Shown one piece after another: positions 1-64,000 of a stretch of 64,000 bases of DNA (positions are counted from its first letter, which is position 1; each line of letters begins with the position of its first letter). The notes beneath the pieces were generated by a model. It ran no database searches. It was not told where the DNA came from and saw only the letters and a program-made list of their open reading frames with translations. The translations under genes and the position numbers were made by a program. The DNA is from a virus, in the IMG/VR virus record IMGVR_UViG_3300008050_000038, positions 1 through 64,000 of that record; one strand, 5' to 3'.

Positions 1-1
1 C

Positions 2-1423
2 GTCCAAAAGACGTTTTACAATGACTCGCAAATGACAGACATGAATAGTCTATCAAATGCATTGTTGGCAAAACCGACTGAACTGTCTCCAATTATTACT
101 CATTTAGCAGGAAAAGACGATAAAAGATTCCCTCTATCTTTCTTAACAGAAGGTGTTGGTAATGTTAAATCTATTGACCGTTTAGAGTATGAGTATCGCG
201 TAGCGACACACAGATTGAGAACACGACCAGTAGTGGCAACACCAGCAATAACAGCAAACGTAGGATTAGGAGGAGCAACTTTTGAGTTGGAATTTCCTGA
301 TAAACACTTTGTATTCCCATACGTATTAGTATCTCAATCAGGTATTCAAGCACGTATTATGAAAGAACCAGAAGCAATAGGTTCTAACTGGAAATACACT
401 TTACAATTAGTAAACCCAGCGGCAACAGCAACAATCGCAGCAGCAGATATTACTGCAGGAGCGCTTTTTGCACAAATGTACGCACCAGTAGGAGTTGACT
501 TCTCTAGAGGTAACGCTTCAAACTGGGAAACTCCAGGTAAAGTAAGAAACAAACTAACTACAGTTAGAAAATCTTACCACATGTCTGGAAACGCTAAAGA
601 TTATGTAGCAGAGTTTTCTCTACCAACTAAAGGTGGATCTACTACTAAACTTTGGATGGACTATGAAGAGTACTTACACATGTTAGACTTCAAAGAAGAA
701 TGTGAAATGTACTACTGGTATGGTCAAAAAACTTATGATTCAAACGGTGTAACTTCTATGAAAGATGAGAATGGACAACCAGTAATTGTAGGCCCAGGTC
801 TATTAGAGCAAATTGTTAATACTGACACTTACTCTACTATGACTGAAACCAAATTAAAGAACATCATTGGTGATTTATTCTATCAAATGACTGATGCTGC
901 TCAAAAACAAGTAACTCTTTATACTGGAACAGGAGGTGCTAGAGAATTTGATGAAGCTCTTAAAAATCACTTTGCAGGTGCTGCTGGTAGCTGGAAAGTA
1001 GGAGGTGAGAATCGTTTCATCACAGGATCTGGTAGATCTTTAGGTTTAACTGGTTACTTTAATTCGTACGAGCATATCGACGGACACACAATCAACGTGG
1101 TAAAATTACCATTATTTGATCATGGTGCTGTTGCTCAGGCTCGCGCGAAGCACCCTGTTACAGGATACTCTTTAGAGTCTTATAGAATGGTATTTGTTGA
1201 TCAATCAAATTATGATGGACAAAATAACCTACAAATGATCAACAAAAAAGGTCGTGAGTCTATGAGATGGTGTGTTGCTGGATCTGTAGTCCCTAGAGGA
1301 TTTGATTCAACTTCTGCTAGAGCATCTGATGTTGATGGGGCGTCTGTACACATGTTGAAAACTGCAGGTATCGCGTTAAGACGTTTTGATACTTCTTTAG
1401 ACATCACTTGTACGGCATCGTAA
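2..1423 (+). CDS. Major capsid protein (HK97-fold, crAss-like), 5' end probably outside window
   Basis: Likely the main shell protein of the icosahedral head. The first in-window ATG is at base 32 (463 residues), but the frame is open to the left edge and the upstream codons (V-Q-K-T-F-Y-N-D-S-Q) read like normal coding sequence, so the true start is probably off-window. The N-terminal stretch runs A-L-L-A-K-P-T-E-L-S-P then F-P-L-S-F-L-T-E-G. The C-terminus has D-V-D-G-A-S-V-H-M-L-K-T-A-G-I. I recognise both as the pattern of crAss-like capsid proteins, and the length of about 470 residues fits the family. A strong hairpin terminator follows and further virion genes lie downstream. Naming is by memory of the family plus position; a different abundant head protein is the main alternative. 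Confidence 0.75.
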   Translation, partial: VQKTFYNDSQMTDMNSLSNALLAKPTELSPIITHLAGKDDKRFPLSFLTEGVGNVKSIDRLEYEYRVATHRLRTRPVVATPAITANVGLGGATFELEFPDKHFVFPYVLVSQSGIQARIMKEPEAIGSNWKYTLQLVNPAATATIAAADITAGALFAQMYAPVGVDFSRGNASNWETPGKVRNKLTTVRKSYHMSGNAKDYVAEFSLPTKGGSTTKLWMDYEEYLHMLDFKEECEMYYWYGQKTYDSNGVTSMKDENGQPVIVGPGLLEQIVNTDTYSTMTETKLKNIIGDLFYQMTDAAQKQVTLYTGTGGAREFDEALKNHFAGAAGSWKVGGENRFITGSGRSLGLTGYFNSYEHIDGHTINVVKLPLFDHGAVAQARAKHPVTGYSLESYRMVFVDQSNYDGQNNLQMINKKGRESMRWCVAGSVVPRGFDSTSARASDVDGASVHMLKTAGIALRRFDTSLDITCTAS

Positions 1424-1460
1424 TCTGGCATTAACGTGCGTCTATATATTTGTTTTGATT

Positions 1461-1495
1461 AGAGCTGTGGGGGAGCAATCCCCCGCGCTTTAATT
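1461..1495 (+). terminator. Hairpin terminator after the capsid gene
   Basis: A six-base-pair GC stem, GGGGGA/TCCCCC at 1469-1474 and 1479-1484, closes a GCAA tetraloop. It is extended at its base by GTG/CGC-type pairing and AGC/GCT with one bulge, then runs into TTTAATT. It starts 38 bases after the capsid stop codon. The T-tract is short, so termination may be partial. Confidence 0.75.
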
Positions 1496-1564
1496 GATAT
1501 ATATAAAATTATCCGGTGAGTTATTCTTTACAACCAATAATTAAAACTTTAAAAGAACTATATT

Positions 1565-2377
1565 ATGAGTAAAAAAGTATTTTTAAGGAGAAAGGACCTA
1601 GGAGGTTACTTACCTAAAGCAGTAAGAGCAGAAGCTACAATGAAACTTAGTAGTGTTTATGTAAATAGACAACCATTAAAAGGATTTAGCCCTGCTGATG
1701 AAAAAAAGTTTATGGAAGGAATATTAGATGTTAGTCCTGATCATAATGATTGGCCAAAACATTCTAAACAATTCTGGGCAGAACTTACAATACCTGTAGG
1801 ATTTACAGGTGTAGAACTAGAAGTTGGTAAGGATGACAATGGTATGCCAATAAGTATTATGGATTATATCAAATACAGCTTTGCTGTTAAACATCCTCAT
1901 GTAGCTTTAACTAAAGAAGAAATGGATTCTGATTTTAATAAAAGATTTTATATCCAAGACACTACAAGAGATGATAAGGTTAAAAATAACCAAATCAAAC
2001 TTAAGAAAGATGCGGATAAAGAATTTATTAAAGTTTCTTCTAACAATGAGAATATGAAGAGAATATTACGAATTATGTCTAATACAAATCCTGATAGGAT
2101 GAGTATTGAACAAGTTGAAAATGCTCTTTATGAATTAAAAAATAGCCAACCTAAAAAGTTCCTTAAAGTGGCTACAGATAAAAACTTAGAATTAAAAGCA
2201 GAAGTAGAACATATGATTTCAGCTGGAGTTTTAAGAAAAATTGGAAACCAAGTAATTTTTATTGATGAAGTTATTGGTGATACAATGGAAGATGCTGTAG
2301 TTTATTTAAAAGATAAAAAGAATTCTGGTACGCTAACAATATTAAGATCTAAACTTAAAGAATTATCTTTAGTATAA
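1565..2377 (+). CDS. Putative virion protein following the capsid gene
   Basis: 270 residues, not recognised by motif. The protein is mixed charged with a Lys-rich middle (about residues 135-165) and no signal peptide or membrane segment. It starts at an ATG preceded by an A-rich leader with no Shine-Dalgarno sequence. The gene ends one base before the next start (2379), so the two are probably translated together. Its place between the capsid gene and a connector-like gene suggests a structural or head-assembly role, but nothing in the sequence shows which. Confidence 0.5.
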   Translation: MSKKVFLRRKDLGGYLPKAVRAEATMKLSSVYVNRQPLKGFSPADEKKFMEGILDVSPDHNDWPKHSKQFWAELTIPVGFTGVELEVGKDDNGMPISIMDYIKYSFAVKHPHVALTKEEMDSDFNKRFYIQDTTRDDKVKNNQIKLKKDADKEFIKVSSNNENMKRILRIMSNTNPDRMSIEQVENALYELKNSQPKKFLKVATDKNLELKAEVEHMISAGVLRKIGNQVIFIDEVIGDTMEDAVVYLKDKKNSGTLTILRSKLKELSLV

Positions 2378-2378
2378 T

Positions 2379-3539
2379 ATGAATGTAAATCAAATGCATA
2401 TAGCAATTCAGCAAGGAGTGGATAAGATAAATTCACTCCAAGCTGATATGCTACTACAAGAAGAAATAGATATAGAATTAAATAAAGCTATGTCTAGATT
2501 TTTAAACACAAAGTATGGTAAGAATAATAAGTATGGACAAGGTTTTGAAAATAGTCAAAAAAGAATTGACGATTTAAGAACACTAGTTAAAGAATATTCT
2601 GCTCCTACAATTTATAAAGAACAGTATGATAATAATCATTGGATAGATCAATTTAGACTTCCTTCTGATTATTTATATTTAGTTAATCAGAGATCTGAAC
2701 TATTTTTAAATAACTGTGAGCCTATTGAATTTTATGTAGATGACGATTCACCTACATCTTATTTTATTATGCCTTTAGAAAATTTACATAATGGAACAGT
2801 AATGATTGATACACTTGATGTATATGCAGATCCAGGAAATATTGGTCTTGGAACTGCAAATATTCATACAAACGGAGGTGCATTTGTTTATCCACAAGAT
2901 ATACAAGCATATAAAGATTTTTTAGTAAATCCAGCAAATTGGCCTGCAGGGTTTCAATTATATTTTGAAGAGTATGGTCAATTAGATTTTCCTAATTCTA
3001 TTATCATTATTATAGATCCTATTGCACATCCATGGTTTAATTGGGATTCTTCAATTACAAATTCTGTTAGTGGTAGTAACTTAGTAACTAGTTTAGTTTC
3101 TATGGCTGGAGGTATAACTGATCCTGAAGACGATGCAAATAAATTAGTTTATGGACAATACGTTGAAAATGGGTTAGGAGCTAAAAGACTTGCGCCTGTA
3201 GGGGCAACTAGAGAATATGCGTTAAATAAATTTATACAACAAGACGATATATTTGCATTACTAGATGACCCTTTTAATACAACAAAACATACATCTCCTC
3301 TTACAACTGTTAGAGGAAGGTACATAGATATATACACGAGTGATATATTTATAATAGACAAGTTAAAAATAACTTATATTAGAAAACCAAAGCAAATTTC
3401 ACTATCTTTGGCGGTAGGTTGTGAACTGCCTGAACATACTCACCAAGAAATTGTTGACATGACGGTAGGGAGCATTTTAGAGGGAATTAGTGATCCTCGT
3501 TACAAAACTCAATCTATAGAGGTTGGGAAAAATGAATAA
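2379..3539 (+). CDS. Putative head-tail connector / ring protein
   Basis: 386 residues. The N-terminal helix region (residues 1-75) contains A-I-Q-Q-G-V-D-K-I-N-S and Q-K-R-I-D-D-L-R-T-L-V. The C-terminus has I-T-Y-I-R-K-P-K-Q-I-S-L followed by L-P-E-H-T-H-Q-E-I-V-D. I associate this N- and C-terminal arrangement with a conserved virion protein of crAss-like phages that lies near the neck. The middle third is variable and rich in Asp, Asn and Tyr. No membrane or secretion signal is present. Exact ring assignment is not possible from sequence alone. Confidence 0.5.
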   Translation: MNVNQMHIAIQQGVDKINSLQADMLLQEEIDIELNKAMSRFLNTKYGKNNKYGQGFENSQKRIDDLRTLVKEYSAPTIYKEQYDNNHWIDQFRLPSDYLYLVNQRSELFLNNCEPIEFYVDDDSPTSYFIMPLENLHNGTVMIDTLDVYADPGNIGLGTANIHTNGGAFVYPQDIQAYKDFLVNPANWPAGFQLYFEEYGQLDFPNSIIIIIDPIAHPWFNWDSSITNSVSGSNLVTSLVSMAGGITDPEDDANKLVYGQYVENGLGAKRLAPVGATREYALNKFIQQDDIFALLDDPFNTTKHTSPLTTVRGRYIDIYTSDIFIIDKLKITYIRKPKQISLSLAVGCELPEHTHQEIVDMTVGSILEGISDPRYKTQSIEVGKNE

Positions 3540-3567
3540 TTAGTATTAATTAATAAAATTAAAAAAA

Positions 3568-4491
3568 ATGGCAAGACATTTATACATTGGAAACGACGTT
3601 GCAAATGCATACACAAACGGTGTACTAGCAGACAAAGCGATTGATGTCCAAAAACTAAGTGCAACAGGTCCTGTAAGTATGGTACCTGGAGACACAATAG
3701 CAGCTTCTTCACAATTTAGAATTGTTCAAGGAACAGCTACAAAAAATATCGTAAGTCCTTGGATCTATGGTAAAGACGTAATTAACTGGAGTGGTAGAAG
3801 TGCAGCGGCTCAAACAGCGCAGGTATTTGATATTGCATTAGGAACAAATGCTACAGCAGCATCTACTCACGAGTTTAAATTGATTAACATGACTAATGGT
3901 GCTGAGCCATTTGAAATGAAATCATATGAGTATACTGTTGCAGCAGCCGCTACACCAACTGTTCAGTGTATAGCTTTAGCAGCAGCTATTAACGCTGATT
4001 TACCTCATTGGGTAAAGTCTATAGCTAACGGTGGTACTAACATTGGTATTACAGGATACAAAAAAGGTGAAGTAAAAGCGGATGGATCAGTTCAAGAAGA
4101 GTTAGTTGAAATGAGAGGAGCAGATAATATGGATGGTTCTAACGGAACTGTTGCTACTTTATCTTCTACTACTCCTGGATCTCAAGGAACTGGCGACGGT
4201 TTTTATGTAAGAAAAATGGAAGACGATCAAAAAGGTAACCAATACGGATACTACATGAGAGGACACCTTCCTAATACTCCTGCAGATACTTCTGTAACAG
4301 CAACAGCATACGACATGTATACTATTGCAGCTACTAAAGATGGTTCTTCAGCTTCACAGATTCACGGAGTTGATAACTTAATTGAAGTAAACATTGCAAT
4401 GGACCCAAGTACAGCAGCTATTACAAATTTATTTGAATCTCAAATGAATGGGTATTTAGCTTCAGCTAATTTTGGACCAGTTAACCTATAA
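3568..4491 (+). CDS. Virion structural protein (unknown class)
   Basis: 307 residues, Ala/Thr-rich and beta-type, beginning M-A-R-H-L-Y-I-G-N-D-V-A-N-A-Y. The alternation of small polar stretches with A-A-A-A-T-P-T and G-S-Q-G-T-G-D-G suggests a secreted-like beta-sandwich virion protein rather than an enzyme. The start is preceded by an AATTAAAAAAAATG leader. It lies between the connector-like gene and a small decoration-type gene, so a capsid accessory or head-fibre role is plausible. A tail tube protein is an alternative but would be out of place in a short-tailed crAss-like virus. Confidence 0.5.
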   Translation: MARHLYIGNDVANAYTNGVLADKAIDVQKLSATGPVSMVPGDTIAASSQFRIVQGTATKNIVSPWIYGKDVINWSGRSAAAQTAQVFDIALGTNATAASTHEFKLINMTNGAEPFEMKSYEYTVAAAATPTVQCIALAAAINADLPHWVKSIANGGTNIGITGYKKGEVKADGSVQEELVEMRGADNMDGSNGTVATLSSTTPGSQGTGDGFYVRKMEDDQKGNQYGYYMRGHLPNTPADTSVTATAYDMYTIAATKDGSSASQIHGVDNLIEVNIAMDPSTAAITNLFESQMNGYLASANFGPVNL

Positions 4492-4517
4492 TATTAATAT
4501 AAAAAAATAAAAATAAA

Positions 4518-4898
4518 ATGGCATATCCAAAATTAATGACAGCAAAAGCAATATATGACTTTTCAGTAGACGGAGGAGCAATTTCAACAATTACTCCTGC
4601 AAGTAGTGAGGTTATACCTGCAAACGCAATTATTGTTGACGCAATGACTTGTGTAACTACAGCTTTTACAAGTGGTGGTACTCCAAGTTTAGCAGTTAAA
4701 GCAGGTGGTTTAACTGTAATTTCTGCACAAAACCCTGCGTCACATGCATCTTTAGCAGATGAGAAAGTTACAGTTAACGCTGTGGCGGACAAAACAACTG
4801 CTAATGGAGCAATCCAAGTTGTAATTGCTTCAGGAGCACTTACAGCTGGAGTTGTAGAAATCTACGTAACATATTACCAGTCTGATATTTCAGCTTAG
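4518..4898 (+). CDS. Small capsid-decoration-type protein
   Basis: 126 residues beginning M-A-Y-P-K-L-M-T-A-K-A-I-Y-D-F-S-V-D-G-G-A. The S-E-V-I-P-A-N-A-I-I-V-D-A stretch and the alternating small residues (A-V-K-A-G-G-L-T) match a beta-rich type seen in many marine phage accessory capsid proteins. There are no Cys pairs or catalytic motifs. It is the last gene before a strong terminator, grouping it with the capsid transcript and suggesting high expression. The function is inferred from composition and position only. Confidence 0.5.
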   Translation: MAYPKLMTAKAIYDFSVDGGAISTITPASSEVIPANAIIVDAMTCVTTAFTSGGTPSLAVKAGGLTVISAQNPASHASLADEKVTVNAVADKTTANGAIQVVIASGALTAGVVEIYVTYYQSDISA

Positions 4899-4914
4899 TA
4901 ATTAAACTTTATTA

Positions 4915-4958
4915 AAGACTTATAGGGGGCATTAGTCCCCCTATCGGTCTTTTTTTTT
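4915..4958 (+). terminator. Strong rho-independent terminator with T8 tract
   Basis: A perfect 8-bp stem, ATAGGGGG (4922-4929) with CCCCCTAT (4937-4944), closes a 7-base loop. Outer pairing AAGAC (4915-4919) with GTCTT (4947-4951) extends it, and T9 at 4950-4958 follows. The next start codon is only 15 bases past the T-tract, so downstream genes must depend on read-through or on a promoter overlapping the hairpin. Confidence 0.85.
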
Positions 4959-4972
4959 AAAATCAAAAACTT

Positions 4973-5479
4973 ATGGCTTTTAATATAAATGTAGCAAACT
5001 CATGTAAAATCCTAGTTGTTAATGGGAAATATTATGATAACACTTCTACTCAAGCAACTATAAAAATAACACATGTGGCTACTGGAGCAATGATTCCTGT
5101 TGTTATGAATTATGATGCAACTACTGGTAGAGGTAAAATTAATGTTCCTGTAGATAATTTACCACATGCCAATGGAGTATATAGAGCATGTTTAAATGAG
5201 CAAGGTATTGAGTACTCATGTAAACCAGTTATTATACATTGTGATATAGACTGTTGTTTAACAAAATTAACAAATGAATTAATGGAATGTTCTTGTGATT
5301 GTGCAAGATGTTCATCTACATTAGCAAAAGCTCAAAAAATATATTTACTATTAGAAAGCGCAGCTTCAGCAACTGAAATAGCTTCAGATACACAAAGTGA
5401 TGCTTATTTTCAAGACATATTAGCTAAATATCAAAAAGCAAGAGAAATTTGTGATAATAACTGCGGTTGCGACTGCTAA
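4973..5479 (+). CDS. Cys-rich virion protein
   Basis: 168 residues. Residues 1-85 are beta-type (K-I-T-H-V-A-T-G-A-M-I-P and K-I-N-V-P-V-D-N-L). From about residue 88 the protein turns Cys-rich: C-K-P-V-I-I-H-C-D-I-D-C-C, C-S-C-D-C-A-R-C, and the C-terminal tail C-D-N-N-C-G-C-D-C. A helix (about 108-155) lies between the last two clusters. The Cys clusters could bind metal or form disulfides in the extracellular virion. It directly precedes the Cys-rich adhesin gene (11 bases apart), so the two probably work together, for example as an adhesin and its virion attachment point. Confidence 0.5.
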   Translation: MAFNINVANSCKILVVNGKYYDNTSTQATIKITHVATGAMIPVVMNYDATTGRGKINVPVDNLPHANGVYRACLNEQGIEYSCKPVIIHCDIDCCLTKLTNELMECSCDCARCSSTLAKAQKIYLLLESAASATEIASDTQSDAYFQDILAKYQKAREICDNNCGCDC

Positions 5480-5490
5480 ATAAATAATAC

Positions 5491-8400
5491 ATGGCTGAAG
5501 AAGATTCAAGGGAAGTACAGGAAATATATGAACAACTTGATAGCGCTCAAGATTCGCAAACCACATATTCAGGAGTTCCAACAGAAGATCTACTTGGACT
5601 TTCTCGTGCAGTGTATAGCAACCCCTTATTACCTAAAACAAAAGAAAACTTATCTGCAGGAGCATTTGTACAAGCTAAAACTTCAAGGGTAACTCCTCAG
5701 TTTTCGCCTTCAACTGGTCCTAGATATATTTCTATACAAGCATATAGTGGTAATGCATTAAATGATAATAATACATTTACTAGTTTAGGGCTAGATGTAG
5801 GACTTCAAATAAGAGTAACAAAAAAACCTGATAATGGTACTGGATGGGATGAAGTAATAGATGTACAAGATATTACACCTTATGATCCAGCGGATTGGAC
5901 TGCTTGGAATGGAGTGCCAAATGCAGGATCACTTACTACCACTTCAAGTGCAACTCATATTCATTTAAGTTATGATCATTTAGCATTTGATGCTTCAGCT
6001 AGTAATTACCAATATCATACTGATAGCGGTATATTTGATGTTGATGTTCAAGTAACATTTGCATCTGGCCATGTAGAAGTATTTACAATACCTTGTCCAG
6101 TAGGAGGATATTATTGGCAAGGACTTCAGTATGATACGTGGACTGGTCATGGAATATTAAGACATGAACAAGATGTAAGTGCATGCGCAAGTAAAGCAGG
6201 AACAGAGTGGTATAGTAAAGGAAAAAACTTTATTCAAGGTCCTAGGCTTGTAGGAGCAGAAACAACTATTCTTACAAGAATTGCTCCAGATACAAATTTT
6301 AATCCATCAGGAACTTTAGCAGATCGTGGTTATGTATCAAGATTAGATGCAAATGGAAGCACTTATTTTGAATATGTAAATAGAATTAATTATGATTGGG
6401 ATGATTTTTTAACTGATACTTACGGTCAAAATGGAATTACAACTGTAGATCAATTTCAAACTTCAAAACAAGTAATTAAAAGAATAGATGTACTTGCTCA
6501 AGATGGTACATTAGGACTAGGATATACTGATTTAATTGACGGTAAAAACTGGGCATGGTTTCAAGCTAACTACCAAACTAATTTAAATGGTAGCGGATAT
6601 GTAGATGATATTTTTACTGCACCTAATGATCCTACATCATATGAAAGCACAGTAAATTCTATAAGAAATCAACATCAAATTACTCAGTATTTTACAAGTA
6701 CTTTTTATTACTCAGAAAATATTACAAGCTGTGCTGCCCCTACATCTACAACATATACTGTTTGTGATACTCAAGGTAATCCTAGTTACTATGCAACAAC
6801 TGGAGTTGATTGTAGTTCAACTACAATACCAACAGCAGATTTACCTGGAGGATCTAATTATACAAATGTAACTTATGTTCATGATCCTGCTTGTTGTACT
6901 TTATGTACTTTAACAGCTAGTGTTTCCACAGTTGACTCTACAAATGGTGTTAACGATGGAGAAATACATTGGGATGCAACTTCAGGTGGTGTTGCTTCAG
7001 GAAATCCTTGGACTAGCGGTAGTGAGTATACAGTAACTATTACAAACTCATCAGGTACTGCAGTAGGGTATCAACCACCAACAGGAGGTAATACTTTTAC
7101 TAACGCTACTTGTGATACTACAAATAATTCAAGTTTAGTAACTTGTAACTCAACTATAAATATAAAACCAGGTATGCAAGTATCTGGTACTGGTATACCA
7201 ACTAATACTTATGTTGGTATTATTACAACTGGTACAGTTGGTATAAATGTACAAGAATTTCAATTAGTAGATACACTAGGAAACATAGTTGATGCTACTG
7301 CTACAAATACAAACGAAACATTAACATTTGCAACAGGTCATACATCTATACATGGAGGACTAGCTGCAAATACTGTTGCTAACCCATTTTATACTGTATG
7401 TATAACTGATCAAGACGGATGTCAAGAGTGTAGTAGTGTAGTTGTTAATGAAAACCCAGTTATAACTACTTATGGATGTACTGATGCAAGTGCAGTTAAC
7501 TATGACCCTAATGCAACAATTAGTAATAATTCTTGTGTAACATGTAATTCAACTAATGGTTTATTAGAAGATCCTGTAAGTATTAATGTATCTCCTACTT
7601 GGGGGAATTTTGTTTCTTCACAGTCATCAGCTACTGAAAATAGTGCGTGTTCTACATGGAATAGTGATGGTGTATTAAATGTTTCAGCAGCTCCATTATT
7701 TCCTCTTTATTTAGAATGGGATGCAAATTCTAAATTTGAGATACTATTATATAAAGTAGTTAATAATGGAGATACCTCAACAAGCACTGGAGCAGCACAA
7801 ATAGGAGGAACAATAAATGCAGGTACTCTTAATAATGTATCTGTAGCAGCACATGCATTTACAGGTTTAGATTATGGTTACTATTCTATAAGATTTAGAT
7901 ATGTAGACAGTAATACTACTTCTACAATGGAAGATTGTTGGAGTGAGTTTGGTGCGATAGTAAAAGCACAAGTTTGTAATGATCCAAAAAATGTTTCATA
8001 TTGTGGTACTCCTTCAGATCCTTTATTAAGAGATCCTCAATCTAATTTATGTACACCAACACCTCCACAATGTTGTAATGTATCTACTTTATTATTAGAA
8101 GATTTAACTATAGCTGGTCCTTGTGGTGGACAACAAATTGAAACTACTATAGATTGTGATCCAGCATGGAATGTAGATATTCAATGGTTATATAGCCCTA
8201 CAGGAGCAACATATACTAGTCTTGGAACTTATAGTATGGGGTTTGTTTCAGGCGGACCAATTCCAATATATGCTTACAGTAACAATGATACTGCTAACGG
8301 AACAAATTGGTTTGCAACAAACGGTAGTGGATTTTATAAAGTAATATTAACTGGAACATTACCAGGCGCAAATCCATGTGTTACAGAAGAGTTTGCTTCA

Positions 8401-9936
8401 TTTACAGCTCCTATTATAGGCTGTATGGATGTTGCAGCACATAATTATGACCCTACAGCAGTATGTCCAGGAACTTGTGCATACCCTTCATATGATTGTG
8501 ATCCAAATACTGGTAATTGTATAGATCCTTGGAATGGAACTTTAACTGGATATACACCTGGAACTTACAACTGTTTAACTGGACCAGGATGTTGTAATTC
8601 ATATTGTTCACCCCCTGTTGTAATGGGATGTACAGATTCTTGTGCTGCTAATTATGATCCTAATGCAACTCAAGATGATGGTTCATGTATGTATACTGCA
8701 TGTTTACATTGGCCTTCTACAAATCAATATCAAAATTGTTGTAACAATAATTATTATCCTCTTTCACAAATTATAGGAGCAGATAACTCTTGTTGTATAA
8801 TGCCGTGTGCAACACCAAATACACTTTCATATACAATTACAGATAGTACTTCAACATGTACTACATTTAACAATGACGGATCAGTATCTGTTTCAGTAGT
8901 TTTAAATTTTTCAAATACAGCTACTTGGACTTTTGAAATATATGAAAACAATCAAACAACATTAATATATACAGACCCAGTAACATATACAGGAAATACA
9001 ACATCAAATGTATATTCACAATTAGGAAGTGGTAACTACTGGGGGGTAGTAACTGATAGTTATGGATGTCATACAGGAATGGCTTTTACTATTAATAGTA
9101 ATAATCCACTCGTAGGATGTACTGATCCAAATGCAGATAATTATAATCCATTAGCAGTTTGTGATTGTTGTTGTCAAGTTCAAGGGTGTTTAGATCCTAA
9201 CGCATCAAACTTTAATCCAAATGCAAATATTCCTGGACAGTGTGATTATATATTACCACCTCCTAGTCCTTGTATTCCTCCAAGTTTAGACGAAGCTAAA
9301 ATAAAAATAAAAGCATGTCTTAATAAAAAAGGAACAGATTGGTTAAATGATTATAAAGTAGGTAGAGCAGATGACTGTTCGTTAATGGATCAATGGAAAT
9401 TGATTTTAGTTGATTATTTAGTAGATCAAGATATATCTTGTTTATATAATTGTCAAGACTTAGAAACACCTTCACCAACAATAGCTCAAAATTGTAATGA
9501 TATTTGGGTTCAAGGTGGACCAAGTACAGGTATAAATCATCAATCAGCACACGCAGGAGCAAGCGTAATAAATGCAGGAGAAGGAACAACAGTTACAGCA
9601 TATGATAATTTTCCTACTGGATGGTTTGGAGTATCCCCTCTTTCTAATCCAGCAAATAATTTTACATATGTAGGAGATGTAATTAAATTTGATCTTCCAT
9701 CTGGTCATCCTTTAGCTGCTTGGCTAAACGGAACAATATGGACATTGACAACTCCTAGTTCGTTCCCATCTGGAATACACAATGGATGTTCGACTCAAAA
9801 AATACAACATTATACTCAATGTTTAGATATGAATACAATAAGCATAACTACAAATATTAATTATTACGATAATTTTATTAACTTTGTAAACAAATTTTGT
9901 GCAGACTGTAATATATCTATACTAAATACAAAATAA
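5491..9936 (+). CDS. Giant virion adhesin/fibre with GCTD repeats
   Basis: 1,481 residues without a signal peptide, so presumably assembled on the particle. The N-terminal 230 residues look like a virion-anchoring domain. The middle is Thr/Asn/Ser-rich with many Cys. From about residue 663 to 1255 it carries five copies of the module G-C-[TML]-D-x-x-A-x-N-[YF]-x-P-x-A followed by a closing Cys, for example G-C-T-D-S-C-A-A-N-Y-D-P-N-A-T-Q-D-D-G-S. The same module occurs 13 times in the secreted protein at 13,982. The C-terminal 220 residues (L-D-E-A-K-I-K-I-K-A-C-L-N-K-K-G) form a separate domain. A role in host-surface or matrix adhesion is inferred from these repeats, which are known from Bacteroidota surface proteins. 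Confidence 0.6.
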   Translation: MAEEDSREVQEIYEQLDSAQDSQTTYSGVPTEDLLGLSRAVYSNPLLPKTKENLSAGAFVQAKTSRVTPQFSPSTGPRYISIQAYSGNALNDNNTFTSLGLDVGLQIRVTKKPDNGTGWDEVIDVQDITPYDPADWTAWNGVPNAGSLTTTSSATHIHLSYDHLAFDASASNYQYHTDSGIFDVDVQVTFASGHVEVFTIPCPVGGYYWQGLQYDTWTGHGILRHEQDVSACASKAGTEWYSKGKNFIQGPRLVGAETTILTRIAPDTNFNPSGTLADRGYVSRLDANGSTYFEYVNRINYDWDDFLTDTYGQNGITTVDQFQTSKQVIKRIDVLAQDGTLGLGYTDLIDGKNWAWFQANYQTNLNGSGYVDDIFTAPNDPTSYESTVNSIRNQHQITQYFTSTFYYSENITSCAAPTSTTYTVCDTQGNPSYYATTGVDCSSTTIPTADLPGGSNYTNVTYVHDPACCTLCTLTASVSTVDSTNGVNDGEIHWDATSGGVASGNPWTSGSEYTVTITNSSGTAVGYQPPTGGNTFTNATCDTTNNSSLVTCNSTINIKPGMQVSGTGIPTNTYVGIITTGTVGINVQEFQLVDTLGNIVDATATNTNETLTFATGHTSIHGGLAANTVANPFYTVCITDQDGCQECSSVVVNENPVITTYGCTDASAVNYDPNATISNNSCVTCNSTNGLLEDPVSINVSPTWGNFVSSQSSATENSACSTWNSDGVLNVSAAPLFPLYLEWDANSKFEILLYKVVNNGDTSTSTGAAQIGGTINAGTLNNVSVAAHAFTGLDYGYYSIRFRYVDSNTTSTMEDCWSEFGAIVKAQVCNDPKNVSYCGTPSDPLLRDPQSNLCTPTPPQCCNVSTLLLEDLTIAGPCGGQQIETTIDCDPAWNVDIQWLYSPTGATYTSLGTYSMGFVSGGPIPIYAYSNNDTANGTNWFATNGSGFYKVILTGTLPGANPCVTEEFASFTAPIIGCMDVAAHNYDPTAVCPGTCAYPSYDCDPNTGNCIDPWNGTLTGYTPGTYNCLTGPGCCNSYCSPPVVMGCTDSCAANYDPNATQDDGSCMYTACLHWPSTNQYQNCCNNNYYPLSQIIGADNSCCIMPCATPNTLSYTITDSTSTCTTFNNDGSVSVSVVLNFSNTATWTFEIYENNQTTLIYTDPVTYTGNTTSNVYSQLGSGNYWGVVTDSYGCHTGMAFTINSNNPLVGCTDPNADNYNPLAVCDCCCQVQGCLDPNASNFNPNANIPGQCDYILPPPSPCIPPSLDEAKIKIKACLNKKGTDWLNDYKVGRADDCSLMDQWKLILVDYLVDQDISCLYNCQDLETPSPTIAQNCNDIWVQGGPSTGINHQSAHAGASVINAGEGTTVTAYDNFPTGWFGVSPLSNPANNFTYVGDVIKFDLPSGHPLAAWLNGTIWTLTTPSSFPSGIHNGCSTQKIQHYTQCLDMNTISITTNINYYDNFINFVNKFCADCNISILNTK

Positions 9937-9950
9937 AAAATAGTTAAAAA

Positions 9951-11375
9951 ATGGCAACTAATAAAAATATATACAGTTTAGGATCACTTGTAAAAACAAG
10001 TGTAGATGATTATGATTATCTAGAAACAGCTAATAGTGTAACTGATGCAGTTAAGAAATTGCAAGTAAGTTCATTATTTGCTTCGTTAGCTACTACAGGT
10101 ACAAGTAGTGAAAGTTTATATGTAAACATAACAAATAAAAATCAATTAAATTTTAAAGGAATAAAAAGTGGAGATACAGGGTTATTAACTGTAGAGACTA
10201 CTTCTAATAATATAGTATTAACAGCTTTAGAAGCCGGAATAGATTTAGATTTATGTAATAATGCAAATGCATCATTTTTAAAATCTATTGATTTTACAGG
10301 AACTATTACAGGTCAAAACTCTGTAATCAATGGTGGAACAGGGTTAGCTACAATAGCAAAAGGAGCAATGTTATACGCAAGTGCTACAGATACTATAGCT
10401 GCAACCTCAGCAATGTCTACAAACGGACAATTACTTATTGGTAACGCAACAACAGGAGTTCCTTCTTTGGCAACTCTTACTGCAGGAAGTAATATGACAA
10501 TTACTAATACAGCTGGAGCAATCTCTTTAGCAGCTACCTTATCAACTGCAACAGCTAATTTAGATATGGGTGATTACGATATTGATCTAGGTACAGGATG
10601 GTTAAGTGGTAATGGTAGTCATGAAGGTATCAATATTGATTCTGATGGTAAAGTATTTGTAGGAGAAGATACTCCTACAGCAGTTTTTGCAGAAGCATTA
10701 AATGTAAAAGGAAGTATTAGGTTTTTAAATACTGATGCACCTACAATAAAACCTACAGCTACATCAAGTTCAACTGCAGGATTAGCTTTGACATTAGAAA
10801 GTGGAAGTAGTGCTTCTGGTGCAGCTGGTAATTTAAATTTAACTGCTGGTACAGCATCAGGAAGTGCAGCAGGAGGTAGTGTAATTGTTACAGCAGGTAG
10901 AGATACATCTGGTTCTTCTGATGGCGATATACAATTAAAAACATATACAGGAGGTACAGCAACAGCTGGACTAACAATTGCGTCTGAAGGACAAGATGTA
11001 ACAGTTAATACAGGTAACTTAGTTATAACTGGAGCTACAAAAGGAATTACATATACAAACAGAGGAACAGTTACACAATCTGAAAATCATTCAGTAGGAG
11101 TTACAATTAATTCAACTGCAGGAGTAATAACATTAGCAGCTGTGGCTTTAGGAGCAGCTCAAAATGCAGAATTTACTGTAACGAATAGTACAGTAACTGC
11201 TAACTCAATTATTATGTTAACAGTGCAAGATGAGAATACAACTAATAATGCACAGTTAACTGCAGCTACACATACAATAGGGAGTGGTAGTTTTAAAATA
11301 TCAATATTTAATCCAGCAGCTACTGGATCAACCTCAACAACAGCAAGTAAAATTCACTTTTTAGTGATAAATTAA
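9951..11375 (+). CDS. Fibre-like virion protein
   Basis: 474 residues, rich in Thr, Ala, Gly and Ser, with phage fibre-type beta-helix or triple-stranded sequence: G-N-L-N-L-T-A-G-T-A-S-G-S-A and D-I-Q-L-K-T-Y-T-G-G. The C-terminal domain (about residues 365-474, starting at G-T-V-T-Q-S-E-N-H) resembles the shared C-terminal domain of many marine phage fibres, which ends in beta strands. The N-terminus (M-A-T-N-K-N-I-Y-S-L-G-S-L-V) is a likely attachment segment. It follows the adhesin by 14 bases with only an A-rich leader, so the pair is probably one transcript. Confidence 0.55.
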   Translation: MATNKNIYSLGSLVKTSVDDYDYLETANSVTDAVKKLQVSSLFASLATTGTSSESLYVNITNKNQLNFKGIKSGDTGLLTVETTSNNIVLTALEAGIDLDLCNNANASFLKSIDFTGTITGQNSVINGGTGLATIAKGAMLYASATDTIAATSAMSTNGQLLIGNATTGVPSLATLTAGSNMTITNTAGAISLAATLSTATANLDMGDYDIDLGTGWLSGNGSHEGINIDSDGKVFVGEDTPTAVFAEALNVKGSIRFLNTDAPTIKPTATSSSTAGLALTLESGSSASGAAGNLNLTAGTASGSAAGGSVIVTAGRDTSGSSDGDIQLKTYTGGTATAGLTIASEGQDVTVNTGNLVITGATKGITYTNRGTVTQSENHSVGVTINSTAGVITLAAVALGAAQNAEFTVTNSTVTANSIIMLTVQDENTTNNAQLTAATHTIGSGSFKISIFNPAATGSTSTTASKIHFLVIN

Positions 11376-11398
11376 TATTAACCAAACCAAAATAGACA

Positions 11399-11836
11399 AT
11401 GGAAACAAAAACAATTAGTACAACCAAAATGATTAATGCACCAAAAAAAGACTTTATATCTTTAATTAATGGATTATTTTCAGTTCAAGAATTAAAAGGT
11501 AAAAAGTTTGGATTAGTAGTAAGTAAGAATATTGAAATTCTTAGAGAATCTTTAAAAGAACTAGAAACAGCAGGGCAACCTACTGAAGAGTTTATGGCAT
11601 TAGCTACAGAAGTAAATGCAATAGCTGAAGCAAATGAAGAAGGAGCTAAAGAAAAAATACAACAAATTGAAAAAGATAATCAAGAATTAGTTGACGCAAG
11701 AAGAGCTCAAATGGATGCTTTAACAGAAAAAATGAAAGAAGAAATTGAGATTGAACTTAATGTTATTTCAGAAGATCTTTTACCAGAAGACATAACAGCT
11801 AAGCAGATTAATCAAATAATAAAAATAACAGAATAA
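11399..11836 (+). CDS. Coiled-coil protein, possible fibre-assembly chaperone
   Basis: 145 residues, strongly helical and acidic. A long heptad-like region runs from about residue 45 to 125 (E-I-L-R-E-S-L-K-E-L-E and I-Q-Q-I-E-K-D-N-Q-E-L). The N-terminal K-D-F-I-S-L-I-N-G-L-F precedes a V-Q-E-L-K-G-K-K-F segment. There is no membrane segment or catalytic motif. Its place directly after two fibre genes and before the secreted cassette suggests a chaperone or regulator of fibre assembly, but this is position-based inference. Confidence 0.45.
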   Translation: METKTISTTKMINAPKKDFISLINGLFSVQELKGKKFGLVVSKNIEILRESLKELETAGQPTEEFMALATEVNAIAEANEEGAKEKIQQIEKDNQELVDARRAQMDALTEKMKEEIEIELNVISEDLLPEDITAKQINQIIKITE

Positions 11837-11843
11837 AGGGTAA

Positions 11844-12920
11844 GTGAAAAGAGTATTAATCATATTGGTAGCTATATTATGTATAGCGGGAACTGTTACA
11901 GGACAGTCTATTTTAAAAAAGCAATTAAAATTTGCTACATTTTATGGGGCTGTTAATGGAGGTACATCTATATCTGATGTAGAAACATTTTCTGTAACTC
12001 CTGGATATTTAAATACAGAGTTAATTGAAACTCCATATGATTATTCTCTTACACTAGGTATAAGAAAAATAGCTAGATTTGGATATGAAAATAGAGCTTC
12101 TACTTTTTACGATGGAACAGAATCTAATTATACAGATGCAGCAACAGTAGGTAAAGTTCAAGGGTTTGAATATTTATTTGAAGTTGATTATTCTAGACAA
12201 CAAGGTGTTGATTATATAAATCAACATCATTTCATTAGATATAGTTCTGATGACGATTGTGATGGTCCTTTATGCATAAATCAATTTGCTGCTAAAGTAG
12301 AATATGTAAAAGATGGATTTGCTGACGTAGAATATTTTGAATTATCAGAAAGATATAGATGGAAGAAAAATAGAAATCTTTCTTTTAGTGTAGGGGCGGC
12401 ACATAGATTAGCAGAACCATATGGATATGATCCTTTAGATGAGTGGTTATTAGATAATGGTAATTTACATTATACTTATTTAGCAATACAAGAAGGATAT
12501 AATGTAGATGTGTATAATAATGTATATACTGATCCTAGTGGTAATATAGTAGCTAATAGTTCAGATGTTTGGAAAGAAGTAGTAATACCACAAGTATTAT
12601 CTGATTATACAGATAAAAAAAGAAATGAATTATCAAATATAATACAACACTCAATTGTTTTAGGGTTTGATTATTACAAGTATAAGAAAAAAACATGGTT
12701 ACACGCATGGGGTAACTTTATGCCTTATCATTATGATAATGGTGGTGATTTTTCATATCACAATTATGTAGATGGGCAATGGATGGATTATTCTGGAGGT
12801 TTAATTTATGGTATAAAAATAAATAAAAGTTTAGGATATTTTGTAGAAGGAAAATATAACAAGTACTGGAACAGAGAGTGGTACGATTTTAAATTAGGAA
12901 TTAATTATATAATATTTTAA
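11844..12920 (+). CDS. Phage-encoded outer-membrane beta-barrel candidate with signal peptide
   Basis: 358 residues from a GTG start; no nearby in-frame ATG would include the signal peptide. Residues 1-21 form a clear Sec signal (K-R, a hydrophobic core V-L-I-I-L-V-A-I-L-C-I-A-G, then T-G-Q-S). The mature part alternates aromatic and polar residues (F-A-T-F-Y-G-A-V-N-G-G-T-S and Y-K-K-K-T-W-L-H-A-W-G-N-F) and ends G-I-N-Y-I-I-F, with the C-terminal Phe typical of Gram-negative outer-membrane barrels. It starts the 11,844-16,378 envelope cassette. Receptor masking, superinfection exclusion or a secretion or adhesion aid are possible roles. A periplasmic beta-protein is the alternative. Confidence 0.6.
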   Translation: MKRVLIILVAILCIAGTVTGQSILKKQLKFATFYGAVNGGTSISDVETFSVTPGYLNTELIETPYDYSLTLGIRKIARFGYENRASTFYDGTESNYTDAATVGKVQGFEYLFEVDYSRQQGVDYINQHHFIRYSSDDDCDGPLCINQFAAKVEYVKDGFADVEYFELSERYRWKKNRNLSFSVGAAHRLAEPYGYDPLDEWLLDNGNLHYTYLAIQEGYNVDVYNNVYTDPSGNIVANSSDVWKEVVIPQVLSDYTDKKRNELSNIIQHSIVLGFDYYKYKKKTWLHAWGNFMPYHYDNGGDFSYHNYVDGQWMDYSGGLIYGIKINKSLGYFVEGKYNKYWNREWYDFKLGINYIIF

Positions 12921-12931
12921 AAATAAAAAAA

Positions 12932-13102
12932 ATGAATTGGATTAATAGTTGGGCTAAAGGTAATAAAAAAGAAAAATACGAAGTATCTATAAGATTAGGA
13001 AGAATAACATTATTAGAAGCTAAAGTTTGTTTGTTTTGTACAAAAGGATGTAGTTCAAAAAAAGTAAGACTTATAGTATTAAATTTTGGGTTTGAAATAT
13101 AA
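12932..13102 (+). CDS. Small Cys-containing protein, 56 residues
   Basis: A short gene reading M-N-W-I-N-S-W-A-K-G, with C-L-F-C-T-K-G-C at residues 33-40, ending F-G-F-E-I. Support comes from its A-rich leader (AAATAAAAAAAATG), its TAATG overlap with the next start at 13102, and complete use of the gap between two real genes. The three-Cys cluster could bind a metal, but the protein is too short to assign. It has no hydrophobic segment. I do not recognise it. Confidence 0.5.
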   Translation: MNWINSWAKGNKKEKYEVSIRLGRITLLEAKVCLFCTKGCSSKKVRLIVLNFGFEI

Positions 13103-13338
13103 TGTCAATGAAAAAAGACATATCATTAATGGAGCATAGAATGAATTCAATGGAAGATAAATTAGATAAAATGGATGAGAAGTTAGATATGATAACGGAG
13201 AGGCTTTTAGATCCTGATTCAGGAGTAACTGCTCGGGTGAATAGAAATACTACTCATCGTAAAGTAATGGGTAAAGCTTTGTGGGTTATCTATGCTGTAG
13301 TGATAGGAGTAGTTATTAAATTGATATGGAATGGGTAG
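13102..13338 (+). CDS. Coiled-coil protein with C-terminal membrane anchor
   Basis: 78 residues. An N-terminal heptad region (residues 5-36, M-E-D-K-L-D-K-M-D-E-K-L-D-M) is followed by a linker and one membrane helix (about 57-75, A-L-W-V-I-Y-A-V-V-I-G-V-V-I-K-L-I-W). The topology is that of a tail-anchored membrane protein. It overlaps the next gene by 8 bases, and that gene has the opposite arrangement (N-terminal helix, then coil). The pair could be lysis or envelope-bridging proteins. No enzymatic motif is present. Confidence 0.55.
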   Translation: MSMKKDISLMEHRMNSMEDKLDKMDEKLDMITERLLDPDSGVTARVNRNTTHRKVMGKALWVIYAVVIGVVIKLIWNG

Positions 13339-13612
13339 AGAATTAAATGAAGATAGTGGATTTAAAGTAAGTATTAAAACACTTATAGCAATTGGTGCTG
13401 CTATGGCTACAGTTATTAGTATGTGGTTTATGTTACAAGCTGATATTGAAGAAGCTAAGAAATTGCCAGAGCCTCCCCCTCAAGACGTAACAAGAATGGA
13501 GTTTGACATGAAAGATCAAATGATACGTAATACTATTATGACAACTCAAAAAGATGTAGAGGAAATTAAAGAATCTATGGAGAAAATAGAAGATAAACTT
13601 TATAACAGATAA
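13331..13612 (+). CDS. N-terminal membrane helix plus periplasmic coiled coil (inner-spanin-like topology)
   Basis: 93 residues. A membrane helix spans about 15-35 (L-I-A-I-G-A-A-M-A-T-V-I-S-M-W-F), followed by a Pro-rich hinge (L-P-E-P-P-P-Q-D) and a coiled coil to the end (M-E-F-D-M-K-D-Q-M-I-R-N and I-K-E-S-M-E-K-I-E-D-K-L). This is the layout of inner-membrane spanins, although no lipoprotein partner with a lipobox is visible next to it. It joins the next gene by a TAATG overlap at 13612. A scaffold for the neighbouring thioredoxin-fold protein is an equally open possibility. Confidence 0.5.
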   Translation: MGRELNEDSGFKVSIKTLIAIGAAMATVISMWFMLQADIEEAKKLPEPPPQDVTRMEFDMKDQMIRNTIMTTQKDVEEIKESMEKIEDKLYNR

Positions 13613-13980
13613 TGGAAGATAAAGCTGATAATATAACTTGGAAAGTTTTTGGATTTTATATATTAATAATAGTTTTAATGTTAACATCTAATCTTGCTTT
13701 TAGTCAAATATCAGTATCTCAGTTTAATGCTGATTGGAATAAAGCTAATTCTGTTAAATGGATAGATAAATTAAAAGATGTTAAAACTTTATCTTATGTA
13801 GATATTAGTACTAGTCCTGCAATACAGAAGAAGCATAAAATAGCAGTTATACCTACTATTATAATATTTAAAGACGGTGAGGAAGTTGCTAGATTTCAAG
13901 CTGATCTTAGTTTCAAAATGCTAGCAACAAGAGAAGAAGTACAAGAAGAAATAGATAATCAATTAATGAGCGATTTTTAA
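13612..13980 (+). CDS. Membrane-anchored thioredoxin-fold protein lacking CxxC
   Basis: 122 residues. An N-terminal hydrophobic segment (about 11-31) is either a signal anchor or an uncleaved signal. The rest fits a thioredoxin fold: S-V-S-Q-F-N-A-D-W-N, then Y-V-D-I-S-T-S-P-A-I-Q-K-K-H-K-I-A-V, the cis-proline strand V-I-P-T-I-I-I-F-K-D-G-E-E (Pro81), and a last helix. The redox C-x-x-C is absent and the protein has no Cys at all, so it cannot be a dithiol oxidoreductase. A binding, chaperone or scaffold role in the periplasm is more likely. It is tightly coupled to both neighbours (1-base overlap upstream, 1-base gap downstream). Confidence 0.65.
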   Translation: MEDKADNITWKVFGFYILIIVLMLTSNLAFSQISVSQFNADWNKANSVKWIDKLKDVKTLSYVDISTSPAIQKKHKIAVIPTIIIFKDGEEVARFQADLSFKMLATREEVQEEIDNQLMSDF

Positions 13981-13981
13981 A

Positions 13982-16378
13982 ATGAAGAAAATATTATTTA
14001 TATTATTATTATTACCAACGTTATTACTTAGTCAAGATTCTTGGGTTAGATTTCAAGTACAATTTGATTTCTATGCTCCATCAGAATCTAACTTTTTTAT
14101 GGTATCTGATAATAATGGAGATACTTCTATGTTTTTTCAACCAACAAGTCAATATGAATATTTAGATACTGTTATAGATATTAATAGTGGAAGTTATACT
14201 ATAAGTTTAAGAGACAGTTTTGGGGACGGATGGATTTCATCTCAACCTTCTTCTTTTAGAATGGGGAACACATGTCAAGGAGCTATAATAGATTGGAATC
14301 CAGTATTAGGTTCATTTTTCCAAAGAGATACTACAGTTAATATTATGCCTTGTCCGCCACCTGGTCCACCACCGGCGTGTGTACCAACTTTAATAATAAT
14401 AAATTTAGATCAATACCCAGAAGAAACTTCTTGGGAAATTGAAGATTCACTAGGTAATATAGTTTTAACAGGAGGACCTTATATAAATGTCCCTGACTAT
14501 CAACCTCAATATATAGTAAATTGTTTACCTCAAGGTAATTTAACTTTTACTATTAATGATACTTATGGAGATGGATTAGCTGGTACATTGTGGGGAGGAC
14601 AAGATGGATCGTATTATGTAGTGCAATGTGGAGACACCTTAGTTTTTGGAGATGTTCCTAACTTTGGCAACGATTCTTCACATACGTTTTTATCTGACAC
14701 TTGCATACCTCCACCACCTGTACCAGGTTGTATGGATGATGATTATGTAGAGTACAATTCACTAGCCACAGTAGATGATAGTAGTTGTGCAATTTTAAAA
14801 ATATATGGTTGTATAGATAGTGTAATGTATAACTATGACCCTCTTGCAAATACAATGGAGAATATTGATTCGTGTGGATATACATTAATATTACACGATC
14901 TTATAGGTAATGGATGGGTAGGAACAAGATTAGAGATATGGCAAGATGCAGATACTTCTATATTTATTATGACATCGCAGGCAGCTAATCAAAGTTTTAA
15001 TTTAGGTTTATATGCACCAACTGAAGTTAATATAAAACTTTTTATATCTCAACAAGCACAACACACTGCTGTTGAATGTGGGTTTACTTTAATAAATCCA
15101 TTAGGAGACACAACAATAAGTATACAGCCTCCATTTATAATACCTTTTAATACTTATACTGCTAATACATATTGTGGTAATATATGTGAAGAAAAAGTTT
15201 ATGGATGTTTAGATAGTTTAGCATTTAACTATGCTGATACTGCTAATACCTCTTTACCTTGTTATTATTATCCTGGGTGTATATCACCAGCATATGTAGA
15301 GTATCATGCAGATACTGCTAATAGTTATTATACTGATATAAATATACAAGATAGTTGTATAACCCCAGCAGTATTTGGATGTACTGATTTATTAGCATTT
15401 AATTATAATAATTTAGCTAATGTAGATAATGGAGGATGTTTACCTGTAATTATAGGATGTATGCAGCCTTTAGCATTTAACTATAATCCTAATGCTAATA
15501 CTCCTGATACTTGTATTCAAGTTATATTTGGATGTACATCTCCTATAGCTTTTAATTATAACCCATTAGCAAACACGGATGATGGAAGTTGTGAAAGTGT
15601 AGTTTATGGATGTACTGATACTAGTATGTGGAACTATGCTCCTTTAGCAAATATAGATGATAGTTCCTGTGTTCCATATATATTTGGATGTATGGATCCA
15701 ACTATGTTTAATTATAATCCTAATGCAAATACTGATAACGGATCTTGTGAACCATTTGTTTATGGTTGTATGGATTCCACTATGTTTAACTTTAATCCTT
15801 TAGCTAATGCTGACAATAATACTTGTATCCCTTTTATTTACGGGTGTACTGATCCCTCTATGCTTAACTACAACTCATCCGCTAATACAGAAGATTTCAG
15901 TTGTATTGCTTACATTTATGGTTGTACTGATAGTACTTCTATTAACTATGATTCACTTGCTAATACTGACAATGGTTCGTGTATTGAAGCAGTTGTCGGA
16001 TGTATGGACCCAAATGCGTGGAACTACAACCCACTAGCAAATGTAATTTTAGGACATGATTCATTAGGTTGTTTGTATGCTGCTGATTGCAATGCTACAG
16101 AACCTGGAGAACCTTATTTTCTAAATGATGAATGTTATGCTTGGGTTATAGAAGTAGATGAGTATTGTTGTAATAATGAGTGGGATAGTATATGTCAATT
16201 AACTTATGATTATTGTTATGGTACTTATACTGGGCCTTTAGTGTCTAGAGTTGTAGAGGCTAGGCAATTAATACAAGTAACGGATCTACTAGGTAGACCA
16301 AGTAAAGAAAAAAGAAATAAGCTTTTATTATATATATATAGTGATGGAAGTGTAGAAAGAAAAATAACAATAAAATAA
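13982..16378 (+). CDS. Secreted GCTD-repeat protein with signal peptide and T9SS-like C-terminal tail
   Basis: 798 residues. Residues 1-18 are a Sec signal (K-K-I-L-F-I-L-L-L-L-P-T-L-L-L-S-Q). Residues 20-340 hold three D-x-x-G-[DN]-G-[WL] turns (near 79-84, 194-199 and 305-310) of the calcium-loop beta-sandwich type. Residues about 248-690 carry 13 copies of G-C-[TMI]-[DS]-x-x-x-x-[NE]-[YF]-x-x-x-A-x-x-x-x-x-x-C. A Cys-rich Y-C-C-N-N-E-W-D-S-I-C domain follows. The last 40 residues, with I-Q-V-T-D-L-L-G-R-P and Y-I-Y-S-D-G-S-V-E-R-K-I-T-I-K, resemble Bacteroidota T9SS sorting domains. The product is therefore probably exported and placed on the host surface. It lacks a catalytic motif. Confidence 0.7.
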   Translation: MKKILFILLLLPTLLLSQDSWVRFQVQFDFYAPSESNFFMVSDNNGDTSMFFQPTSQYEYLDTVIDINSGSYTISLRDSFGDGWISSQPSSFRMGNTCQGAIIDWNPVLGSFFQRDTTVNIMPCPPPGPPPACVPTLIIINLDQYPEETSWEIEDSLGNIVLTGGPYINVPDYQPQYIVNCLPQGNLTFTINDTYGDGLAGTLWGGQDGSYYVVQCGDTLVFGDVPNFGNDSSHTFLSDTCIPPPPVPGCMDDDYVEYNSLATVDDSSCAILKIYGCIDSVMYNYDPLANTMENIDSCGYTLILHDLIGNGWVGTRLEIWQDADTSIFIMTSQAANQSFNLGLYAPTEVNIKLFISQQAQHTAVECGFTLINPLGDTTISIQPPFIIPFNTYTANTYCGNICEEKVYGCLDSLAFNYADTANTSLPCYYYPGCISPAYVEYHADTANSYYTDINIQDSCITPAVFGCTDLLAFNYNNLANVDNGGCLPVIIGCMQPLAFNYNPNANTPDTCIQVIFGCTSPIAFNYNPLANTDDGSCESVVYGCTDTSMWNYAPLANIDDSSCVPYIFGCMDPTMFNYNPNANTDNGSCEPFVYGCMDSTMFNFNPLANADNNTCIPFIYGCTDPSMLNYNSSANTEDFSCIAYIYGCTDSTSINYDSLANTDNGSCIEAVVGCMDPNAWNYNPLANVILGHDSLGCLYAADCNATEPGEPYFLNDECYAWVIEVDEYCCNNEWDSICQLTYDYCYGTYTGPLVSRVVEARQLIQVTDLLGRPSKEKRNKLLLYIYSDGSVERKITIK

Positions 16379-16387
16379 ATAAAACAA

Positions 16388-16786
16388 ATGGCAACATTAA
16401 CAGCAAAATTAAGCTTATCAAGTTCAAATGTTTCAACAGACAATTTAAGTGTACTCCTAAGTAATGTTTTAACAGTAGGTGGAGATTATAGAAGTTTTAG
16501 AAAAATTATAGCTTCAGGAGCAAGTAATTTAGAAACAGCAAACATAGTAATAAGCAACGCTTCTTATGGAAAAGCATATGTTTTACTTCATAACACAAGT
16601 ATTGTAGCAGCAGAAATAATAACTATAGGTGAGAATGCTGATACTAATGCAACTTTAGATTATACTAATATAACTTTAGGAGCAGGAGAATTTGCATTTT
16701 ACCCTTGGAATTCTACAGTAGATTTAGTAGCAGACGCTGCTTCTGGAGACCCAGTATTAGAAGTAATGATATTTGAAGCAGCATAA
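16388..16786 (+). CDS. Small virion protein, paralogue A
   Basis: 132 residues beginning M-A-T-L-T-A-K-L-S-L-S-S-S-N. It shares its whole layout with the next gene: the S-S-S-N / D-N-L-S-V-L-L-S-N-V-L-T start, a beta-rich core, A-Y-V-L-L-H-N matched by H-Y-V-Y-I-K-N, and a G-E-F-A-F-Y-P-W-N strand matched by G-E-F-A-Y-I-P-A-K. The two are clearly tandem paralogues. The composition is typical of phage head or tail accessory proteins, with no catalytic residues. A distant relation to decoration proteins is inferred. Confidence 0.5.
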   Translation: MATLTAKLSLSSSNVSTDNLSVLLSNVLTVGGDYRSFRKIIASGASNLETANIVISNASYGKAYVLLHNTSIVAAEIITIGENADTNATLDYTNITLGAGEFAFYPWNSTVDLVADAASGDPVLEVMIFEAA

Positions 16787-16814
16787 TAAAAATTAAAATA
16801 AAAAATAAAAAGAC

Positions 16815-17177
16815 ATGGCAACAGTAAAAGCAACATTAGGTATATCTAGCTCAAACGCTTTATTAGATAGTATTAATTTATCTTTAACAAATAATTTAAC
16901 TACTACAGATCCTGCGGATGTAGGTAGAATCACTGTATTGCATAGTGGACCTACAGAATTAGCAGCAGCTAGTACTGGAGCTCATTATGTATACATAAAA
17001 AATATAAGTAGTACTAACAGCAAACCAGTAGATATTAGAACTGCAGCGGGTACAGCTTATGCTCAAATAGCTACAGGAGAATTTGCATACATTCCAGCTA
17101 AAGTAAATCTTGGTATAGAGGTAATTGCAATAGATGAGTCTGTAGTAGTAGAATACGCAATATTTAAAAAATCATAA
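16815..17177 (+). CDS. Small virion protein, paralogue B
   Basis: 120 residues beginning M-A-T-V-K-A-T-L-G-I-S-S-S-N-A, a diverged duplicate of the preceding gene (28 bases upstream). The shared motifs are S-S-S-N near the N-terminus and G-E-F-A-Y-I-P near residue 92, and both end in a beta strand. Divergence is high, so the duplication is old or under selection to differ. The gene ends in TAATAA two bases before the endolysin start, so endolysin translation is probably linked to this structural gene. Confidence 0.5.
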   Translation: MATVKATLGISSSNALLDSINLSLTNNLTTTDPADVGRITVLHSGPTELAAASTGAHYVYIKNISSTNSKPVDIRTAAGTAYAQIATGEFAYIPAKVNLGIEVIAIDESVVVEYAIFKKS

Positions 17178-17180
17178 TAA

Positions 17181-17642
17181 ATGGACAATATAAGTGAACA
17201 TATAAGCTATAAAGAAGCAGTAACAAGTGCTACAGGGTTAAGATTAGGTTTAGATAATACTCCTGGTCCTGAACAATTAAAATGTATGCAGGAAATTGCT
17301 AAATATTTATTTGAACCTTTAAGAGAATGGGTTGGAGGTCCAATAAAAATAACTAGTATGTTTAGAGGAAAGCCTGTTAATACGGCTATAGGAGGAGCTA
17401 AACACTCACAACATATGAAAGGTCAAGCTTTAGATTTAGATGATACATTTGGACACAAAACCAATGCTGAAATGTTTCATTATATAAAAGATAATCTAGA
17501 CTTTGATCAATTAATATGGGAGTTTGGAGATGATGAAAATCCTAATTGGATACATGTGAGTTATGTTACACATCGTGAAAACAGAAAAAAATTAACATTA
17601 GCAAAAAAAATAAACGGTAAAACAAAATATATAAATATATAG
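17181..17642 (+). CDS. Peptidase M15 endolysin (D-Ala-D-Ala carboxypeptidase type)
   Basis: 153 residues. The zinc-binding layout of the M15_3 group is complete: S-Q-H-M-K-G-Q-A-L-D-L-D gives His78 and Asp85, and W-I-H-V-S-Y gives His125. Glu114 in L-I-W-E-F-G is the expected catalytic-base region. It cuts peptide stems of host peptidoglycan during lysis. There is no signal peptide, so it needs the holin at 22,601 to reach the wall. It could instead act on the particle during entry, since it is surrounded by virion genes. Confidence 0.85.
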   Translation: MDNISEHISYKEAVTSATGLRLGLDNTPGPEQLKCMQEIAKYLFEPLREWVGGPIKITSMFRGKPVNTAIGGAKHSQHMKGQALDLDDTFGHKTNAEMFHYIKDNLDFDQLIWEFGDDENPNWIHVSYVTHRENRKKLTLAKKINGKTKYINI

Positions 17643-17644
17643 AT

Positions 17645-17890
17645 ATGGCAAAGTGGTTAAAGCAAGCTAAAGTAACAAATAACATTTACACAGGAGATGC
17701 AAATTATGTGCATGATCAAGGAATCCCTGCAGCACAATGGGTGATCACTCATAACTTAGGGAAGAAAAGTTCTGTTACAGTTGTTGACTCTAGCAACCAA
17801 GTAGTAATAGGTAAAATAACTTATAACAGTGTTAATCAAGTTACTTTAGACTTTCAAAGTGCTTTTTCAGGAAAGGCTTTCTTTAATTAA
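17645..17890 (+). CDS. Short fibre-tip-like protein
   Basis: 81 residues. The segment A-Q-W-V-I-T-H-N-L-G-K-K-S-S-V-T-V-V-D-S, followed by V-T-L-D-F-Q-S-A-F-S-G-K-A-F, matches the small beta domain found at the C-terminus of many marine phage tail fibres. Here it stands alone. The last domain of the following 858-residue fibre has a related H-N-L-G-T-R-K-V-M-V-Q-L-F-D-S motif. It may be a separately made tip or a detached duplicate of that domain. It follows the endolysin by 2 bases. Confidence 0.5.
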   Translation: MAKWLKQAKVTNNIYTGDANYVHDQGIPAAQWVITHNLGKKSSVTVVDSSNQVVIGKITYNSVNQVTLDFQSAFSGKAFFN

Positions 17891-17923
17891 AATAAAAAAT
17901 AAACATTATAAAAAACAAATAAA

Positions 17924-20500
17924 ATGGCAAGTATAAAACATTTAGTAGATATAGATCTAAACAATAACCAGCTTACAAACGTTAAACTTCAAAACTTAAC
18001 TTCTGATCCTTCTGGTTTAGCTGGTGAAGGACAGATATATTATGATAGCTCAGCTAACGTAATAAAATTTCACACAGGTTCAGATACCTGGGTATCTCTT
18101 TCATCATCTTCTGGAGATATAACTGGCGTAACTGCTGGTGATGGTTTAACTGGTGGCGGATCGTCTGGATCTGTTACTTTAAATGTAGTTGGCGGTACAG
18201 GTATAACAGCAAACGCTAACGACATAGCTATTACAGCTGGTGGTGTTGGTACAACTCAACTAGCAGATGATGGTGTAACTGAAGATAAATTAGCAAATTC
18301 ATTGTTAGCTGAAATAGATGCTAATACGGCTAAGAATACTAATGTTAGTACAAACTTAGGAGTAAGTACAAGTACTACTACAGTAACGGTTACTTCTTCA
18401 GATGGTAATAATGCAACAATACCTGTAGCAACTACTTCAATTGGTGGTGTAATGTCTAAAGCAATGTTTGATGAGCACACTGCAAATAATGCTAAAAATA
18501 CAAATGTAAGCACAAACTTATCTGTAGCAAGTAGTACTGGTTCAAGAACTATAGCATCATCAGATGGAACAAATGCTACAATACCGGTAGCTACAACGTC
18601 TGTATCTGGTGTTATGTCAACTGCAATATTTGATGCAGTTACAGCTAATACAGCTAAAACAAGTAACGTTACACATACAGGAGATGTAACAGGTAGTGGG
18701 GCACTTACAATAGCCAATGACGCGGTAACATATGCTAAGATGCAAAACTTAGCAACTGCTGATAGAGTCTTAGGTTCTACTTCAACAGGAGTTATAGGTG
18801 AAGTTCAGATAGTTGAAGATATGATAGCGGATGATGCAGTTACAGCTGATAAAATAGCTAATTCTGTAAATAGTGCTATAGCTGCGAATACAGCTAAAAA
18901 CACAAACGTATCTACTAACTTAGGAATAAGCGGATCAACTGGAGCTAGAACTATTACATCTTCTGATGGTACTAACGCTGTTATACCTGTAGCAACAACA
19001 TCTGTCAGTGGGGTTATGTCACCAACTATATTTGATGCTGTAGCAGCAAACACTGCTAAAACAACAAATACAGATGTTGATGTATCTGTAGCAAACTTAA
19101 AAACTAGATTAGCTGGTGGGTTTTCAGGTAACGCAGTTACAATTGGTGATGAAAACGATGTAGTAACAATAGGTAATGACTTAACAGTAACTGGAGATTT
19201 AATTGTATCGGGTGATACTGTTACAGTTAACACTGCTACATTATCCGTTGAAGATCCTTTAATTGAACTGGCTAGTGGTAATGGTGCAAATTCAGTTGAT
19301 ATAGGTATATTTGGAAAATACACTTCAACCGGAGCTAAATATAGTGGTTTATTTAGAGATGCTAGTGATAGTAATGTTTGGAAATTCTTTAACACAACTG
19401 GTAACAGTCATGCTGCTCCTGGAACAGGTACTACTATTGATACTACTAGTGGATTTACTTATGCAGATGTTAGAGCAGGAACTTTTTACGGAGCTTTATC
19501 TGGTAATGCTTCTACAGCAACTGCATTAGCAACTGGTAGAGAAATTAACGGTGTAGAGTTTGATGGTACTGGTAGTATTACAGTAACAGCTGCTGGTTCT
19601 ACTTTAACTGGAACTTCTCTTAAATCAACAATAGTTACTTCATCATTAACTTCTGTAGGTACAATTGGAACTGGTGTTTGGCAAGGTACTGCTATAGCTT
19701 CAGGGTACATTGCTAATGATTCTATAACAGAAGATAAGTTAGCTAATACACTTTTAGCTGAGATCGATGCGAATACTGCAAAAAATACAAATGTTAGTAC
19801 TGACTTATCACAATCAACACATGCTTCACAATTAACAATTAGTTCTTCTGATGGTACTGACGTAGTAATAGCAGAAGCATCTGGAAGTATTGCGGGTGTA
19901 ATGACAGTTGCACATCACGATAAATTAGATGGAATTGAAGCTGGGGCAACTGGAGATCAAACTAATGCAGAAATTAGAACAGCAGTAGAAGCAGCATCAG
20001 ATAGTAATGTATTTACAGATGCTGATCATTCTAAATTAAATGGAATAGAAGCTTCTGCAACAGCTGATCAAAGTAAGTCTGATATTGAAGGATTAGCAAT
20101 ACAAACTGTAGGAGCAATAACTTCTGGATCATGGACAGCTACAGACGTTGCGGTTGCCCATGGTGGTACTGGAGCTTCAACCGCCTCAGCTGCAAGAACA
20201 AATTTAGGCGTAGCCTATGCTAGTGACGAACAGGCATTAGCTGCAGTAAGTGATACAGTTGTTGTTACTCCAGGAAATTTAGCAGCAAGATCTTTTACAA
20301 CAACTGTAGGGGGATCTACAACAGCAAATGTTGATCATAATTTAGGAACAAGAAAAGTAATGGTACAACTATTTGATTCAAGTTCTTATGAAACTGTATA
20401 CGCACAAGTAGTTAGATCTACTACAAACAGAGTTGTATTAACATTTAATGTAGCACCATCAAGTGCTGATGTAACAGTTTTAGTAACTAGAGTAGGTTAA
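17924..20500 (+). CDS. Tail fibre with repeated modules
   Basis: 858 residues, poor in Cys and rich in Thr, Ala, Ser and Asn. Four imperfect modules carry N-T-A-K-N-T-N-V-S-T-[ND]-L and S-S-D-G-[TN]-[ND], with I-P-V-A-T-T-S and G-V-M-S in three of them (about residues 138-390, with a further copy near 620). Later it has L-D-G-I-E-A-G-A-T and L-N-G-I-E-A-S-A-T, typical of marine phage fibre shafts. The C-terminal domain (from H-N-L-G-T-R-K-V) ends V-L-V-T-R-V-G. This is a long trimeric receptor-binding or shaft protein. Near-identical internal DNA repeats make it a likely site of recombination. Confidence 0.7.
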   Translation: MASIKHLVDIDLNNNQLTNVKLQNLTSDPSGLAGEGQIYYDSSANVIKFHTGSDTWVSLSSSSGDITGVTAGDGLTGGGSSGSVTLNVVGGTGITANANDIAITAGGVGTTQLADDGVTEDKLANSLLAEIDANTAKNTNVSTNLGVSTSTTTVTVTSSDGNNATIPVATTSIGGVMSKAMFDEHTANNAKNTNVSTNLSVASSTGSRTIASSDGTNATIPVATTSVSGVMSTAIFDAVTANTAKTSNVTHTGDVTGSGALTIANDAVTYAKMQNLATADRVLGSTSTGVIGEVQIVEDMIADDAVTADKIANSVNSAIAANTAKNTNVSTNLGISGSTGARTITSSDGTNAVIPVATTSVSGVMSPTIFDAVAANTAKTTNTDVDVSVANLKTRLAGGFSGNAVTIGDENDVVTIGNDLTVTGDLIVSGDTVTVNTATLSVEDPLIELASGNGANSVDIGIFGKYTSTGAKYSGLFRDASDSNVWKFFNTTGNSHAAPGTGTTIDTTSGFTYADVRAGTFYGALSGNASTATALATGREINGVEFDGTGSITVTAAGSTLTGTSLKSTIVTSSLTSVGTIGTGVWQGTAIASGYIANDSITEDKLANTLLAEIDANTAKNTNVSTDLSQSTHASQLTISSSDGTDVVIAEASGSIAGVMTVAHHDKLDGIEAGATGDQTNAEIRTAVEAASDSNVFTDADHSKLNGIEASATADQSKSDIEGLAIQTVGAITSGSWTATDVAVAHGGTGASTASAARTNLGVAYASDEQALAAVSDTVVVTPGNLAARSFTTTVGGSTTANVDHNLGTRKVMVQLFDSSSYETVYAQVVRSTTNRVVLTFNVAPSSADVTVLVTRVG

Positions 20501-20503
20501 TAA

Positions 20504-20974
20504 ATGGCAAACAAGTATGAAAAGTTTGGATCTCGTAATTTTCACCCATCAGGAATAGGTACTAGTAATGGTGATGGAGAAGGAGATATTATGTATTATG
20601 GAGGCACTACAGTTGTTGCAGGTAAAGTTTATATTTTACAACATCAAGAATGTGGGGAAGGAGCAGATGATGAAGAGTGTGTTGAATGGGTTGCAGCTGA
20701 TGCTGATAACGCTAACTCTTCAAATTTAATAGCAGTAGCTAGGGGCTCAGGTGCTGCTAATGTTGTAGGAATGTTATTAAGAGGCATGGTAACTATAACA
20801 AGTGGAGTAGCAGTAGGTAATGGTGGAGGTCCTATATATATTTCTACAACGGCAGGAAGTGTGACAGGAACAATACCTTCAGCAACTGATGACTACGTTA
20901 GAATATTAGGATATGCAATAAAAGATAATGTAATGTGGTTTAGCCCAGATAACAGTTATATAAAAATAGGATAA
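20504..20974 (+). CDS. Fibre-associated virion protein
   Basis: 156 residues starting M-A-N-K-Y-E-K-F-G-S-R-N-F-H-P-S-G. The pattern D-I-M-Y-Y-G-G-T-T-V-V-A-G-K-V-Y, then W-V-A-A-D-A-D and G-M-L-L-R-G-M, is a beta-rich type often found beside marine phage fibres. There is no membrane segment or enzyme motif. It begins 3 bases after the fibre stop and overlaps the next start (TAATG), so it is co-translated with the adhesins. It is probably an accessory or tip protein. Confidence 0.5.
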   Translation: MANKYEKFGSRNFHPSGIGTSNGDGEGDIMYYGGTTVVAGKVYILQHQECGEGADDEECVEWVAADADNANSSNLIAVARGSGAANVVGMLLRGMVTITSGVAVGNGGGPIYISTTAGSVTGTIPSATDDYVRILGYAIKDNVMWFSPDNSYIKIG

Positions 20975-21915
20975 TGCCAAATATAAGTCATATAAATAAT
21001 AAAGCAATAGCAGATGTAGCTGTATTTAATGGTAAAAATATTAGCGATATAGGTGAGGTAATTACACTTACTGCTGCTACTACACCAAGCTTTGCTGATT
21101 CTTTTGCAGTTGCTAAATCTATAACTACTGGAACAGCACAAGCAGTTTATATTGCAGATAGTGATGGTCATTTTAATTTTACACATAATCAAGCATATAC
21201 AATATCATTTTGGATAAAGCCTGGTTGGAATAGTTCTTTAAATACTAATGTACATTTGTTTTCATCAACTACTGCTGGTTCAACAAGTGCAAATGATAAC
21301 ATGATTAGATTGTTTTATCATGAATCATTAAACAGATTATATTTTGAGTATCGCTCTGCATCTAATGCAAAGAAATCTAATTTTTATTTATTTCACTCTA
21401 ACTCTGGAAATCATGCAGCAGCATATGCAGCAGCTGGATTAGGTTCTACGTATTGGAGTGCTGCAAATAGAGGAAACGTTGGAGATGATGACTTTACAAT
21501 GATTACTGTTGCAAAATCAACAACAAATTCTGCTGGATCTAGTTATGCAAAAGTTTATTGGAATGGTACTTGGTTAGGTAATGGACATTATGGATCAAAC
21601 GGAACTGGACAAGGAACTCCTAATATGACTAGCGTTGATAGACAAATAGCATTGGGTAGTAATACTTGGACTTATTCAAAATCTGGTAATAGTACAGAAA
21701 CACAATTTAATGATTTAACTATTTGGAATAAACAATTATCAGCATCTGAAATATCAGAACTTTATAATAGTGGAGCAAGATTAGATGCAACAACACATAG
21801 TGCTGCTGCTAATTTACAAATGTATTATAAATTAGAAAATAACGGTAATGACACTAGTGGTAATTCTGCTCCTGCATTTGCAGTAAATGGTAACTCTAAC
21901 TTTGAATCAGTATAA
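20974..21915 (+). CDS. LamG / concanavalin-like adhesin
   Basis: 313 residues. The core has the LamG-like jelly-roll pattern: Y-T-I-S-F-W-I-K-P-G-W (about residues 72-82), M-I-R-L-F-Y-H, Y-W-N-G-T-W-L-G, the strand Q-F-N-D-L-T-I-W-N-K, then S-A-S-E-I-S-E-L-Y-N-S-G and M-Y-Y-K-L-E-N-N. These are hallmarks of the Laminin_G_3 family, which often binds glycans. No signal peptide is present, so it is likely a virion-borne, carbohydrate-binding receptor protein. It is joined to both neighbours by 1-base TAATG overlaps. Confidence 0.7.
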   Translation: MPNISHINNKAIADVAVFNGKNISDIGEVITLTAATTPSFADSFAVAKSITTGTAQAVYIADSDGHFNFTHNQAYTISFWIKPGWNSSLNTNVHLFSSTTAGSTSANDNMIRLFYHESLNRLYFEYRSASNAKKSNFYLFHSNSGNHAAAYAAAGLGSTYWSAANRGNVGDDDFTMITVAKSTTNSAGSSYAKVYWNGTWLGNGHYGSNGTGQGTPNMTSVDRQIALGSNTWTYSKSGNSTETQFNDLTIWNKQLSASEISELYNSGARLDATTHSAAANLQMYYKLENNGNDTSGNSAPAFAVNGNSNFESV

Positions 21916-22169
21916 TGAATTACTATATAATAAATACAAATTCTTTTGCACTATCAGATAAAAGTAAAATAATATATTTACACAAAAGTATAGATGAAAC
22001 AAAATATATAATAGTTACAAGTGAAACAATTGATGGTTATATAGCTACATTTGAATCTGCGGCAGCTTTAGAAGAATATACTAAAGAATATCCATCTGGG
22101 TGGGTAGGAGATAATACAGGTATAACACAAGAAGAAATGGAGGATATTAAATATATAGAAGGAATATAA
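21915..22169 (+). CDS. Small hypothetical protein of the fibre cluster
   Basis: 84 residues, mostly polar, with Y-L-H-K-S-I-D-E-T-K-Y-I-I-V-T in the middle and an acidic C-terminus (T-Q-E-E-M-E-D-I-K-Y-I-E-G-I). There are no Cys, membrane or secretion features. It sits in a chain of 1-base TAATG overlaps with the LamG adhesin before and the next gene after, so it is a real, co-translated gene. A role in adhesin assembly or as a fibre chaperone is possible but not shown. Confidence 0.5.
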   Translation: MNYYIINTNSFALSDKSKIIYLHKSIDETKYIIVTSETIDGYIATFESAAALEEYTKEYPSGWVGDNTGITQEEMEDIKYIEGI

Positions 22170-22597
22170 TGTTAGTATATAAAAAAATATCAGGCAACAC
22201 TGCTAAAGAAATAATTCCAGTATTTGATTTAATATCAGATACTAATAATATTAAAAACAGTAAAGAAAAGCCTTTTAGTAAAATTAAAAATATTAGTATT
22301 TGTAATACACACGCTACTAATGATGTATATTTAGATCTATATTATAGTTATTATGAATACGAAATTGCATCTGAAAATAATTGGGATGCAGAAGTTTATC
22401 CAGACATTCATCCAACAAATAAGTATACTACAAGTATTACAAATTATTATTTAGCAAAAGAACTTTTAGTTGATCATGGTAATACATTAGTTTTAGAAGA
22501 GGAAGACTTTATAGATTTTAATAATAAAGAATATTCATTAGCAATTAAACTAAAAGAAGCAGATGGATCTGTAGATATTATAATAAATAAAATTTAA
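22169..22597 (+). CDS. Small virion-type beta protein
   Basis: 142 residues. The pattern I-S-I-C-N-T-H-A-T-N-D-V-Y-L-D-L-Y-Y, followed by L-A-K-E-L-L-V-D-H-G-N-T-L-V-L-E and Y-S-L-A-I-K-L-K, matches a small beta-sandwich protein common beside structural genes of marine phages. It is coupled by a 1-base overlap to the preceding gene and followed after three bases by the holin. It probably belongs to the particle; the function is unknown. Confidence 0.5.
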   Translation: MLVYKKISGNTAKEIIPVFDLISDTNNIKNSKEKPFSKIKNISICNTHATNDVYLDLYYSYYEYEIASENNWDAEVYPDIHPTNKYTTSITNYYLAKELLVDHGNTLVLEEEDFIDFNNKEYSLAIKLKEADGSVDIIINKI

Positions 22598-22600
22598 ATT

Positions 22601-22993
22601 ATGAGTATAATAAGTAAAATATTTTCAGGAGGAGCAACAGAACTTATAAAAGGTGTAGGTGGAGTTATAGATAACTTACATACATCTGGAGAAGAAAAGC
22701 TTCAGGCTGAATTAAAAGTAAAGGAATTAATAGCTAACTACGAAACTCAAATGGAAAAAGAAATAACTTCCAGATGGGAAGCGGACATGAAATCTGATTC
22801 TTGGTTATCTAAAAATGTTAGACCGCTAGTATTAGTATTCTTAGTATTATCAACAGTTATAATGATATTTATTGATGCTGGTACTATTAAGTTTGTGGTG
22901 GAAGACAAATGGACAGATTTATTACAATTAGTTTTAATTACAGTAATTGGAGCTTATTTTGGAGGTAGATCTATAGAAAAAACAAAAAAGTAA
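22601..22993 (+). CDS. Holin of the 3TM / gene-transfer-agent type
   Basis: 130 residues. An amphipathic N-terminal half (helix 28-66) is followed by D-S-W-L-S-K-N-V-R-P-L, the signature of the 3TM holin superfamily, and two clear membrane helices (about 73-91 and 106-121). The tail is basic (G-G-R-S-I-E-K-T-K-K). It would form the inner-membrane lesion that releases the M15 endolysin encoded 5 kb upstream. The family usually shows three predicted segments, the first of which is weak here. Confidence 0.75.
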   Translation: MSIISKIFSGGATELIKGVGGVIDNLHTSGEEKLQAELKVKELIANYETQMEKEITSRWEADMKSDSWLSKNVRPLVLVFLVLSTVIMIFIDAGTIKFVVEDKWTDLLQLVLITVIGAYFGGRSIEKTKK

Positions 22994-22994
22994 T

Positions 22995-23693
22995 ATGACT
23001 TTAAATGAAATAGCATACAATTTACTAAACCTTGTTAGAGGAGGTAGATCTAATAATGATGAACATATATCTTTGTCTCAAATTAAATTTAATATTAAAC
23101 ATTATAGAGCAATGTTTATTAGGAGAGATTATGGGAAAAATGGATTTGTAAGTAGACATGTAGAACAAGATTTAGGATGTGTTAGAGTAGAACCAGTTGA
23201 CGCTTCTAAGTGCTGTAACTTAGATACAGCGTGTCCTGTATACAGAACAGTTAAACCATTGCCTAAAACTATTAGGTATAATTTTGAAGAAGCTATTTCT
23301 CATGTAGGAGATATTACAGGCATAGGTACAATACCTATGGTTAATTCTAATACAATACAATGGTTACCTTTTGATAGATATACAAAAGGAAAAATGAAAG
23401 CATACATGATTGAAGATTATTTGTATGTATATAATGCGGAAGGGTTAGAAGCTATAAATGTTAGAGGTGTTTTTGAAGATCCTCAAGATGTTTCTAAATT
23501 TGATGAATGTGAAGAAGGTGGATGCTATGATGATAGTAAACATCCTTTTCCAATACCTATGGATATGTTAAGTTTAATCAACCAAGGTATATTAGCAGGA
23601 GAACTTCAATTGCTGTCTGGATCTTTCAGCGATACGGATAATGATAGAATGCAAGATCCAAAAACAGTAAGAGGCACAGCCCCTAAAAAATAA
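22995..23693 (+). CDS. Putative neck/ring protein, crAss-like type
   Basis: 232 residues. The N-terminus L-N-L-V-R-G-G-R-S-N-N-D-E-H-I-S, followed by H-Y-R-A-M-F-I-R-R-D-Y, is a pattern I recognise from conserved structural genes of crAss-like phages located near the tail genes. A Q-D-L-G-C-V-R-V-E-P-V-D stretch and Cys residues (C-C-N-L-D-T-A-C) follow. There is no catalytic or membrane motif. It starts 1 base after the holin stop. Its order before the basic protein and the next ring-like gene supports a head-tail junction role. Confidence 0.6.
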   Translation: MTLNEIAYNLLNLVRGGRSNNDEHISLSQIKFNIKHYRAMFIRRDYGKNGFVSRHVEQDLGCVRVEPVDASKCCNLDTACPVYRTVKPLPKTIRYNFEEAISHVGDITGIGTIPMVNSNTIQWLPFDRYTKGKMKAYMIEDYLYVYNAEGLEAINVRGVFEDPQDVSKFDECEEGGCYDDSKHPFPIPMDMLSLINQGILAGELQLLSGSFSDTDNDRMQDPKTVRGTAPKK

Positions 23694-23717
23694 TAACTTT
23701 AATAAAAACTAGAAATA

Positions 23718-24719
23718 ATGAAAAAAATGATGTATAAAAAAGCTGGAATGAAGTATAAAAAAGGCGGATCAAAGCCTGATTACTTAGACATGGACGGTGA
23801 TGGCAACAAAAAAGAAAGTATGAAGTCTGCTATCAAACAAAAAAGTAAAATGAAAAAAGGAGGTAAAAGACAAATGGGTGGGGGAGCTCCTGCGCAGTCT
23901 TTTATTGAACCACCAATGGAAAGACCTTTTGATAGTAAAAATCAATTTGTAGCTCAAAGCGGTGGAGAGCGTATGAAAACTTTAAAGAAAGACCAAAGAG
24001 AAGAAAGAAAAACAGCTAGAAAAAATAGAAGAGCAGATAGAAAAGCTGACAGACAAGCAGTTAGGGATTTAAAAAAGTCTTCTAGAAAATCAAGAAACGC
24101 TAAACCGTTTGTAGATGGAGCAGGTCCTATTGTAGAAATGTCTAGAGGTGAAAAAAGAGAAGACAGAAGAGCTACAAATAAAGCAGCAAGAGCTTTTAAA
24201 AAGCAAGAAAGAAAAGCAAGACGTACGTCTAGAAAAGAATTGAAAGCTGGACAAAAATCTGCAAGACAAGAACAAAGAGGTCAAAACAAAATAGGTAGAG
24301 AAGAGCAAAAAAATAAAAAATTAAATACTTTAAACAAATCTGAAAGCTCATCTGTTAAACCTGTAATTAAAAAGAAAAAGACTATAGATCCAAAGGAGGC
24401 TGGAAAAAACGCTGGAAAAATAGTAAAAAATGTAGCTAAAAAGGTAGTGGAAAAATCAAAAGAACAATCTTTTGGAGATGCTTTTAAAACAAACAGAGCT
24501 GCTGGTAAAAAAGAATTTACTTGGAAAGGTAAAAGATACCATACTAGAACTAAAAGTGAAGAAGCTAAGAAAAATAAAAAAGAACCAGTAGGTAAAACAA
24601 CTGAAAGTAAACGTCCAAAAGGGTTTCCACAAAAAAACGAAACTGTTGTAGAGCGTACAAAAAGGCAAATGATAAATCCTTATGCAGGACCAAAGTTTAA
24701 AAGAGGAGGTAAAAGGTAA
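23718..24719 (+). CDS. Very basic Lys/Arg-rich protein with terminal KKGG/KRGG motifs
   Basis: 333 residues, of which a large share are Lys or Arg, with a long low-complexity charged region (about 85-215). The N-terminus has K-K-G-G at 14-17, Y-L-D-M-D-G-D-G-N-K-K-E (22-33), K-K-G-G-K-R-Q-M-G-G-G, and F-I-E-P-P-M-E-R. The C-terminus ends K-R-G-G-K-R. The charge fits DNA binding or condensation inside the head, or a natively unfolded internal protein. The Gly-Gly motifs recur in other cargo genes here. It shares F-I-E-P-P with the 52-residue gene at 25,194. The function is not known. Confidence 0.55.
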   Translation: MKKMMYKKAGMKYKKGGSKPDYLDMDGDGNKKESMKSAIKQKSKMKKGGKRQMGGGAPAQSFIEPPMERPFDSKNQFVAQSGGERMKTLKKDQREERKTARKNRRADRKADRQAVRDLKKSSRKSRNAKPFVDGAGPIVEMSRGEKREDRRATNKAARAFKKQERKARRTSRKELKAGQKSARQEQRGQNKIGREEQKNKKLNTLNKSESSSVKPVIKKKKTIDPKEAGKNAGKIVKNVAKKVVEKSKEQSFGDAFKTNRAAGKKEFTWKGKRYHTRTKSEEAKKNKKEPVGKTTESKRPKGFPQKNETVVERTKRQMINPYAGPKFKRGGKR

Positions 24720-25192
24720 TGATTCATAACCTAAAAGAAATATATGAAGATTATTGTAAAACAAACGGTGATATAGATAAAGCTTTGTTTACAGATTTAT
24801 GTCATCAATTTAATATAATGATAATAGATTATATTTTAGAAGGTAAAGAATTTAATATGGGGCATAACTTATCCACTATATCTATTACTAGGAGAGACAG
24901 AGATCCTCGATCTCCTAGAATAGATTGGGGAGAAAGTAATAAGTATAAGAAAGAGTTACTAGAAGAAGGTAAAAATTTATATGACTCTATAACAGAGCTT
25001 GGAACTAAATGGTATATATATCACACTGATGAGTTTTACTGTAGATATTATTGGAGAAAAGGTAAATGTAAAGTTTCTAATAAATCTGCCTATAGGTTTG
25101 ATGCCACTAGAGGTATAAAAGGAAACAAAGAAAAGTTAATCACTCTTTTAAAAGAAGATGACTTAGCTTATTTAAAATTTAAAAAACAATAA
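24719..25192 (+). CDS. Conserved phage structural-region protein, unknown role
   Basis: 157 residues. It has a helical N-terminus (L-K-E-I-Y-E-D-Y-C-K) and Y-I-L-E-G-K-E-F-N-M-G-H-N-L-S-T-I-S-I. Next come I-D-W-G-E-S-N-K-Y-K-K and a W-Y-I-Y-H-T-D-E-F-Y-C-R-Y-Y-W segment. I associate this layout with a family found near neck genes of crAss-like and other Bacteroidota phages. There is no active-site motif. The gene begins inside the stop of the basic protein (TAATG) and is followed 1 base later by a small basic gene. Confidence 0.5.
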   Translation: MIHNLKEIYEDYCKTNGDIDKALFTDLCHQFNIMIIDYILEGKEFNMGHNLSTISITRRDRDPRSPRIDWGESNKYKKELLEEGKNLYDSITELGTKWYIYHTDEFYCRYYWRKGKCKVSNKSAYRFDATRGIKGNKEKLITLLKEDDLAYLKFKKQ

Positions 25193-25193
25193 C

Positions 25194-25352
25194 ATGGCTA
25201 GAAAAGGAAAGAAAAAAGGGTCTGATGGTAAAGCTTGTTGGGAAGGGTATTACTATGCGGGTTATGATTCTAAAAATAAAAAAGATATTTGTAAACCTGT
25301 AAAGAAAAAACAAACAGGAGGATTTATAGAGCCTCCTATTGAAACTATATAA
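25194..25352 (+). CDS. 52-residue basic protein with Thr-Gly-Gly motif
   Basis: A short gene that fills the gap between two larger ones. It reads M-A-R-K-G-K-K-K-G-S-D-G-K-A-C-W-E-G-Y, has two Cys (15 and 33), then V-K-K-K-Q-T-G-G-F-I-E-P-P-I-E-T-I. The tail F-I-E-P-P-[IM]-E is shared with the basic protein at 23,718, where it also follows a basic-plus-Gly-Gly stretch, so the two ends are related. It starts 1 base after the previous stop and ends 2 bases before the next start. Confidence 0.6.
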   Translation: MARKGKKKGSDGKACWEGYYYAGYDSKNKKDICKPVKKKQTGGFIEPPIETI

Positions 25353-25354
25353 TT

Positions 25355-26239
25355 ATGAGTATATACAAAACAGTATCAAGTAAAGTAGTAATCAGAAAAA
25401 TATTTAGAGATCTTAAACCTTCAAAAGATAATTGGATAGATGACGCTATAGAATGGATAGGAGAAGCTTTAGAGCATATTGGGGCTGCACCACAGCTATG
25501 TCAAAAACAATGTGTTTTAAATATTAAAGATCATAAAACAATGATGCCTTCTGATCTTTACTATATAAATCAAGTAGCAATTAATAATAAAGTTTCTATT
25601 GCATCTTCTGAAGAACTAGACACATTAACATCTAAAGTAAAAGACTTACAAGATCAAATTAAAGATGCGCAAGCAAATGGATTAGAATACTCAGATACAG
25701 CTTCAGTATTACATGATATAAATAGTAGAATTGTAATATTAGAAAATGTTTATTTTTCAGGAGATGTTAATATGCAACCTTTACAATACGGTGCAAGTAC
25801 TTTTCATAGAAGTATGCATTGTGACGGGTGTATAAATGAAAATATAAACTATGAAGAAACTTATATTGTAGATTGTGATTATATAAAAACATCTTTTAAA
25901 ACAGGTAAAATATGTATAAGCTATATGGCTTTACCTATAGATGATGATTGCTATCCTCTAGTGCCACAAGACATTAGTTATCAAGAAGCTATGTTTTGGT
26001 ATGTATATAAAAAAATGTTATTGTCAAATCCACAAATTAAAAACAATGGGATAGATTATAATTTTGCAGATCAGAAATGGAAGTACTACTGCACACAAGC
26101 TAGAAACGCAGCTAACTTCCCAGACATAGATAGAATGGAAAGCTTTATGAATCAATGGGTTAGACTAATACCACAGATAGATAGTCATGATTTAGCTTTT
26201 GAAAACTTAAACACAAGAGAAAATTTATATAGAAGCTAA
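25355..26239 (+). CDS. Putative neck/ring protein, crAss-like type
   Basis: 294 residues. The opening V-I-R-K-I-F-R-D-L-K-P, followed by W-I-D-D-A-I-E-W-I-G-E-A-L-E-H-I-G, is a conserved start I associate with crAss-like neck proteins. A short coiled coil (about 85-128) follows, then I-S-Y-M-A-L-P-I-D-D-D-C-Y-P-L-V-P and a helical C-terminus (F-M-N-Q-W-V-R-L-I-P-Q). It ends in a TAATG overlap with the large tail gene, which suggests matched production of the two interacting parts. Which ring it forms cannot be decided from sequence alone. Confidence 0.6.
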   Translation: MSIYKTVSSKVVIRKIFRDLKPSKDNWIDDAIEWIGEALEHIGAAPQLCQKQCVLNIKDHKTMMPSDLYYINQVAINNKVSIASSEELDTLTSKVKDLQDQIKDAQANGLEYSDTASVLHDINSRIVILENVYFSGDVNMQPLQYGASTFHRSMHCDGCINENINYEETYIVDCDYIKTSFKTGKICISYMALPIDDDCYPLVPQDISYQEAMFWYVYKKMLLSNPQIKNNGIDYNFADQKWKYYCTQARNAANFPDIDRMESFMNQWVRLIPQIDSHDLAFENLNTRENLYRS

Positions 26240-29200
26240 TGGCAGATAAGAGATTTGTAAAAGGATTATTTAAAGATACTGGACACATTGATCAGCCAGA
26301 GGGAACGTGGAGACATGCTCGTAATATGGTTATTAACGCTACAGATGGGGCTGTATCTAATGAGGGAGGAACAAGACTTAGAGGACATTTAGGAAGTAAT
26401 TCAACTATAGGAGCTCAAAATGATCAAGTAATTGGAACTATTGAAGCTTCTGAAGATAGAACAATTATGTTTGTTACTGATGTAATGAGCGCTCCAGGAG
26501 TAGCTAGAAGTGAAATAGGTATTTATGAAGATGGTATATATACTATGTTATTTAATCCTAGTATTGCAACTAAACCTACTAATGATTTAAACTTTAGACA
26601 AAGCCACCCAATTGAAGGTACTTTTAAAATTGATTCTAAAGGAGACTTAATTGTATATTGGACAGATGATTTAAATCCTCCTAGAACTTTTAATGTAGAC
26701 AGACAAAGACGAGAAAGTACTATAGGGGGAATTTTACAGATTAGTAGGTTGTATGGTATTACTTCTGCTAACTTAGATAATATAGATATATTAAATTTGT
26801 TTCCATATTCAGGACCTGTTCCTCATATAGATATAGATGATAAAGGCACACACCAAGGATCAATTGTTGAGGGAGGTGGATTATTAACTGCAGTGTATTA
26901 TTTAGCACTAGCATATGTTGATAATGATTTAACAGCTACAAACTTTTTAACTGTTTCTAATCCAATATCTATTGTAGACGATTATGATAGCACAACTCCT
27001 ACTAACAAAAAAGATGGGGCAAAAGAAGGTAGTCAAACTACTAAAGCTATTAAATGGGATATATCTAATTTAAATGTAGATTATGGTATTTTAAGGCCTG
27101 TTGTAATAAGAAGTAAAGGAGAAGCTAGAGAAGCTTTTAAATTAAATGATGTGTCTTTTAATACTACAACAACTAGTGTTTTATACACTGGGTTAGAAAC
27201 AATTTCGGCTGGATCAGTAGAAGAGGTTATAATAGATACCATAGCATATAATAAAGCTAAAACAATTCAGCAACTAGATAATGTATTATACTTAGGAAAC
27301 ACATCTTCTTTACCAGATTTAGATTATCAAAAATATGCTAATAATATTAAGCTGCGAGCTAAAACAATAACAATTGAAAACTTTGATGAATTTTATGCGT
27401 CAGTAGATAATTTTGAAAGTGGGTGGGGTAATAGACCTGTAAATGAATATGGGGGAGTAGTTTATAGTGTAGACCCAACTAAATCGTATAGATATGGCCC
27501 TAATATATTTAAATACAAAGGATACACGAGAGATGAAGTATATGCTTTTTATATAGCTTTTATTATGAAAGATGGTAGTATGTCTTATGCATATCACATA
27601 CCAGGAAGAGAAGATTTGTGGGACGAAAAAGAACCTGTAAATAATTTAAATGCTCCTGACTATGGAGGCTTATGGCAAGATGATATTTATAATGTTAGCC
27701 CAGAGTATGGTAAAAGATTCCATTGGATTGACTCTACAGTAGATTCAATATCAGGCTCATCATATGATCCTATTCAAGCAAGAAAAATGAATTATTGGGA
27801 AAACGCTACAGAGTTTTATCCTAACACAAGTAATTATGAAGTATGGGATAATACAAATGGAGGTCAACAATTGCCTGGTAGCGCAGGAAGTATAAAGGGT
27901 TTAAATGTTAGACATCACCATTTTCCTTCTAATAGAAATAGTAGTATGAGAAGTGTGTCAGATGATAATTGTAGAACATCTAGTAGCTCTACAGCATCTA
28001 ATTATGCAGGTACTGTATATAATGAAGCAATTACAGTATTAGATGTTACTGGTGGTCAAGGAGGAGCTATTCCTAATCCAGGATCTTGGAGAAGAGTTAG
28101 ATTTACTACTACAAATGGAGGCTCATATTTTAATAATACTCCAGCAATGCAAACATCTGTTAATGATCATTGGGACAGTTCTAATTCAATTTTTACAGCT
28201 CAATCTAATATTGATGTTAGAGTTAAATGGGCTATATGGTATGAGCAAAATACTGGATTAACTACTAGAAGTTTTTGCACAAGATTAAGAACTAATCAAG
28301 GAGGATCTCCTTGGACGCTAAGTAGTGATTGCAATAATGCAAGTCCTTATGGTAGTGGTGGTAGTTGTGGAGGAAGTCAAACAGATTTTAATGCAAGTCC
28401 ACAAGTGTTTGGAAATATTGCATTAACTGGAGTTAGTAGTGGTGGAGGAGTTTTAGTATCGTTACAACCAGGAGAATCAATATGGTTAGAAGATGCGCAA
28501 AATACAACTGGAGGTGTAAATTATTATCAAGCTACTCCAGGAGAAATAAATTGTTCTGGAGGTGCACCAGGACAACCAAATACTTGTAGTAGTGGAAGTT
28601 ATAACCCACCATGTTTAAGCGCAATTGAATTTGATATTAAAAGTTCATTTTTAAATATAAACCCAGATGATTATGCTGACGCTAAAATAAGTCATGATGT
28701 AAAAAGATTAGGATTTGATTTAGAAGATATTAAAATTCCACAATCAATAGCTGATAAAGTTCAAGGGTTTAGAATATATTATGCAAAACGAGAACATTCA
28801 AATAGAACTGTTTTAGGGCAACAAATACTTATACCATCGCAACGTAAAAGAGCTTTATTAGGAATTTGTAACGAAGCAATGTCAGGGACAGCTACTGCTG
28901 AAGCTTTACAATCTTTATCAACTTTACAAACTAATACAGAAGAGTTTTATAACATGCAACCTTATACTTTAGCTCCTTGGGATTATCCTGTATTGCCTCA
29001 CTATTATGAAACAGGAGGACCTACTAATCCTGTAGGTTCAATAAATACTACTGATTATGCTTATGATACATTTTCTTTTCATGACTTTTATTTACAAAGA
29101 ACTAAAAACAGTTTATCTCCAGCAACTCATGTTAATATAGAATATTATGTACAAAATCTAGCGTGGAATGGACCAGGATTAGAACAAGATAAAAGAATGA

Positions 29201-31722
29201 ATACTATTCTTTTAGGAGATCCAACTGATGCAGCAGCAACAACTCCTGTTAAAGTACAAGAAAGATGGGGATGGGATGATGAGCAAAATTGCTACCCACA
29301 ATTAATGGGAACTTCTATTCATATAGGAGTTAAATATAGTGCAGTTAATGGCAGAACACAACCTAGATTGTTAGGGCAAAAGTCTAAAACATATCTAATG
29401 GGTGATACAATTTATAAAGGGCAGGCATTAGGATATGGTGCTAAACTATTTAATGAGTTTGGTGAAAGTCTTATAGCTTTAAAATTAATGGACAATCATG
29501 CTATTAATTATCGTAGAGGAAGATCTTATCCAGAATCTAATACTATAGGATATTTTGCTGATACATATGGAGCAGGAGCACCAGAATTAATCTATGGGCA
29601 TTTTGGAAATCCTGTAGATGGGTTTTCCACTTTAGTGAATAGACTAGATAATAATGGAGATTTTGTTTCAAACCATGGTTTAAGAAGTCAATCTATAATA
29701 GCTAATTTAAAAGCATTTAAAACTGATGTGTATAAATCTTTAGATAGTCAAGAATTAGTATGGACAGGATATGAGGTTTTAGGAGGTGATTTAGAAAACT
29801 TTGTTTTTGATGGATCTGGCAATATGACTGGAACTGGTAATACAGTTGACGTTATACCAGATGGAATATTTGGAGGAGACACTTTTATATGTAGACATGG
29901 AATATCTCCGGCTATAAAATATAGTAATGACCAAGATAATTCTAACCCAAAAAAAGCAATTCATTATCATATTGTAGAGAGTACAGATAATATAAATTTT
30001 AGACACGAAGAGTCTGAAAAAACAATGTATTTTCCTAATACTCCAGCAAAGACTTTATTAAAAATATCTGGTGTTGAAGATTTACATCATTTTGATAATC
30101 TAACATATAATGATAATTATTCTTTAAACAATGATGTAAGACCTGCGTTTCCTTTACCTTTAAGAGACATACTACAAAATGACTTTCCTACAAGAGCTCA
30201 TAGAAGCGCTAAGAATGACACAACAAGTATTATAGATAATTATAGAATATTCTTAGCAAATCAATTTAAAGACTTACCTAGAAACAGAGGTGAACTTTGG
30301 AAGCTTTCTAGTTTTAATAATTTATTATATTTTCATATGCAAGAAAGTTTATTTGCAGCACAAGGTAAGCAATCTATGCAAATGAAAGATGGTAGTGAAG
30401 CTTTTGTTGGAAGTGGAGATATATTTGCACAAGAACCAAATGAATTAATACAAACAGCTGGAGGGTTTGGGGGAACACAGTCTCAACGAGCTGCATTAAC
30501 TACAAGATATGGATATTTCTTTGTAGATCAAGCAGCTGGTAAAGTATTTATGATGAAAGAATCTTTAGATGAGATAAGTAAATTAGGTATGAAAAATTGG
30601 TTTAAAGAAAATTTATCATTTATACTATCTCCTTATGGGATTACCGATGATAATCCATTAGCTAGATTTGGTATTCATTGTGAATACGATTCAGAGTTTA
30701 AAAGAATATTATTAACTAAAAGAGAGGTTGTACCTACACAGCAGTTTTTAGATATGTTAGATTTGTTTTATATACCTTATGGTTCTGGTGGATCATTTTT
30801 AAATATAAGATATAATCCTGTTCAGAATACATATCAACAAGCTACTCTTTTTGGAGGATGGCAAAATATATCGTGGAATAATACTTCATATTTTAATCAA
30901 GATGTAACTGGATGGACTATTTCTTATTATCCAGAAATGGGATTCTGGGGAAGTTTCCATGACTATGTTCCTTATGATTATTTTAAAGACTCAAAACATT
31001 TTTATTCTTTAACTGATCAATATCCTAGACCTGTAGTATCTGCTACTGACGGTACAACTTTTGGTAATGCTGGTATATGGAGACATAATAACACTGGAAG
31101 AGATAGTTTTTTACCTGGAGATGGTTATGGAGTGTACTATCAAGAAAATGCTGCACTTACATATACTACATCCGCTTGGCTAGATCTTGTTAATCATCAT
31201 CCTTTTGAGTTTGAATTTATTCATAATGAATATAAATCAGACGATGTTTTAACTTCTTCATTTAGTTATACTTTAGAAACATTTAATCAAGAAAATATTA
31301 GCGTGTTAGAACATGGGTTTACACAATACTTATTATATAATACTTTTCAAATGTCAGGTATAGAAGATTTAGAGTATTTAATAAATACAAGAAGAATAGG
31401 TAACAGTTGGAAGATAAATAAGTTTAGAGATATGGCAGCAGAGATTACAAATGTGTCTCCATATTATATGTCGACTGGAACTAATATTATAGGAGGAACA
31501 AATACAGGAACGATAACAACTAATCCTAATCAGAATATGTTTATATATGATGGGATGTCTAAAACAATTAATAACTTATACTTAAATTTAGGTAAAACGT
31601 GGGATTTACAGAAGAAATTTATAGATAAATGGGTAGGAATCAGACTTATTTATAACAATATCTCAAATAATTCATTAAATTTGTACGCTACAGATGTAGT
31701 TGTACGTAAAATGCATAGATAA
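26239..31722 (+). CDS. Large tail protein (crAss-like tail muzzle / nozzle candidate)
   Basis: 1,827 residues. The N-terminus F-V-K-G-L-F-K-D-T-G-H-I, then D-Q-P-E-G-T-W-R-H-A-R-N (18-29) and N-E-G-G-T-R-L, is the conserved start of a large tail protein found after the neck genes in crAss-like genomes. Beta-propeller-like stretches (V-I-G-T-I-E-A-S-E-D-R-T-I-M-F-V) suggest a role like the T7 nozzle protein. A Ser/Gly/Asn-rich insertion (about 590-790) carries Cys and may be a surface-exposed variable domain. No lysis or enzyme motif is visible. The short-tail nozzle assignment is inference from order and N-terminus. Confidence 0.6.
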   Translation: MADKRFVKGLFKDTGHIDQPEGTWRHARNMVINATDGAVSNEGGTRLRGHLGSNSTIGAQNDQVIGTIEASEDRTIMFVTDVMSAPGVARSEIGIYEDGIYTMLFNPSIATKPTNDLNFRQSHPIEGTFKIDSKGDLIVYWTDDLNPPRTFNVDRQRRESTIGGILQISRLYGITSANLDNIDILNLFPYSGPVPHIDIDDKGTHQGSIVEGGGLLTAVYYLALAYVDNDLTATNFLTVSNPISIVDDYDSTTPTNKKDGAKEGSQTTKAIKWDISNLNVDYGILRPVVIRSKGEAREAFKLNDVSFNTTTTSVLYTGLETISAGSVEEVIIDTIAYNKAKTIQQLDNVLYLGNTSSLPDLDYQKYANNIKLRAKTITIENFDEFYASVDNFESGWGNRPVNEYGGVVYSVDPTKSYRYGPNIFKYKGYTRDEVYAFYIAFIMKDGSMSYAYHIPGREDLWDEKEPVNNLNAPDYGGLWQDDIYNVSPEYGKRFHWIDSTVDSISGSSYDPIQARKMNYWENATEFYPNTSNYEVWDNTNGGQQLPGSAGSIKGLNVRHHHFPSNRNSSMRSVSDDNCRTSSSSTASNYAGTVYNEAITVLDVTGGQGGAIPNPGSWRRVRFTTTNGGSYFNNTPAMQTSVNDHWDSSNSIFTAQSNIDVRVKWAIWYEQNTGLTTRSFCTRLRTNQGGSPWTLSSDCNNASPYGSGGSCGGSQTDFNASPQVFGNIALTGVSSGGGVLVSLQPGESIWLEDAQNTTGGVNYYQATPGEINCSGGAPGQPNTCSSGSYNPPCLSAIEFDIKSSFLNINPDDYADAKISHDVKRLGFDLEDIKIPQSIADKVQGFRIYYAKREHSNRTVLGQQILIPSQRKRALLGICNEAMSGTATAEALQSLSTLQTNTEEFYNMQPYTLAPWDYPVLPHYYETGGPTNPVGSINTTDYAYDTFSFHDFYLQRTKNSLSPATHVNIEYYVQNLAWNGPGLEQDKRMNTILLGDPTDAAATTPVKVQERWGWDDEQNCYPQLMGTSIHIGVKYSAVNGRTQPRLLGQKSKTYLMGDTIYKGQALGYGAKLFNEFGESLIALKLMDNHAINYRRGRSYPESNTIGYFADTYGAGAPELIYGHFGNPVDGFSTLVNRLDNNGDFVSNHGLRSQSIIANLKAFKTDVYKSLDSQELVWTGYEVLGGDLENFVFDGSGNMTGTGNTVDVIPDGIFGGDTFICRHGISPAIKYSNDQDNSNPKKAIHYHIVESTDNINFRHEESEKTMYFPNTPAKTLLKISGVEDLHHFDNLTYNDNYSLNNDVRPAFPLPLRDILQNDFPTRAHRSAKNDTTSIIDNYRIFLANQFKDLPRNRGELWKLSSFNNLLYFHMQESLFAAQGKQSMQMKDGSEAFVGSGDIFAQEPNELIQTAGGFGGTQSQRAALTTRYGYFFVDQAAGKVFMMKESLDEISKLGMKNWFKENLSFILSPYGITDDNPLARFGIHCEYDSEFKRILLTKREVVPTQQFLDMLDLFYIPYGSGGSFLNIRYNPVQNTYQQATLFGGWQNISWNNTSYFNQDVTGWTISYYPEMGFWGSFHDYVPYDYFKDSKHFYSLTDQYPRPVVSATDGTTFGNAGIWRHNNTGRDSFLPGDGYGVYYQENAALTYTTSAWLDLVNHHPFEFEFIHNEYKSDDVLTSSFSYTLETFNQENISVLEHGFTQYLLYNTFQMSGIEDLEYLINTRRIGNSWKINKFRDMAAEITNVSPYYMSTGTNIIGGTNTGTITTNPNQNMFIYDGMSKTINNLYLNLGKTWDLQKKFIDKWVGIRLIYNNISNNSLNLYATDVVVRKMHR

Positions 31723-31725
31723 TAT

Positions 31726-32925
31726 ATGAAAAAGAAACGACAACATAAATCAAAATATTCAGTTACACGAAGAAAAAGACGTCAATCAGGTGGAATGTAT
31801 ACTGATAATACTGTACAATCTGCTGGGCAAGGGGCTGTAGGAACAACAGCTAATGTAGTTTTTGACGAAAGCAATCCTGCTATCTTAGAAGCTAAGATGC
31901 AAAAGCTACAAGAAGCTAAGCAAAATGCTATGGATAGTAGTTCAGAAATGGCTGCTTCTGTAGAGGCACAAGATAAGCAGGATGCACAAGCTGTAGCTTT
32001 AGCTGAACAAGAAAGTAATCAAAAATTTGAAACTGGAGAAAGTCTAGCTAAACAAGGAATGGAAGCTTATGATGAATATCAAAAAGGAGCAGCAGCACTA
32101 GCTACTAAAAAAGCAGGAAAAGTAGCAGCTGAAAAAGCAGCGAAGTCTATTGCTGGAAAAGAATTTGGAAATGTAGCTAGAAAAAAAAGTGCAGAAGAAG
32201 TTAGTAAAATGTTATCTAAAGAAGTAGTAGGTGAGGGCGCAGAACTAGCTTTAAGTAATACATCAGGAGGATCTTCTAGTTTACTAGGAGCTTTTAATGC
32301 TCCTGCACCTGCAATGCCTACTCCAGGTATAGTTCCTCCTACTCCAGCAGTTAATGCAGTTGCTAACGCAGGAACAACAGTAGGATCAGAGATTGGTAAA
32401 ACAGCAGTTAAAGAAGGAGCTAGTAAGTTTGCAGGAGTTGGAGGTGCCGGAGCAGCAGGAACGTCAGGGTTAGCTAAGTTTGCTACATCAGGAGCTGGAA
32501 TAGGTACTATCGCATCTTTAGCTGGTACAGGTATTTCTATGCTATCTGATGACGGAGACCCAACTAAATCTAATTTTGGTGAGTACTCTGGATCTATATT
32601 AAGTTCTGCAGGAACCGGAGCTTCTGTAGGGTCGTTATTAGGGCCTGTAGGTACAGCTGTTGGTGCAGGAGTTGGCGCTTTGTATGGAGCAGGTAAGCAA
32701 TTTTTTGGAACTAGAAAAGCTAAAAAAGCAGCAAAAAGAGCAGAACAAGATAAAATAGCAAGAGTAACTAAATACAATAAAGAGATTAGCAATAATCTAG
32801 CAAGTGCTAATATGCAAGCTAGAGCAGCAGAGATACAAGCAAAAACATATTCAGGATATGATCTTGGTAGAAATGTTGTTGCCAGATTTGGAGGGAATAG
32901 ATTACAAATGCCTAAGTACGCATAA
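31726..32925 (+). CDS. Internal virion protein with basic leader and glycine-rich membrane segment
   Basis: 399 residues. A basic leader (M-K-K-K-R-Q-H-K-S-K and R-R-K-R-R-Q-S-G-G-M) opens the protein. A helical Ala/Gln-rich stretch (45-145) follows, then Pro-rich linkers (A-P-A-P-A-M-P-T-P-G). A glycine-zipper segment (about 290-325, G-S-L-L-G-P-V-G-T-A-V-G-A-G-V-G-A-L-Y-G-A-G) comes next, then a basic helix and a C-terminus with R-F-G-G-N-R. The zipper could insert into or cross a membrane during DNA delivery, as for ejected proteins of other podoviruses. The leader may be removed near Gly22-Gly23. No family name can be given. Confidence 0.55.
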   Translation: MKKKRQHKSKYSVTRRKRRQSGGMYTDNTVQSAGQGAVGTTANVVFDESNPAILEAKMQKLQEAKQNAMDSSSEMAASVEAQDKQDAQAVALAEQESNQKFETGESLAKQGMEAYDEYQKGAAALATKKAGKVAAEKAAKSIAGKEFGNVARKKSAEEVSKMLSKEVVGEGAELALSNTSGGSSSLLGAFNAPAPAMPTPGIVPPTPAVNAVANAGTTVGSEIGKTAVKEGASKFAGVGGAGAAGTSGLAKFATSGAGIGTIASLAGTGISMLSDDGDPTKSNFGEYSGSILSSAGTGASVGSLLGPVGTAVGAGVGALYGAGKQFFGTRKAKKAAKRAEQDKIARVTKYNKEISNNLASANMQARAAEIQAKTYSGYDLGRNVVARFGGNRLQMPKYA

Positions 32926-32936
32926 AAATATAAAAT

Positions 32937-34535
32937 ATGAGAAATAGAATACTACAAAGATTAGAAGCTAAAAGAAAAACAAAAAGATTTCAAATGGGGG
33001 GCACGCCACTGCCAGGAGGAGAAGTACAACCTATACCAGGATCAGATGCTGTTGAGTTTAACGGACAAACTCACGATCAAGGAGGAATAATGGTAGACAA
33101 TATAACTGAAGTAGAAGATGGCGAAACTATGGATCAAGTTACTATGGGTAAAGGAGGTAAAAAGAAAGATTATTTTTTCTCTTCTTATCTAAAAAAAGGT
33201 GGTAGATCTTATGCTGACATGCATAAAAATATTTTAGCAATGGGAGGTGGACAAGAGGATATAGATTATTTAGCTAAAATGCAAGAAGCTGCTGCAGGTA
33301 GAAATCCTAACAATGTTAAAACAGAATACCAAGAAGGTGGCCCAAGAAATAGTCAAGAAGGAAATAAATATCAAGTAGCGTCAGATGCTATATATGGTAG
33401 TATTGATGATGAGATGGGTACAGTACCTGACTATCAGCCAGGTTACACTGTAGATGGTGTTCAAATGTATACTGGAGAAGGAGATACAGACTTTCAAACT
33501 AAACTGCAAGACGAAGAGTATAGAAATGCTTGGATGAAAAATGTAGACCCTGAAGTATTAAAGGCGGCAAATATTGAAAGTTTTGATGATATGGGAGATC
33601 CAAAGAATGTAACAGCATACCAAAAGGCTTGGAATGATGCAAACCCAAATAATAAAGTTGTAGTAGATGGTAAGTTTGGAGAACAAACATTTAGAACAGC
33701 TAAGGTTACTCCAGCTGAAGAAGAAGAAATTATAGAAGAAACTCCAGACACAGAAGAAGATACTACTACAGATACAGAAGTTCCTGAAGAAAAAAAGAAA
33801 GATTACTCTAGCACTTTACTAGGATTAGGTAGTATGATACCAGCAGTTATGGCATTTAATGATAAACCTGATTATATGGAGTCTCCAGATTTACAAGCTC
33901 CTGGAATAGTTAAATCAGAAGATGTAGCTAAACAACATTTAGATAGAGTTGATTTTAATGATCAGTTAGCGCGTAACTCTGCTGATGCAACAGCTATGAA
34001 TAAATTTATTGACACTTCTGGAGGAGGTCCTGCTAGTATGGCTAACAAAATGGCTATGTACGCTAAAAAGCAACAAGGAGATAGAGAAATTAAAGCTCAA
34101 GAAACTAGAGCTAATACTGCTATAGCTAACGAAGAAGCTAACATGGATAGTGCAAGAAAAGTTAGGAATGCTAATGCCGCATTAGATGCTAGTAAATTTA
34201 ATGTAAAATCTCAAGAAGCAGCTGCTAGTGCAAACACTAGAAACAAAATGTATGTTGACGAGTTTAATAGAAGTGCAGATGCTGCAACTAAAGACAGAAG
34301 ATTAAATGCTGTACAATATGGTATAAATACTCTTGCATCTTTACATAGAGATAAACTTATGTATCAAGCTAGCGCTGATGTAACTGACGCAATAGATGGG
34401 CAAAGAGGAATAATGGATAGGTTTAATAATAGAACAAACAATATAATTCCTTATACTGAAACTACAACTACACCTCCAGAAGAAACAACAGCTAAAAGAG
34501 GAGGATATAGACAACTTAAAAATTTAAGAAGATAA
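32937..34535 (+). CDS. Cargo/internal virion protein with peptidoglycan-binding-like domain
   Basis: 532 residues. The basic leader holds K-R-F-Q-M-G-G at 16-22. The conserved segment F-N-G-Q-T-H-D-Q-G-G-I at 41-51 leads to E-V-E-D-G-E, and K-K-G-G lies at 86-89. Residues about 222-256 (V-T-A-Y-Q-K-A-W-N, then V-D-G-K-F-G-E-Q-T-F) match the peptidoglycan-binding PG_binding_1 fold core. An acidic linker (about 262-290) follows. The last 150 residues are helical and the protein ends in K-R-G-G-Y-R-Q-L-K-N-L-R-R. The binding domain suggests contact with the host cell wall during entry. Neighbours on both sides are cargo-type genes. Confidence 0.55.
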   Translation: MRNRILQRLEAKRKTKRFQMGGTPLPGGEVQPIPGSDAVEFNGQTHDQGGIMVDNITEVEDGETMDQVTMGKGGKKKDYFFSSYLKKGGRSYADMHKNILAMGGGQEDIDYLAKMQEAAAGRNPNNVKTEYQEGGPRNSQEGNKYQVASDAIYGSIDDEMGTVPDYQPGYTVDGVQMYTGEGDTDFQTKLQDEEYRNAWMKNVDPEVLKAANIESFDDMGDPKNVTAYQKAWNDANPNNKVVVDGKFGEQTFRTAKVTPAEEEEIIEETPDTEEDTTTDTEVPEEKKKDYSSTLLGLGSMIPAVMAFNDKPDYMESPDLQAPGIVKSEDVAKQHLDRVDFNDQLARNSADATAMNKFIDTSGGGPASMANKMAMYAKKQQGDREIKAQETRANTAIANEEANMDSARKVRNANAALDASKFNVKSQEAAASANTRNKMYVDEFNRSADAATKDRRLNAVQYGINTLASLHRDKLMYQASADVTDAIDGQRGIMDRFNNRTNNIIPYTETTTTPPEETTAKRGGYRQLKNLRR

Positions 34536-34536
34536 T

Positions 34537-36981
34537 ATGGCAAATAAATATAGTAGATATGAATTACAACCTTTTCCTAGTTTATATGTAGATAATAAAC
34601 AACCGGAAATTGCTCAGTTATTATCAGATAGATATGATAAAAATAAGCAATCAAAAGATTTAATAGATAGAACTTTATCTCAACTAGAACTATTAGAGGG
34701 GGATAGAGGACATTTAGAGAGAGTTAAAACAGATGTTAAAACTACACTTAATGATCATATTAAAAAAGGTGACTGGGAGAACTCTTCGTTAGTAGTTGCA
34801 GATGCTGCAATGTTAGTGGAGACAGATGCTGGTTTAATTGCTGCAAATAAGTCTATGAAAAATAGGCAAGCTGAAATAGCGGCTGTAAGAGAAGCTAAAC
34901 TAAATGGTATTCCTATGTTAGATTTTGGATCTAATATTAGAAAGACACATCAATCTTATTATTATGATGAAGAAACTGGTTCTTATATAACTAATGTATA
35001 TGAGCCTATGGCAACAAAGCAATTAGACTATAGAACTAGAAAAGAAAAAATGATAGGTAAGATACCTGCTAGCCAATATAATGCTATGATGGCTGGTATA
35101 AGTAGAGGTCAAACTAATAAAACTGCTAGTCTTGTTGTTGATCAGTATATCCAAGATACTGCAGAAGGGCAACAAGAATATAGAAAAATAATGGAATTGG
35201 AATTACCACAATCATTACCATTAGAAGAAAGATCTAAATTAGCTAAAGCTCAAATACTACAAGACTTTAGAGAAGTTGCAAGGCAACAAGAATACAATAA
35301 AAATAGTGCTGTACCAGGTCAAGGTCAAGGCGGAAATGGTATAGCTCCTGGTATAACTATAACATCTAGTCAAGATAGTAAGATTGTAACTGGATTTGAT
35401 AAAGCTGATGATAAGATTAGTAAGATGAATAAAACTAACATTGTTTTACTAAAGCACTTAGAAAACGCAACAAGTGAAGAAGAGAAAGAGAATTATCGTT
35501 TACAAATAGCAAACAATAATAAACTTTTAGATTCAAGTCTTAAAAAACTTGCTAACTCTAGTGAGGAAGGTAAAAAAGCTTATGAGGACTATTTAACACT
35601 AACAGATAGATTTAGAGATTTAGGTGAAGATGGGGAGGTTCTTTTAGCAGCTACTCAATACTTAACATTAGATACTAATGATACAGATACAAGTTGGGGT
35701 GATCTTGCACTTGCAACTGCAGCTGGCGCTGCTTCTGGTGGAACACTTGGAGCAGGACTAACATGGTGGTCAGGACCAGGAGCTGCATTTGGAGCGGGAG
35801 CAGGAGCAATTGGTGGAGGAATAATTGGGTTTTTTGGCGCTTTATTTGGTGAAACAACTAAACTACGTAATGTAAGAGATTGGCACAGAACTCAAGGAAA
35901 GAATGAGTATGGAGGACCTACTTTAGGTATACCATTTGTAGATGATGAAAGAGAGCAATTAGCGGATGAGTTATATGGAGGAGAAAATCCTAACAATCCT
36001 GCTATACTTGGAGGTCCTACTATTAAACATTTAAATAATCAACTAGGAACTAATTTTTCAGAAGATCAATTAGAAGAAGTTATGGGGCTGACAAATTCTT
36101 ATTATACTTTTATGGTTGATGATAAAAGCGTAGATGGAGAAGGTAATAAAACTAAAAGACTTAGTGGGGATAACTTATTTAAAGGAGTCAATGAAAATGA
36201 CTTTACAGTTAATCAAAAAACTATGTCTTATGATATGAGTGATAAGGGTAAATCGAAAAGAAATAATGCAAATGCTTTTATTCAAGAAAATGTAAATTTA
36301 AAAAATGGAGGTATACAGTTTGAAGGTATGAATACTAACACTAATGAATTTGATAAGTGGATAAATGGCGATATAGATGAAGGAGGTATTGGAGGAGTAG
36401 ATAATTTAACAATTAGAGGTGTAATGTTACCAGATATTACAAATAATGCCCCATTAAGAATAACATTTGGATCACAAAAAGATGGTACTAGAGCATCTGA
36501 TAGAACTGCTTATATCACAGATCCAACAATGTTACAGCCAGGAGGATGGGTTCATGATTTACTTAAAAAGCATTATGGCAGAGTTGATGCTGCATATGAA
36601 GAGAAAATAAGAATAGATTATGATAGAAGAGGTTATGGTAATGTAACTTTAGACGATTATACTCTAAATTTAGCAGAGAAAAAAGTAATTATAAACGGAG
36701 GAACACAGGAAGATGTGTTGAGGTATAAGAGGGCACAAGAAGATTATACAATAAAAGCTATGCTAGTACAGCCAGAAACCTTTAACTTTGAGCATTATAA
36801 AAAAGGACCAAATGGAGAGCTTGGATTAATAACAAATAACGGATTTATTCCTTTTCAATTAAATGGTACCTTTAATGAAGCTGCATGGACTGAGTTAAGT
36901 AATAGACCTCAAGAATTACAAGGTTTAAGAAATACAATGTTGAATACAAGCTTACAAGACTTTACCAATCTAGGAATATAA
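34537..36981 (+). CDS. Large internal/ejected virion protein with glycine-rich membrane segment
   Basis: 814 residues. The N-terminal 300 residues are helical and charged. Residues about 387-440 form an Ala/Gly-rich hydrophobic stretch (A-T-A-A-G-A-A-S-G-G-T-L-G-A-G-L and A-G-A-I-G-G-G-I-I-G-F-F-G-A-L-F-G) that could span a membrane, and the C-terminal half is mixed alpha/beta. The architecture fits a protein carried inside the head and delivered into the host envelope. No enzyme motif is seen. It lies directly before the polymerase polyprotein, matching the cargo block of crAss-like phages. Confidence 0.55.
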   Translation: MANKYSRYELQPFPSLYVDNKQPEIAQLLSDRYDKNKQSKDLIDRTLSQLELLEGDRGHLERVKTDVKTTLNDHIKKGDWENSSLVVADAAMLVETDAGLIAANKSMKNRQAEIAAVREAKLNGIPMLDFGSNIRKTHQSYYYDEETGSYITNVYEPMATKQLDYRTRKEKMIGKIPASQYNAMMAGISRGQTNKTASLVVDQYIQDTAEGQQEYRKIMELELPQSLPLEERSKLAKAQILQDFREVARQQEYNKNSAVPGQGQGGNGIAPGITITSSQDSKIVTGFDKADDKISKMNKTNIVLLKHLENATSEEEKENYRLQIANNNKLLDSSLKKLANSSEEGKKAYEDYLTLTDRFRDLGEDGEVLLAATQYLTLDTNDTDTSWGDLALATAAGAASGGTLGAGLTWWSGPGAAFGAGAGAIGGGIIGFFGALFGETTKLRNVRDWHRTQGKNEYGGPTLGIPFVDDEREQLADELYGGENPNNPAILGGPTIKHLNNQLGTNFSEDQLEEVMGLTNSYYTFMVDDKSVDGEGNKTKRLSGDNLFKGVNENDFTVNQKTMSYDMSDKGKSKRNNANAFIQENVNLKNGGIQFEGMNTNTNEFDKWINGDIDEGGIGGVDNLTIRGVMLPDITNNAPLRITFGSQKDGTRASDRTAYITDPTMLQPGGWVHDLLKKHYGRVDAAYEEKIRIDYDRRGYGNVTLDDYTLNLAEKKVIINGGTQEDVLRYKRAQEDYTIKAMLVQPETFNFEHYKKGPNGELGLITNNGFIPFQLNGTFNEAAWTELSNRPQELQGLRNTMLNTSLQDFTNLGI

Positions 36982-36991
36982 TAAAACCAAT

Positions 36992-39900
36992 ATGATAGAC
37001 AAAAAACAGAACGGAGGTTTAGAAGATGATAATCAAGATTTAATCCAACCATCAGGAGATCAGACTTTAAATAGTAATAACTTAATTAACACTGTAGAAA
37101 ATAATAAGCCTTTAGAGATTTCAGGTTTAGCCGGTATAGATATATTAAGATCTTTACAAAATGAAGGATATGATCCTGCAGGAGCTACTACACATACAAT
37201 AAATAAAGATGATTTTAGTGAGTATAAAAGACTTATAGATGGTCCGTTTAGTTTAACTGATAATAGTATAGATGATAAAAGAGCTGAAGGTCAAGGCTTT
37301 GGAGAGAAAGCTGCTCATGGTCTTCTTAAGCTTTTTCCTAAAACCGCATCACATGTACTAGGTTCTACTGTAGGGTTGTTAGATGGGTTTGCAGAAGTAG
37401 CAAAAGATGCTTATAACAATGGTATTGCAGCATCTAATTGGAATAAATTTTTTAATAATGATTTCCAAAGATCTTTAGATGACTTTAATAAAGCTGTAGA
37501 CGATAAACTTCCGCATTACTATACCTCTCAAGAAGCAGATCTTAGCTTTGCTCAATCTGTATTTGGTAAAGGTGCTGCTAATTTTTGGACTAACGATTTT
37601 TCACAAGGACTTTCTTTTGTAGCTGGTGCTGTATTGTCTGAACTAGCTACAGCAGGTACTGCTAGATATTTAATGCCAGCTAAAGCAGCTGCTAAATTAA
37701 AAGGTATAGCAGCAATAAGATCTACTAGCTATGGTCAGAAAGCTATACAAGCTAGTAAAAATTTACAAAAAATAAATAAAGCTGAAAAAATTTACGCCGG
37801 GTTAACAACAGGAAGAAGAATAATGACCGGTGCATTTTATGAGTCTGGAGTAGAAGCTAGACATAACTATGATGCTGTAGTAGATAAACTTAATCAATTG
37901 CATGCAGAAAGAGGGTTAGGAGAACCTACAGCAGAAGAACAAGCAAAAATTAAAGACATCGCAGTTAAAGTTTCTAACGGTGTATTTGCAGGTAATGCGG
38001 CTTTAGTTGGTTATAGTAATTTTTTAATGTTCCCTAAAATATTTGGTAGCGGTTTAATTAAAAATAAAAAATTTAAAAATAAAATAACTCAAGGAGCAGA
38101 CGGAAAATACAAAGCTAAACATAAAGACTTTGGTAGAATGCGAAACTTTATAGACAACAAATATTCTTTTGTTGCAAAAAGAATGGCATATGAAGGTCTT
38201 GTAGAAGAAGGAGGTCAGAAAACATTAGACATTTCAGGGCAGTATGCTGCAGAAGACATGTATTTTAATCAGAAAAATCCTGGTCAAATGCAAGCTATTG
38301 GTGAGATAATGAACCATACGTCTGATGGTATGGCTAAAGCTTATGGTAGTGTTGAAGGACAAAAAGAAATATTTTTAGGAGCAGTTTTAGCAGGATTAGG
38401 ATTACCTAGTTTTATACATACAAATGAAAAAGGAGAAAAGTCTTTTAAAATAGGGTATGGTAAATCAGGTGGTTTCCTTGATTTTATGAACCAATACTCA
38501 GAAGGTAGAAAAGAAGTTGAAGACGTAGTTGACTACATGAATAACAACCCAGATGCTTTAGCAGGTATCAAAAATAATTTTGATATGCTTATGGGCATTA
38601 AAACTGCAGACGACCAAAGAGATTATGCAGATGCAACTAATAATGACTTTGCTTACAAGAATGCAGATCATGATGCATTTTTTGCTTTTGTACATAGTAG
38701 ACTACAAGGAGGATATTTTGGGGATGTGCTAGATAGTTTAGAAGACATGAGAGGTATGGATCTTGATTCTTTTGAAGCTATGTTTAACTATGAAGAACAA
38801 ACTCAAGACATGTCTAAAACAGAAAGAGAGGCATTCTTAAGTGAGAGAAGAAACAAAGTTATTGATACTCATATAGAAAGAGCAAATAAAATTAAAGAAA
38901 TACATGAGTCTTTAGATAATACTAGAATAAGTCCTGCAGCTAAAAAAACAATAGCGCAAGCTTTATCTAGCACTGCAGATCTAGACTCAAGAGAACAAAA
39001 ACTTATTAGTGAGCTGGAAGAAACAGGAGGATTTGCTTTAACTGCTATTACAGATAAAGAAGAAAACGACAGATTTTCTAATGATAGTATTTTTACTAAG
39101 CTAAAAAACTTTACTATGAAAAAGCTAGGGCTTAAAGGTAAAGATGTAATGGAAAACTCTGAAGTTGGTAAAGAAATTAAAAGAGAATTAGGTATAAAAG
39201 AATTTACAAAGCCTGGACACCCATATTTAGTATGGCAAAGAATGGTTCAAAAACTACAAAGTCTTAAAAAGCAGCAAGATGCTTATGAACAAGATGACAA
39301 TGTAGAAGGTTACGTAGAAGTAGGAGACCAAATAGAAAAATTAGAAGATGAGATTGCAGAATTAACATCTGCAATAGATAATCAAACTGCACCAGATATA
39401 TCATCAGAAGAACAACAAATACTTGATGAGTATAAAAAAAGAGATCCTGCAGGGTATGAGCTTAATAAAGATGAAATGATTAAAAAGCTTCAGGACCTTA
39501 GAAGGATTAGAGCTAAGAGACATCAAATGTTAAATCTTGTACAACAACTGTTAGACCCAATTGCAGCTAACGATAAGATACAACAAATGGAAGAGGTTGT
39601 ACAAGACATTTTAACTGAAGAAGAAAGAAAAAGTTTACCACCAGAAGAACAACGTTTAGCTAGAAAGTATAAAGGTAAGATTGTTGAGTTTGAATATACA
39701 GATAAAAATGGAAACACTAGAACACACAGAGTACTTGTAAAAGATTCTGAGAATATAGTTAAACTTCCTAATGAAGAAACTTTTAGATTACTACAGAGAA
39801 AGAATGATTTGCTTAAGAAAGGAGCGTTGACAGAAGATGAAAAAGCTGAATTAGAATTACTAGAAGAAGAATTAAAAAAGCCGGAGCACGTAACACAGTA

Positions 39901-42900
39901 TGATAATTCGTTAAGCATTGGAGTGTTTAAAAAAGCTACTAATGTAAAAATTCTAAGTGAAGAAGATTTAGTACTTAAGCAGCTGCAGTCTGTAACGCAA
40001 GTACTGCAAGATCAGCTAGCAGAAAAACTATCAGAAGCAACAAAAGCTATAGAAGAATCTAAACAAGAGCTTATAGATATAACTTTACAGATTAAAGATA
40101 TAAAAGTAGCTATAAGAAATGCTAAAACTAATAAGAAAGGTGAGTTAAGAGTTAACTTAAACTCTATAGGTAGAGGAACTCAGAATAAAGTAGAGACTGC
40201 TTATCAGCTGTTACAAAACCTAAAAGCAAAAGAACAAGCTTATAAAGCATTACTAGTTAAGTTTAATGAAGATGTAGCTACATTAAATGACAATGCATTA
40301 AGAATGCAAGTTATACACACTACTATTACAAACCCAGAGACAGTTGCTGGTATACTAGGAAAGTCTAGTTCTAAGCAAGAAGTTTTTGAAGCTGTTACTG
40401 AACTGTTAGGATTAACTTCTATGGAAGAGTTTTATAAAAATCTTGGGGATCAAGGATTCTTTGATACAAATGCACTAACTGCTTTAGCCGGTCAAAAGAA
40501 TAAAGACGGAGGATATGATGTTGATAATCAATTACTTCAAGAAATATTAGGATTAGCTTCTAGTAATATAAGTAAAGATTATTTAGATTTGATGAATACT
40601 GATTTAGAACACTTTAGAAGTGAATTGATTCTTTTAACTAAACATAGAGAAGATGTAGAAAGAATGCTTAGTAGAATGGTTACTCCTGATGGACAATCTG
40701 TTATGTTTCCTCCTGATGGTTTAGGCCCTAAAGATTTAGAATATCTTAGTAGAGAGCTTAGAATGGTAGATCAAGACATAAAAACTTTAGAAGGCATTGT
40801 TAGTATGATGGAAGCTGAGACTGAACAAAACCTTTTAGATGCAACTAATAGCGAGCTAATACAAGAAAGACTAAAAGCTATACAAACACAAAAAGAAATT
40901 AATGATGTGTTTATAGAATATGAAAATTTCTTAATGTCTGTTTTATCAGAGCCTGCAGAAGAAGCTGAATTAGAAGAAGGAGAGACACTACCTGAACAAC
41001 TTGATATAGAAAGTCAAAGAGATAATTCTCCTAGCTTAGAGAGCGTAGGATGGACTAAGACTGCAGGTAACCATGGTGCGTCTTTAGCTAAATGGGAACA
41101 AAAATATAAACAGTTAGTATCTCAAGGAGATAAACTAACTGAAGCAGAGCAAATGGAATTACAACATGTTGAGTCTCAGTTAAGGTTCTTTAGAAAATCA
41201 TATGAAATATTTGACTTTAGTAAAAAGACAGGTGCTAGACTTAAAATTGTAACTAGATATAATATTAGCGATGATCTAAAAGATAAAATTGTTTTTTATG
41301 ATATAGCTAAAGCAAAGAAATCAGGTAGATTTGATGACCCTTCTAACTATCAATACTCAGACAACTTAACTGAAAATCCAAATAGAGATGAAACTTTAGA
41401 AAATATAAAACTATTATTAGTAGATGCTACTGGTCAACCTATATTACTAGATGGTGGCCTTGTATATACTGATATGAATAGTTCTGATATGGTTAACTCT
41501 CAAGGTAGATTTAAAGGACAGCCTTCAGATCTAGATAAAGATGGTAACTTAAGAGAGGATTTAGGATTAGATGTAGCACAACAAGATTTTATTGCTGAAA
41601 GAAATAAGATACTATCAGACAATCAAGAAAGATTCTTTTTTATTACTAAGAAAAGTAGAGGTGTTGCTATAAAAACTGAAGAAGGATTGCAACCTGGGCT
41701 AGGAAGATTAGAAGTTAAGAAAGGAAAAGGTAACTCAGGAGTAAGACCGGCTAAAGAAGAAGACTTAAAAGACATGCCTCTTACTATAGCGCTACCTAAC
41801 GCAGGACAAAAAGGTGCAGACCAACAAGTTAATCTATTTGGATTTAAAGTAACTAGTAGGTTTGCTTACTTTGGTACACCTACTCGAGGTCACATGGGTA
41901 CAAACAATTTAATACCTGCACAGATTTCTAGGTTAAGTGAAAACCAAGTAAATAACATATATAACCTATCTAGATACTTTGCTGAGAATGATAAAGGAGG
42001 TATTAATATAGGAGGTAAAGGATTTACAACTATACTTAAAGAACAAATAATGTATGGTGATAGATCTAAACAGAGAGAAAGACAAGAGTTTTCTATATAT
42101 ATGAAAGATGATGCTATATTCTTTGGTGATCAAGGAAAGAGCATAAGCATGGAACAACTAAAAGATCCAAACAAATTCTCTGATATACATGAAGAGTACA
42201 AAGGATTTTTAAGAACTTTATATTTTAATATTCTTTCCCCTGCTTTAGCTACAGATCAAAAAGCTAGAGTAGAAGCTGGAAAGAAAGGGAGAAAGACTGG
42301 AACGTACGTAGCTCCAGACTATACAAAATTTAATGAGGTTATAGTAAATGATGATTTAAGTACAGAAGTTAAAGAGTGGGATAACTACACTCATTATTTA
42401 TTATCTGATGTAGGTAGAGATGTTGCAGATGTACCTGTAAAAGTAGATTTACCTTTAGCAACTAGCCCTAAAGTAGATCAAAGATATACTCCACAATATA
42501 AGAATGTATATCTTGAGCACAGTTCACAATCATTTACAAATGAAGGTATAGAAAATGATAAGAATGATTCAAATAGAACTGTAGATAGAACAGAAGACCC
42601 TGTAGTAGACACTACTAAAGAAGAAGATATATATGAAGAAAGAGTTGTAGTTAATACTAAAACAGGAGAAAGAAAAACCATAATAGTTAAAGTAGCTAGT
42701 GATGAAGAAAAAGCTATAATAGAAGGAGAGGAATCAAAAGCCGCACAAGAAGAAACACCAGACACTTTAGAAGATAGTCCGTTTTCTCAATCATCAATGG
42801 ATGATGAGTTTGATGAGCCTTTCTTTTTATCTAACATGGAACAACCTTCTAATAATATAGATTTAAATCAAGAGTTAGAATGGTTTAACGCTAATATGCC

Positions 42901-45900
42901 TAAAGATTCTAATGGAAACTTTTTAGTAGGAATTGATATGATAAAAGGATTGATAGATGGTAAAGCTTTTGGTAAGTTTACTAAGGATGGTAATATATTA
43001 TTATCAGACTTATTAAATACCCCGGGTATAGTATACCATGAATCTTGGCACGCAATTACTAGAAGATTTATATCTCCAGAACAAAGGTATGCACTATATG
43101 ATGAGGTAAGAGGTATGAGAGGATCTACTCAAACCTTTAAAGGAGAAACTAAAAAAATGTCTCAGCTAACAGATAAAGAAGCAGATGAATGGTTAGCGGA
43201 AGAGTTTAGAGAATATGCATTATCAAATGGAACTCATAAAGTAGGTAGTAATATACAAAAAAGTATATTTGATAAAATACTAGCTTTATTAGATTTCTTT
43301 ATTAATAATAAATCTCAAGCACAAGAGTTAATGTCTAGAATAAATTCAGGATACTTTAGTAACCCTACTAACGAAGTAACTATATATGATTCTAAAACCG
43401 AAGCTTACTTTGAAGGCACTAAGTTAACTGCTACTATGCGTAATAACGTTATGGAAGGTATGACAGTTTTGTTATTTAGTAAAGCATTAAAACCGGGTAG
43501 CGGCGTATTTACTTTAGCAGATTTTGTTAATCCAAAGAAAACTGAGGCAAGAAATAATGCTGTTAGAAGTTTATATGGAGATACAACAACAAAAGGAACT
43601 GTATACTCACAAATACATCTTTACCTAAAAACAGCTAGAGATAACGCTACTACGCAAGAAGAAAAAGATAATCTTACTAATACTATGAGGGCTATATATG
43701 ATAACTGGACCCAATTGCAACAAGAGCATGCAAAATATTTAGAAAGATTTACTATAAACGTTACAGAAGAAGCAGAAGAATTAGAAAGAATAAGAGAACA
43801 ATTTGGTAAACCACAAAACGAAATAGACCCTAGTGTATATTTACCAAAAGCAGTAAGGTTATTATTAGCTACATTACCTAAAAGTAAAAATGGAAAATTT
43901 GTACTTAACGAAAGCGGACTCCCTAAACTAGTAGAGTTTGGTAGTATAATGAATTTTATGTATAAAGAATTTGCTAATACTAATCCATTAGATTTTAGAA
44001 AAAACTTAATAAGATTAGAATCAAAAAGACCTGAAGTAAAACTTATAAAAAATAGATTAGGGCTGCAGTCTGATGATCTAACATCAAAAACTCCAGATCA
44101 AATTAGATTAATAGTTCAAGCTATGATGCAGTTTGATCAATCTAACAATACATTCTATACTCAACTTATGACAAGAGATGGAGGTAGAAGACTTATTGAT
44201 AGTAATCAAAATAGAGTAGAAGATAAGATAAAGTTAAACTGGACTAATAACTTTAAAGAAAACATACAAAGCAACAAGTCTTTAGGTAAAGATGTAAACG
44301 GAGAGTTAATAATTAATAAAAATGCTAAAGTAAAAATAGGTAGAAAGAAAAAAACATTTGCTGAGTGGGCCCTTGAAGACAAAACACCTCAAGAAGCTTT
44401 AATAGTACTAGATCAATTAGGAATTACATTTACAAAACCTGATGTATTTTCAGAGCTGTATGCAGCAGATGAAAACATAAAACAAGCTGTTAATTATATA
44501 TTACAATCTGTATATAATGAACCAGTAAGTAATATATTTAAAGGAGACATACAAGCTAACTTAAGAACATTAGTAGAGCTAGAAGCAGCTACTAATCCTA
44601 CAACGGTAGACTTACAACACAGGAGTCCTGATGGTAAAACAATACATGGTGTTAATTTAAAAACTTATGCAGATGTATTAATTTCTGACATAACAAAAAT
44701 TGGGCCTACTGGGGAGTCTATAGTAAATATTGAAAAAGTAGCAAACTTATTAAAGTATGATAACTTAGCTAATTCAGTTTATTTAAAATCTATGTTAGAA
44801 AATCCTGCTACACCTTTACAAGTTGTAATACTTCAGGGTATAGATCAAAATTTTGGTAGAGGTAAATCATTATCTAAAGGATCTCCAGTAGATATTGGAG
44901 TAATGATGGTAAACTCTTTGTTAAGTAAAGGTATAATGCCAATACTTAGAACAGCTGATAAGAAAACAGAGTTTGGTATTCAGTATGCTACTCCTAGTTT
45001 AAATCTAACTAAAGAAGCTATGATAGAAAGATTAAAAGGATATTTAGCAGATGAGCTTAGAGTTGCTTCTAAATTTAATAGTAAAAGAAAATCTATATTA
45101 CATAGAGTATCTAAACTAAAAGACAGTGGAGGTAACTTAAGATTTTTCCAAGGACTAGTTCCATCTCTAGCTAGAAAAACATATGGTAAATATTTATCAG
45201 AAGAACAGATTGCTGAAATAGTTAATAGAGAAAGCGTAGCAAATGATCTTTCTACATTCTTAGATAATCAAGTAGAATCTACTATGAGCACGCTAAGCAC
45301 TTATAACATAGCTACAGCTGGAATAGATTCTAATCTACTAGATAGAGCAACGGTAGTATCTGTAGATAGACCGGGTGTTACTCCTAACCAAGTAATAGGT
45401 GAACAATTTACCTATGAGTATATGACAGGAGTAAATGAGCAAGGAAAATTATTATTAGGTGACTTTGCTTTATATACAGATTTATTTAAAAGAACATCTG
45501 GTATTAGCGGTACCAAAGCTTATCCAACATCTGATCCTAATATTTTAGATTGGATGAATACTAATGTGCCAAACTTATTATCTAATAAAGAGCATACTCC
45601 TAATTTAAGAGTTTCACATAGAGCTGCAATTAAAACAGAAGCTCCTTATTTAGAGCAGTATATGGCTACCTTAGACTTAATGGGTATGAGCACAGACTTT
45701 ATGAATAACGTTAATGATGTATACTCTAACATGGAAGAATTTGATGGAGGTGGATTTATAACATTAGATGCATATAGAAGTTTATTATATAGAACCGGTA
45801 AGTGGACTCCAGCACAAGAAGACTTCTATCAAAAATTAGTTAACAAGGAAGATTTTACAACAGAAGATGTAGCATTATTACCTCCAATAAAACCACAATT

Positions 45901-48900
45901 GTTTGGACCTTTTATTGCTGAGAATTCTAGACTAATGACTTTCCATAAGTTTGCATTATTTCCACTAGTACCAAGACTAATGGTAGACAAAGCGTTTAAT
46001 AACATACATCAAGACATGCTTAACAATGACATTGATTATATGATATTTGAATCTGCAGCTAAAGTAGGTGGTATAACAGCAGGTAGAGAGTTTGTAAACA
46101 ATGATAATAGAGAAGGGTATGATCCTTTTTACGAAGAGCTGCCAACCGGGTATAGCGCATATAAACCTATGGCGCTTGACGAGCAAGGACAACCTTTAAG
46201 TTTACAAGAATTAAATTTCTCAGATTTAGGTATACAAGTAGAGATGGCACCAAAGACTAAAGAAGAAGTTACTGAAGGATCACAACTACGTTCTTTGTTG
46301 CCTGTAAACATATATGATAATGGAGAGTTATCTGAAGAGTATCAAGAGTTTGAAGATCTAGTAGATAAGTACCATGAAATTAATAGTACTTTAGTTGCAA
46401 AAGATTTTAATAGTTTAGTTAAAAAACTTAAACTAGAAAAAGATGAAAGCGGAGGGTACAAACTAAACTCAAAAGATCTAGAAGTATTTAAAGAGGTTCT
46501 TATAGAAGAGTTTACAAAAAGAGATAATCCTTTACATACTATAGATGCTATCAAACAATTATTAGATAGTGATACTAAATTTATAGAACAGTTATTTGAA
46601 AAGAATAAAATAGAAAGTTTATTATATTCTCTTGTAAATAATAATGTAGTAAAAAGAAAAATGCCTGGCGGACAGTTTGTATTACAAGCATCTACAGGAT
46701 TTGAAAATGAAATCAAAGCTATAAAACAAAAAGATTTTGAATTAGCTGAGAGAGAGAATTTAGATTTACATACATCACAATTAAAACCATTAAAGTTCTA
46801 TAGAAAAGCAGATCCTAATAATCTTGGGTCAGAAACTTTAGCAATGCAGGTATATTTACCAAGTAGATTTAAAGATAGAATGGGATTAACTATAGAAGAT
46901 GTTAATGATCCTAATATAGATCCTGAATTATTACAACTTATAGGTTTCCGTATACCAACAGAGGGACTTAACTCTATGGACTTTATAGAAGTTGTAGGAT
47001 TTTTACCTAAATCATTTGGAGACACTGTAGTAGTGCCATCTGAAATTGTAGGTAAAGCTGGATCGGATTATGATATTGATAAGTTAAGTATTTATTTCCC
47101 TAATTCTTATAAAGATGGAGACACTTTTAAAAGAGTTAAGTTTGATGATACTAAAACTATTAAACAACAATCTAAAAAAGCATTACAAAATGAACTACAA
47201 ACTATTATTAGAGATGTCCTTAGTCATCCTGCAAGTTTTGATCAATTAATAACTCCTGTTGGGGCTTCTACATTAAAAGACGAAGCTAAAGTAATTGCAA
47301 TGAAAAGAAATCCAGGACAATTTGATGCGGAAGGTAATAAGATAAAACAACCTATAAGTCAAATTCTTAAGTTAGAAAATATGATGAATACATCATATAG
47401 AATGTTCTCTGGATTAGGAGGTATAGGTATTGTAGCTACTAGTTCTACACAACATGCTAAAGGACAAAGGCCAGGAGTTAATTGGAACTATGCAAACAAT
47501 GAAGATATAGTATTTAATTTTGAAGGAGAAGACTTTGGATTATCTAGAGTATATGATGTAGCAGAAGAAGATAAAATTAGCGCTACTATTGGGCAGTATG
47601 TTACAGGATATGTTGATGTAACTAAAGAAGATTTTGTATTTGATATTAATGCTGGTATAAATATGGCTCCTATACATATGGCTTTAGTTAGATCAGGTGT
47701 ACCTTTAAAATCAGTAATTAATTTTATGTCTCAACCTATCATAGATGATTATGTAAAATTAAAAGAACTTAATCAACCAATGTATGCTACAAGAGCACTT
47801 AAATCAGACGAAAGAATAGTTGAAGATTTAATAATAAAATATGGTAAACAATCAACTACTGATGTTAAATTTAAATTAAATACACTACAAAGCATGATAG
47901 GTAAATCACCTACAGACATGTCACAAATTCAAATGAGAATGCAAGTGCAAGTTTTAAATGATTTCTTAAGGTATAAAGATTTAGCAGAAGATCTTTTATT
48001 ATTAAAAGATGCTACTAGTATAGATACTTCTAATTTAAATAGTAGTATAGCTGTTAGATATGCTATACAATCTATCAATAGACTAGAAACAGATGGAAAA
48101 TTTGTAAATTTAGATGAATTATTATATAGTAATAAAGAAGGTGCCTCTACAGTGGGTGCTTATACTACACTATTAAATGAAGTAGACGGTATGTTTGCAG
48201 AATTTAAATTAGGTGAGTATTTAGTAGATGCAAAACAGTTTATAGATACTAAAATATTTGAAGCAACAGATAAAGATTCAAAAATGATTAAAGATGATGT
48301 AATCTATAAAATGAAAAAGTTTGAAAATTTCTTAGCTACTACTATAGTTCAAAATACATCTTATGAATATAGTAAACTACATGAGAGAGGTAGAGATTTA
48401 TTTATAGGTGAAAATAGCTTACCTAGAAGAATAAATAATTTTAAAACTATAAACGGGTATTCAAACAACTTGCTAATTCAAGAGTTAACACCTATTCTAC
48501 AAGTATATACTGAAGACAGTCAAGAAGCTACAGTAGATGGTTTAAGATTATTTAGTAAATCATTACAACCTTATGATGTAGATTTATTAGCAGATGCTTT
48601 TATGGAATTAAAAGAAATAAATCCTGAGTTAGCTCAAGACTTAATTATATTTAGTGCATTACAATCAGGATATGATTATTCTCCACAATCTTTTTTCCAA
48701 GTTATACCAGGAACAGAAGTATTAGCTAGTCTATCTAAATATTTTAAACAAAATAAAACAGGAGATAGAACAAGCGGGCTAGTTAATAAAGCTAATATGG
48801 AAAATTTATGGACAGACTTCCATAAAAATTATTCAAATGATAAGAAAGTAGTTCCTAATGTTTATAGAAAAGAAGTAAAAAACAGTATGTCTTTATATAA

Positions 48901-49231
48901 TAATGATAACTTTGTAACAGTTACTACAAAAATTGGAGAAGAAACAATTGGTTCTAAAACTACATCAACATATGATACTCAGTTATTTAAAAACACAGGG
49001 TCAGTTGATAAAAAAGGTATGGCTGTATTTACAAAAATTAATAAGAAAGGTGTACCTTATAACTTTATAGAAGCTACTGGGGAAAGCGCACCATCTATAG
49101 TTAATAGAAATGGCTCAGAGATTGCTCAAGATAGTGATAGAATGGAATACTCTAAACAAGAATTACCAACTAACCAATCGTCAGAAGTATCAGATGTACT
49201 TAAAGACAAAAAATGTAAAAAAGGAAATTAA
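36992..49231 (+). CDS. Giant virion polyprotein: zincin metallopeptidase domain plus crAss-like RNA polymerase
   Basis: 4,079 residues. The leader M-I-D-K-K-Q-N-G-G is followed by about 450 residues with hydrophobic stretches and long coiled coils (near 750-1,320). A zincin motif H-E-S-W-H lies at 2,016-2,020 with a plausible third ligand in E-W-L-A-E-E-F (Glu2066 or Glu2070). In the last quarter R-I-P-T-E-G-L-N-S-M-D-F leads to G-S-D-Y-D-I-D-K, with aspartates 3359, 3361 and 3363. This is the magnesium-binding DxDxD signature of the QDE-1-like RNA polymerase of crAss-like phages. The enzyme would transcribe early genes after injection. The peptidase might process the polyprotein. The stop overlaps the next start (TAATG). 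Confidence 0.85.
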   Translation: MIDKKQNGGLEDDNQDLIQPSGDQTLNSNNLINTVENNKPLEISGLAGIDILRSLQNEGYDPAGATTHTINKDDFSEYKRLIDGPFSLTDNSIDDKRAEGQGFGEKAAHGLLKLFPKTASHVLGSTVGLLDGFAEVAKDAYNNGIAASNWNKFFNNDFQRSLDDFNKAVDDKLPHYYTSQEADLSFAQSVFGKGAANFWTNDFSQGLSFVAGAVLSELATAGTARYLMPAKAAAKLKGIAAIRSTSYGQKAIQASKNLQKINKAEKIYAGLTTGRRIMTGAFYESGVEARHNYDAVVDKLNQLHAERGLGEPTAEEQAKIKDIAVKVSNGVFAGNAALVGYSNFLMFPKIFGSGLIKNKKFKNKITQGADGKYKAKHKDFGRMRNFIDNKYSFVAKRMAYEGLVEEGGQKTLDISGQYAAEDMYFNQKNPGQMQAIGEIMNHTSDGMAKAYGSVEGQKEIFLGAVLAGLGLPSFIHTNEKGEKSFKIGYGKSGGFLDFMNQYSEGRKEVEDVVDYMNNNPDALAGIKNNFDMLMGIKTADDQRDYADATNNDFAYKNADHDAFFAFVHSRLQGGYFGDVLDSLEDMRGMDLDSFEAMFNYEEQTQDMSKTEREAFLSERRNKVIDTHIERANKIKEIHESLDNTRISPAAKKTIAQALSSTADLDSREQKLISELEETGGFALTAITDKEENDRFSNDSIFTKLKNFTMKKLGLKGKDVMENSEVGKEIKRELGIKEFTKPGHPYLVWQRMVQKLQSLKKQQDAYEQDDNVEGYVEVGDQIEKLEDEIAELTSAIDNQTAPDISSEEQQILDEYKKRDPAGYELNKDEMIKKLQDLRRIRAKRHQMLNLVQQLLDPIAANDKIQQMEEVVQDILTEEERKSLPPEEQRLARKYKGKIVEFEYTDKNGNTRTHRVLVKDSENIVKLPNEETFRLLQRKNDLLKKGALTEDEKAELELLEEELKKPEHVTQYDNSLSIGVFKKATNVKILSEEDLVLKQLQSVTQVLQDQLAEKLSEATKAIEESKQELIDITLQIKDIKVAIRNAKTNKKGELRVNLNSIGRGTQNKVETAYQLLQNLKAKEQAYKALLVKFNEDVATLNDNALRMQVIHTTITNPETVAGILGKSSSKQEVFEAVTELLGLTSMEEFYKNLGDQGFFDTNALTALAGQKNKDGGYDVDNQLLQEILGLASSNISKDYLDLMNTDLEHFRSELILLTKHREDVERMLSRMVTPDGQSVMFPPDGLGPKDLEYLSRELRMVDQDIKTLEGIVSMMEAETEQNLLDATNSELIQERLKAIQTQKEINDVFIEYENFLMSVLSEPAEEAELEEGETLPEQLDIESQRDNSPSLESVGWTKTAGNHGASLAKWEQKYKQLVSQGDKLTEAEQMELQHVESQLRFFRKSYEIFDFSKKTGARLKIVTRYNISDDLKDKIVFYDIAKAKKSGRFDDPSNYQYSDNLTENPNRDETLENIKLLLVDATGQPILLDGGLVYTDMNSSDMVNSQGRFKGQPSDLDKDGNLREDLGLDVAQQDFIAERNKILSDNQERFFFITKKSRGVAIKTEEGLQPGLGRLEVKKGKGNSGVRPAKEEDLKDMPLTIALPNAGQKGADQQVNLFGFKVTSRFAYFGTPTRGHMGTNNLIPAQISRLSENQVNNIYNLSRYFAENDKGGINIGGKGFTTILKEQIMYGDRSKQRERQEFSIYMKDDAIFFGDQGKSISMEQLKDPNKFSDIHEEYKGFLRTLYFNILSPALATDQKARVEAGKKGRKTGTYVAPDYTKFNEVIVNDDLSTEVKEWDNYTHYLLSDVGRDVADVPVKVDLPLATSPKVDQRYTPQYKNVYLEHSSQSFTNEGIENDKNDSNRTVDRTEDPVVDTTKEEDIYEERVVVNTKTGERKTIIVKVASDEEKAIIEGEESKAAQEETPDTLEDSPFSQSSMDDEFDEPFFLSNMEQPSNNIDLNQELEWFNANMPKDSNGNFLVGIDMIKGLIDGKAFGKFTKDGNILLSDLLNTPGIVYHESWHAITRRFISPEQRYALYDEVRGMRGSTQTFKGETKKMSQLTDKEADEWLAEEFREYALSNGTHKVGSNIQKSIFDKILALLDFFINNKSQAQELMSRINSGYFSNPTNEVTIYDSKTEAYFEGTKLTATMRNNVMEGMTVLLFSKALKPGSGVFTLADFVNPKKTEARNNAVRSLYGDTTTKGTVYSQIHLYLKTARDNATTQEEKDNLTNTMRAIYDNWTQLQQEHAKYLERFTINVTEEAEELERIREQFGKPQNEIDPSVYLPKAVRLLLATLPKSKNGKFVLNESGLPKLVEFGSIMNFMYKEFANTNPLDFRKNLIRLESKRPEVKLIKNRLGLQSDDLTSKTPDQIRLIVQAMMQFDQSNNTFYTQLMTRDGGRRLIDSNQNRVEDKIKLNWTNNFKENIQSNKSLGKDVNGELIINKNAKVKIGRKKKTFAEWALEDKTPQEALIVLDQLGITFTKPDVFSELYAADENIKQAVNYILQSVYNEPVSNIFKGDIQANLRTLVELEAATNPTTVDLQHRSPDGKTIHGVNLKTYADVLISDITKIGPTGESIVNIEKVANLLKYDNLANSVYLKSMLENPATPLQVVILQGIDQNFGRGKSLSKGSPVDIGVMMVNSLLSKGIMPILRTADKKTEFGIQYATPSLNLTKEAMIERLKGYLADELRVASKFNSKRKSILHRVSKLKDSGGNLRFFQGLVPSLARKTYGKYLSEEQIAEIVNRESVANDLSTFLDNQVESTMSTLSTYNIATAGIDSNLLDRATVVSVDRPGVTPNQVIGEQFTYEYMTGVNEQGKLLLGDFALYTDLFKRTSGISGTKAYPTSDPNILDWMNTNVPNLLSNKEHTPNLRVSHRAAIKTEAPYLEQYMATLDLMGMSTDFMNNVNDVYSNMEEFDGGGFITLDAYRSLLYRTGKWTPAQEDFYQKLVNKEDFTTEDVALLPPIKPQLFGPFIAENSRLMTFHKFALFPLVPRLMVDKAFNNIHQDMLNNDIDYMIFESAAKVGGITAGREFVNNDNREGYDPFYEELPTGYSAYKPMALDEQGQPLSLQELNFSDLGIQVEMAPKTKEEVTEGSQLRSLLPVNIYDNGELSEEYQEFEDLVDKYHEINSTLVAKDFNSLVKKLKLEKDESGGYKLNSKDLEVFKEVLIEEFTKRDNPLHTIDAIKQLLDSDTKFIEQLFEKNKIESLLYSLVNNNVVKRKMPGGQFVLQASTGFENEIKAIKQKDFELAERENLDLHTSQLKPLKFYRKADPNNLGSETLAMQVYLPSRFKDRMGLTIEDVNDPNIDPELLQLIGFRIPTEGLNSMDFIEVVGFLPKSFGDTVVVPSEIVGKAGSDYDIDKLSIYFPNSYKDGDTFKRVKFDDTKTIKQQSKKALQNELQTIIRDVLSHPASFDQLITPVGASTLKDEAKVIAMKRNPGQFDAEGNKIKQPISQILKLENMMNTSYRMFSGLGGIGIVATSSTQHAKGQRPGVNWNYANNEDIVFNFEGEDFGLSRVYDVAEEDKISATIGQYVTGYVDVTKEDFVFDINAGINMAPIHMALVRSGVPLKSVINFMSQPIIDDYVKLKELNQPMYATRALKSDERIVEDLIIKYGKQSTTDVKFKLNTLQSMIGKSPTDMSQIQMRMQVQVLNDFLRYKDLAEDLLLLKDATSIDTSNLNSSIAVRYAIQSINRLETDGKFVNLDELLYSNKEGASTVGAYTTLLNEVDGMFAEFKLGEYLVDAKQFIDTKIFEATDKDSKMIKDDVIYKMKKFENFLATTIVQNTSYEYSKLHERGRDLFIGENSLPRRINNFKTINGYSNNLLIQELTPILQVYTEDSQEATVDGLRLFSKSLQPYDVDLLADAFMELKEINPELAQDLIIFSALQSGYDYSPQSFFQVIPGTEVLASLSKYFKQNKTGDRTSGLVNKANMENLWTDFHKNYSNDKKVVPNVYRKEVKNSMSLYNNDNFVTVTTKIGEETIGSKTTSTYDTQLFKNTGSVDKKGMAVFTKINKKGVPYNFIEATGESAPSIVNRNGSEIAQDSDRMEYSKQELPTNQSSEVSDVLKDKKCKKGN

Positions 49232-52200
49232 TGGCTTGTAATATAATAAGAAATAAAGATGGTAAAATAGTTAAAGTTACTGCCGATAACGGCAAAGACT
49301 CAAAATTATTTAAAGATATAGTTAACTTAGGTTACGATAAAGAAACAGCTTTAAAGAAGTGGGCCGTTGCATATACACCTACATTTAAAAACTGGTTTGG
49401 TCAAGGTAATGTAGATGTTAATGGAGAACCAAAGATTGTTATGGTTAATCAAGATCCAATGTTTATAGCTGACGACGCCACTACTAAACATGCTACAGAA
49501 AATTTAGGTAGTTTTAAATCTAAAAAAGATCCATCACCTTTATTAAATGAAATAAAACGAAGATTTAAATTAGTTAAAACTGATGGTACTATAAGAAATA
49601 TACCTTACATGGAAGATGTTTATGGTAGAGCAGAAAAAATCGAAAAGATGTATCCTGGTGTAAGAGCCTTTGTACTACAAGATATGGGAGGAGACTATAT
49701 TAGTTTAGACATTAGTACTAGTTTAGATGTAGATAATGTTTATCATCAAGCACAATCTAATAGTCTTGCTGAGAGCAGCCAAGAGGTAGATCTAGCTATG
49801 AAGCAATTCCTTAGAACTTTAGGAGTTAGATTACAAGAGGTGCCTGAAATAAGAGATAGAAATGGTAATGTTTTATCTGTTACAGCTAAAGCGGACATGC
49901 TTAATAAAGTTGTAGAATACTCTAAAGGAAAAATGGGTATAGATACATTACCTGAAGAAGCGGCTCACTTTATGGTTGAAATATTACAGGCATCAAATAG
50001 CCCATTATTTACATCTATGATGAATAATATAGAAAAATTTGGTGTATATCAAGAAGTAATGGAAAGTGATACTTATCAAAAGCTTTATAAAGGAGATGAA
50101 AATATGCTTAAAAAAGAGGCTATAGGTAAGCTTATAGCAAAGCATGTAATAAAAAACATTAAAGGAAATGAAGCCCCGGTAAATATTAGGAGAGTAGACA
50201 GCTGGTGGTCAAGAGTTAAAGATTTTATAGCAAGTATATTTGGGAAATCTAATGCATATGTAGATGCGGCACAAATGATGGTAAACAATAGTGTTGAAGA
50301 ATATTTAGATGTAGAAAAAGCAATTAAAGGAGGGCTTTCTGGAGAGTATTACCAAGACGAAAGTAAATTTAAATCATATCGTAAAAAAGCATTTGGGGCA
50401 GTAGAAAATGCTGATGTAAGCGGCCAAGATGTTCTTGATGCAATAACTCCTGAACAAATGAAAAAGAAAAAATGGTCAGGAGACACTTTAAAAAAGCTTG
50501 AAGATGAAAATAAATATTGGGAAATTGAAAGAATGTCTTTAGAAAAAGCTGGATTAAAAGAAACATGGTTTGTAGAAGATGGAAATGAAATAGAAAGATA
50601 TATAGGTAAAAAAAATAGCCCTTATCCTGGCGTAGTAATAAAAGGAAGAGTATCTGATGCAGTTAAAAAACATTTTTGGAAAATAAACAGAGGAAAGATT
50701 ACAGATCTTAGTGGTAAAGAAGCTAAACTTCGTTTAGATAATAATGAAATGAGAAAAGTAACAGGTACTATGGGGCACACTGTTATGGAAGAGCTTGTAC
50801 AATTGTACGTTAATAAAAAGGGAAATAGAAAAACTATTTTAAATAAATCTTTATTTACTGAAGCTCAATTTCAAGTTTTAGAGCAAGGTGTAAAAGATCT
50901 TATAGCTCAGATTAAAAAGGTTCAAAAAGAAGTTGATCCTGAAGGTAAGGTTACTATAAGAACAGAGCAAATGGTTACTAATAGAGATCAAACCGTGGGA
51001 GGGTCTATAGATCTTATTGCTATATTTAGTGATAATTCTGCAGCTATATATGATTATAAATTTGTATCGCCGTCTATTCAAGCAGGATATGTAGATAGAA
51101 CTTCTAAAAGAATTGTAGAAGATCCTTTTAATGTTAAAATGGCAACATATGACATGCAAATGTCTCAGTATAAAAAACAATTGCTACAAAACTATGGGAT
51201 TACTCAAATAAGACAGTCTAGAATTGTTCCTATACATATTAGATATAAGACAGAAAAAGGAGGGAAACTAACAAATCAAATCACCGTATTACAGATGGGA
51301 ACTAAATATAGTGAGTTCTTACAACAGATACCGGTGGCAGGAGAGTTAACTAGGTTTAATGATATAAATAAATTAATTAGAAAATTACTAGTAAGAAAAG
51401 AAGCTGTTGATAGACAGTTACAAACTAAAAAATATAAAGCAGGGGCTTCTTTTGAGTCTCTTAAAGCTCAGCAAGCAAAAATATCTAAGCAATTAAGAGT
51501 ATTACAAATAGATCAGGATTTAGCATACGTTATAAAATCTCTTGGAGAAGATATAAAAATAATTAATGATAGATTAAGTACTAATAATGAAGTATTAAAA
51601 TCAGGTGAATTAAATCCAAATTATTTAACTAATAGTGATTTAAATGATTTATTAAGTGATCTAATGTTTTACCAGTCATTAGTTAATGTACATGACTATG
51701 TATCAAATATGACTGAGGCAAAACAAAAAGAATATAAAATACTTAGAGATAGGCTTGCAGGGTTCTTAGGGCCAGCTATTACCGCGGTACAAGGTAAGAT
51801 GTTAGAAAGAACTAGTGATAAAGCTCAAGAAAGAGGAGTACAAGGTATAGAAAGTTTTAATCTAGATGTTAGTTGGGCTACACGTAACTTTGTTAATTTA
51901 TCTAAACAATCAAATCCATATTTGAGAAATCTTTGGGAAATGATGGATAAATTAAATTTCCAAAAAAGAAAAATAGTAAAAGCTAAAGCGGAAGAAATAC
52001 AATTTGCACAAGATGCTTTTGTAAGAGATCGTGGTATTAAAGCTTTTGATGATTTATTAAATGAAGATGGTACTTTTAAATCTAAGTACAGTAAAGAATA
52101 CTACACAAGAAGGAACGCAGCGCTTAAAGGAAGCAATTCTAAGTGGTTTTCAAAAGAAGAAGGCAATGTAGTTATAGATGAAGAATACTATAATAAGAAA

Positions 52201-54441
52201 TATAAAGAATTTAGGGCAGGTAAACTGAAAGCTCTAAAATCTAGGTTGGGGGATAACCAACAAGCAATAAACAGAGAAATACGTAAATGGGAAATAGCGC
52301 ACGATGTTAAAAACCACAGGAAAACGGCATCTATAAATAAAGGAGGACAATACTTTTTAAGGCCAGCTGAAAAATGGATTAGTGAGGATTATCTTAAAAT
52401 TCAAAATGATACTGAAGCTAAAGCTTTTTATGATTTATATATGAAAACTATACAACAAATAGAAGACATGTATGGGGAAAGGTTGGGCCCTAATTTTACA
52501 GCTGAAATACATAAAGGTTTTATTGAGTCAGCATTTGTTAATGGAAGTATGAGTGAAGCTCTAGACAGTACTATCGAAAACTTTCAAATTAGAGAGCACG
52601 ATAGAACGTACGGTATAAGAGATGAAAACACCAATAGATTAATAAAGCAAATACCTAAATTATATATACACCAACTAAGAGATTCAAACGGCAATGTAGA
52701 CTCTTCTTTAAAAAGTAGAGATTTAGGTAAAGGTTTATTATTGTTGTTTGATGCTGCTTTAGATTACCAGTTAAAGAGTGAAATACTACCTGAAGTACAA
52801 ATGATGGAAGCTATTTTAACTACTAATGCAATTGAAGTGCAAAGTACAGATACTTATGGTAATATTTTAGAAAATGCTAGTAACATGGATACAGAGAAAC
52901 CTAAAGAATTGTACAATACTTATCAAAAATTTGTAGATGCTTATATTTACGGTACAGATTTAAATGCTAAAGACTTAAAATTAGGATCTAAAATAAGTGG
53001 AGCTAAAACACTTTTAGGATTAAAGAACTTACATTCGCTTGCGCAGCTGGGACTCAAAACTCCTGTTGCAATTGGGGCGTTTAGCGCGGGTATGATTGGC
53101 TTAGAGTATGAAGCTTCTAAAGGATCTTTTATAACTAGAAAAAACTTAAGAACAGCTCAATTAGCTCTTATGAAAGCTGACCCTAAAATGAGGGCGTTAG
53201 CAGAGTATTTAGATATATACCAAAGAAATGATGTACAAAATAGATCAGATAAATTATCTGCAGATTATAGAACTCGACATTTTACTAATGATAAATGGTT
53301 TGCATTTTTATCTACAGCTGATAAAGGAATTGATGCAATAACATTATATGCAGCTGCATTAAACTATGGTGTTGATGAAAATGGAATGGTTCAAAGATTA
53401 GATCGATTACCTAAAGATTCTAAAAATCTTCTAGAATTAATAGAGATTGAACAGAATCCATTGTGGGAAGGAACAACAACTAATGTATCAAATAAAGCAG
53501 TAGATAGATATAAAGTTAAAATTAAAGGTTTAAACGAAGATGGAGAATTAAAAATGAGAAATATCTCAAGAGAGATTGCTTTTAAAGTGAAGGGAAGTAT
53601 GTCTGAAGAAGATAAAGTTATTTATAATCAAAACATGTTCTTAAAACTAATGATGCATTATAAGTCTTGGTTACCTGGTGTAGCAATGGCTAGGTTTGGT
53701 AAACAAAGATATAATAATATACTAGAGAGTTTTGATGAAGGTACTTGGATAAGTGCATTTAGTAATGTAGGCCCAGAAGTAGCTTTAGATACAGAAGTGC
53801 ATGCACTGGACTATTTACAAAGTGCTTTTATGGATATGATGCGCGCAATAGGAGATATTATAACGTTTGGGTACTTTGATATGACTAAAGTAAAAGAAGA
53901 TTTAGCTAGAGCTAGATTTGATATTTGGCTTTCTAACAACGCATCTAACCCGCAATTTGCAGATAAAATAAGAAATGAAGCTGCTAGAGAAGAGTTATTT
54001 CAAGAATACCTAGATATGAAAAGAGGAAATATAAAAGCATTCTTAATGGAGTTTAGAGCTGTATTAGCTTTATTTTTATTATTAATGACTATAGATGATG
54101 ATGAAGATAAAGATGGTAAAGTAAGAATGAGGCAAACCTTTCTAGGAAGAAAACTATATAATACTTTAAATAGAATATATAGAGAAACAGCAGTATTTGT
54201 TAATCCAACAGAATTTTTAGAATCAGGAAGAGCTACAGGTATACCAATGTTAAGTTTATTAAATAACGGTGTAAAAGTAATAGGTAATACTTTTGAAACA
54301 ATGGGGCAAGACATATCAGGAGTAGAAGATAAAAGAGATAGAACTCCAAGATTTTATTATACTTTTAAACTATTTCCTGGAATAAACGCTTTAAGTAAGG
54401 GAATAGAAATGTTCCCACAACAAAAATACGAAAAGTATTAA
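49231..54441 (+). CDS. Giant virion protein with RecB/Cas4-like PD-(D/E)XK nuclease domain
   Basis: 1,736 residues. The N-terminus includes F-K-N-W-F-G-Q-G-N-V-D-V-N-G-E-P, a lead-in seen in phage polyvalent proteins, and L-P-E-E-A-A-H-F (240-247), which resembles a zincin helix without its first His. Residues about 511-650 hold a full RecB-family nuclease set: His516, Glu520, Asp594 (G-S-I-D-L-I), Asp608-x-Lys610 (Y-D-Y-K-F) and Gln643-x-x-x-Tyr647. Long helices follow and a hydrophobic segment lies near 1,605-1,620. It is probably packaged and injected with the polymerase. The nuclease could attack host DNA or process phage DNA. The gene ends just before the bidirectional terminator. Confidence 0.7.
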   Translation: MACNIIRNKDGKIVKVTADNGKDSKLFKDIVNLGYDKETALKKWAVAYTPTFKNWFGQGNVDVNGEPKIVMVNQDPMFIADDATTKHATENLGSFKSKKDPSPLLNEIKRRFKLVKTDGTIRNIPYMEDVYGRAEKIEKMYPGVRAFVLQDMGGDYISLDISTSLDVDNVYHQAQSNSLAESSQEVDLAMKQFLRTLGVRLQEVPEIRDRNGNVLSVTAKADMLNKVVEYSKGKMGIDTLPEEAAHFMVEILQASNSPLFTSMMNNIEKFGVYQEVMESDTYQKLYKGDENMLKKEAIGKLIAKHVIKNIKGNEAPVNIRRVDSWWSRVKDFIASIFGKSNAYVDAAQMMVNNSVEEYLDVEKAIKGGLSGEYYQDESKFKSYRKKAFGAVENADVSGQDVLDAITPEQMKKKKWSGDTLKKLEDENKYWEIERMSLEKAGLKETWFVEDGNEIERYIGKKNSPYPGVVIKGRVSDAVKKHFWKINRGKITDLSGKEAKLRLDNNEMRKVTGTMGHTVMEELVQLYVNKKGNRKTILNKSLFTEAQFQVLEQGVKDLIAQIKKVQKEVDPEGKVTIRTEQMVTNRDQTVGGSIDLIAIFSDNSAAIYDYKFVSPSIQAGYVDRTSKRIVEDPFNVKMATYDMQMSQYKKQLLQNYGITQIRQSRIVPIHIRYKTEKGGKLTNQITVLQMGTKYSEFLQQIPVAGELTRFNDINKLIRKLLVRKEAVDRQLQTKKYKAGASFESLKAQQAKISKQLRVLQIDQDLAYVIKSLGEDIKIINDRLSTNNEVLKSGELNPNYLTNSDLNDLLSDLMFYQSLVNVHDYVSNMTEAKQKEYKILRDRLAGFLGPAITAVQGKMLERTSDKAQERGVQGIESFNLDVSWATRNFVNLSKQSNPYLRNLWEMMDKLNFQKRKIVKAKAEEIQFAQDAFVRDRGIKAFDDLLNEDGTFKSKYSKEYYTRRNAALKGSNSKWFSKEEGNVVIDEEYYNKKYKEFRAGKLKALKSRLGDNQQAINREIRKWEIAHDVKNHRKTASINKGGQYFLRPAEKWISEDYLKIQNDTEAKAFYDLYMKTIQQIEDMYGERLGPNFTAEIHKGFIESAFVNGSMSEALDSTIENFQIREHDRTYGIRDENTNRLIKQIPKLYIHQLRDSNGNVDSSLKSRDLGKGLLLLFDAALDYQLKSEILPEVQMMEAILTTNAIEVQSTDTYGNILENASNMDTEKPKELYNTYQKFVDAYIYGTDLNAKDLKLGSKISGAKTLLGLKNLHSLAQLGLKTPVAIGAFSAGMIGLEYEASKGSFITRKNLRTAQLALMKADPKMRALAEYLDIYQRNDVQNRSDKLSADYRTRHFTNDKWFAFLSTADKGIDAITLYAAALNYGVDENGMVQRLDRLPKDSKNLLELIEIEQNPLWEGTTTNVSNKAVDRYKVKIKGLNEDGELKMRNISREIAFKVKGSMSEEDKVIYNQNMFLKLMMHYKSWLPGVAMARFGKQRYNNILESFDEGTWISAFSNVGPEVALDTEVHALDYLQSAFMDMMRAIGDIITFGYFDMTKVKEDLARARFDIWLSNNASNPQFADKIRNEAAREELFQEYLDMKRGNIKAFLMEFRAVLALFLLLMTIDDDEDKDGKVRMRQTFLGRKLYNTLNRIYRETAVFVNPTEFLESGRATGIPMLSLLNNGVKVIGNTFETMGQDISGVEDKRDRTPRFYYTFKLFPGINALSKGIEMFPQQKYEKY

Positions 54442-54446
54442 ATGAA

Positions 54447-54472
54447 AAAGGGGAACCGTTAGGCTCCCCTTT
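54447..54472. terminator. Bidirectional terminator between convergent arms
   Basis: AAAGGGGA (54447-54454) pairs with TCCCCTTT (54465-54472) around an inner CC/GG and a GTTA loop. T-rich sequence follows in the rightward direction (TTTAATTTTATT), and the mirror direction reads CCCCTTTTTCATTT. It lies 6 bases after the last rightward stop codon and 36 bases past the end of the last leftward gene. The rest of the 66-base gap holds nothing else that I can see. Confidence 0.85.
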
Positions 54473-54507
54473 AATTTTATTATGATGGCCAGATAACAAT
54501 ACACATA

Positions 54508-54915
54508 TTATTCTCTTTCCATTGACATTTTCAATAGAAGTAAATAACCAATAACATCATCTACTGTATCTTCTGTTTCATCATTAATACCTCTATTAGC
54601 TATCCTAGCTAATTTATCATCTATACGCGCACATATAGCTTCAGTTGAATCAAGCTTACTAAATACATTTGTAGGATTGAGCGCCGTGTTGCCGTACGCT
54701 GCATTCTTTTCTTTAAGTAAATTAGTAATTCTTCCAACTACTTTGTCTAAATGCCACTCAAACTTAGGATTTTTAAGCCTTCCCTCATTAGGATCTTTAT
54801 TTCTGTCAACATCCCAATAATATTTATTGTGTGTTGAATTCATACTATAAGGAGTATCAAACTCAAGTCCTTCTGGCACAGACATAGTTACTGTCTTATC
54901 TTTCTTTTTTGTCAT
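54508..54915 (-). CDS. DUF1599 / nucleotide-modification-associated protein-like
   Basis: 135 residues. The helical core K-N-A-A-Y-G-N-T-A-L-N-P, followed by I-C-A-R-I-D-D-K-L-A-R-I-A-N-R and D-T-V-D-D-V-I-G-Y-L-L-L, matches the pattern of the DUF1599 (Nmad1-type) family, all-alpha proteins related in style to MazG-like nucleotide hydrolases. It may act on nucleotides in phage DNA metabolism. It is the last gene of the leftward arm, with a 4-base ATGA overlap with the gene before it. The activity is inferred from family resemblance only. Confidence 0.6.
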   Translation of the reverse strand: MTKKKDKTVTMSVPEGLEFDTPYSMNSTHNKYYWDVDRNKDPNEGRLKNPKFEWHLDKVVGRITNLLKEKNAAYGNTALNPTNVFSKLDSTEAICARIDDKLARIANRGINDETEDTVDDVIGYLLLLKMSMERE

Positions 54916-55655
54916 AAGTAATAATCTAAATTTAATGTTTCTGTTTCTATATTTATAATGCTAAGTAATTCTGAGTTCTCAGGTATTTCAGCACCAAGTT
55001 TACGTTCTAATTGCTTTTTCCTTTCATCTGCTTTAAACAATATTCTAGACAAAGTAGAATCTACTCCCATATCATGGAAATCTAAAATTTTAAGTTTATA
55101 GTCATCTTCTAATTTAGAATATTTACCTTCTTTAAAATACTTAAAATTTAAAGTATGTCTTTCTGGTACATCAAACATATAAACTGTATGTTGTGGATCA
55201 GCATCAAAAGCTCTTACAAATGTAGGAAACTTTCTTAAAGCTAAATCAAATTTTGCAAATATAGGATCAGAAGACCACCTGTATAAAAGTACAATATGAT
55301 CTTCTAATTCAGCATAATTTATAAAAGCATTAATTAAGTTACTCTCGTAAAGAAATAAGTTTTTATCCCCACTTAACATAGGTAAAACAAAAATAGATGA
55401 TTTTGTTCTTTCTGCAGTCTTTAGATGATATACTAAAGCATTGCCATCTTTTACTTTCTCTATTATGTTTATTTTATACGGGTCACCTTTAATCTTAAGT
55501 CTATCTCCTACAGCAATAAAAGTATTATCTGGCATAGCTAATGAAACTATAGTAGTGTCTTTATATTGAGGAGTTATACTTAACGTTCCTCCACTTATTA
55601 TAAAGTATAAGGGGGCAACCGGATTATATATGACTTCTTTACATTTTATACCCAT
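54912..55655 (-). CDS. Hypothetical protein of the replication arm
   Basis: 247 residues, not recognised. The N-terminal third is beta-like (G-D-R-L-K-I-K-G-D-P-Y-K-I-N-I-I-E-K-V). The middle has aromatic and charged strands (I-V-L-L-Y-R-W-S-S-D-P-I-F-A-K-F-D). The C-terminus is a charged helix (D-E-R-K-K-Q-L-E-R-K-L-G). No Cys cluster, Walker motif or membrane segment is present. It overlaps the exonuclease by 10 bases and the DUF1599-like gene by 4, so the three are co-translated, and a role in DNA or nucleotide processing is a guess from that context. Confidence 0.5.
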   Translation of the reverse strand: MGIKCKEVIYNPVAPLYFIISGGTLSITPQYKDTTIVSLAMPDNTFIAVGDRLKIKGDPYKINIIEKVKDGNALVYHLKTAERTKSSIFVLPMLSGDKNLFLYESNLINAFINYAELEDHIVLLYRWSSDPIFAKFDLALRKFPTFVRAFDADPQHTVYMFDVPERHTLNFKYFKEGKYSKLEDDYKLKILDFHDMGVDSTLSRILFKADERKKQLERKLGAEIPENSELLSIINIETETLNLDYYL

Positions 55656-56392
55656 TCTTCGTCGCTGTGAGATTTAACTTCGTATATTTTTAATTCGTCT
55701 AAAACTAAACCTGTTTCTCTAAGGACGTCATCATTAGTTTTTAGCATGTAAACAAGCTTAAACGTTTCAGCAAATTTACTAATTCCTACCGCCTGACCAA
55801 AGAATTCTATGTATTTTTCTAAAACAAAAGTTGGCATTTCATTAGGAATTAATGATTCTAACCATTTATCTGCTGTTTTTGGGCCCACTTTAGGTATACC
55901 AATAATACCATCTGTACTATCTCCCATCAGCATTTGTTTCCATAAAAATGTTAAAGCTTGGTTCTCGTCTACTATAATAGTTTCAGCTTTTCCATAATTA
56001 TAATGTATTCCTTTATTCTGATACAACACATCTTTATCAGGACTACATATTACTGTCCTTAAGGGATCATGAAACACAGAAACTAAATCATCAGCCTCCA
56101 ACTCAGGGACTGATATAAACCCCCACTCCTGTCTTAAGTATTCTTTGATTGCAGGAAATATAATAGGTTTATCATTATACTTTCTATTACCCTTATAAGG
56201 TCTACTTTTAGCTACATCATACCTAAAACATTTTCCTGATGTTAAAAATCCGGCATATTTTCTAGCCTTTGTCATTTCAAACATCTGGTTTATCCTGCTA
56301 TCTATACTTAATAATGCCTCTTCTAAGGTTGGCTTACCCATCTCGTAGTAAATGAGACTATCTCCATCTATTAGTGCTACTGTTTCTTTCAT
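55646..56392 (-). CDS. 5'-3' exonuclease / flap endonuclease
   Basis: 248 residues from the ATG at 56392. An in-frame ATG nine codons upstream is possible, but the family begins at V-A-L-I-D-G-D-S (Asp9, Asp11). Other hallmarks are R-P-Y-K-G-N-R (64-70), E-L-E-A-D-D (97-102), S-P-D-K-D (117-121), and G-D-S-T-D-G-I leading to G-I-P-K-V-G-P-K-T-A (157-174), the metal-binding and helix-hairpin-helix parts of T7 gp6-like and PolI N-terminal nucleases. It removes RNA primers and degrades DNA 5' to 3' in replication. A 142-base gap with a structured element lies upstream. Confidence 0.9.
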   Translation of the reverse strand: MKETVALIDGDSLIYYEMGKPTLEEALLSIDSRINQMFEMTKARKYAGFLTSGKCFRYDVAKSRPYKGNRKYNDKPIIFPAIKEYLRQEWGFISVPELEADDLVSVFHDPLRTVICSPDKDVLYQNKGIHYNYGKAETIIVDENQALTFLWKQMLMGDSTDGIIGIPKVGPKTADKWLESLIPNEMPTFVLEKYIEFFGQAVGISKFAETFKLVYMLKTNDDVLRETGLVLDELKIYEVKSHSDEEWV

Positions 56393-56416
56393 ATTTTTAA
56401 TTTTTATTAGGTTAAA

Positions 56417-56493
56417 CATATAAGGGAGGTGCCCAGTTTACCGGTCTGCCTCTTATGTGCAGCTTATTCGTTAGGGTCCTCCTCCCATATATG
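56417..56493 (-). ncRNA. Structured intergenic element A (candidate cis-regulatory RNA)
   Basis: On the leftward transcript, arms CATATATGGGAGG (56493-56481) and CCTCCCTTATATG (56429-56417) pair at 12 of 13 positions, separated by 51 bases. Inside, CCC/GGG (56474-56476 with 56432-56434) extends the stem, and CTGC/GCAG (56459-56462 with 56446-56449) forms a small hairpin. It fills most of the gap between the 344-residue gene and the exonuclease. No T-tract follows, so a simple terminator is unlikely; a leader structure or processing site fits better. Confidence 0.5.
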
Positions 56494-56534
56494 CATCAAT
56501 TAAACATGAATTGCACACAAACAACTCTTCTCAG

Positions 56535-57569
56535 TTAGTCTTGCATGTACTTCCTGTATTCAGGTTTAACTTGAACTTTAAATGTATACAATTCCCTGTT
56601 ATGGATTTGTATCTCTTGTCTACATAATACTTCTAGTGCTCTGAAACACTTTGAGTCTAGCATATCTTTTTCTTCAAAATATTTAATTGCATTCTCAGCG
56701 TTACAACGCGATAATCTATCTATATCATGTTTTTCCATCCAATATAGGACATCTTTATTTCTGTTATAATGATATGCTTTACTTTGTAAGAAGTCAGCAT
56801 ATTCATATAATAAAAAAGGTTGTCCTGTTGGATCAATAGTAGGTATTATTTTACCTGCCATTGCATATTCTTCCTCAGAAGCGGTATAACTCTCAATCAT
56901 CTTTTTAATATCTTCCATTAACTCTTTAGTCATAGGAACTCTATTAGCAGATTGATTAAGAATAGTATCTGTTTCAATAACTTCTAAATCTCCATCTTCA
57001 ACCGCTTTTGCTAAAGCTAAAGACATGTTACTAAAAACATAAGAATCATAAGGAGCACTAACATAATCTATATTATGTTGATAAAGGTCTCCTAGAGATC
57101 TTTTATCTAAGATAACATCATTACCATGCTCTTTATGATAAGCTGTAACTACCGGTCTATGGTCATTACAATAATACCCATTAGTAAGTTTAAACATCAT
57201 CCTAGTCTGAGCAAAATTATCTACACTCAAATAAGAATCATAAAAATTAGTATGAGGAATAATAAAATCAGCTTTTTCATAATCATTAGTAACAGTAATT
57301 TTATGTTCTTTAAGGGCTGATTTTAACCTATCAGTTGATACATTATGCATAGGTAAAACAAAAGCTCTTTTAACCTGTGTTAAATCAGAAGTTGTTTCTG
57401 TAGTTAAAAGTTCTTTTATCTTATTATATTGTGATTTAGATTCAGATAAATTTGTATTTTCTATATCTAAATTAGACATCATTAGGCCTACTGTAACCAT
57501 GTCTGTAAATCCCAAGTCATCTATTAACTCGGGACTTATTTCACTGTGGTGTATATTTTTACTTGCCAT
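56535..57569 (-). CDS. Hypothetical protein downstream of the AAA ATPase
   Basis: 344 residues, not recognised. It is mixed alpha/beta, with A-D-F-I-I-P-H-T-N-F-Y-D-S-Y in the first half, H-R-P-V-V-T-A-Y-H-K-E-H-G, and a helical C-terminal half with scattered Cys. There is no Walker box, Zn cluster or membrane segment. It starts 1 base after the AAA ATPase stop, so it is co-translated with it and may be a partner or substrate of the AAA/VWA pair. A 142-base structured gap follows it. Confidence 0.5.
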   Translation of the reverse strand: MASKNIHHSEISPELIDDLGFTDMVTVGLMMSNLDIENTNLSESKSQYNKIKELLTTETTSDLTQVKRAFVLPMHNVSTDRLKSALKEHKITVTNDYEKADFIIPHTNFYDSYLSVDNFAQTRMMFKLTNGYYCNDHRPVVTAYHKEHGNDVILDKRSLGDLYQHNIDYVSAPYDSYVFSNMSLALAKAVEDGDLEVIETDTILNQSANRVPMTKELMEDIKKMIESYTASEEEYAMAGKIIPTIDPTGQPFLLYEYADFLQSKAYHYNRNKDVLYWMEKHDIDRLSRCNAENAIKYFEEKDMLDSKCFRALEVLCRQEIQIHNRELYTFKVQVKPEYRKYMQD

Positions 57570-57570
57570 A

Positions 57571-58749
57571 TTATTTAATTGTCATCTTAATGATAGCTGG
57601 ATTCATCATCATTTTGTTAAACTTCTGTTTATTTCCTGTATATATAGTTCTAACTACTAGATACTTTAAATCGTCAGTAAAATAGCTTCCCGTGCACAGG
57701 TTAACAAGACGCTCTTGCATTTTTGGTGTTACAGTGTCTGTTTTTGAATATGCAACAGAGAAATTAGCTATACGAGTAGCTAAAAGACTAGCTATATCAG
57801 CTCTGTAATTATCACCAGATCCTATACACTCTCTTAACTCTGGTAGTACCGCTTTTGCTTCACCAAGAACTATTTCTTTAGGTGTAACTAGTTTATCAAG
57901 CTTATTATTAATAAACGTCGTAAACATAGAAGCAAACTCATTACCTGTTGAACCCTCACCAATCATTTGAATTAATGGTAATTGGTCTTCAAAGCTTTTT
58001 ATACTAGATATACTGTTAAAGAACGTTGATATAGAACGCGCATTAGTTTCTTGAGTCACTAATTCAGGATGCATAAGTAAAAAGTTAATACATCTAGTGT
58101 CTATATCGTTTTCTTCCGCCCAACGGGCCCACACATCTACATCAAACTTTAAGTTAGCTGTAATGTAACGAGTCTTTTGCGCTGCGTCAACAGAGTTTAC
58201 CATGTAATCACCATTGTCTGGATTAGCAGTTAATATAATATGCCAATCTTCAGGAAGGGACCACGAGATATAAGTTTGTCTATCTACTAGCTCCATACAA
58301 GCTTGAATAAATCTTGTATCTGCACGGTTCCAGTCATCTAGTAATAGTACACCGCCTTTCTTTTTATCAGCAATCCACTCAGGAGCACTGTAAGACATTC
58401 TACTTTTACCAGTAGTTTGAAAACCTAGTTTAGAGTGATCGTTAACTGCTACTTCATCTACCCATTTACCTATCTTTTTACCTTCTTTAGTAGTCCACAT
58501 TTGAAATTGTTTAATAGGAAAACCTACTAAGTCACCTAGCTCTTCTATCTGAGCTAAATTAAGCTTTACAAAGTCAAGACCGTGTTTAAGTGTCATGTCC
58601 ATAATACTGGTAGTTTTACCAATACCAGATTCACCTACTACTTCTATAGCAACAGGTTTTTTACCTTCACTCTGTAAGTGACGATTGTTTACAATAATGT
58701 GCCCTACAAAATCATGTAGTTCATCAATATTTAAATTTACTTCGTTCAT
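57571..58749 (-). CDS. MoxR-like AAA+ ATPase
   Basis: 392 residues. Walker A is G-E-S-G-I-G-K-T (39-46), Walker B is V-L-L-L-D-D-W-N-R (134-142), sensor 1 lies in I-L-T-A-N-P-D-N-G-D-Y (Asn176), and an Arg follows in A-A-Q-K-T-R-Y (Arg194). This is the layout of MoxR/AAA_5 ATPases, which act as metal-insertion or remodelling chaperones with VWA proteins. The next gene upstream in the same transcript encodes exactly such a VWA partner, 20 bases away. The Asp-Asp Walker B (instead of Asp-Glu) is a small deviation. Its substrate is unknown. Confidence 0.85.
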   Translation of the reverse strand: MNEVNLNIDELHDFVGHIIVNNRHLQSEGKKPVAIEVVGESGIGKTTSIMDMTLKHGLDFVKLNLAQIEELGDLVGFPIKQFQMWTTKEGKKIGKWVDEVAVNDHSKLGFQTTGKSRMSYSAPEWIADKKKGGVLLLDDWNRADTRFIQACMELVDRQTYISWSLPEDWHIILTANPDNGDYMVNSVDAAQKTRYITANLKFDVDVWARWAEENDIDTRCINFLLMHPELVTQETNARSISTFFNSISSIKSFEDQLPLIQMIGEGSTGNEFASMFTTFINNKLDKLVTPKEIVLGEAKAVLPELRECIGSGDNYRADIASLLATRIANFSVAYSKTDTVTPKMQERLVNLCTGSYFTDDLKYLVVRTIYTGNKQKFNKMMMNPAIIKMTIK

Positions 58750-58760
58750 AATTTATTTTA

Positions 58761-58772
58761 TTTAATTGATTA
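58761..58772 (-). promoter_or_regulatory. Second copy of the 12-base upstream element
   Basis: The same TAATCAATTAAA as at 61076-61087, placed 11 bases before the AAA ATPase start and overlapping the stop codon of the VWA gene. No Shine-Dalgarno sequence is present at either site. Confidence 0.35.
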
Positions 58773-59942
58773 ATTTAATTGAATTTTAATTCCAGGTAAC
58801 TCTTCGTTAATCCTAGATTTACTGCTGTGTACCCATAATGCATTCTTAGGGCAGTCTTTTGGGTTCTCCGCCTCTCCATCTGTTAGACATATAAACCCTG
58901 AGTATCTATTTTTAGGGTCATTGTAATGATCTACCACCGGCTGAAAGAATGTACCGCCTCTACCTTTAATTTCCCAATTTTTCTTAGGATCAAAAGGCGA
59001 TACATCTGTAATTTGTGTATCAAATTGTGCTACAGTTATTTGATTACCGGTTTTATGCATATGAGCTAACTCATGCATAAATTCTACTAGCTCTTCACTA
59101 CTAACAGATCCTGAAGTATCAACGCCTACAAGCACGTGATTCCTACGTTTAATTTTAAGACCTGGATTTCCTGAATAACGCTTATTATTTTTACGTCTAA
59201 GTTTTTTAGTATATACTATAGATGAGTTGTTAACATAGCGTTTAAGAAAAGATTTCCAATTGAATTTAGGAGGTTGTAGATTAAATAACTTTTCAATTAT
59301 CTCTGCTAGCTCCCCCGGTATATCTCCACATTGCTTTTGAATCTCTTCAGCTGTAGTTTTCATCTGATGTTCATATTGCTTTTGAACTAGTTTCTTCTCA
59401 GCTTCAGGAAGATCTGTAACTTCTTCCCATTCTTTATGATCATATTGACTGTTACCGTCCATTTGATCTAGAACTCCTTGAAGTCCTGGATTACTTGAAT
59501 TACCATTTTCATCGCATTCTTGATTAAGTATGTCATAATAGACTTTAGTACCTGCTTTCTCTGGTAAATATATACCCGGGAAAGAGTTTCTCTTCAAGCC
59601 ACCTGGCGGAAGCATATGCTCAGCAATATATTGGTTGATTTCTATATCTGCCGCAATATTAAAAAGCTTTTTATTAGGGTATCTATCTGCCAGTATAATA
59701 TGTCCAAAAGCTATATGTAATAGCTCATGTTTTAGCAAGCCGTGTTGATGGTGTTCACTTAATTCTGAGAAAAAGACTGGATTTATAACTAGTCTCATCC
59801 CAATGCCGTGTTTTCCTACACCAGCTGTAGCACACTTCTCAGTAAACTCTTTTTGAAGTCCAATAAGAAATATGCCATAAAAAGGCTCGGAGAATATCAA
59901 TGTTTTTGATACTCTCGCAAGTTGTTCGTGTGTTGTTCTCAT
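58770..59942 (-). CDS. VWA-domain protein with N-terminal zincin-like motif (DUF2201 type)
   Basis: 390 residues. The N-terminal half has the H-E-L-L-H helix (72-76) with H-I-A-F-G-H and a D-I-E-I-N-Q helix nearby, as in putative metallopeptidase DUF2201. The C-terminal half is a von Willebrand A-like domain with a MIDAS-type D-T-S-G-S (275-279), G-R-G-G-T-F-F-Q-P-V (Thr331) and L-T-D-G-E (Asp355). Such proteins pair with MoxR-like ATPases, and one follows directly here. The pair may remodel or mature a phage or host protein complex. Confidence 0.8.
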   Translation of the reverse strand: MRTTHEQLARVSKTLIFSEPFYGIFLIGLQKEFTEKCATAGVGKHGIGMRLVINPVFFSELSEHHQHGLLKHELLHIAFGHIILADRYPNKKLFNIAADIEINQYIAEHMLPPGGLKRNSFPGIYLPEKAGTKVYYDILNQECDENGNSSNPGLQGVLDQMDGNSQYDHKEWEEVTDLPEAEKKLVQKQYEHQMKTTAEEIQKQCGDIPGELAEIIEKLFNLQPPKFNWKSFLKRYVNNSSIVYTKKLRRKNNKRYSGNPGLKIKRRNHVLVGVDTSGSVSSEELVEFMHELAHMHKTGNQITVAQFDTQITDVSPFDPKKNWEIKGRGGTFFQPVVDHYNDPKNRYSGFICLTDGEAENPKDCPKNALWVHSSKSRINEELPGIKIQLN

Positions 59943-59950
59943 GTTTTAAT

Positions 59951-60805
59951 TTAAAATATATACCGTATTGTATTCCAAGGTATAATTGATTGATGTAATT
60001 CTTTAAACTGTCTTATATATTCTGATTTAGTACCAAGTTTGTATCTTACATTTTCTCCACCATATTGTGATTGTTTAACTTCTTGCTTGTCAAGCACCCA
60101 CAAATCTATTTCTGTCTTAGGGTGATTTTGTAAGTTTGCAACATGCTTCTTAAAGTTGTGTGTAAGAAAAATACATTCTGATAATACTTGATCTTTATAT
60201 TCTACATAGTCATTCATCATGCTAAACAGATTTTTATAATCTTCTAGCCATCCATCATATACTATAATGGGGCTATAATTAACATGTACATCATAACCAG
60301 CATCTATAAATGCATCAATAGCTTTTATTCTATCAATAATTTTAGATGTGCTAGGTTCGTGTAAGTCTGATTTATGTTGGGGCATTAAACTAAATCTAAT
60401 ACGTATTTTACCTTGAGGGTCAAATGACGTAAGATTTGGATTAACGTACTTTGTTGCAAAACTACCCATTGCAATGGGATGATCTCGAAAAAATTTAAAT
60501 ATCTTTTCCCACTCGTGGTGTTTAGCATGCAGAGCAAAGTCTTCATTACAACTAATATCATATGTTGTAAATTCTGGGTGTGTTTGATTAGGTTTATCTA
60601 CAGGTGTAAAAAAAGCATGGTTATTTATAGCTGTTAGTATATCTCCTGTGTTAGTTGCTACATCAAGACCTTTATCTTTGTGTCTTTTCATATAGCAATA
60701 AGAACAGTTGTATAAACAGCCGTAACCAAAGCTTGGTGATATAAAATCTGTAGATCTACCGGAATGCCTGATAAGCATAGATTTCCTGGTGATCTTTTTT
60801 ATCAT
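59951..60805 (-). CDS. Radical SAM enzyme, spore-photoproduct-lyase-like family
   Basis: 284 residues. C-x3-C-x2-C at Cys30, Cys34 and Cys37, in the context G-Y-G-C-L-Y-N-C-S-Y-C-Y, binds a [4Fe-4S] cluster, and the flanking S-P-S-F-G and C-Y-M-K-R-H resemble the SplB / COG1533 group. Members of this group repair UV photoproducts, and others have different substrates. It overlaps the zinc-ribbon gene by 4 bases (ATGA) and precedes the VWA gene by 8. A role in repair of UV-damaged phage DNA is plausible for a surface-ocean virus, but the substrate cannot be read from the sequence. Confidence 0.75.
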   Translation of the reverse strand: MIKKITRKSMLIRHSGRSTDFISPSFGYGCLYNCSYCYMKRHKDKGLDVATNTGDILTAINNHAFFTPVDKPNQTHPEFTTYDISCNEDFALHAKHHEWEKIFKFFRDHPIAMGSFATKYVNPNLTSFDPQGKIRIRFSLMPQHKSDLHEPSTSKIIDRIKAIDAFIDAGYDVHVNYSPIIVYDGWLEDYKNLFSMMNDYVEYKDQVLSECIFLTHNFKKHVANLQNHPKTEIDLWVLDKQEVKQSQYGGENVRYKLGTKSEYIRQFKELHQSIIPWNTIRYIF

Positions 60806-61065
60806 AATCCTAAATCTCTACGTTCATCTGCACGGTCCTCTGCAATAGCATCAAGTCTTTGATTTTTATATTCATAATCCTCAAGAGGCTCTTCAAAGAA
60901 ATCATCACAGTTTTCACATACATATCCTTCTAAAGGTTCTGCATGATCTAAGCATTTTTTATCTTGACATATGCCATTTATTATTGGTGCATCACAACAA
61001 TAGCTAGGGCCTTCATCATTATCTGTGTATTCTGCCCCACAGCAGGGACTTACCATGTATGTCAT
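60802..61065 (-). CDS. Small zinc-ribbon protein
   Basis: 87 residues. The start M-V-S-P-C-C-G-A-E-Y leads to Y-C-C-D-A-P, C-Q-D-K-K-C and Y-V-C-E-N-C, giving four close Cys pairs that would bind one or two zinc ions. An acidic tail and a charged helix follow (A-E-D-R-A-D-E-R-R-D-L). It is likely a nucleic-acid or protein-binding adaptor. Met4 is an alternative start. The stop overlaps the radical SAM start by 4 bases, so the two are translationally linked, and the protein may assist that enzyme. Confidence 0.7.
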   Translation of the reverse strand: MTYMVSPCCGAEYTDNDEGPSYCCDAPIINGICQDKKCLDHAEPLEGYVCENCDDFFEEPLEDYEYKNQRLDAIAEDRADERRDLGL

Positions 61066-61075
61066 AGTTTAATTG

Positions 61076-61087
61076 TTTAATTGATTA
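61076..61087 (-). promoter_or_regulatory. Shared 12-base element upstream of a start codon
   Basis: Leftward TAATCAATTAAA, ending 10 bases before the ATG at 61065. The same 12 bases lie at 58761-58772, ending 11 bases before the AAA ATPase start at 58749. In such AT-rich DNA chance is possible, but the shared distance to the start favours a translation or promoter element. Confidence 0.35.
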
Positions 61088-61099
61088 GTAAAAAAGGAA

Positions 61100-61169
61100 A
61101 GAGGGGATTAACTTAGACATTCATCTTAGTAACCATGATACTAAGTATATCTAAGAAAATTGCCCCTCT
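61100..61169 (-). ncRNA. Structured intergenic element B (possible terminator or processing site)
   Basis: Three nested pairings lie between the resolvase stop (61173) and the zinc-ribbon start (61065). They are AGAGGGG/CCCCTCT (61169-61163 with 61106-61100), CTTAG/CTAAG (61155-61151 with 61116-61112), and a top hairpin CTTAGT/ACTAAG (61145-61140 with 61130-61125) with a 9-base loop. On the leftward transcript it is followed by TTCCTTTTTT, so it could terminate partially. It starts 3 bases after the stop codon. Confidence 0.6.
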
Positions 61170-61172
61170 AAC

Positions 61173-61619
61173 CTATAGTTGTGTGATAAGCTCAACAACC
61201 TCATCTACTTGCTTCTTATTCCTTGGCATAAAAAGCACGTATTGATGGCCGCTGTCTTTCAAGTGTTTTTTAAATAACTTCCATCTTAATGGAAAAGACT
61301 CATTAGCATATCCTTTTGTTTCTATAATCCATTTATTTTTAGGATCTACAAAATCAGGAGTATAAGTAATAGGTCTAATTTTACTTCCTTTGTTATAAAG
61401 TTTCTTAGTGGTTCCTTCATAGCAAGCTTGCGGGTACACTAAAGCGTCAAATATAGTAAAAGTTGTTTGTTCATATTCAACAGGTATTTTAAATTCTTCT
61501 AATTTTTTATAACAATATAACTCTAAATTAGATTGAAAATTATGCCCATCATATGTACTTTTCTTTGCATTTTTTACTTTCTTTTTCCCCGGTTTTTTAG
61601 CTTTCCTCTTCCACACCAT
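61173..61619 (-). CDS. Endonuclease I-like (Holliday junction resolvase type) PD-(D/E)XK nuclease
   Basis: 148 residues. A basic N-terminus (1-22) precedes the catalytic set: S-N-L-E (Glu33), a V-E-Y-E strand, Y-T-P-D-F (Asp89) and E-T-K-G (Glu100, Lys102). This order and spacing match T7 endonuclease I and DUF1064 nucleases. It would cut branched DNA before packaging or degrade host DNA. It overlaps the 3' end of the phosphoesterase by 23 bases, which is unusually long for this arm, and is followed immediately by structured element B. Confidence 0.8.
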   Translation of the reverse strand: MVWKRKAKKPGKKKVKNAKKSTYDGHNFQSNLELYCYKKLEEFKIPVEYEQTTFTIFDALVYPQACYEGTTKKLYNKGSKIRPITYTPDFVDPKNKWIIETKGYANESFPLRWKLFKKHLKDSGHQYVLFMPRNKKQVDEVVELITQL

Positions 61620-62766
61620 AATTCATAACATTAGTTTGTAAATATCCTTCTAATCCTCTTTCCTTATTCCATATAAATGCTTGTCCGCAGCGTAATGTAC
61701 CTACATAACCTTGCGTTTTATGCCAAGCGTCATTTCCACAAATAGATGGTATAAATCTAACTTTAGTTCCCATGTACTCATTAAGCATTTCTTTATGCTT
61801 ATGACCACAATGTACTTCCCTGACTTTACATCTACTCCACATCTCCGGTTGTTCAGTGGCAATCAATAGCGGAAGCTCTTGCGCCTTTTCTTTATCTCCG
61901 TGAGTAAACATTATCATGTTAGTTCCATATTCATAGTATTTACGAGTATTTAAATCATTATCTATATGTACATTTTTATTGTTATGATACATAGCATCTA
62001 AAACTTCTCCCACATAAAACATGCGTTCAAAGTCATGATTACCTTGTACAACTACAACATCTACAGGAGCAAACTGTGCTAAATAGTCAATTGACTTCAT
62101 AACTAAATGCCAATAACCTCTAAAAGATTGTCTCCATAACAAGTGATCTTGTTGAGGAGTACCTTTAGTTGTAGCTCTTGAATAACCTTCAGAATTAAGA
62201 CCGTCATTACCAACTGGTAATAAAAATCTATCTATTTCAATTCCATCTGCTTTTCTATGTAAATCTACAATAGCTTTCATGTAATGATCTTCTATAGCTC
62301 CTGGACTATCATCTGTAATTTTACCATAATGTATATCTGGTAATGATATTTCATATAATACAGGATCTTTTGACTTTTTATATTTAATCTTTTTAACTTT
62401 ATGTGAGTGAGATTTAATATAGTCTAATAATTCTTCCTTAACCTGGGGCTGTTCATGCCACTGATTATGTGTTACTATACTATAACGTTGTTCACCATTA
62501 AAGTTTTGCCAAAATTTAACAGACTTTACATCTGCCATAGTTAAACCGTTATCTAATAAATGTTTTGTAAAAGCTTGACTTTCGCTAAGCTCGTGCCCAT
62601 TATCATTATTCATTCTTTCTTGTACCCATTCTTCTGAAGTTACAAGTTTTTTACATTCTTTAATAATTGCTGGATCTGTTTCCCATTTATTAGCTAACCA
62701 ATCTACTCCTTTTTTTAAAAATCCTTTTTTTGTTCTTAATTTTTCAATAATTTCATCTCTGTTCAT
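61597..62766 (-). CDS. Metallophosphoesterase (calcineurin-like)
   Basis: 389 residues. An N-terminal helical part of about 135 residues precedes the enzyme domain. All five family blocks are present: D-I-H (144-146), G-N-D (186-188), G-N-H-D (242-245), T-H-G-D (His289) and G-H-K-H (321-324). The substrate is not shown. Phage members of this family may act on nucleic acid or nucleotides. It overlaps the primase by 4 bases (ATGA) and the resolvase by 23, so it belongs to the replication operon. Confidence 0.85.
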   Translation of the reverse strand: MNRDEIIEKLRTKKGFLKKGVDWLANKWETDPAIIKECKKLVTSEEWVQERMNNDNGHELSESQAFTKHLLDNGLTMADVKSVKFWQNFNGEQRYSIVTHNQWHEQPQVKEELLDYIKSHSHKVKKIKYKKSKDPVLYEISLPDIHYGKITDDSPGAIEDHYMKAIVDLHRKADGIEIDRFLLPVGNDGLNSEGYSRATTKGTPQQDHLLWRQSFRGYWHLVMKSIDYLAQFAPVDVVVVQGNHDFERMFYVGEVLDAMYHNNKNVHIDNDLNTRKYYEYGTNMIMFTHGDKEKAQELPLLIATEQPEMWSRCKVREVHCGHKHKEMLNEYMGTKVRFIPSICGNDAWHKTQGYVGTLRCGQAFIWNKERGLEGYLQTNVMNYGVEEES

Positions 62767-63755
62767 TCTAATATAATTTTTAATTCATTAAAACCGCCTA
62801 CTCTACTAACTAGATCTGAAGGGTCTTTCGACTCAAATCCTTTAGGTAGACAGATATTTCTAAAACCATATAAGTCACAAATCTTTTTAGCCATTAATTG
62901 GCCTGGATTAGTTTCTTTAGTAAAATCATTATCGTATAAAATTTCTATTTTATTGAATCTTGTATTTAGCTCACTTATTAATTTCTCACTAGGTATTTGC
63001 ATTTCACTCTGCATAGCAATAGCATTGTAGCCAGCTGCATGTAAACACATAACATCTTTAAGAGATGAAGTAATGATAAGTCTCTCGCCTTTGTCAGGGA
63101 GTTGGTTATAGCCTTGCACATCATTTTTATTTGTATTGCTTAACCACTTATTTTTATCTTCGTAAGGAGAATGGATTTTATATCGATTTTTAAATTTAAA
63201 GGCGTAAGTAATTGATTTACAAGTAAATCTATTGCTATTAACCCAAAAATGACTTATTGGTTCGACTGCAAACTTAGTTAGTATTTTCTTACTGACCAAG
63301 TATTTAGACCAGAATTTAGCATCCTCTTTATTCCAAAGGCGACTTTTCTTCTGTATAATAGCCGCTTCTTTAGTAAAGGTTGGCACTTTATTTTGTCTAT
63401 AGCCCATTATACCCATAGTAAATTGTTTACCAGATATATTAGAACATAAACCTAAATTAAAATCACAATCTATTATTCGCAAAGCATCAATGAAAGAGCA
63501 ATTATATTTATATTTGACATAATTAAAACAATCAAATACATGCTCAGCATTACCAAAGTCTTTATATAGTAGTTTACCATTGTATGGTGTTATATATACA
63601 GTGGGAGATCTATCATCACGTAAGTCGCTACTAAATTTTTTACCTAACTCTTTAAATGTAGGGCAATAATACATAAAAATGTCATACTCAGTAATTTTAC
63701 CAAGTATGACATCTGTATGTAAGTGATCATTGCTGTTTCTGCTTTTTATAGCCAT
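62763..63755 (-). CDS. DnaG/T7 gp4-type primase with Toprim domain
   Basis: 330 residues. The N-terminus has Y-Y-C-P-T-F, F-S-S-D-L-R-D-D-R-S-P-T and D-F-G-N-A-E-H-V-F-D-C, like primase zinc and N-terminal domains with an incomplete Cys set. The Toprim part begins R-L-I-I-T-S-S-L-K-D-V-M-C-L (225-238), continues A-I-A-M-Q-S-E, and has the acidic D-N-D at 275-277. The usual Toprim Glu is replaced by Ser in S-S-L-K-D. No helicase domain follows, so the helicase must be elsewhere. It overlaps the SSB stop by one base. Confidence 0.7.
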   Translation of the reverse strand: MAIKSRNSNDHLHTDVILGKITEYDIFMYYCPTFKELGKKFSSDLRDDRSPTVYITPYNGKLLYKDFGNAEHVFDCFNYVKYKYNCSFIDALRIIDCDFNLGLCSNISGKQFTMGIMGYRQNKVPTFTKEAAIIQKKSRLWNKEDAKFWSKYLVSKKILTKFAVEPISHFWVNSNRFTCKSITYAFKFKNRYKIHSPYEDKNKWLSNTNKNDVQGYNQLPDKGERLIITSSLKDVMCLHAAGYNAIAMQSEMQIPSEKLISELNTRFNKIEILYDNDFTKETNPGQLMAKKICDLYGFRNICLPKGFESKDPSDLVSRVGGFNELKIILE

Positions 63756-64000
63756 TAGAAAGGCAGATCATCATCAGTAGTTCTTCCATTTGTTACAACT
63801 TCAGGAGAAGTCGTCCAGTCTTCTTCTTCTTTAATAGTATCTGGAGTAACTAGTGTAGCTGTTGCCACATGTGTTCCCCACTTAAGATCCGCATTAAAAT
63901 CAGCATTGAATGAACCGTAATCATCGTTAAGAGCTTTAATAAATAAGTCATCACGTTGAGGTTTTACTCTACCAAAGTATTTAGTATATACTTGTTGGTA
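63755..64000 (-). CDS. Single-stranded DNA-binding protein, C-terminal part
   Basis: 81 in-window residues ending at the stop 63755-63757; the 5' end lies beyond the right edge. The final residues T-T-D-D-D-L-P-F match the acidic C-terminal tail of bacterial SSB proteins, which recruits replication and repair enzymes, and an acidic linker (E-E-E-D-W) precedes it. Upstream there is K-Y-F-G-R-V-K-P-Q-R-D-D-L-F-I-K-A-L. It heads the replication gene string and overlaps the primase start (TAATG). A different ssDNA-binding fold cannot be excluded without the N-terminus. Confidence 0.65.
   Translation of the reverse strand, partial: YQQVYTKYFGRVKPQRDDLFIKALNDDYGSFNADFNADLKWGTHVATATLVTPDTIKEEEDWTTSPEVVTNGRTTDDDLPF

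Follow-up and report, generated by a model that had tools for sequence, protein, structure and literature searches.

The giant virion RNA polymerase chain described here probably belongs to an injected cargo string, whose segments are joined by a peptide bond where they share a gene and by facing terminal cysteines where they are split, with a zincin-like domain beside one of the segment borders. This is, as a whole, the best explanation that we can offer for a 4,079-aa ORF of a crAss-like phage and for its relatives in other genomes. In the human gut, no other phages are as abundant as the crAss-like ones. The ORF lies in a stretch of 64,000 nt (the window), which belongs to a linear IMG/VR virus record of 68,267 bases.

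The giant ORF and its neighbourhood

As judged by capsid protein homology and gene order, the window comes from a phage of the Crassvirales (crAss-like phages). Its major capsid protein matches that of cr55_1 (tblastn, E=5e-59) and the genes around the giant follow the Suoliviridae order, structural then transcription: a muzzle/stabilization protein, smaller cargo-type proteins, the giant, a 1.7-kaa protein and then genes on the opposite strand. The features used below are the following.

26239..31722 (+), tail 'stabilization'/muzzle-type virion protein, 1,827 aa, 11 Cys (PHROG 15100, E=2e-40; contrast in Cys content)
32937..34535 (+), upstream putative cargo protein, 532 aa, zero Cys (synteny)
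34537..36981 (+), upstream putative cargo protein, 814 aa, zero Cys (in relatives, the gene preceding the giant is syntenic); outside the cysteine train
36992..49231 (+), giant cargo ORF, 4,079 aa, with N-module, zincin-like domain and virion RNA polymerase on one chain; single Cys
37247..38746 (+), N-terminal module, residues 86-585 (blastp, tblastn; PHROG 32390, E=7e-33)
42800..43378 (+), zincin-like domain, residues 1937-2129 (conservation; AlphaFold)
43037..43051 (+), HESWH, residues 2016-2020, putative zinc ligands and catalytic Glu (H, E and H invariant in 20 relatives)
43199..43201 (+), Glu 2070, within WLAEEFR, which may be the third zinc ligand (column E141 of alignment A3, invariant)
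45389..48271 (+), RNA polymerase core, residues 2800-3760 (profile against 6VR4; AlphaFold; Foldseek)
47066..47080 (+), DYDID catalytic motif, D3359, D3361 and D3363 (alignment with gp66)
49214..49216 (+), codon TGT of Cys 4075, the only Cys of the giant, fifth residue from the C-terminus
49231..54441 (+), cargo protein encoded after the giant, 1,736 aa (MACNII...), with homology to polymerase-associated proteins of the crAss001 gp49 type; single Cys
49237..49239 (+), codon TGT of Cys 3, the single Cys in the 1,736-aa protein and proposed partner of Cys 4075

The giant ORF runs uninterrupted from ATG to stop. A coding-frame artefact was rejected, minus-strand frame 1 across the giant containing many stops. 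The two motifs reported in the initial annotation, HESWH and GSDYDIDK in its RIPTEG context (IGFRIPTEG...GSDYDIDK), were both recovered, 1,341 residues apart. The hydrophobic stretches that it mentioned are also present, as Kyte-Doolittle peaks at about 215 and 469, but are modest.

A DNA-level search among phages gave zero matches, and whole-chain Pfam and PHROG scans returned no polymerase or zincin match, PHROG 32390 at the N-terminus being the sole match. This N-module is homologous to the virion structural proteins phi14:2 gp67, phi17:2 gp039 and crAss001-type gp47. In shuffled versions of the giant, HExxH occurred in 4.5%, DxDxD in 78% and GSDxDxDK in 0.15%; a second DxDxD of the giant, at 1513, is unconserved. 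HExxH or DxDxD taken alone was consequently dropped as evidence, being near or within chance in a chain of such length, and conservation decided the matter.

The 1,736-aa protein contains at residues 503-613 a sub-threshold PD-(D/E)XK nuclease match (E=0.022), which agrees with the PDDEXK domains reported for large proteins of the crAss transcription block. Further downstream on the minus strand, the window encodes an ATPase adjoining a DUF2201 metallopeptidase/VWA protein and then a spore photoproduct lyase-like protein (57571-59942 and 59951-60805).

Assignment of the C-terminal half to the gp66-type virion RNA polymerases

The C-terminal half can be assigned solidly, on homology and predicted fold, to the crAss-like virion RNA polymerases of the phi14:2 gp66 type, as had been proposed initially. 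It matches gp66 (PDB 6VR4) with phmmer at E=3e-32, and a profile match at E=5e-87 spans nearly the entire core. The giant GSDYDIDK aligns with GSDFDIDK, the catalytic motif of gp66, within the RIPxxG...GSDxDxDK context that marks polymerases of this type.

An AlphaFold model of residues 2800-3760 (pLDDT 80, pTM 0.77) was compared with the PDB by Foldseek. The only significant match was 6VR4, with E=3e-32 and a TM score of 0.72 (of query length); plant RDR2 and gp96 of Thermus phage P23-45 (8h2n, E=0.14) were weak runners-up. The presence of two double-psi beta-barrels on one chain is indicated indirectly by this fold match. The structure prediction, which the initial annotation had named as a possible refutation, therefore came out in favour of the polymerase.

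A conserved zincin-like domain on the same chain

Residues 1937-2129 around HESWH are conserved throughout crAss-like phages. Among 20 diverse crAss-like sequences, Y-H-E-x-x-H, a Tyr and E-x-L-A-E-x-F-R are invariant. In the AlphaFold model, the core around the HExxH helix has a pLDDT of 76-89 and Glu 2070 is placed on another, downstream helix (model residues 132-148). Searches for a known family were negative: no significant Pfam match was obtained for the domain, the PDB sequence search likewise named no family, and a PDB fold search gave nothing at E<0.001 (IrrE 3dti at E=1.6). The zincin named in the initial annotation thus stands as regards the invariant HExxH and the downstream Glu, while no family profile matches and the fold evidence is weak. 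The domain is likely a zincin, and 'zincin-like' is as far as profile and fold searches allow it to be named. It is probably an active metallopeptidase.

In most lineages the domain lies next to the border at which the N-module meets the polymerase. In phi14:2, cr111_1 and Fpv3, no HExxH was found there. Other HExxH motifs of the cargo set occur at residue 245 of phi14:2 gp65 (L005), at residue 4065 of the L060 giant and at residue 342 of the last protein of L064. Two of these phages, phi14:2 and Fpv3, are among those without one at the border.

Fused and split genes keep the same segment order

The fusion of zincin and polymerase, implied to be novel at first, cannot count as new: Suoliviridae and many environmental relatives have it as the norm. 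One-chain giants are found in cr118_1, cr50_1, cr60_1, cr53_1, cr1_1, cr125_1, cr10_1 and cr4_1. Most complete IMG/VR relatives are also one-chain, with about 1,320-1,620 residues between the two motifs. The first five, which are Suoliviridae giants, resemble ours in being a single chain (4,490-4,950 aa) with zincin then polymerase and a C-terminal Cys, and with an N-terminal Cys in the partner where this is seen. They differ by an identity of only ~20-33% over the aligned parts, by a few internal Cys and, in some, by in-frame stops presumably read via a recoded stop.

GenBank already contains the label 'putative RNAP associated protein fused to zincin protease' (MH616963.1, AXH74541.1; MH552500.1, AXF52200.1), so that a zincin fused to the RNAP-associated protein was on record in crAss-like phages; there, however, the polymerase is a separate gene and the motif is HEQxH, not of the YHExxH...LAExFR type. 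Literature searches for crAss with zincin retrieved no such report among open-licence papers, one of which describes the transcription block as several large multidomain proteins (PMC7886860). A further known case is Thermus phage P23-45 gp96, a giant injected protein that likewise combines a virion RNAP with a metallopeptidase (PMC10770324). Unlike ours, it is a tape-measure protein that carries the polymerase N-terminally, and its structural match to our core model is very weak.

Other genomes carry the same segments in separate genes. Steigviridae (cr112_1, cr85_1, crAss001) divide them between two genes, the first of which carries the zincin close to its end, and Dulem virus 41 is split like cr112_1. 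In all four, the halves are already separate and the domain retains an intact active-site motif. In contigs L031, L032 and L043-L050 the split lies upstream of the zincin and the domain is on the second partner. Phi14:2 has a homologous polymerase core with an aligned DxDxD and the order gp67-gp66-gp65, all three marked in its GenBank record as found by MS/MS; unlike the giant, it encodes N-module and polymerase in two genes, and its HExxH is the different one in gp65. In crAss001 the three segments are gp47, gp50 and gp49, proven virion proteins with terminal Cys (PMC10172136), which differ from ours in being three separate proteins, gp50 and gp49 on the strand opposite gp47. Sequence comparison thus shows one order in fused and split genomes: N-module, zincin where present, polymerase, associated protein.

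In cr108_1 (L007, NC_055878.1), ~290 bases (16410-16699) interrupt the polymerase gene inside the DxDxD (GSD / YDIDK), and the record annotates the polymerase as two truncated proteins. The interruption is probably a self-splicing intron without an ORF of its own.

Cysteines face each other at the gene boundaries of the cargo

The initial annotation had not mentioned any cysteine pattern. At the cysteine rate of the other genes of the window, ~118 Cys would be expected in its five cargo-type ORFs, versus 2 seen. The three smaller ORFs that precede the giant and the 1,736-aa protein contain zero Cys, and these latter two proteins have one each, at the C-terminus and at the N-terminus, respectively. 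Elsewhere in the window, proteins at 4973-5479, 5491-9936 and 13982-16378 are unusually Cys-rich (8.3%, 4.3% and 5.1%), which sets them sharply apart from the Cys-free cargo.

The same arrangement is found in phi14:2, where both junctions have terminal Cys: gp67 has a single Cys (1797 of 1797), gp66 has two (3 and 2179 of 2180) and gp65 has a single one (3). We scored a Cys in the last 10 residues of the upstream piece and in the first 6 of the downstream piece. Across 30 genomes, facing Cys were present at 40/41 train-internal boundaries, whereas the boundary just before the train had neither Cys (25/25). The outer ends of the train had zero Cys. Cys density in the train was 148-fold higher at termini than internally. 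As a background, 88 non-cargo genes had a Cys in the first 6 residues in 2% and in the last 10 in 8%, and none of 82 adjacent non-cargo pairs had both. The scored intervals were set after the first genomes had been seen, and the genomes share ancestry, so that p-values overstate their independence; despite this ancestry, the gene splits lie at several different places in the train. For five new genomes the prediction was written beforehand, and both Cys were present at 6/6 boundaries, one Cys (cr10_1) being one residue outside the scored interval.

Individual genomes extend the rule in both directions. In contig L032 (1-20135), the train is split into at least five genes with facing Cys at each boundary: four successive proteins have Cys only at facing ends (in a 209-aa protein, residues 3 and 209 are the only ones) and the next ORF starts MAVC. 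In cr3_1, conversely, polymerase and last protein form one chain, and their junction has lost its terminal Cys. Two partners in csAssE-Sib are separated by a 192-aa gene that has no terminal Cys, and some polymerases and Suoliviridae giants retain 1-7 internal Cys. The sole exception among the 41 boundaries is the cr273_1 giant, with zero Cys in its last 10 residues (nearest, 5745 of 5794) and a partner with Cys 3. This 5,794-aa giant (L058, 11515-28899) has 14 Cys and 36 in-frame stops under table 11; the stops are presumably recoded and the gene end may be misannotated. From these sequence counts, the reciprocal rule is near-exceptionless across crAss-like phages.

A proposed cargo train and its alternatives

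We propose that the cargo set forms one continuous string of N-module, zincin where present, polymerase and associated protein. As its homologues are virion proteins, found in crAss001 and phi14:2 virions, the giant would be packaged and ejected into the host together with the 1,736-aa polymerase-associated protein. Segments encoded in one gene would be joined by the peptide bond; for those in separate genes, the C-terminal Cys of the first would join the N-terminal Cys of the next, most likely through a disulfide that arises in the virion and is reduced once it reaches the host cytoplasm. Such linkage would keep order and a 1:1:1 stoichiometry while the cargo is extruded through the narrow tail, and would release the subunits, including the polymerase, on arrival. 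That neighbouring cargo proteins are strung head to tail in this way, with fusion and Cys pairing interchangeable over evolution, we regard as fairly probable.

Structural work on crAss001 provides a setting for the proposal. Its gp47, gp49 and gp50 are in virions and are believed to go partly unfolded through the tail, parts of which are too narrow for folded cargo; the tail contains disulfides, and in the maps most cargo was unresolved and no cargo-cargo disulfide was seen (PMC10172136). The searchable open-licence literature yielded no report of disulfide or terminal-cysteine links in crAss cargo.

The crAss001 tail and portal-vertex proteins use disulfides (PMC10172136), and the terminal Cys might likewise anchor each cargo protein to other virion parts (portal, tail rings, DNA-binding protein) with no mutual pairing. 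We consider this distinctly improbable, since it leaves unexplained why Cys stand on both sides of a boundary, why the outer ends are Cys-free and why fused junctions are Cys-free. It is more improbable still, to the point of being hardly credible, that the pattern is a by-product, with cargo purged of Cys because oxidising compartments lie on its way and the terminal ones being leftovers or the result of overlapping start/stop signals. Purging alone is plausible, as the vRNAP of phage N4 (3,500 aa) and two other virion proteins of this control, gp51 and gp52, are all Cys-free (L061, 4524-17524). Purging predicts zero, however, and not one Cys per junction side, and the Cys is kept while the residues flanking it at the tail end vary. 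An artefact of overlapping start/stop junction sequence was ruled out because the pattern holds with partners on opposite strands, in three genomes (cr112_1, cr85_1 and crAss001).

Two other readings concern the zincin. The initial annotation had suggested a polyprotein, cut by the zincin after packaging or injection so that the polymerase is freed from the N-module. The domain indeed lies at the border at which the genes of Steigviridae are split, the active-site motif is invariant, and the P23-45 tape-measure protein also combines metallopeptidase and virion polymerase. The domain is nevertheless kept where the halves are already separate, whether it is carried by the first partner (cr112_1, crAss001, Dulem virus 41) or, as in the contigs split upstream of it, by the second; it must therefore have some role besides separating the halves. 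Neither a cleavage site nor a product is known, and the domain is not found at the border in the three phages named above. The comparison thus gave no positive support for a self-processing polyprotein whose protease is needed to separate the products, and we consider it unlikely. With the cysteine-joined string, the zincin would not be needed for release of the associated protein.

Alternatively, the zincin may act on host envelope or cytoplasmic proteins during entry, its fusion being a mere delivery route. It is retained across several gene topologies, in every case on a protein of the injected type, and its position relative to gene boundaries varies, which points this way; no homology to a characterised family was found, however, and we hold this idea only tentatively. 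It concerns the zincin only and is compatible with the cargo train.

The cysteine rule bears on how multi-megadalton cargo is stored in order and extruded through a narrow phage tail. A train of segments held together by peptide bonds or by paired cysteines would explain why the same cargo set occurs as one, two, three or more genes and, if true, would be a novel means of coupling injected proteins and of uncoupling them afterwards.
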